Of a stretch of DNA of 22,941 bases, positions 1 to 22,941 are shown one piece after another; the stretch's first letter is position 1; each line of letters starts with the position of its first letter. The position numbers and the translations under genes are program-made. This DNA comes from a virus: IMG/VR virus record IMGVR_UViG_3300032116_001370, positions 1 to 22,941 of that record; one strand, written 5' to 3'. The notes under the pieces were generated by a model. That model saw only the letters and a list, made by a program, of their open reading frames with translations, searched no databases and was not told the DNA's origin.

Positions 1-163
1 TACTGTAGTAGTCAATAACGATCTCGCCCAAGTCTGGAGTAGAAAATTCAACAATTGATTTTCCTGATACCAAGGTTATGTCTAAATTTTCAGCACTTAA
101 CACAGAAAATGAAGGTGCAGAAACACCGATGTCTGCAATTACTTCAAAATTCCATTTGAGCAT
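1..163 (-). CDS. Unidentified protein, N-terminal fragment (cut by window edge)
   Basis: Open frame on the minus strand that starts with ATG at 163-161 and runs off the left edge after 54 codons. The ATG shares one base with the TGA of the radical SAM gene upstream (TGATG), so it is probably translated by coupling and belongs to the same transcript. The visible part starts MLKWNFEVIADIG and alternates hydrophobic and polar residues, as in beta strands. There is no signal peptide, membrane segment or cysteine motif. I do not recognise the family. Its position at the end of the dehydrogenase/radical SAM cassette makes a role in the same process possible, but this is inference from position only. 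Confidence 0.6.
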   Translation of the reverse strand, partial: MLKWNFEVIADIGVSAPSFSVLSAENLDITLVSGKSIVEFSTPDLGEIVIDYYS

Positions 164-1260
164 CAGTTGGTTAACCATCCTACACCGTATTCTTCTGTCA
201 TTAAATCTACATTACATTTTTGTTCGCATTCTACCCATGCTCGATCTTTGTTGTTGAATGAAGTCAATAACTTGTTCCATAATGGGTTGTTCAATACATT
301 TTCTAAACTGTTGTTTTTCAAATTCAATTCGTTTCTGTACTTTTGGTGAAAACTATTTTCAAACATGATAGTCTTTCTGTCAGTGTGCAAAGATTTGTAA
401 GGATAACTTACCCAACTGCAAGGATGCAACACACCATCTGCACTAACATACAACCCACGATTGCCAACTAAACACAAAGGAGTCACAAATTGATTATAAG
501 TTTTTTTAATTTCTTCAAATTTCGCTTTGTTGTGATTTAAGTAATCTTGATTTAATTGCACACGACCTGATAAATTTTTTAGATAGCGTTCGTATCTATG
601 GCTTTTGCTTATAAATTCTGATCTTGGTTCTAAATTGTCAGACTCTCCGCCGTATGCATCACCGTACTTGCTACCAAACTTTGTGCTGTATGTCAGCTGC
701 AAACCGTCGCAACCAAATGCTCTAGCAAGATTTTCTATTTTGGTGATATGATCTTGATTAAACGAAAACAGTATAGAAGCCCAATACACAAACGCTTGAC
801 TTTGGGTGCTCATAATATTTATACCCTGCATGATACTGTCCCAATCGCTATTAATCCTGTAAAGATTGTTGGAAGCCTGATCATAACCATCTACACTAAA
901 ATTTATTGTGTCGTATTCATTGCTGATCTTAGCAAAATCCTGCCACCAACTGGCTTTTTTGTAACTGCCATTGGTTATAGTGTAGATGTGTAGTTTGGGA
1001 TTACAACTTTTTAAATATTCAACTATTTCTAAAAATTGACTGGCATAAATTGGATCACCTATGTCACCACAAAAGGTTATTCTTTTGATTGTGTTTTTTA
1101 AAAAGTCCGGCGAGAACGTTTGTTTAAAAAAATCTAAATCCAGTTCTTTGTTTAACCAAGGAACAGGATCTGCCTCGTTTCTTGGACACCTAGGGCATTT
1201 TAAAGTGCATTTTCCACTAACTTCAAAATGCCAGTGATATAATTGCCACGGATAGTTCAC
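163..1260 (-). CDS. Radical SAM enzyme with C-terminal SPASM/twitch-like cysteine domain
   Basis: 365 residues. Residues 18-25 hold the C-x3-C-x2-C motif (C18, C22, C25) that binds the S-adenosylmethionine-cleaving [4Fe-4S] cluster. The usual GGEP segment is replaced by G-D-I-G-D-P at residues 65-70. A C-terminal cysteine set (C263, C281, C345, C349) resembles the auxiliary-cluster domain (twitch/SPASM) of enzymes that modify peptides, proteins or sugars. The start codon is GTG at 1260-1258; it overlaps the dehydrogenase stop (GTGA), and the first cluster cysteine follows only 17 residues later, so a much later start is unlikely. The reaction and substrate cannot be deduced. The cysteine motif and its spacing make the superfamily call secure. 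The pairing with the dehydrogenase suggests a two-step modification, which is inference. Confidence 0.88.
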   Translation of the reverse strand: MNYPWQLYHWHFEVSGKCTLKCPRCPRNEADPVPWLNKELDLDFFKQTFSPDFLKNTIKRITFCGDIGDPIYASQFLEIVEYLKSCNPKLHIYTITNGSYKKASWWQDFAKISNEYDTINFSVDGYDQASNNLYRINSDWDSIMQGINIMSTQSQAFVYWASILFSFNQDHITKIENLARAFGCDGLQLTYSTKFGSKYGDAYGGESDNLEPRSEFISKSHRYERYLKNLSGRVQLNQDYLNHNKAKFEEIKKTYNQFVTPLCLVGNRGLYVSADGVLHPCSWVSYPYKSLHTDRKTIMFENSFHQKYRNELNLKNNSLENVLNNPLWNKLLTSFNNKDRAWVECEQKCNVDLMTEEYGVGWLTN

Positions 1261-1862
1261 GGTGATATTTCTATAAATTTTATGTGATTGTTAAACAACA
1301 CCTGATTGATTTGTTCAGCAACATAAGTCGCATCTAGGTGCGGATATTGATAGATATCTACAAATCTATCCATATCTTTTTTGTATCTGTTATTGTTAAA
1401 TTCCGTCTTTGTTAATCCCAATTGAATTTCTAAATACTTCAACTGAGGATGATCTACAGCTAACATTTTTAAAAATACACTTAAAGAAGCTTTGCTAAGA
1501 CTGTATGCCAAGTCATTTGGGTAGTAGTGTTTGTTATTGGTGCTTGTTACACATACAACTTTACAATCAGGATTCTGTTGAAGCAGTTTGTTAGTAAGTA
1601 ACACTGGTGCCAGCAAATTTGTTGAGACGATGTCTTTGACTGCTTGAGTACAGTGATTATTAAACGGCAGTTTACCACCTATTCCGGTGCCTGCACAATG
1701 TATGACCATGTCGTAGATAGCAACTTGATAATTTACTACGCTGTTGGCATCAGATAAATCTAAATCATTTCTGCTCAAACTGTGAACGTCGTGATTGTGC
1801 CGTAACAAATCATGTAAAGCTTTGCCCAATCCACTCGAACAACCAGTTAATAAAATTTTCAT
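1257..1862 (-). CDS. Short-chain dehydrogenase/reductase (SDR family)
   Basis: 201 residues, a compact single-domain Rossmann oxidoreductase expected to use NAD(H) or NADP(H). The cofactor-binding glycine motif TGCSSGLG is at residues 6-13, an H-C-A-G equivalent of the NNAG motif is at 55-58, and the catalytic set fits N82, S107, Y120 and K124 (Y-S-L-S-K). This is shorter than the roughly 250 residues of classical SDRs, and the region after the active-site helix that forms the substrate pocket is reduced. The ATG overlaps the gp46 stop by four bases (ATGA), and its own stop overlaps the GTG of the radical SAM gene (GTGA), so the three genes should be translated together. The substrate is unknown. 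In T4 the sliding clamp gene 45 lies downstream of 46; this gene is not a clamp, so the locus differs here. Confidence 0.88.
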   Translation of the reverse strand: MKILLTGCSSGLGKALHDLLRHNHDVHSLSRNDLDLSDANSVVNYQVAIYDMVIHCAGTGIGGKLPFNNHCTQAVKDIVSTNLLAPVLLTNKLLQQNPDCKVVCVTSTNNKHYYPNDLAYSLSKASLSVFLKMLAVDHPQLKYLEIQLGLTKTEFNNNRYKKDMDRFVDIYQYPHLDATYVAEQINQVLFNNHIKFIEISP

Positions 1863-3628
1863 ACAATTTCTACATCTGTATTGTAGCTGGTAAATCCGTT
1901 TTCTTTGACTACATTGAGAACATTGTTTACACGCCCAGCCAGCTCATCTTTGTGAGATACTAACCAAACGCTTCGATTGCCTTCCCTTGACATTTTCTTT
2001 AATATAGCCAAACTGTTTTCCACACCTGAACTGTCCATACCAGTATCAATGACCTCATCAATGAATAGTAGATTGATAGGCTGATACAAACTTTCCCAAA
2101 CATCACGGAACGCCCAGCTTAAACTGAGAATCAATCTATTGCGTTCGCCTCTGCTTAGATTGTCAAAGTCCAATTCACGACCCAGTTCTTCAATGCTCAC
2201 AGTTAAATCATTTTGAAATTTAACAGTGTGCGGCAGTCCAATGCGATCCAAGTACTGACTCAATCTTGCATTCAAGTAAGATAAGTTTTGATCAATAATA
2301 CGTTTACGTATAAAACTGTCCTTGTTAGTTAGTAATTTAAGCAAGAACTCTTGATGTTCTCTAACATTTGCCAGTTCATTAATTAAATCGTAGTTTATTT
2401 CTTCCAGTGCCTGGGTTTCCATTTCGCGAATCTGTTCGGCGTATGGATCTGCTTCGGCTTGTTTGGTTTCTAATTTCTGTTTTAAGTTGGCCACAGTGTT
2501 TCTATGATTGATAGCATCTTCTTTATTATCATAAAACACTTTGGGAGGAGAGCCAGGGTCGCCTAATTCAGATAGTGTATCAATATGTTCTTCAAGTTGT
2601 GATTGATTGCTTACATATTGTAAACTTGTTTCTTTTAACGTGTTGCGTTTTTCTTCTAGCACTTGTTCGTGCTTGTTATCGTGAATTGCCTGACCACATG
2701 CATAACATTCGTGCTTTTCTAGTTTCTCAATTTCAGACTTGAGTTTGTCTAGTTGTTTTAGCAATCTTACCTGGTCGCTTTCGCAAGCAACTTTCCACTT
2801 AGTTATTTCTCGTATTTTATTAGTTTTAGTATTATGCTCATCTAACAAATTGTGATTGGCCAGCTCTTGTTCAATGTCTAGATCGCCCACAACTTCTAAA
2901 GCCTTTTGTAGCTCTTGTATTTCATTAGTGTGCTTGGTAGTCCATAGTGTTTGTCTACGCCGTGTGGCTTCAATTTGCTCTTGTATCCTAGCATTGGCAT
3001 CTGATACTGCCTTTATACGATACTCTTCTTGTGTAATAGCATCACGAGTGGCTTTCAGTTGTTCTTTAAGAGCATCCGCTTTCTCACTCAGCATGGTAAT
3101 ACCCAACAACTGCTCAATGATAGTGCGTTGATCGTTGGCCTTTAATGCAAGGAAAGGTTCTGTATATGTGTTAAGTGCTACGATATGTTTGAACATGTCA
3201 TGACTCATACCCAACATGCGTTCAATTTCTGCTTGTGTTTCTCTGCTATCACCTTGACTTTCGTCAGTGATTTGTTGTTCCTGGCCGCCCACATAAAATG
3301 CCATTGTGTTGGGCTTGCGACCACGCTCAATTCTGTAGTCCGTGCCATCCTTTTCAAACTCAATGGTGACCAACATGTTCTTACCATTTGTTTTATTGAT
3401 AAGATTGTCTTTTTTGATGTTGGTCAAAGCGGCACCATACAACGCATAACTTAGCGCATTGATAATGGTTGTTTTGCCAGTTCCATTTCTGGCTCCTGTG
3501 TCGTCTCCGCCCAGGTCTAAATTTTGTCCTAGTACCAGAGTAAGATCTCTGCGATCAAACTGAACAGCCTGGGTAGCATTACCCACGCTCATGAAATTTT
3601 TAACTGCAAGTGTTCGTATTTTAAACAT
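1859..3628 (-). CDS. 46: Recombination endonuclease subunit gp46 (Rad50/SbcC-like ATPase)
   Basis: 589 residues, the ATPase half of the Mre11-Rad50-type complex that processes DNA ends for recombination-dependent replication and degrades host DNA in T4. The ABC-type parts are all present: Walker A G-A-R-N-G-T-G-K-T at 45-53, a long coiled coil broken by a zinc hook C-Y-A-C at 308-311, the signature L-S-R-G-E-R at 491-496, Walker B ending L-L-F-I-D-E at 520-525, and the H-loop histidine at 559 (V-S-H-K). Length is close to T4 gp46 (about 560). The ATG shares one base with the gp47 stop (TAATG), as expected for subunits made in fixed ratio. No defect was seen. Confidence 0.97.
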   Translation of the reverse strand: MFKIRTLAVKNFMSVGNATQAVQFDRRDLTLVLGQNLDLGGDDTGARNGTGKTTIINALSYALYGAALTNIKKDNLINKTNGKNMLVTIEFEKDGTDYRIERGRKPNTMAFYVGGQEQQITDESQGDSRETQAEIERMLGMSHDMFKHIVALNTYTEPFLALKANDQRTIIEQLLGITMLSEKADALKEQLKATRDAITQEEYRIKAVSDANARIQEQIEATRRRQTLWTTKHTNEIQELQKALEVVGDLDIEQELANHNLLDEHNTKTNKIREITKWKVACESDQVRLLKQLDKLKSEIEKLEKHECYACGQAIHDNKHEQVLEEKRNTLKETSLQYVSNQSQLEEHIDTLSELGDPGSPPKVFYDNKEDAINHRNTVANLKQKLETKQAEADPYAEQIREMETQALEEINYDLINELANVREHQEFLLKLLTNKDSFIRKRIIDQNLSYLNARLSQYLDRIGLPHTVKFQNDLTVSIEELGRELDFDNLSRGERNRLILSLSWAFRDVWESLYQPINLLFIDEVIDTGMDSSGVENSLAILKKMSREGNRSVWLVSHKDELAGRVNNVLNVVKENGFTSYNTDVEIV

Positions 3629-4647
3629 TAAAGATTTCTATAAATGTCAAGCAATAGTGTCTTATTGTACTGTTCGCTTTGTATGTTAGTAAGTTGATTG
3701 GTAACAATTGTATCCACACTTTCGAACATGATGTTTCCGGTGATATCGTAATTGATATCTTCACTAACAGTCTTTTGCGGAATAAGTGTAATTTCTCTGA
3801 GTCCGTAAGTGTTAACAAATGTTTCTTTAATAAATGTAGCTTCTTCGTAACTGATGTCAACATCTAGGTTTACACGTACATGCATATCTTTGTGTAACAA
3901 TGTATCGGTATTAGTAAGAACATCACTCAATTGATACACACGATATCTAGGTTGATCAGGCCAAGCATGATACTCGGGTTCGGCACCCCACTCTAATATC
4001 ATCATGCCGCGCTCATCGTCATGATTGTCTGCGTAATTGTGAGGAAAACAGTTGCCAATGTAGGTAATATTTTTTTGTGTTTGTCTTTTATGGAAGTGAC
4101 CAGTAAACACATGTTCAATGCCGGTAAAGTCTTCGCGTTTGACATCACCGTGATCGGGCATCTGCACCATGGCATTCATGTAGAATGTGGGCAGTTCAAA
4201 ATGCCCAAACATGTACTTGGCACTCAGTTTTGGTATGCGTTTGTAGTCTTCGCCTACCAACCAAGGGGCCACAATAACATCACCGCTGTGTAGCCAATCA
4301 TTACAAATGACCACATTCGGTAAATGTTTAGCCCATTCAACACTTTGGATATCACGTTTGTCGCGATAATATAAGTCGTGATTGCCAGGAATGAAATACA
4401 CACGATCGAAGTTGTCGTTGAGATGTTCCAAAGCACGGAGACTATAGTTAAGAGTGACAATATTGATACTAGCACGATTGTTATGCCAATCTCCAAGAAA
4501 AAACGCTGTTTCACATCCTTCCTCCTTAGCCTTTGCTGTAAACCATTTTATGAAGTTTAAGCAATCTTCATTGTGTGTTTGACTGTTGCTTTTTAATCCA
4601 AAGTGTATATCTGTGCAGACTGCTGCTCGTTTGAATAAGTTAGACAT
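3628..4647 (-). CDS. 47: Recombination endonuclease subunit gp47 (Mre11/SbcD-like nuclease)
   Basis: 339 residues, equal in size to T4 gp47. It carries the metallophosphoesterase motifs in order: D-x-H at 13-15 (C-T-D-I-H-F), G-D at 52-53 (F-L-G-D-W-H), G-N-H-D at 88-91, H149 (F-G-H-F-E), and G-H-x-H at 183-186 (T-G-H-F-H-K). These bind two metal ions, usually Mn2+. With gp46 it forms the end-processing nuclease used in recombination and repair. It starts at ATG 4647-4645 behind a very AT-rich 20-base gap with no clear Shine-Dalgarno sequence, and its TAA overlaps the gp46 ATG. The smaller plus- and minus-strand frames inside it are shadows. Confidence 0.97.
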   Translation of the reverse strand: MSNLFKRAAVCTDIHFGLKSNSQTHNEDCLNFIKWFTAKAKEEGCETAFFLGDWHNNRASINIVTLNYSLRALEHLNDNFDRVYFIPGNHDLYYRDKRDIQSVEWAKHLPNVVICNDWLHSGDVIVAPWLVGEDYKRIPKLSAKYMFGHFELPTFYMNAMVQMPDHGDVKREDFTGIEHVFTGHFHKRQTQKNITYIGNCFPHNYADNHDDERGMMILEWGAEPEYHAWPDQPRYRVYQLSDVLTNTDTLLHKDMHVRVNLDVDISYEEATFIKETFVNTYGLREITLIPQKTVSEDINYDITGNIMFESVDTIVTNQLTNIQSEQYNKTLLLDIYRNL

Positions 4648-4667
4648 TAATTAATTATATTTGAAAT

Positions 4668-5813
4668 TTATTGTAAATGCAAGTCTACTAAATCCATTAC
4701 ATGAGGCCATAAATCATTAAATTTTAATTCACTCCATTGATCGTACCAAACAATTTTATCATAAAAATCTTTTTTAGATATAGATGGTTTGGTTTGTAGT
4801 TTCAATGCCTTTTGTATTTCTTCATAACCAAAAATATTGTAATATTGTAAATCGTCGGGATGAATAGCGGTTTGGTGAATTTCAAAGGCACGATTCAATT
4901 TTTCAAGTGCTTCTTTTTTAATTTGTTCTGGCATCAAAAACACATCCATAGTTTGGTTAGAATCAATAGGAATTAAATTAAATTTTTTAACTCCTAACGA
5001 TATTAATTTTTCTATGGTGATATCTATGTCAAATGCACTAAACATACTGTAGACAAAATTTACTGAAACAATGTCAGGAAAGTTTTTGTTTAGATATAAA
5101 AGATTATTTTCTACTTGCGTCCATACTGCTTTATTTCTCACATATTCAAATTGTTTTGCAGTATTTTCTAAACTTACATTCCAAACTAAATTCTTTTTTC
5201 TGGCTATTAAAGAATCAATACAAGGTAATTCTTCTAGATTATATGAAAGATTTGTAATAATAGTGATTTTTGTATCTAAAGGAATCTCGTTCAAAATCTT
5301 ATAATTTTGTTTCATTAACAATGGTTCGCCGCCAACCAGCATTAATTCTTTTAAGTCACTTGAGTGTGTTATTATCCATTCTGCCACCTGATCATAATGA
5401 CTGTCATTGATTCGCGTTTTTGTTTTTATTTCTAAAGCAGATGCCCACACGCTGCTAAACATAGGCGAACAGTACATGCATTGTAAATTACAAATGTTGC
5501 TCCATCTAATGTCTATTACTTTGAGACTAAAATGATCTAAAGATGTTACATTGTAATATCTATTATAGTAATCTCTAAGTGACGGCAATGACTGTTTTTC
5601 TTCTTGCAAACATTTGCTACAGTTTATGCTATCCACTCCATTATTTTTGAAATTTTGTTGTATTTTCAAAAGTTTTTTGGAAGTGACAATATCTTGTATT
5701 GGTATTTCGTTAATATTTCCCAACGTTTTTTGTCCAACACAGCAGGTGCGAATGTCTCCATTTTCTCTAATAGTCAATCCGCTCCACGGCGCAGTACAAT
5801 ACACATTGTTCAT
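4668..5813 (-). CDS. Radical SAM enzyme with N-terminal twitch-like domain
   Basis: 381 residues. The core motif C-N-L-Q-C-M-Y-C (C108, C112, C115) is followed by G-G-E-P at 161-164, both standard for radical SAM enzymes. In front lies a cysteine domain (C6, C24, C25, C65, C68) whose opening (C-T-A-P-W, then N-G-D-I-R-T-C-C) looks like the auxiliary-cluster twitch/SPASM domain that normally sits at the C-terminus. Such N-terminal-twitch radical SAM proteins are known from bacteria and phage metagenomes, but I know of no established function. The gene lies six bases after gp55 and 20 bases before gp47, so it probably shares their transcript. The substrate is unknown; a peptide, protein or sugar modification is possible. 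Confidence 0.9.
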   Translation of the reverse strand: MNNVYCTAPWSGLTIRENGDIRTCCVGQKTLGNINEIPIQDIVTSKKLLKIQQNFKNNGVDSINCSKCLQEEKQSLPSLRDYYNRYYNVTSLDHFSLKVIDIRWSNICNLQCMYCSPMFSSVWASALEIKTKTRINDSHYDQVAEWIITHSSDLKELMLVGGEPLLMKQNYKILNEIPLDTKITIITNLSYNLEELPCIDSLIARKKNLVWNVSLENTAKQFEYVRNKAVWTQVENNLLYLNKNFPDIVSVNFVYSMFSAFDIDITIEKLISLGVKKFNLIPIDSNQTMDVFLMPEQIKKEALEKLNRAFEIHQTAIHPDDLQYYNIFGYEEIQKALKLQTKPSISKKDFYDKIVWYDQWSELKFNDLWPHVMDLVDLHLQ

Positions 5814-5819
5814 ATCTAA

Positions 5820-6701
5820 TTAATCATCGCTGTAATCGCCACTTTGTGGATTGCCACCCCATGACCCCATGCCCTGTCTGGTATAACTAGGAGTCAGACC
5901 ATTCATTTCGAGAATATCGTCACGTAAATTCTGATTACGCTTCTCGATATTAAGAACCCTAGTAAAACTATTAGTGATAGCGGCAGTGTAATAAGCAAAA
6001 GGATTTTGCGATTTACTTTCATCAAATTGTAGTCCGATCTGTGACAACTGTAACAAGGCCTGACTACGCATTTCATCGTTGTAGGTGTAACCACGCCAGT
6101 TTGATCTTGTAGCATAGCGTTCGCACAATTTCATAAACATGTGTGCTAGTGTTCTAGTCATTGTGCCATGTTCTCTATTAAATTGGCCCTTGATCAAATC
6201 ACCTTGCCAATGGCTTTTGCCTACACAGTAGGGCACGCCTTCTTCATCAATCTTGAAGTGCTGGAACGGTGGAAAGTTGACTTTGACAAATTTACTAGGT
6301 GCAACAACAGCCACATCATCATATTCTGTAAGCGGATCTACATCATCGTCTTCGATCTGCAACTTGGCTTTTTTGGGTTTTATAGCATCTGTTGGAATAT
6401 GGTCCCATGTCATGATTCTAAAAACTATGTCTGTTACGGGAATTTTGCTTGGTTTGATAGCAAAATCATCAAGTTTTAATTTCACAGTGCTAGTTGATTG
6501 TGCAGCATCATAAGCAGCACGAGCCAGTCGTTCAGCACGTAGTTTACGCCCTTCTGCAGTATTTTTCTTGTTGATTTTGTCAACAGACGGTAAAATTATA
6601 TCGTAATAGCCGTCTTCTGGAGTTAAAAAAGAACAGTACGTGAGTTTGCTTTTGTGTATTTCTTTTAAAATGTCTCTGTTGTTTAGATAGTTGTGTTTCA
6701 T
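5820..6701 (-). CDS. 55: Late-transcription sigma factor, gp55-like
   Basis: 293 residues. T4 gp55 is a minimal sigma factor of about 185 residues that directs host RNA polymerase to TATAAATA late promoters together with the sliding clamp. The N-terminus here (Y-L-N-N-R-D-I-L-K-E-I) resembles the gp55 start, and the conserved core lies at about 176-265: N-W-R-G-Y-T-Y-N-D-E-M at 201-211 and F-D-E-S-K-S-Q-N-P-F-A-Y-Y-T at 226-239, matching the sigma region 2-like part. Residues 30-165 are extra, including an acidic stretch around 117-129. The C-terminus ends acidic (D-Y-S-D-D); whether it is a clamp-binding tail is unclear. A good Shine-Dalgarno (AAGGA, five bases before the ATG) supports the start. 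The late promoter boxes on the right arm fit its presence. The assignment is by recognition, not by search. Confidence 0.82.
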   Translation of the reverse strand: MKHNYLNNRDILKEIHKSKLTYCSFLTPEDGYYDIILPSVDKINKKNTAEGRKLRAERLARAAYDAAQSTSTVKLKLDDFAIKPSKIPVTDIVFRIMTWDHIPTDAIKPKKAKLQIEDDDVDPLTEYDDVAVVAPSKFVKVNFPPFQHFKIDEEGVPYCVGKSHWQGDLIKGQFNREHGTMTRTLAHMFMKLCERYATRSNWRGYTYNDEMRSQALLQLSQIGLQFDESKSQNPFAYYTAAITNSFTRVLNIEKRNQNLRDDILEMNGLTPSYTRQGMGSWGGNPQSGDYSDD

Positions 6702-6706
6702 TTGAT

Positions 6707-6711
6707 TCCTT
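6707..6711 (-). promoter_or_regulatory. Ribosome binding site of the gp55-like gene
   Basis: On the minus strand this reads AAGGA, five bases ahead of the ATG at 6701-6699. It is one of the few clear Shine-Dalgarno sites in the left arm and supports the chosen start. Confidence 0.7.
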
Positions 6712-6733
6712 TAAATACTCAGTTAATTTAGCA

Positions 6734-6741
6734 AATAAATA
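6734..6741 (+). promoter_or_regulatory. Late promoter box of the baseplate operon
   Basis: AATAAATA matches the T4-type late promoter TATAAATA at seven of eight bases. With the T4 geometry (box at about -13 to -6), transcription would start near 6747, giving a leader of about 17 bases before the ATG at 6764. It lies in the 62-base gap between the divergent arms, directly upstream of the first baseplate gene. This is the expected place for such a promoter. Chance is possible because the gap is AT-rich, but the same box recurs before two other genes. Confidence 0.65.
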
Positions 6742-6763
6742 ATAAAAAAGCAAGAACAATTAT

Positions 6764-7735
6764 ATGCCAAAAGTCACGCAAATACTAACTAACCTCGGCG
6801 GTTCATTACGGTCGCTAGCCAATGGACCTGCAAGTAGAGTAGCCGGCTCTGCTCAAGGTATAATCCCAAATAATGGTAATTTTACATCAACCAGCGGCGG
6901 GTTTATACCTGCCAACATTAGAAGAAGTCTTGCAGGTTTGTTACCAGGTGGTCGTGCTGTGCCCAAAGCATTTACCCAAAATCCTGCTGTGCAATTTGGC
7001 TCTAATGATACAGATAATGACTGGCGTGTGAGAGTTAGCATAAATCCTAGTAGTAAAATTTTATATTGGGATTCTGGGTCCACCGGTCTTTTAGCACCTC
7101 TAAGATCAACTGATGGTTTCATATTTCCTTATGTGCCAACTGTGACAGTATCGCATTCTGCAAACTATTCCTCGGTTCCATTAACACATTCAAATTACGC
7201 TCAATATTTTTATGAATCAAGTTCCGTGGCAGCTATTAGTATTAATGGAGACTTTACAGTTCAAAACGTAGAAGAAGGAAAATATTTTTTAGCAGCATTA
7301 TACTTTTTTAGAGCTTGTACAAAAATGTTTTACGGCGCCTCAGGCGAATATCAGGGCAGTCCTCCGCCGATTGTGTATTTAAATGGTTATGGGCAACACT
7401 ATTTACCAAATGTACCATGTGTTGTAACTGGTTTTCAACACACCATGCCCGGTGATGTTGACTATATAGAAGTTATGACTCCTCAGTCTACTACTACCAA
7501 GCAAGTTCAAACCGCTTCAACATATTTTGCTTCACCTGGGCAAACAAACAGTATAACAATAGATCAAACCACTGTGAACAATGCTTTCAATCGAGTGCCC
7601 ACAATAAGCACGTTTAGCCTAACATTACAGCCGGTAATCAGTAGATCGCAAGCCATTGACTTTGATTACAAAGAGTTTGGTCGTGGCGGTCTGATAGTTG
7701 GCAAGAACAATCCATATCCGGGAGGTTATCTATAA
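6764..7735 (+). CDS. Baseplate/tail-tube-cap-like structural protein (gp48/gp54 position)
   Basis: 323 residues, first gene of the late operon. After a Gly/Ser/Pro-rich N-terminus (about 1-80) comes a mostly beta region that I recognise as a conserved structural-protein type of T4-like and other large myophages: N-D-W-R-V-R-V near 84-90, an I-F-P-Y-V-P segment near 120, and later the G-S-P-P-P-I-V-Y-L-N-G-Y-G and D-V-D-Y-I-E-V segments. Size fits T4 gp54 (320) or gp48 (364), which join the baseplate to the tail tube, and the position next to gp53 agrees, but I cannot decide between them. There are no cysteine motifs or membrane segments. The TAA shares a base with the gp53 start (TAATG). Certain as a gene; function by position and general resemblance. 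Confidence 0.65.
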   Translation: MPKVTQILTNLGGSLRSLANGPASRVAGSAQGIIPNNGNFTSTSGGFIPANIRRSLAGLLPGGRAVPKAFTQNPAVQFGSNDTDNDWRVRVSINPSSKILYWDSGSTGLLAPLRSTDGFIFPYVPTVTVSHSANYSSVPLTHSNYAQYFYESSSVAAISINGDFTVQNVEEGKYFLAALYFFRACTKMFYGASGEYQGSPPPIVYLNGYGQHYLPNVPCVVTGFQHTMPGDVDYIEVMTPQSTTTKQVQTASTYFASPGQTNSITIDQTTVNNAFNRVPTISTFSLTLQPVISRSQAIDFDYKEFGRGGLIVGKNNPYPGGYL

Positions 7736-8040
7736 TGGCTCGAGTAAATTATCAGCCCTCAAGTCCCTATTACCAAACAAACAGCTTCGGAGACTTCTTG
7801 GATGTAATGACCAATCGTCCTATATCAAAACTGCCCGATGATGTTTTGTACGAGATTGACAGTGTGTACGAATTTAGACCAGATCTTTTAGCAGCTGACC
7901 TTTATGGTACCAGCTCTTTATGGTGGGTGTTTGCACAACGCAATCCTAATACACTAGTTGACCCTTTGCGTGATTTTGTTGCTGGCACCAGAATCTACAT
8001 ACCTAAAATAGACACACTCAAACAAGAACTAGGGGTGTAA
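7735..8040 (+). CDS. 53: Baseplate wedge protein gp53-like
   Basis: 101 residues, about half of T4 gp53 (196). It keeps the typical core: Y-E-F-R-P-D-L-L-A near 45-53, an L-Y-G-T-S-S-L-W-W-V-F segment near 56-66 and an ending F-V-A-G-T-R-I-Y-I-P, as in the LysM-like part of this family. gp53 locks neighbouring wedges around the hub in the T4 baseplate. The ATG overlaps the previous stop (TAATG), and a GGGAGG stretch about nine bases upstream gives a strong ribosome binding site. The small size means only the core fold is present. Confidence 0.85.
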   Translation: MARVNYQPSSPYYQTNSFGDFLDVMTNRPISKLPDDVLYEIDSVYEFRPDLLAADLYGTSSLWWVFAQRNPNTLVDPLRDFVAGTRIYIPKIDTLKQELGV

Positions 8041-8043
8041 CAG

Positions 8044-10353
8044 ATGGCCTCAGAAGCTAATTTCAGCGGTGATACGGCTAGCACCAACAAAAGCAGTTCG
8101 GTAGTAAGTGCAGGCTCTTCAGGCAATACATCTTCGTTTACTTCAAAGCCTGCAGAGAAAAAACCTTTCAACAAACTGCATGCCTACACAAGTTATACCT
8201 ATAGAATAACTTTATTTTTCTTGACCAGTAAAGATTACAACACGCTTTCAGCTAACCCTAGTAAGTTTACACCTAAACAAGCATTGATAAGTAGCTCAGG
8301 AGGTTATTCCAAAGGAAAAGGCACTAGTGATACAGACACAGTAAGACATCCAGATTTTCGTACGGATTTTTTTATTGACAACTTGTCAATTCAAACCATT
8401 GTGGGGTTGAACGCAAAAAACAAAGCTAGTAACGCCATAGACATAACGTTTACTATCACAGAACCTTACGGACTAAGTCTCTTAGATAGATTGCTAAGTG
8501 CTTGTGAAACTTCAGAAGATCGTAATCCTAACTACGCAACACAACCTTATCTACTGCAAATAGATTTACTAGCCAGTCCAACGGATGACATGTTGTCTAA
8601 ATTCAACAGGACAGACAATTTAATTGACAGAAAAAGGATAGCAATCAAGTTTATAGAAATGAAGATCAAGCCTAGTGCAAGTGGTAGCACCTATTCCTGT
8701 CGGGCTATTCCGTTCAATCACAGCGCATTTGATCAAACAACTGCTCCTACTCCAGTCGTATTGAATGTTGATGCTAAAACTGTAGGCGACTTTTTTTCTA
8801 ATAGCGACGACCAAGCCCAACTGTTCGCAGGAGAATTAAAAGCCCAAGAAGAGAGACTAGAAGCAGACATTCAAAAATGGATAACGCAAAACCCTCAAGT
8901 GACTTCAAGTTATCAAGTAGGAAAGTCTCCCACCGCAGCAGAAATAGCAGAATATAGTAAATCAAAAAAAGCTGCAATTATATATAACACTGGAAGCTAT
9001 ACCGCAGCTTACAATAGATACATGGAAGAAGTGGCAAGTAAAGCCAAAATTACTCAATTTCCTCCCACTAAAATCAGTTTTGTTATGCCCAAAGAAATAG
9101 CTGATTCTAACATCGTTGACGTTAAACGCACACAAAGCACAAATTCAACAATGGGAGATCGTAACAAAGGTGTTCACCAAACTGCAGATTCAGGATTGAA
9201 AAACGTTGAAGCCTATAATATTGCAGCCGGTACAAGTATAATTGAAGTCATTGATCAAGTTTTAGGCAAAAGTGAATATGTTAAAAATCAAATCAATGTT
9301 CAAAATCAATTGAGAGATGAGGAACAAGCCAATCAAGAATATACCAACGGAGCCGAAAGAACTGATAGCAAAGCCAGCCCAAAAAATATCAAATGGTATA
9401 AAATTATTCCTACAGTGGAATTAAAAGATTTTGACATTATAAGAAACAATTACAGCAAGACGGTCAATTATACTATATTACCTTATACAACAGCAAATGC
9501 GTATCATCCAAACTTTCCTAAAACTAAAGGCAATGATGTAGAAAGGCAGGTGGTAAGAGAATACAACTATTTGTATACAGGTAAAAATCAGGATATTACT
9601 CGTGTCGATATTGATTTTGATACCGCTTATTACACACAAATTTCTACCTACAGAGAACAAGTAGCCAGGGGAGGCACTAATAGAACCAGTGATCCCAATG
9701 ATCCTAACAATCCTGCAAATTTGCAGCAACCTAGAACAGAATCAACAGGCACAGTTGTACCACAAACCACCGAAGTAAACGGGTATAATATAAATGCCAC
9801 TGGTATGAATACTGCTACTAATCCTGAAGAAAAACTCGTAGGCGACTTAAAAAATAGCATTTATACAAAATCTCGCGGCGACAATCTCAACATAAAAATA
9901 CAAATAATAGGTGATCCAGATTTTATAAAGCAAGATGATATCTATTATAATCCTAGATCAGAAGAATACCAACAGTTGATTGCTAATAGAGGAATCACGC
10001 CCATAGTGCGAGATGGACCAACTGCCGGCCAAATATTGTTTGATAGCGAACAAGTTTACGTCAAACTAAATTTTAAAAATGCCATAGACATAGATGACAG
10101 CATTGGTATTCAAAACAAACAAGAAATTTTGAGTAACGGTAGAAAAACAGATGGATCATTTAGCGGCATTTACAAAGTTTTGACAGTGCAAAGTGATTTT
10201 AATCGAGGACAATTTACACAGACACTAGATTTAATTAGGATGCCCGATGAGTTACCAAAAGCTTCCACAGCCTCTACTCAACCTGTAAATAATCAAAGTA
10301 GTGATTACTCTGGCAGACAGAGAATATCAACTCAGTCGGGAGCAGAATCCTAA
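8044..10353 (+). CDS. Large baseplate hub-like structural protein
   Basis: 769 residues. The first 40 are Ser/Thr-rich and low in complexity, followed by a beta-rich region beginning T-Y-R-I-T-L-F-F-L. A second Pro/Asn/Thr-rich linker lies at roughly 540-590. The C-terminal part has G-D-P-D-F-I-K-Q-D-D at 623-632 and a closing G-Q-F-T-Q-T-L-D-L-I-R segment near 725-735. This type of ending (a strand pair on 'tests, then Q-T-L-x-L-I-R') is common in tail hub proteins of the gp27/gpD kind. Position just before the gp5-like spike also fits the hub. The starting ATG follows the gp53 stop by three bases with an AGGGG stretch upstream. Structural role likely; equivalence to T4 gp27 is inference. 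Confidence 0.62.
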   Translation: MASEANFSGDTASTNKSSSVVSAGSSGNTSSFTSKPAEKKPFNKLHAYTSYTYRITLFFLTSKDYNTLSANPSKFTPKQALISSSGGYSKGKGTSDTDTVRHPDFRTDFFIDNLSIQTIVGLNAKNKASNAIDITFTITEPYGLSLLDRLLSACETSEDRNPNYATQPYLLQIDLLASPTDDMLSKFNRTDNLIDRKRIAIKFIEMKIKPSASGSTYSCRAIPFNHSAFDQTTAPTPVVLNVDAKTVGDFFSNSDDQAQLFAGELKAQEERLEADIQKWITQNPQVTSSYQVGKSPTAAEIAEYSKSKKAAIIYNTGSYTAAYNRYMEEVASKAKITQFPPTKISFVMPKEIADSNIVDVKRTQSTNSTMGDRNKGVHQTADSGLKNVEAYNIAAGTSIIEVIDQVLGKSEYVKNQINVQNQLRDEEQANQEYTNGAERTDSKASPKNIKWYKIIPTVELKDFDIIRNNYSKTVNYTILPYTTANAYHPNFPKTKGNDVERQVVREYNYLYTGKNQDITRVDIDFDTAYYTQISTYREQVARGGTNRTSDPNDPNNPANLQQPRTESTGTVVPQTTEVNGYNINATGMNTATNPEEKLVGDLKNSIYTKSRGDNLNIKIQIIGDPDFIKQDDIYYNPRSEEYQQLIANRGITPIVRDGPTAGQILFDSEQVYVKLNFKNAIDIDDSIGIQNKQEILSNGRKTDGSFSGIYKVLTVQSDFNRGQFTQTLDLIRMPDELPKASTASTQPVNNQSSDYSGRQRISTQSGAES

Positions 10354-11840
10354 TGCCAACAAATAAACAACTTGGAGTAAAAATACCAGACTGGGCCGGC
10401 GGTGGCTGGCAAGGCGGTGCTTCTGTCAAACTAGATCCTGGACCGTTTTTAGCAATTATCAAGAACAATGCTGATCCTGCCAGACTGGGACGTTTGGCTG
10501 TGTTTGTGCCCGACATAGGTGGTGATGAAGATGATTCTAGTAAATGGTTTATTGTTAGGTATGCTAGTCCGTTTTTAGGAAGTACTCTAGGACTGCCAGG
10601 GTCCGCAGATCCAAACAATTTTGCATTCTCGCAACAAACATATGGATTTTGGGCAGTACCTCCTGATGTAGGAAACTTTGTTTTAATAACTTTTGTTATG
10701 GGTGACCCTACCAGGGGATATTGGTTTGCTTGTGTTCCTAACATGCAGACAACACACATGATACCTGGGTTGGCAAGACCGTTTGGTAACACAATCACTG
10801 GCAAAATTAATGACGATTCTACATTCGGAAAAGGTAGAATTTCCAGCACAAGTTATCTTCCCACAGCTGAACTGGTATCTGAGAATTTTTCAGTAGACAA
10901 TGATCCAAAATTTTACGACCTTCCGAAAGTTGTTCATACATGGCAAGCTAACATTGTTATTGAACAAGGACTTGACCGGGATCCTGTGCGTGGTACTATT
11001 ACAAGTAGCAGTCAAAGAGAAACTCCAAGCCAAGTGATTGGTTTAAGTAGTCCAGGAAGAACAAGTCCCGACACAACTGATTTTCCTAACCTAGATGAGC
11101 TGCTAAAAAACCAAAGTTTAAGCATATCCACAGTGCAAACCTTCCCTAACAGAAAAGGCGGCCACTCGCTGGTAATGGATGACGGTGACATTTATGGTCA
11201 AAGCAGATTGTTAAGACTACGAAGCAGCAGTGGTCATCAAATCTTGATGCATGACACAGAAGATTTAATTTATATCAGCAATAGTAAGGGAACAGCGTGG
11301 GTTGAATTGACGCCAGATGGTAGTGTAAACGTTTTTAGTAATAGCAATGTTAGTATTAGAGCACAGCAAGATTTAAATTTACACGCAGACAACAACGTGA
11401 ATATTACCAGCGGCAATTCGATCAAAGTATCTGCAAACAAATATTTTTTAAACGAAACCCAACATTATCAACTTACTGCAACAAAAAATTATGCTCTCAA
11501 TGCAGGCAACGTTGGAATAAAAAGCGGAACCACGTTGCTGATGGAAGCAGTGGCTGGCGGATGGAAAACAAGTGCAGATCTTGTGCTTAAAGGCAGGAAA
11601 ATATTTTTAAACACCAGTACACCAGCATCGCCATTGACCAATCTACCTTTGGAATTTTATCAACAGGCCAATGTGGAATATGACAACAACACAAAACTGT
11701 GGAAAACATCAAGTACATTGTTTGAAAGTTTATCACCGTTTGCACCCACTCACGAACCGTGGACCAGGCAAACCGGCAAACTCAAAAAAAACAGCGGTAA
11801 AATTGTTGCACCCAAACCACAGACGCCAGGAAAAACATAA
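10353..11840 (+). CDS. 5: Baseplate spike protein, gp5/VgrG-like, without lysozyme domain
   Basis: 495 residues. The N-terminal 30-130 region (A-R-L-G-R-L-A-V-F-V-P-D, later G-N-F-V-L-I-T-F-V-M-G-D-P) is the OB-fold type found at the start of gp5 and VgrG. From about residue 270 (S-L-V-M-D-D-G-D, G-H-Q-I-L-M-H-D-T) the chain passes into a long run of short repeats such as V-S-I-R-A-Q-Q-D-L-N-L and N-V-N-I-T-S-G-N-S-I-K-V, the triple-stranded beta-helix needle that pierces the outer membrane. T4 gp5 (575 residues) has a lysozyme domain between these parts; no lysozyme motif is visible here, and the next gene has a lysozyme-like segment instead. Both ends overlap neighbours by one base (TAATG). 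Confidence 0.85.
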   Translation: MPTNKQLGVKIPDWAGGGWQGGASVKLDPGPFLAIIKNNADPARLGRLAVFVPDIGGDEDDSSKWFIVRYASPFLGSTLGLPGSADPNNFAFSQQTYGFWAVPPDVGNFVLITFVMGDPTRGYWFACVPNMQTTHMIPGLARPFGNTITGKINDDSTFGKGRISSTSYLPTAELVSENFSVDNDPKFYDLPKVVHTWQANIVIEQGLDRDPVRGTITSSSQRETPSQVIGLSSPGRTSPDTTDFPNLDELLKNQSLSISTVQTFPNRKGGHSLVMDDGDIYGQSRLLRLRSSSGHQILMHDTEDLIYISNSKGTAWVELTPDGSVNVFSNSNVSIRAQQDLNLHADNNVNITSGNSIKVSANKYFLNETQHYQLTATKNYALNAGNVGIKSGTTLLMEAVAGGWKTSADLVLKGRKIFLNTSTPASPLTNLPLEFYQQANVEYDNNTKLWKTSSTLFESLSPFAPTHEPWTRQTGKLKKNSGKIVAPKPQTPGKT

Positions 11841-12949
11841 TGTCTAATGCCGGTATAACAAGTGCAAGTAATTTTACGGTAATCAATCCTGCCAATCGTG
11901 AAGTATTGGCCAATGTGTCGTCGCCTAGAGGAATTGGTTTAGAAAAATTTAAACCCAACATTGAAACTCTTACAAAATTTGAAACCAAGTGTATACAGGT
12001 TCAAATAAGCAACATTGAAAGCAACATAAACGCCAACCTGGTTGGAATTGGAGTTCCGCAACTGGGACCGTTTACTGCCAATATAAACGCCAATACTGTG
12101 GTTTCACATGCAAACACATACTTTGCAAACGTGGCCACATTGATTATTACCAACTCCGATCACAGAGATATACAATTAGGCATGGTAGCTAACATTCGTA
12201 GTCCTAGTACCGGAAGATTTGGCAGCAATACCATGGTCATCCAAAAATCTGTAGGAGGCAACATTACCTCGGGCAATTTTGTTCCTGGCTTTACGTACAC
12301 TATTACCAGTATTGGTACTACTAATTTTACACTATTTGGATTGCCGGGCAATGTTGCTAATGTGATAATTGGAAACACATTCGTAGCCAATGCTGCAGGA
12401 AACGGCACCGGAACAGCATTTTTAACTAACAATCAAATAATGTTAGGGAGTAATCATACAGTAAGCGGCGATGTAACTTTTACTATTTCCCCTTTAAAAT
12501 TAGGAAAGTATCAGACATCAGAGTGGTTGTTGACTAGATACGGATACAAAAAAGCAGATGGTACATGGGCAGCTAAAGATGGAGTAGATACTAATGATGT
12601 TTTTGTGTCTGCTGCAGAAGTGCAAGACGCTATAATGAATGATTTTATGCAAGAGCAGTATAGAGAACTTATCAAAGCAGGTGCCATAAGAGATGGCGAC
12701 AGTAAAGAAACTATAGCTGGTATGTTGGCACTGGCCTATCAATATCAAGATCTAGGCAATCCAGCTCTCAATCAAAATCCTCGCAAACCAGATGGCACAA
12801 TCAATTTAGAAAACTATTCTATAGCCACCAAGGCAAATGTTTGGCGAAATACCGGGCAACCTTTAGACAGTCAAGGACGCCCCGGGCACATATATTTTAA
12901 CGGCGGACGTTACGCTATTGGCACCCTTGGTGCAGATACCCCAGAATAA
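11840..12949 (+). CDS. Putative tail lysozyme-like protein with an inserted repeat module
   Basis: 369 residues. Residues 221-307 (L-G-K-Y-Q-T-S-E-W-L-L, then D-G-T-W-A-A-K-D-G-V, a Q-D-A-I-M segment and a closing G-M-L-A-L-A-Y-Q-Y) resemble the helical part of phage tail muramidase-like domains, in which G-K-Y-Q follows shortly after a catalytic E-S. Here an E-S pair exists at 60-61, but about 150 residues separate it from G-K-Y-Q. Residues 147-194 of that gap are a copy of the module shared with gp6 and the giant protein. The gene directly follows the spike gene that lacks lysozyme, so it may supply that activity in trans. Activity is uncertain; without the E60 match it may be purely structural. 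The start overlaps the gp5 stop (TAATG), with AGGA upstream. Confidence 0.55.
   Translation: MSNAGITSASNFTVINPANREVLANVSSPRGIGLEKFKPNIETLTKFETKCIQVQISNIESNINANLVGIGVPQLGPFTANINANTVVSHANTYFANVATLIITNSDHRDIQLGMVANIRSPSTGRFGSNTMVIQKSVGGNITSGNFVPGFTYTITSIGTTNFTLFGLPGNVANVIIGNTFVANAAGNGTGTAFLTNNQIMLGSNHTVSGDVTFTISPLKLGKYQTSEWLLTRYGYKKADGTWAAKDGVDTNDVFVSAAEVQDAIMNDFMQEQYRELIKAGAIRDGDSKETIAGMLALAYQYQDLGNPALNQNPRKPDGTINLENYSIATKANVWRNTGQPLDSQGRPGHIYFNGGRYAIGTLGADTPE
12278..12421 (+). repeat. Shared module, copy in the lysozyme-like protein
   Basis: Protein-level repeat at residues 147-194. Key residues are P-G-F-T-Y-T-I, then I-G-T-T-N-F-T-L-F-G, and a tail G-N-G-T-G-T-A. The same layout occurs in gp6 and in the giant downstream protein. 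DNA identity is low, so this is a homologous domain rather than a recent duplication. Confidence 0.8.
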
Positions 12950-12952
12950 ATA
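12945..12952 (+). promoter_or_regulatory. Late promoter box before gp25
   Basis: AATAAATA overlaps the TAA stop of the lysozyme-like gene (12947-12949). The ATG of gp25 follows at 12958, which is about where transcription from a T4-type late promoter would begin, so a transcript from here would be almost leaderless. No Shine-Dalgarno is visible before gp25. It may be a true promoter or a chance match across the stop codon. Confidence 0.5.
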
Positions 12953-12957
12953 CAAAC

Positions 12958-13338
12958 ATGGCCATTACTAGATACCGAGGTTTTAGCACTATTGACAAGC
13001 TCAAAAAGTTTAGACTAACTGATTTAGAGTTAATTAAGCGCGACTTGCTCAATAATTTTGCCATTAGAAAAGGCGAAAAATTAATGAATCCAGAATTTGG
13101 CAGTATAATCTGGAACATTTTGTTTGAGCCCTTAACCGCTGACGTCAAAGCATTGGTTGTCGAGGATATTCAACGAGTTGTAAATTATGATCCTAGGGTA
13201 AGAGTGGACAATATACTAATTGATCAATTTGAATACGGTTTACAGATTCAAGTTGAAATGACATTTTTGCCCGATGATCTAAGTGACGTACTCACTCTTC
13301 AATTTAACAAAGAATTGAACTCTGTGATAGCCGTTTAA
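12958..13338 (+). CDS. 25: Baseplate wedge protein gp25-like
   Basis: 126 residues, near T4 gp25 (132). The characteristic block I-R-K-G-E-K-L-M-N-P-E-F-G-S-I-I-W at about 37-53 followed by F-E-P-L identifies the gp25/GpW/TssE family, whose E-P motif binds the sheath initiator. The N-terminus Y-R-G-F-S-T-I-D is also usual. gp25 sits in the wedge and nucleates the contractile sheath. It lies eight bases after the preceding stop with no obvious ribosome binding site, so translation may be coupled or leaderless. It precedes gp6 just as T4 gene 25 precedes gene 6. Confidence 0.95.
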   Translation: MAITRYRGFSTIDKLKKFRLTDLELIKRDLLNNFAIRKGEKLMNPEFGSIIWNILFEPLTADVKALVVEDIQRVVNYDPRVRVDNILIDQFEYGLQIQVEMTFLPDDLSDVLTLQFNKELNSVIAV

Positions 13339-13358
13339 AAGTACCACTTTATTATTTC

Positions 13359-13366
13359 GATAAATA
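13359..13366 (+). promoter_or_regulatory. Late promoter box before gp6
   Basis: GATAAATA lies in the 47-base gap between gp25 and gp6 and matches seven of eight bases of the T4 late consensus TATAAATA. The expected start is near 13372, giving a leader of about 14 bases before the ATG at 13386. It is the best placed of the three boxes. Confidence 0.72.
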
Positions 13367-13385
13367 CAAAATACGGGTATAAAGT

Positions 13386-16300
13386 ATGGCTATAACTACA
13401 AGACAAACAAGTTTATTAGTCCAACAAGATTGGACCAAAGTTTATCAAACTTTCAGAGAAGCTGATTTTCAAAGTTTTGATTATGAAACTTTACGTAAGT
13501 CAATGATTGAATACTTACGTACCTATTATCCAGAAGATTTCAATGATTTTACAGACAGTTCTGAATACATTGCACTCATTGATCTTTTAGCTTTTCTAGG
13601 TCAAAGTTTAGCATTTAGAGCTGATCTAAATGCCAGAGAAAATTTCTTAGATACTGCAGAGCGTAGAGACAGCATATTAAAACTAGCAAGATTAGTTAGT
13701 TACAACCCAAAAAGAAGTACACCTGCTTCTGGATTTTTAAAATTTGACAGTGTAAGCACAACAGAAACATTGTTTGACAGCACCGGCATCAACTTGAGTA
13801 ATGTTATTATTACCTGGAATGATAGCACAAATGAAAACTGGTTAGAGCAATTTACTGCAATTATTAATGCTGCACTGGTAGCTAATCAGGCAGTTGGCAA
13901 ACCAGGAGCAACAAAAAATCTCAATGGCATAAAAACAGATGAATATGCTGTAGATATTGTAGCAGGTATTACACCAACTTACCCATTTACAACCAGCATT
14001 GCTGGTGTGACCTATCCCTTTGAAGCAGTAAGTGCTACATCGTTAAATCAGGAATACATTTATGAGGCAGAACCAAGTACATCTGCTTCGTTTAATATTT
14101 TATACAGAAACGACAATCAAGGTAATTCAAGTAACAATACTGGATATTTTTTCTATTTTAAACAAGGTGCGCTTAATTCATTAGATTTTAATATTACTGA
14201 AAGTTTGTCAAATCGTATTGTTAACGTAAATTTTGATAATATTAATAACACCGATGTTTGGTTATATAGTTTAACATCAAGCGGAAACTTGGACACACTC
14301 TGGACGCAAGTTCCTGCTGTGAATGGAATAAATGTCATTTATAACAATACCGACCAACGAAATCTTTATAGCGTAGCATCAAGAGCAAATGATCAAATTG
14401 ATTTAGTTTTTGGCGACGGCTCGTTTACAAATATTCCAGTAGGCAGCTTCAGAGTTTACTATCGAACCAGTAACAACTTAACTTACAAAATTACACCAGA
14501 CGAAATGTCAGGAATAACAATAGTTCTACCTTACAGAGGCAGAACTGGTCGAGCAGAAACATTGACTGTTAGAGCTAGTTTACAATATACAGTAACTAAT
14601 GCGATCTCAAGAGAAAGTCTTGATGAAATTAGAACAAAAGCACCTCAACAGTATTATACACAAAATCGCATGGTCACTGGCGAAGACTACAATGTTTTGC
14701 CATTTACAACCTTTAGTAATATATTAAAATTAAAGGCAACTAATAGGACCAGTTCGGGAGTAAGTAGATATCTTGATGTTATAGACGCAACTGGAAAATA
14801 TTCAAGTACAAATATTTTTGCTGAAGATGGTGTAATCTATCGAGAAGATTATGAAGAAACAGAAGTATTTCAGTTTACTAGCACAACAGAAGTAAACGCT
14901 ATTGTTAGGAACACGCTTCAACCTTTAATTTCAAGTATCACTACGCGACATTTATATTATAATACTGCTACTAGAAACAGTCCGCTAGGATCTACTATTG
15001 TGGCCACAAGCATGGTAGTTGGAACAACCTACAAAATCATAAGTGTAGGATCAACCAATTTTACAAGTTTTGGAGCATCATCAAACACAGTTGGCACTAT
15101 TTTCAAAGCCACAGCCGTGGGCACTGGGACAGGAACTGTGGCGACAGTGGGTGTATGGACACAAACTTCTGCCAGTTCTGGACGTAGTTCGGGTACTTTT
15201 ACAAGTCCTAACTATACATTTTTAGTTCAAGGTAGTTTGGTGAAATTTATTGCACCAGCTGGAAAATATTTTGATGCACAGAATCAATTACAATCTGGGA
15301 CACCAGAAACAGAATATCAACGTACAAGTTTGTGGGCCAGCATTATAGACTACAACAATCCAGGGTTATCATCTACAGCCACACTAAGTGTGATTGTGCC
15401 TACTGGAGCAATTGTAAGTGAAATTATTCCCGTTTTTGCGAACGACTGGCCAGAGTCATTGATTAACAGTATTATTTTACAAATTTTAAGTTACAAAACA
15501 TTTGGACTAAGATACGATATACCTACCATGACATGGACAATTATTGAAAGTCAAAATCTTGGTTCAGGTAGTTTTAGTTTAACAAACGCCGGCAGCACTG
15601 CTGGAACTGGTGCAGACAACAGCTGGTTTATTAGTTTATCGTTTGCCAATGGTGAATACACTGCTATTAGTAGAGGTATAGATTATTATTTTCAAAGTGA
15701 AAGAGAGACAAGATTTTACTTTGATCCCGATGTACGAGTGTACGACAGTAGGACTGCAACCACGTTAGTTGATTTTATTAAAGTTCTAAGAATTAATACC
15801 GAGCCGGACTCTAGCAACGCACTTTTTTACAGTCAAACCTATAGAATTTGGAATAGAGCTATAGGGGCAGATGGAATTGATGATAACAGAAAAATTAAAA
15901 TAACTTTTCCAGATGACAATTTAGATGAGGTACCCGACGATCCTGATTTATTTTTAGAATTAGTTGATCCATCTGTTAATCCTGAAAATAAAAACGTTTA
16001 CTTTATTGAATCTGTTGATCAATATAATTTTTTACGATACGATCCAGTGGATCAAACGCAAATTGTTGGTACATTTCAAACCAAAACAGATATTTTAAAT
16101 AATATTTCTTTGTATGCAGCCGGAACTATTTTTTATGCAAGTCTTGGCGATGCGGCTGTCCCAGCTGAAAATGGACCTACATTTTACCAGTCTACAGGAA
16201 GCTCATTGACAGTAGTATCTAATTACATTGCTAGAGTAGGAAGACAAAATTTAAAGTTTCAATACAAACACAACGCACCCAATAATAGAAGAATTGATCC

Positions 16301-16868
16301 TAGTCCTAACAATCTGATTGATTTTTATATTCTTACTAAAACATATTCTAATGATTATTTTGCTTATTTGTCTGACACAAGTAACAAAGTAAGTAAACCT
16401 ACAGCGCCTTCAATTGCAGAGCTTAAAACAGAGTTTGGGTCAATTGAAGCACTTAAGACTATTAGTGATAGTATAATATATAATCCTGCGGTGTTTAAAC
16501 CATTATTTGGTAACAAAGCAGACGCCGCACTACGAGCCACTTTTAAAGTGATCAAAAATCCAAATCTCACAATAAGTGACAACGAAGTCAAAAGCCAAGT
16601 TATCGCGGCCATTAACACATACTTCGACATTAACAACTGGGACTTTGGCGAAACATTTTACTTCAGTGAGTTGAGCGCATATTTACATACTGCGTTAGTA
16701 CCTTACGTGAGCAGTATTATTATAGTTCCATCAAATACTGACAGTAGATTTGGTACATTATATCAGATAAATGCGGACCCCGACGAGATACTTGTAAGTG
16801 CAGCCACAGTGGATAATGTACAAATAATACCTGCGATTACAGCAGCACAATTGAATATAACTGGTTAA
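13386..16868 (+). CDS. 6: Baseplate wedge protein gp6-like, enlarged
   Basis: 1160 residues against 660 in T4. Residues 1-120 carry the hallmark gp6 block: L-R-K-S-M-I-E-Y-L near 38, Y-P-E-D-F-N-D near 49, L-L-A-F-L-G-Q-S-L-A-F-R-A-D-L-N near 68-83 and L-A-R-L-V-S-Y-N-P-K-R near 100-110. The C-terminus (about 1045-1160) has the typical N-N-W-D-F-G-E-T-F-Y-F-S-E-L segment. gp6 forms the iris-like ring that joins the wedges and changes shape at contraction. The middle is expanded, including a 44-residue copy of the module shared with neighbours at 543-586. Preceded by a late promoter box and, 18 bases after its stop-proximal base, followed by the next gene. No frameshift. Confidence 0.93.
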   Translation: MAITTRQTSLLVQQDWTKVYQTFREADFQSFDYETLRKSMIEYLRTYYPEDFNDFTDSSEYIALIDLLAFLGQSLAFRADLNARENFLDTAERRDSILKLARLVSYNPKRSTPASGFLKFDSVSTTETLFDSTGINLSNVIITWNDSTNENWLEQFTAIINAALVANQAVGKPGATKNLNGIKTDEYAVDIVAGITPTYPFTTSIAGVTYPFEAVSATSLNQEYIYEAEPSTSASFNILYRNDNQGNSSNNTGYFFYFKQGALNSLDFNITESLSNRIVNVNFDNINNTDVWLYSLTSSGNLDTLWTQVPAVNGINVIYNNTDQRNLYSVASRANDQIDLVFGDGSFTNIPVGSFRVYYRTSNNLTYKITPDEMSGITIVLPYRGRTGRAETLTVRASLQYTVTNAISRESLDEIRTKAPQQYYTQNRMVTGEDYNVLPFTTFSNILKLKATNRTSSGVSRYLDVIDATGKYSSTNIFAEDGVIYREDYEETEVFQFTSTTEVNAIVRNTLQPLISSITTRHLYYNTATRNSPLGSTIVATSMVVGTTYKIISVGSTNFTSFGASSNTVGTIFKATAVGTGTGTVATVGVWTQTSASSGRSSGTFTSPNYTFLVQGSLVKFIAPAGKYFDAQNQLQSGTPETEYQRTSLWASIIDYNNPGLSSTATLSVIVPTGAIVSEIIPVFANDWPESLINSIILQILSYKTFGLRYDIPTMTWTIIESQNLGSGSFSLTNAGSTAGTGADNSWFISLSFANGEYTAISRGIDYYFQSERETRFYFDPDVRVYDSRTATTLVDFIKVLRINTEPDSSNALFYSQTYRIWNRAIGADGIDDNRKIKITFPDDNLDEVPDDPDLFLELVDPSVNPENKNVYFIESVDQYNFLRYDPVDQTQIVGTFQTKTDILNNISLYAAGTIFYASLGDAAVPAENGPTFYQSTGSSLTVVSNYIARVGRQNLKFQYKHNAPNNRRIDPSPNNLIDFYILTKTYSNDYFAYLSDTSNKVSKPTAPSIAELKTEFGSIEALKTISDSIIYNPAVFKPLFGNKADAALRATFKVIKNPNLTISDNEVKSQVIAAINTYFDINNWDFGETFYFSELSAYLHTALVPYVSSIIIVPSNTDSRFGTLYQINADPDEILVSAATVDNVQIIPAITAAQLNITG
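15012..15143 (+). repeat. Shared module, copy in gp6
   Basis: Residues 543-586 of gp6: V-V-G-T-T-Y-K-I, then V-G-S-T-N-F-T-S-F-G-A, N-T-V-G-T-I-F-K-A-T and a tail G-T-G-T-G-T-V. It is the least degraded copy and gives the clearest outline of the module. It sits in the enlarged middle region, away from both conserved ends of gp6. Confidence 0.85.
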
Positions 16869-16869
16869 T

Positions 16870-16873
16870 AGGA
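16870..16873 (+). promoter_or_regulatory. Ribosome binding site of the giant gene
   Basis: AGGA stands six bases (all A) before the ATG at 16880, between the gp6 stop and the next gene. It supports 16880 as the start of the long frame. Confidence 0.7.
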
Positions 16874-16879
16874 AAAAAA

Positions 16880-19800
16880 ATGGCTGTTTTTAAAACTTTA
16901 CAATTTTTACCTGAGATTTTTAGAACAGATACGAATAGAAAGTTCTTACACGCTACCGCTGATCAGTTATTAAGTGAACCAGATTTTACTAGAATAAACG
17001 GATACATTGGAAGAAAGTTAGCACCTTCTTATAGAAGCACAGACAGTTATGTTAGTGAACCTACAAAAGACAGACAAGATTATCAACTTGAACCTAGTGT
17101 TATAATTAAAGATACGGTAACTGGTAATGTAGAATTCGTTACAACCTATACTGACCTATTAAACAAAATAAATTTTTACGGCGGATTAAGTGATAATCAT
17201 TCACGTTTATTTGATAGTGAATATTATTCGTTTGATCCTCAAATTGATTTAGACAAATTAATAAATTTTGCTCAGTATTATTGGTTAGCTAACGGTCCAG
17301 ACACAGTTACAGTGACAGCAAGCACAGTTCCGTTACAGCAAACTTTTGATGTGACATATGATTCTGTATCAAAAACCTATAAATTCAGCGGGTTCAATCA
17401 AGCTCCAAATCCAATTATTACATTGGCCAGGGGCGGACGATATGTGTTTCAAATCAATGAACCAGGAAATAAATTTTACATACAATCTGGCCCTGGGTCG
17501 TTAGGCGCTGATATAAATGCGCCTAACTTGTCTACTAGATCAGTGTTTGGTGTTACTGATAACGGCAAAGATGTAGGAAGTGTAATATTCCAGGTACCAT
17601 TGGCAGATTCTCAAGTTAATTGGACTAACATGAGAATAATTGACACTGTAGATTATGCTACTGATCACAGCTATCAGTCTTTACAAGGTTGTTTATTGAG
17701 TGATCTTGAAACCCTACTGGGAGGAATTGATGGTCCTACGTTTTCTCTAAATGGAGCCAGTTTAATCTTTGTTAATACTGCTTTCATAGACGATGTCTTC
17801 TGGCACGATACAGCTAGAGTTTTAAATGATGTAATTTACTTAGATCAAGACGTATTAATACCGTTTAATGAAAGAAACGATGTTTATCAAATTTCAGTAT
17901 ACAACGACGAGGATGATAAACCAAGAATCTACCTAACTAGAAAAACCACAGTATTAAATGAACAAAAGGTTAGAGTAATTTCAGGTGCTGCCAATGCTGG
18001 TAAAGAATTCTACAGTAGATTAGATGTTTATTACGAAGTTCCTCAGATTACAGCCCCTCTAAGTTTTTTATATTACCAAAGCGATCAAACTGATCAAGCA
18101 GTTGGAGGTATTCAATTGGTTGATTTAGAATTGGCAGAAATTGATCCTGATTTAGATATAATTGGTCAAAAGAATTATGTTAGTCCAAACGGCGTAGTTT
18201 TTACCAATGGTCTCAAAATACAATTTGATTCTACTGCTACTGAATCTTACGCAAATAAAACTTTTTATGTAGAAGGAGTAGGCGACTCAATCAAGTTGAT
18301 AGCAGAAGCTGACTTGGTAGTCCCTGAAGATAACAATAATAACTTGGCATCTCTTGATTACATTACTATTAATAGAAGTAGTATTGATTTAAATGGTTGG
18401 TCAAGAAGCAATAGATGGTTTCATGTAAATGTAATTGAAAAAACAGCTGAATACAATAATACGGATTTGATCCTAAATCAAAGTTATAGAGCACAGCGAC
18501 CAATTTTAGAATTTTATCCAAACATTCAATTATTTAATTTTGGAACTGAAGCCAAAGCACCAGTTGACATATTAGACGACTTGATTACAAATGCTTACAC
18601 ACAAGTGCAAGGTGTTATTGTGGCAGGTCCGCCAGATCCACCCACTGAACTCACTATAAGTTTAATTAGAAATTCGTCAGACCTTGTTGTAGGAAGAACC
18701 TATGATATCACTACATTAGGAACAAGCAACTGGTCCACAGTTGGTGCATCTTTGATTTCTGCAGCTGGTTTAGAAATAGGAAGTCAATATATTATTGCCA
18801 TGGTAGGAAATACTAATTGGACTTCAATTGGTGCAGCAAGCAGTATTGCTGGCACTGTATTTACAGCCACTGGAATAGAAACGGGCACTACCGGCACAGC
18901 ATACAAAGTAAGATTCACAGCCACCGGAACAACCGCTGGTACTGGTTCGGCCACAGATGTTCAGTCTCTTACATTAACGCACGGTGACAGGATTATTTTC
19001 AGTCAAGATGAAAATCTTGAGGTCAGAAATAAAATTTTTACGTTTTCAATAGTAGAGGCATCTACTCCCTCACCAGTTACATCAATTTATAGAGCCTATA
19101 TTGAAGAAGCCAATGATGCTCTAGTCAGTGAAGGCCACACCATTGTGGTCAATAGCGGTGTAAACGGACAGAAACAATGGCATTTCAATGGCACCAATTG
19201 GATAGAAAGCCAACAAAAAACGTCAGTCAACCAACCTCCTTTGTTTGACGTAATCAACAGTGATGGTGTCAGTTTTAGCGACTTTTCAGTTTATAACGGT
19301 TCACAGTTTTTGGGCACCAAAATATTTTCCTACAAAGAAGGAACAGGAAGCAACGACAGTGTATTAGGTTTTCCGGTTAGTTATAAAAATTTGCTAACTC
19401 AAGGAGACATAGAATTTGAAAACAATTTCAACCTAGATACTTTTACCTATTTCTTATTAGGAGGTATAGCTCAGACTGTCAACATCAATACTGGATTTTT
19501 ACAAAAAAATCTATCTAGATCTACAAGTACTAGAACTAACAATTGGGTAATTAATAACAATTTTAGCAAACAATATCAAATTTTTAATTTTGTTTATGAC
19601 GGATCTACAAACTTATTTCCAGTAGATATTCTACCAGACATCAGCGTAGAAATTCCTAATATCAAAGTTGTGATCAATAACAAACCAGTAGCAGTTGGTA
19701 AATTTGCAATAACAAAAGCTGTTGATAAATTGGCTATTCTAATAGATCCTTCTTTACTGACAGTAAATGATGTTATTTTTATTAGCATCTATAATAAAAC

Positions 19801-22800
19801 TGCGGTATCAGATACAGCATTTTATCAAATACCTGTAAATTTAGATGTGAACAGTCTAAATTTAGATATTGATGTACTAACACTAGGTCAGGTAAGAAAT
19901 CATTTAATTGAATTCAAAAATAACAGTTTAGACATTGTTGGAGAAGTACCAGGCAAAAGTAATATCAGAGATATAAAATACTCGGCTAGGGGTGGTAGTA
20001 TTTTGCAACAAAGTGCTCCTATAATATATTCTAGTCTATTTCTCAATCATCCTGTAGCTAATTTTATTGATTCGATTAGACTTGCATCTAAAGAATACAA
20101 TCAATTTAAAATAAAATTTTTAGAACTTGCTGTTAACCTCGATCTTGACACCAATAACGTGTCTGAATCTGTTGATGCAATAATGGCCACCATCAACGCT
20201 GTTAAAAACGACAGTTTTCCTTGGTATTACAGTGATATGATTCCGCACGGAGACGATGACAAAGTAACTTTGCCAAGTTACCAAGTTTTTGACACTGATA
20301 TAAGATCCTATGAAATTACCAATATATTTCAAGATAATGTTATCAGTAACAAAGCAGTTTTTGTGTATCTTACACGCACACTAGATGGAGTAACATCAAA
20401 AACATTACTGGTTAAAGAGCAAGATTATTACTTTGATCAAACCAGGCCAGCAGTGGTTATCCAAGATACATTTAATCTTCTTTATAATGATATTTTAACG
20501 ATTGTAGAATACAATAACACAGACGGTAGTTATGTTCCGGAAACACCAACAAAACTGGGATTGTACCCAAAATTTGTTCCAGAAATTTATTTAGACAATA
20601 CCTATCAAACACCAATACAGGTAATTCAAGGACATGACGGTAGTATTACTCCAGCATTTGGTGATCACAGAGATACCTTTCTATTAGAACTAGAAAGAAG
20701 AATTTACAACAATATCAAAGTTGAGTATGATATTAATTTGTTTAACATCAACGATTATGTTCCAGGTAAATTTAGAATCTTAGATTACACACTAAATGAA
20801 TACAACCATTTGTTAAGCCAAAGTTTTTTACGATGGGTAGGCACCAACAGAGTTGATTACACTACCAATGATGTGTTTACCGCGTCAGATGCTTTTACAT
20901 GGAATTACAAAAAATTCAAAGATGTTGTTAACGCAGAAAATTTACCAGGTACTTGGCGTAGTGTATTCAGATATTTCTTTGATACAGATCGCCCACATAC
21001 TCATCCCTGGGAAATGTTAGGATTTAGTCAAAAGCCCGACTATTGGAATGATAGGTATGGACCTGCTCCTTATACCGGCGGGAACTTTGTACTCTGGAGC
21101 GATTTAGAATCAGGATACATTCACAGCGGAGCTCGTGCCGGCATTGATCTAAGGTATAGTCGCCCAGGACTTACCTCAATTATTCCAGTCGATGACAGCG
21201 GAAATCTAAGACCCCCTTCGGAATTTTTGGTAACAGATTTTTCAAGCGACAAAGCAAATACCAGTTATGCAGTTGGCGATATTGGACCAACTGAATTAAG
21301 TTGGCGTAGAAGCAGTGATTTTCCATATGCTGTTCAATATGCCTTAGCAATTGGTAAACCAGCACGTTATTTTTCATTATTGTCTGATGTAAAAAAATAC
21401 TATAGAAATGATGTGCTTGGCCAATTTTTAGATGTTGACAATAACAAGCACTTACAACCAACCAGCATAAGAGTCAACGGTTACACTGATTCCAGCGGCA
21501 CAATAAATCGAAGTGCAGGTTATGTGAACTGGATAAGAGATTATGTAAAAAATACTGGCATAAGCGATGCCAGTGATTATGTCAAAAACATATTGAATAA
21601 CATATCAGTTCAGTTATGCTACAAGATGGCAGGGTATTCAGATAAAAAATTCTTAGAATTACTAGCTGAACAGGTTAGCCCAAGCAGTATCAATGACAGC
21701 ATCATTATTCCTGACGAAAATTATTCTATTGAATTATACAAAGGAGCACCTCTTGCAAAAATAGTTTATTCTGCTGTAATTGTGGAAAAAACTGCAAATG
21801 GATATACAGTGAGTGGATATAATACCAATGATCCTTATTTCAGGATTATTCCTAGTTTAGAAAATAACAATGCTTACAAAATAAATGTAAGTGGTAAGTC
21901 TGCTACTGTGTTTAAAGATTCAAGAAGAATTGTACAAACTATTCCTTATGGATTTGAATATAGTACAACACAGCAAGTTGTTGACTTTTTAATTAGTTAC
22001 CAAAGGTACCTCTTATCTCAAGGATTCACATTTGATGATAGAGAAAACTTACTGAACGAAGTTAAAAATTGGGTGTTAAGCGCCAAAGAATTTTTATATT
22101 GGACTAGCCAAGGTTGGAAATCTGGAAACATTATAGTTCTCAGCCCTATATCCGACACGTTGAAAATTACTAGTTCCAATTCACAGGTTGACGAGATAGT
22201 TAATACGCCAACTGGTAGTAGGCTAATGGATGTGAATTACAAACCAATTGTGAAAAATAACTTTACAATTGTTAGAGATACCAACGAATTTGTTGTTCGT
22301 GCAATATCAAATCAAACAATTGGATTCGCTGAACTAAATCTAGTGCAGTACGAACATATTTTAATTCTAGATAATGTTACTGTTTTCAGGGACGTAATTT
22401 ATCTTCCAGAATCTGGAAATAGACAATATAGAATTAAAATGGTCGGCGCAAAAACCAGTCAATGGAACGGCAGTTTAGAATTGCCAGGCTACATTTACAG
22501 CAGCGACGAAATAACTGAGTGGTCGCCCGGAGTAGATTACCTCAAAGGTACTATAATTAATTACAAGCAAAGATACTATGCTGCTTTAGAAAACATCAGT
22601 GCAGCTGATAGTTTTCAAGTTAAAAGTTGGGAGTTATTGGCCAACAATGAAATAAAAACTGGTATTTTGAACAACCTGGCAACAAATGCAGCCCAGTCAC
22701 TTCGTTTTTACGATATCAATGATCAACCTATCAATGAAGAAATTCAGTTGTTCAGTAATGGATTAATTGGATTTAGACCTAGACAATATTTTACAAATCT

Positions 22801-22941
22801 AGGTATTGACGTCACTACTCAAAGTAAATTTTATCAAGGCTTAATAAAACAAGGCGGATCTTTAAACGCAATCAATGCTTTAAAAGGAGCCACATTTAAC
22901 AACTTGGATACTAGTCCTTTAAACTTGTATGAAAATTGGGC
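16880..22941 (+). CDS. Giant baseplate/virion structural protein, gene 7 position (3' end beyond window)
   Basis: Starts M-A-V-F-K-T-L-Q-F-L-P-E-I-F and appears open through the last base, 2020 codons; I translated it throughout and saw no stop. It follows gp6 where T4 has gene 7 (1032 residues), so it may be the functional counterpart, but I see no motif that proves homology. The N-terminus (R-K-F-L-H-A-T-A-D-Q-L, later F-D-P-Q-I-D-L-D-K-L and Y-Y-W-L-A-N-G-P-D) is a type I recognise from large structural proteins of marine T4-like phages. The chain is beta-rich, with few cysteines and no membrane segment. Residues 603-691 hold a double copy of the shared module, and 1881-1917 a W/Y pattern like a small carbohydrate-binding domain. 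A role in the baseplate periphery or host contact is inference. Confidence 0.85.
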   Translation, partial: MAVFKTLQFLPEIFRTDTNRKFLHATADQLLSEPDFTRINGYIGRKLAPSYRSTDSYVSEPTKDRQDYQLEPSVIIKDTVTGNVEFVTTYTDLLNKINFYGGLSDNHSRLFDSEYYSFDPQIDLDKLINFAQYYWLANGPDTVTVTASTVPLQQTFDVTYDSVSKTYKFSGFNQAPNPIITLARGGRYVFQINEPGNKFYIQSGPGSLGADINAPNLSTRSVFGVTDNGKDVGSVIFQVPLADSQVNWTNMRIIDTVDYATDHSYQSLQGCLLSDLETLLGGIDGPTFSLNGASLIFVNTAFIDDVFWHDTARVLNDVIYLDQDVLIPFNERNDVYQISVYNDEDDKPRIYLTRKTTVLNEQKVRVISGAANAGKEFYSRLDVYYEVPQITAPLSFLYYQSDQTDQAVGGIQLVDLELAEIDPDLDIIGQKNYVSPNGVVFTNGLKIQFDSTATESYANKTFYVEGVGDSIKLIAEADLVVPEDNNNNLASLDYITINRSSIDLNGWSRSNRWFHVNVIEKTAEYNNTDLILNQSYRAQRPILEFYPNIQLFNFGTEAKAPVDILDDLITNAYTQVQGVIVAGPPDPPTELTISLIRNSSDLVVGRTYDITTLGTSNWSTVGASLISAAGLEIGSQYIIAMVGNTNWTSIGAASSIAGTVFTATGIETGTTGTAYKVRFTATGTTAGTGSATDVQSLTLTHGDRIIFSQDENLEVRNKIFTFSIVEASTPSPVTSIYRAYIEEANDALVSEGHTIVVNSGVNGQKQWHFNGTNWIESQQKTSVNQPPLFDVINSDGVSFSDFSVYNGSQFLGTKIFSYKEGTGSNDSVLGFPVSYKNLLTQGDIEFENNFNLDTFTYFLLGGIAQTVNINTGFLQKNLSRSTSTRTNNWVINNNFSKQYQIFNFVYDGSTNLFPVDILPDISVEIPNIKVVINNKPVAVGKFAITKAVDKLAILIDPSLLTVNDVIFISIYNKTAVSDTAFYQIPVNLDVNSLNLDIDVLTLGQVRNHLIEFKNNSLDIVGEVPGKSNIRDIKYSARGGSILQQSAPIIYSSLFLNHPVANFIDSIRLASKEYNQFKIKFLELAVNLDLDTNNVSESVDAIMATINAVKNDSFPWYYSDMIPHGDDDKVTLPSYQVFDTDIRSYEITNIFQDNVISNKAVFVYLTRTLDGVTSKTLLVKEQDYYFDQTRPAVVIQDTFNLLYNDILTIVEYNNTDGSYVPETPTKLGLYPKFVPEIYLDNTYQTPIQVIQGHDGSITPAFGDHRDTFLLELERRIYNNIKVEYDINLFNINDYVPGKFRILDYTLNEYNHLLSQSFLRWVGTNRVDYTTNDVFTASDAFTWNYKKFKDVVNAENLPGTWRSVFRYFFDTDRPHTHPWEMLGFSQKPDYWNDRYGPAPYTGGNFVLWSDLESGYIHSGARAGIDLRYSRPGLTSIIPVDDSGNLRPPSEFLVTDFSSDKANTSYAVGDIGPTELSWRRSSDFPYAVQYALAIGKPARYFSLLSDVKKYYRNDVLGQFLDVDNNKHLQPTSIRVNGYTDSSGTINRSAGYVNWIRDYVKNTGISDASDYVKNILNNISVQLCYKMAGYSDKKFLELLAEQVSPSSINDSIIIPDENYSIELYKGAPLAKIVYSAVIVEKTANGYTVSGYNTNDPYFRIIPSLENNNAYKINVSGKSATVFKDSRRIVQTIPYGFEYSTTQQVVDFLISYQRYLLSQGFTFDDRENLLNEVKNWVLSAKEFLYWTSQGWKSGNIIVLSPISDTLKITSSNSQVDEIVNTPTGSRLMDVNYKPIVKNNFTIVRDTNEFVVRAISNQTIGFAELNLVQYEHILILDNVTVFRDVIYLPESGNRQYRIKMVGAKTSQWNGSLELPGYIYSSDEITEWSPGVDYLKGTIINYKQRYYAALENISAADSFQVKSWELLANNEIKTGILNNLATNAAQSLRFYDINDQPINEEIQLFSNGLIGFRPRQYFTNLGIDVTTQSKFYQGLIKQGGSLNAINALKGATFNNLDTSPLNLYENW
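18686..18952 (+). repeat. Shared module, composite copy with one module nested in another
   Basis: Residues 603-691 of the giant protein. The outer copy starts V-V-G-R-T-Y-D-I and L-G-T-S-N-W-S-T-V-G-A (18686-18769), breaks after S-A-A-G, and resumes as R-F-T-A-T-G-T-T-A-G-T-G-S-A (18908-18952). The piece between is a further full copy. Confidence 0.75.
18770..18907 (+). repeat. Inner, complete copy of the shared module
   Basis: Residues 631-676 of the giant protein: I-G-S-Q-Y-I-I, then V-G-N-T-N-W-T-S-I-G-A, A-G-T-V-F-T-A-T-G and a tail G-T-T-G-T-A. It interrupts the outer copy just before that copy's F-T-A-T-G part. Confidence 0.75.
22520..22630 (+). other. Possible carbohydrate-binding-like segment in the giant protein
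   Basis: Residues 1881-1917 show W-S-P-G-V-D-Y-L-K-G-T-I, then I-N-Y-K-Q-R-Y-Y-A-A-L, and a final W. This W / Y-x-x-G-x-x-I-x-Y-x-x-x-x-Y-x-A / W spacing is like small CBM5/12-type domains found in chitinases and phage tail proteins. The match is by pattern only. Confidence 0.4.

Follow-up and report, generated by a model that had tools for sequence, protein, structure and literature searches.

Evidence for a small insertable domain family in virion proteins of mostly uncultivated phages, with one copy nested inside another

Background

Rickettsia palindromic elements are short in-frame inserts in unrelated genes, and the Ig-like beta-sandwich is a fold of roughly 80-100 residues. Among phages, Ig-like domains sit on virion structural proteins (Fraser et al. 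2006, discussed in PMC10385173), and a survey of domain mosaicism in phage tail fibres, spikes, and baseplates (PMC10684548) drew largely on ECOD domains.

Here, we analysed a stretch of 22,941 nucleotides (the window hereafter; positions 1 to 22,941 of IMG/VR virus record IMGVR_UViG_3300032116_001370), for which a preliminary description had proposed that three adjacent genes for otherwise dissimilar baseplate proteins share one small module. The module very probably represents a family of insertable virion domains, and it recurs in dozens of unrelated virion proteins, mostly of uncultivated phages.

Results

The module copies and their host ORFs all lie on the plus strand, and the positions first given for the module in its three host proteins were right to within a few residues. 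The hub copy (12269..12418; residues 144-193; HMM i-E 1e-16, also a six-frame match), whose acceptor loop is 4 residues longer (GLPGNVANVIIGNTF), lies in a 369-aa hub/tail-lysozyme-associated protein (ORF 11840..12949); the name "lysozyme-like" given to this host has its basis in a 64-residue match (residues 239-302) to the PHROG "baseplate hub subunit and tail lysozyme" (phrog_27932, E 1.8e-9). Another copy (15003..15140; residues 540-585; HMM i-E 2e-20) lies in a 1160-aa gp6-like baseplate wedge protein (ORF 13386..16868; phrog_10646, E 7e-301; phrog_219, E 3e-24). The third host is a giant virion structural protein that is open at the contig end (ORF 16880..22939; phrog_10938, E 5e-225). 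It does carry two copies, which are not side by side: one is split by the other, Russian-doll fashion, so that the order is an N-terminal half of the outer module (18674..18754; residues 599-625; partial HMM match, positions 2-26), the inner module in the loop of the outer one (18761..18901; residues 628-674; HMM i-E 1e-14), and a C-terminal half (18902..18952; residues 675-691; weak HMM match, positions 32-46) that lines up with the C half of the orthologs' single copy in an ortholog alignment. Six-frame and profile searches found no copy in the adjoining baseplate/tail ORFs 6764-7735, 7735-8040, 8044-10353, 10353-11840, and 12958-13338.

These segments are one domain family. As sole query in a six-frame search, the gp6 copy recovers other copies at E 6e-10 and 9e-8, and when the hub copy and the inner giant copy are combined into a profile, the gp6 copy scores i-E 1.2e-11, the outer giant half 7e-5, and the best non-module ORF of the window E 0.46. 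The profile cut-off was E 1e-3, and residue-shuffled controls of all fetched ORFs reached E 0.012 at best. The spacing of Y, I, F, N, and A positions is conserved among copies, the conserved positions are mostly glycines and hydrophobics, and copies in unrelated hosts share roughly 40-80% protein identity at DNA identities of no more than 80%.

Structure prediction suggests an autonomously folding small beta domain of ~46 residues: the gp6 module (nt 14991-15158) was modelled by AlphaFold2 at pLDDT 95.7 and pTM 0.81, with a predicted order of strand, short helical turn, strand, helix, strand, and strand. With this model, Foldseek returned 13 predicted phage proteins at probability ≥0.95 (TMq 0.71-0.93), the matches including predicted proteins of uncultured Caudovirales, while in the PDB there was no sequence match and the Foldseek probability never rose above 0.02. 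Single and nested copies share the predicted secondary-structure pattern, which speaks for a common fold and not for segments that fold differently. Neither the window copies nor their consensus matched Pfam-A or PHROGs beyond chance (for the consensus against Pfam, nothing at E ≤1), and literature searches for the motif strings or for a described family found nothing. The first impression that the module belongs to no named family therefore holds as far as Pfam, PHROGs, and PDB are concerned. The module probably lacks a family or solved structure because it is near-absent from isolates and hidden by low-complexity filters; a tblastn search of named phages with the module consensus gave no match, probably owing to such a filter, and natural sequences did match.

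The nested segment of the giant protein was likewise predicted with confidence (pLDDT 92), with strands and helix at 8-10, 19-24, and 30-33 in the outer N-half, at 37-39, 48-53, 59-62, 72-74, and 85-88 in the inner copy, and strands at 90-92 and 102-105 in the outer C-half, a model in which the split outer copy appears to reassemble around the inner one. Foldseek with the nested model returned mostly proteins known from the single-module search, with low TM-scores, and nothing that was clearly a nested relative. A joint MAFFT alignment of single and nested copies was faulty; the nested rows alone gave a clean alignment. The same module loop is also split in at least two proteins unrelated to the giant protein, making three unrelated hosts in all, and giant-protein orthologs with a single copy and without any copy both exist, with 6 module gain/loss changes across 25 rows. 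A speculative extension, which we think rather unlikely, is that the loop joining the "GA" turn to the "G-x-F-x-A-T" strand serves as a standard socket that can receive more copies of the module or small virion modules of other kinds. The module would then be a self-accepting display unit with which virion proteins that are otherwise conserved are decorated in nested fashion, part of an interchangeable adhesion toolkit of uncultivated phages.

Comparison of gp6 with and without the module, which the preliminary description had called for, revealed a 64-residue insert relative to module-free orthologs (approximately 14976..15167, about residues 531-594), comprising the module and ~18 linker residues. 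The orthologs without it are 54-70% identical to the window gp6 and have an empty site, ATRYT|PTGTWTQ; the match of PHROG 10646 to gp6 spans 913 residues across 850 profile positions. Since orthologs with and without the module occur both for gp6 and for at least four other host families, the module is an in-frame loop insert. On a gp6 tree of 68 rows, 3 presence/absence changes are needed, one of them due to an outlier row (L070), and in one clade of 23 rows the module is missing and no replacement is visible, so it is not essential there. That gp6 of T4 is far shorter, to which attention had been drawn, is not accounted for by the module, because module-free orthologs still have ~1,096-1,138 residues. 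In an attempt to place the insert on T4 gp6 by sequence, the window gp6 had no match in the PDB. Comparison of S-TIM54, a cultured phage of Synechococcus WH8102 that carries a copy, with S-TIM5/66 showed no clean empty site, the fibres having diverged, and a candidate case of two different insertion sites within one head-closure family was dropped, the alignment of L082 with L209/L268 being unconvincing.

Beyond the window, profile searches found many further proteins, and a pattern scan identified at least 569 IMG/VR contigs with the module; the scan used a closer subset of copies, one set (A3) being too diverse for a pattern. Only 3 of 50,697 named phage records carry it, and a hand-edited near-consensus query returned the identical three. 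The hosts form 44 sequence clusters, and at least five host families have both occupied and empty sites, which bears out the expected sporadic presence at loops of many unrelated virion proteins. All hosts to which PHROGs assign a functional category are head, connector, or tail proteins, among them tail sheath, sheath stabilizer, head closure Hc3, head-tail adaptor, minor tail, tail fibre/spike, central fibre J, and gp6. On bacterial contigs, the few domain-annotated hosts look secreted or surface-exposed (fn3 with GEVED, multicopper oxidase with fn3, Big domains, and autotransporter repeats). Sheath stabilizer, head closure, and head-tail adaptor hosts are non-adhesive proteins, an observation that counts against an adhesive role.

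Purifying selection acts on the protein sequence of the module: in gp6, the median pN is 0.18 against a pS of 0.70, and synonymous distance is saturated. The module evolves ~1.6x faster than the rest of gp6 (pN 0.18 vs 0.11), which is compatible with folding constraint as much as with ligand binding. Neither inverted nor direct repeats occur at the window copies, and in folding their DNA does not surpass shuffled sequences (z -0.02 to -1.7). Recent horizontal transfer was not seen: between host clusters, the DNA identity of copies stays at or below 80%, the lone exception, a 99% identical pair, being two fragments apparently of one protein. The suggestion that the module has been moving between structural genes for a long time fits these data, but the gp6 copy has been inherited in place.

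Discussion

The reading that we favour is that this in-frame insert occupies surface loops of virion proteins, where it is retained as an accessory domain on display, and we infer that it would lie on the outside of the virion. By analogy with phage Ig-like domains, it might bind weakly, at many points, to polymers of the cell surface or the environment, holding phages near their hosts; whether it has such a surface-displayed, adhesive or display role we consider an even question. It probably spread when structural genes of phages recombined illegitimately, a rare event, and was then passed on vertically over long periods.

Two other explanations are rejected. High G, T, and S content, together with a low-complexity filter in BLAST that probably hides the segments (hence the unmatched consensus query), could make them lookalike G/T/S-rich beta segments of merely similar composition, a coincidence that is contradicted by the profile E-values, the shuffle control, the conserved residue spacing, and the confident predicted fold common to the copies; the profile and shuffle controls rule out chance or low complexity as the source of the likeness, and we give this reading virtually no credence. 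A selfish micro-element of DNA, inserting in frame like Rickettsia palindromic elements and yielding the peptide as a by-product, would explain constant-length in-frame inserts in unrelated genes and the self-insertion, but the absent repeats, the DNA folding, and the cross-host DNA identity of at most 80% are all against it, as are protein-level purifying selection and the restriction of hosts to virion or surface proteins. We rejected it as highly improbable.

The other two accept a virion domain and differ on what it does. It could be a passenger or spacer in the loop: a compact domain that, thanks to its ends, can be inserted while leaving the host fold intact, is retained mainly for proper folding once present, and thickens or spaces the virion surface without a ligand. 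The wide host range that includes non-adhesive connector and sheath proteins, the gain and loss among giant-protein orthologs, the whole gp6 clade without it, and the predominance of glycines and hydrophobics among the most conserved residues make this a possibility to be taken seriously, if a somewhat doubtful one, as strong purifying selection in gp6 across saturated synonymous distance exceeds what an idle spacer needs and the protein identity retained between copies in unrelated hosts likewise implies excess constraint. Alternatively, it could be an assembly or stability element, a molecular staple making specific subunit contacts and repeatedly recruited, as its occurrence in interlocking baseplate and neck proteins and in three nearby baseplate genes of one genome might suggest; we think this unlikely, given that the domain consensus hardly varies although interfaces differ by host and that module-free gp6 and giant-protein orthologs occur in otherwise similar phages.

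Hundreds of environmental phage contigs carry a module for which Pfam, PHROGs, and PDB offer neither a family nor a solved structure. With a name for the family, loops in gp6, sheath, neck, and fibre proteins could be annotated and size differences among orthologs better accounted for, and its self-nesting at one loop position in three unrelated hosts is a natural case of domain-in-domain insertion. If the module binds surfaces, it would be a second, smaller counterpart of phage Ig-like domains.

Like Rickettsia palindromic elements, the module is a short in-frame insert in unrelated genes; unlike them, its DNA is neither palindromic nor conserved, and selection acts on the protein. With the mosaicism surveyed in PMC10684548 it shares the general shuffling of protein fragments in host-contact proteins, and it differs in having no solved relative, in occurring also in sheath, head-closure, and adaptor proteins, and in showing no recent exchange (DNA identity >80%) in this sample. 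A close parallel is with phage Ig-like domains as portrayed in PMC10385173: both are small accessory domains on many unrelated virion proteins, sporadic among close relatives and with no conserved host function, and the weak cell-surface binding proposed for Ig-like domains may by analogy extend to the module. It is not itself an Ig-like or fn3 domain, being about half the size (46 residues) with a different predicted fold and no Ig or fn3 match in Pfam or PDB, and it differs from phage Ig-like domains further in its internal loop insert and in a copy nested within a copy.

A shared domain in three tail genes

The 22,941-base IMG/VR virus record carries T4-type baseplate genes, and three neighbouring tail ORFs, for a hub/lysozyme-associated protein (11840-12949), gp6 (13386-16868), and a giant virion protein (16880-22939), share one domain of ~46 residues (the module), as a preliminary description had proposed from sequence alone and as six-frame and profile searches agree. 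With the gp6 copy as query, a six-frame search of the window recovered the inner of two giant-protein copies (E 6e-10), the hub copy (E 9e-8), and half of the outer giant copy (E 8.5e-4). A test profile restricted to the hub copy and the inner giant copy gave an i-E of 1.2e-11 for the gp6 copy and of 7e-5 for the outer giant half, with the best remaining window ORF at E 0.46. The final profile was used with an E cut-off of 1e-3, and its best E in a shuffled-sequence control (all fetched ORFs) was 0.012. Across 79 copies the conserved positions are, in order, mainly A, G, Y, I, G, T, F, G, N, G, F, A, G, and G, and the typical sequence is AGSFVVGTTYTIxSVGTTNFTxIGAASNTVGVxFTATGVGSGTGTA.

Elsewhere in the window, gp46/gp47-like recombination genes are flanked by two ORFs that look radical SAM-like by eye (163-1260 and 4668-5813, both minus strand; CxxxCxxC-type motifs), and an ORF that looks short-chain dehydrogenase-like by eye (1257-1862, minus strand) adjoins them.

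In-frame insertion and nesting

Comparing gp6 with and without the module, as had been suggested, ortholog alignment confirmed an insert: orthologs at 54-70% identity to window gp6 lack the segment and are mostly 1,096-1,138 residues long, the nearest of them joining ATRYT directly to PTGTWTQ at the site where ~64 extra residues are present in window gp6 and its nearer relatives. On a gp6 tree of 68 rows, inferred with the insert removed, module presence requires three changes, and one of them is due to an outlier (locus L070) whose module sits elsewhere; the most parsimonious account is thus a single gain and a single loss, the latter in a 23-row clade. Filled versus empty pairs occur in at least four further host families (e.g., among other fetched loci, L233/L244 vs L258/L247, L077 vs L074, L103 vs L095, and L209 vs L190). 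Separately, some gp6 orthologs (L009:3369-6977, L011, and L149) are extended at the C-terminus, that of L009 by a glycine/serine-rich tail (GGGGGSSGGGSGG...) absent from window gp6.

The outer copy of the giant protein consists of SDLVVGRTYDITTLGTSNWSTVGA (residues 599-625) and KVRFTATGTTAGTGSATD (675-691) around a complete second copy (628-674). At this site, three orthologs (L101, L103, and L119) carry a single unbroken copy, many carry no copy, and in two (L105 and L108) the position is taken by a different insert. Because the single copies are closer to the outer (54-67%) than to the inner copy (38-46%), the inner copy most simply appears to have been inserted into the outer one. One origin suffices for the nested state on the giant-protein tree, on a weakly supported branch, while the none, single, and other states interchange, with six changes among 25 rows. 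Two unrelated proteins have a further copy splitting the equivalent loop: L278, which by eye resembles a tip attachment protein J and has no family match, and L280. In L068:6779-10150 (residues ~245-335), a protein with no match in a Pfam search, the loop is split by a different motif, GxIxGTTLTxT...GQxIxGxGIxPGTxI; the L105 and L108 inserts look similar to this second small motif.

Predicted fold and known families

Structures predicted from alignments built for this analysis gave one secondary-structure pattern for single (pLDDT 95.7, pTM 0.81) and nested copies (AlphaFold2, seven sequences; pLDDT 92.0, pTM 0.82), in line with a common fold. In the nested model the outer pattern (E8-10, E19-24, H30-33, E90-92, E102-105) is interrupted by the inner one (E37-39, E48-53, H59-62, E72-74, E85-88). 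The module is predicted to be a compact four-stranded fold with helical turns, in which the first and last strands would pair and draw its ends close to each other. As in the preliminary description, no named family came to light: window copies and consensus had no match in Pfam or PHROG, the module had none in PDB by sequence or by fold (best probability 0.02, with sensitivity limited by the 56-residue query), and the open-access literature searched describes no matching domain. Thirteen predicted viral structures match at probability ≥0.95, with TMq of 0.71-0.93; most belong to uncharacterized proteins of uncultured Caudovirales.

Selection and mobility

Across 17 gp6 orthologs, median pN and pS were 0.18 and 0.70 in the module and 0.11 and 0.75 in the rest of gp6, a replacement rate ~1.6 times that of the host; synonymous sites are near saturation and the module protein is kept. 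The copies are diverged in DNA, as first noted: between equal-length copies in different host clusters identity never exceeded 80%, except for two contig fragments apparently of one protein. Neither inverted nor direct repeats are seen at the window copies, and their DNA does not outdo shuffled sequences in folding. From these three results, spread of the module is old or rare, and nothing points to a DNA-level element. An adjacent tandem pair in L169:1-3606 (87% DNA identity), apparently a recent tandem duplication, is the sole young event observed.

Distribution and host proteins

Pattern scans found the module on 163 IMG/VR contigs, on at least 569 with a more typical query (these contigs being partly redundant), and on 23 contigs from 84,980 prokaryote genomes; some of these genome contigs may be phage DNA that was binned as bacterial. 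At tblastn sensitivity, only 3 of 50,697 named phage records carry it, namely cyanophage S-TIM54 (65.9 profile bits) and two metagenome-derived Manatee Spring records (70.3 for the first listed). In a sample skewed to consensus-like copies (the best 80 per scan), 341 copies lay on 269 ORFs in 219 loci, and the masked host proteins formed 44 single-linkage clusters, well beyond the three window genes. By PHROG matches of cluster representatives, the hosts with a PHROG function are baseplate wedge gp6, the hub/lysozyme-associated protein, the giant virion protein, tail sheath, sheath stabilizer, minor tail, central tail fibre J, tail fibre, and tail spike proteins, head closure Hc3, and head-tail adaptor Ad1; none of these hosts acts in replication, transcription, or metabolism, and several clusters carry no annotation. 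A few hosts have bacterial surface or secreted domains (fn3 with GEVED, multicopper oxidase with fn3, Big domains, and autotransporter repeats). One 2,704-residue ORF in a proteobacterial MAG (L183:2-8113), with no domains in a Pfam search, bears eight near-tandem copies.

Possible role

The module is one family, inserted in frame, under protein-level constraint and tolerant of nested insertion, and is found here only in virion proteins, a few surface proteins, and unannotated ones. On the model of phage Ig-like domains, it would probably be displayed externally and make adhesive contacts that are weak. The main rival is that it is a spacer, because sheath, neck, and adaptor proteins are among its hosts and whole clades do without it. 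Phage Ig-like domains likewise sit on structural proteins and, according to PMC10385173, which cites Fraser et al. 2006, are thought to aid hold on cell surfaces. The module differs from them, being not Ig-like by size or by any search run here, and would resemble them at most in its way of working.
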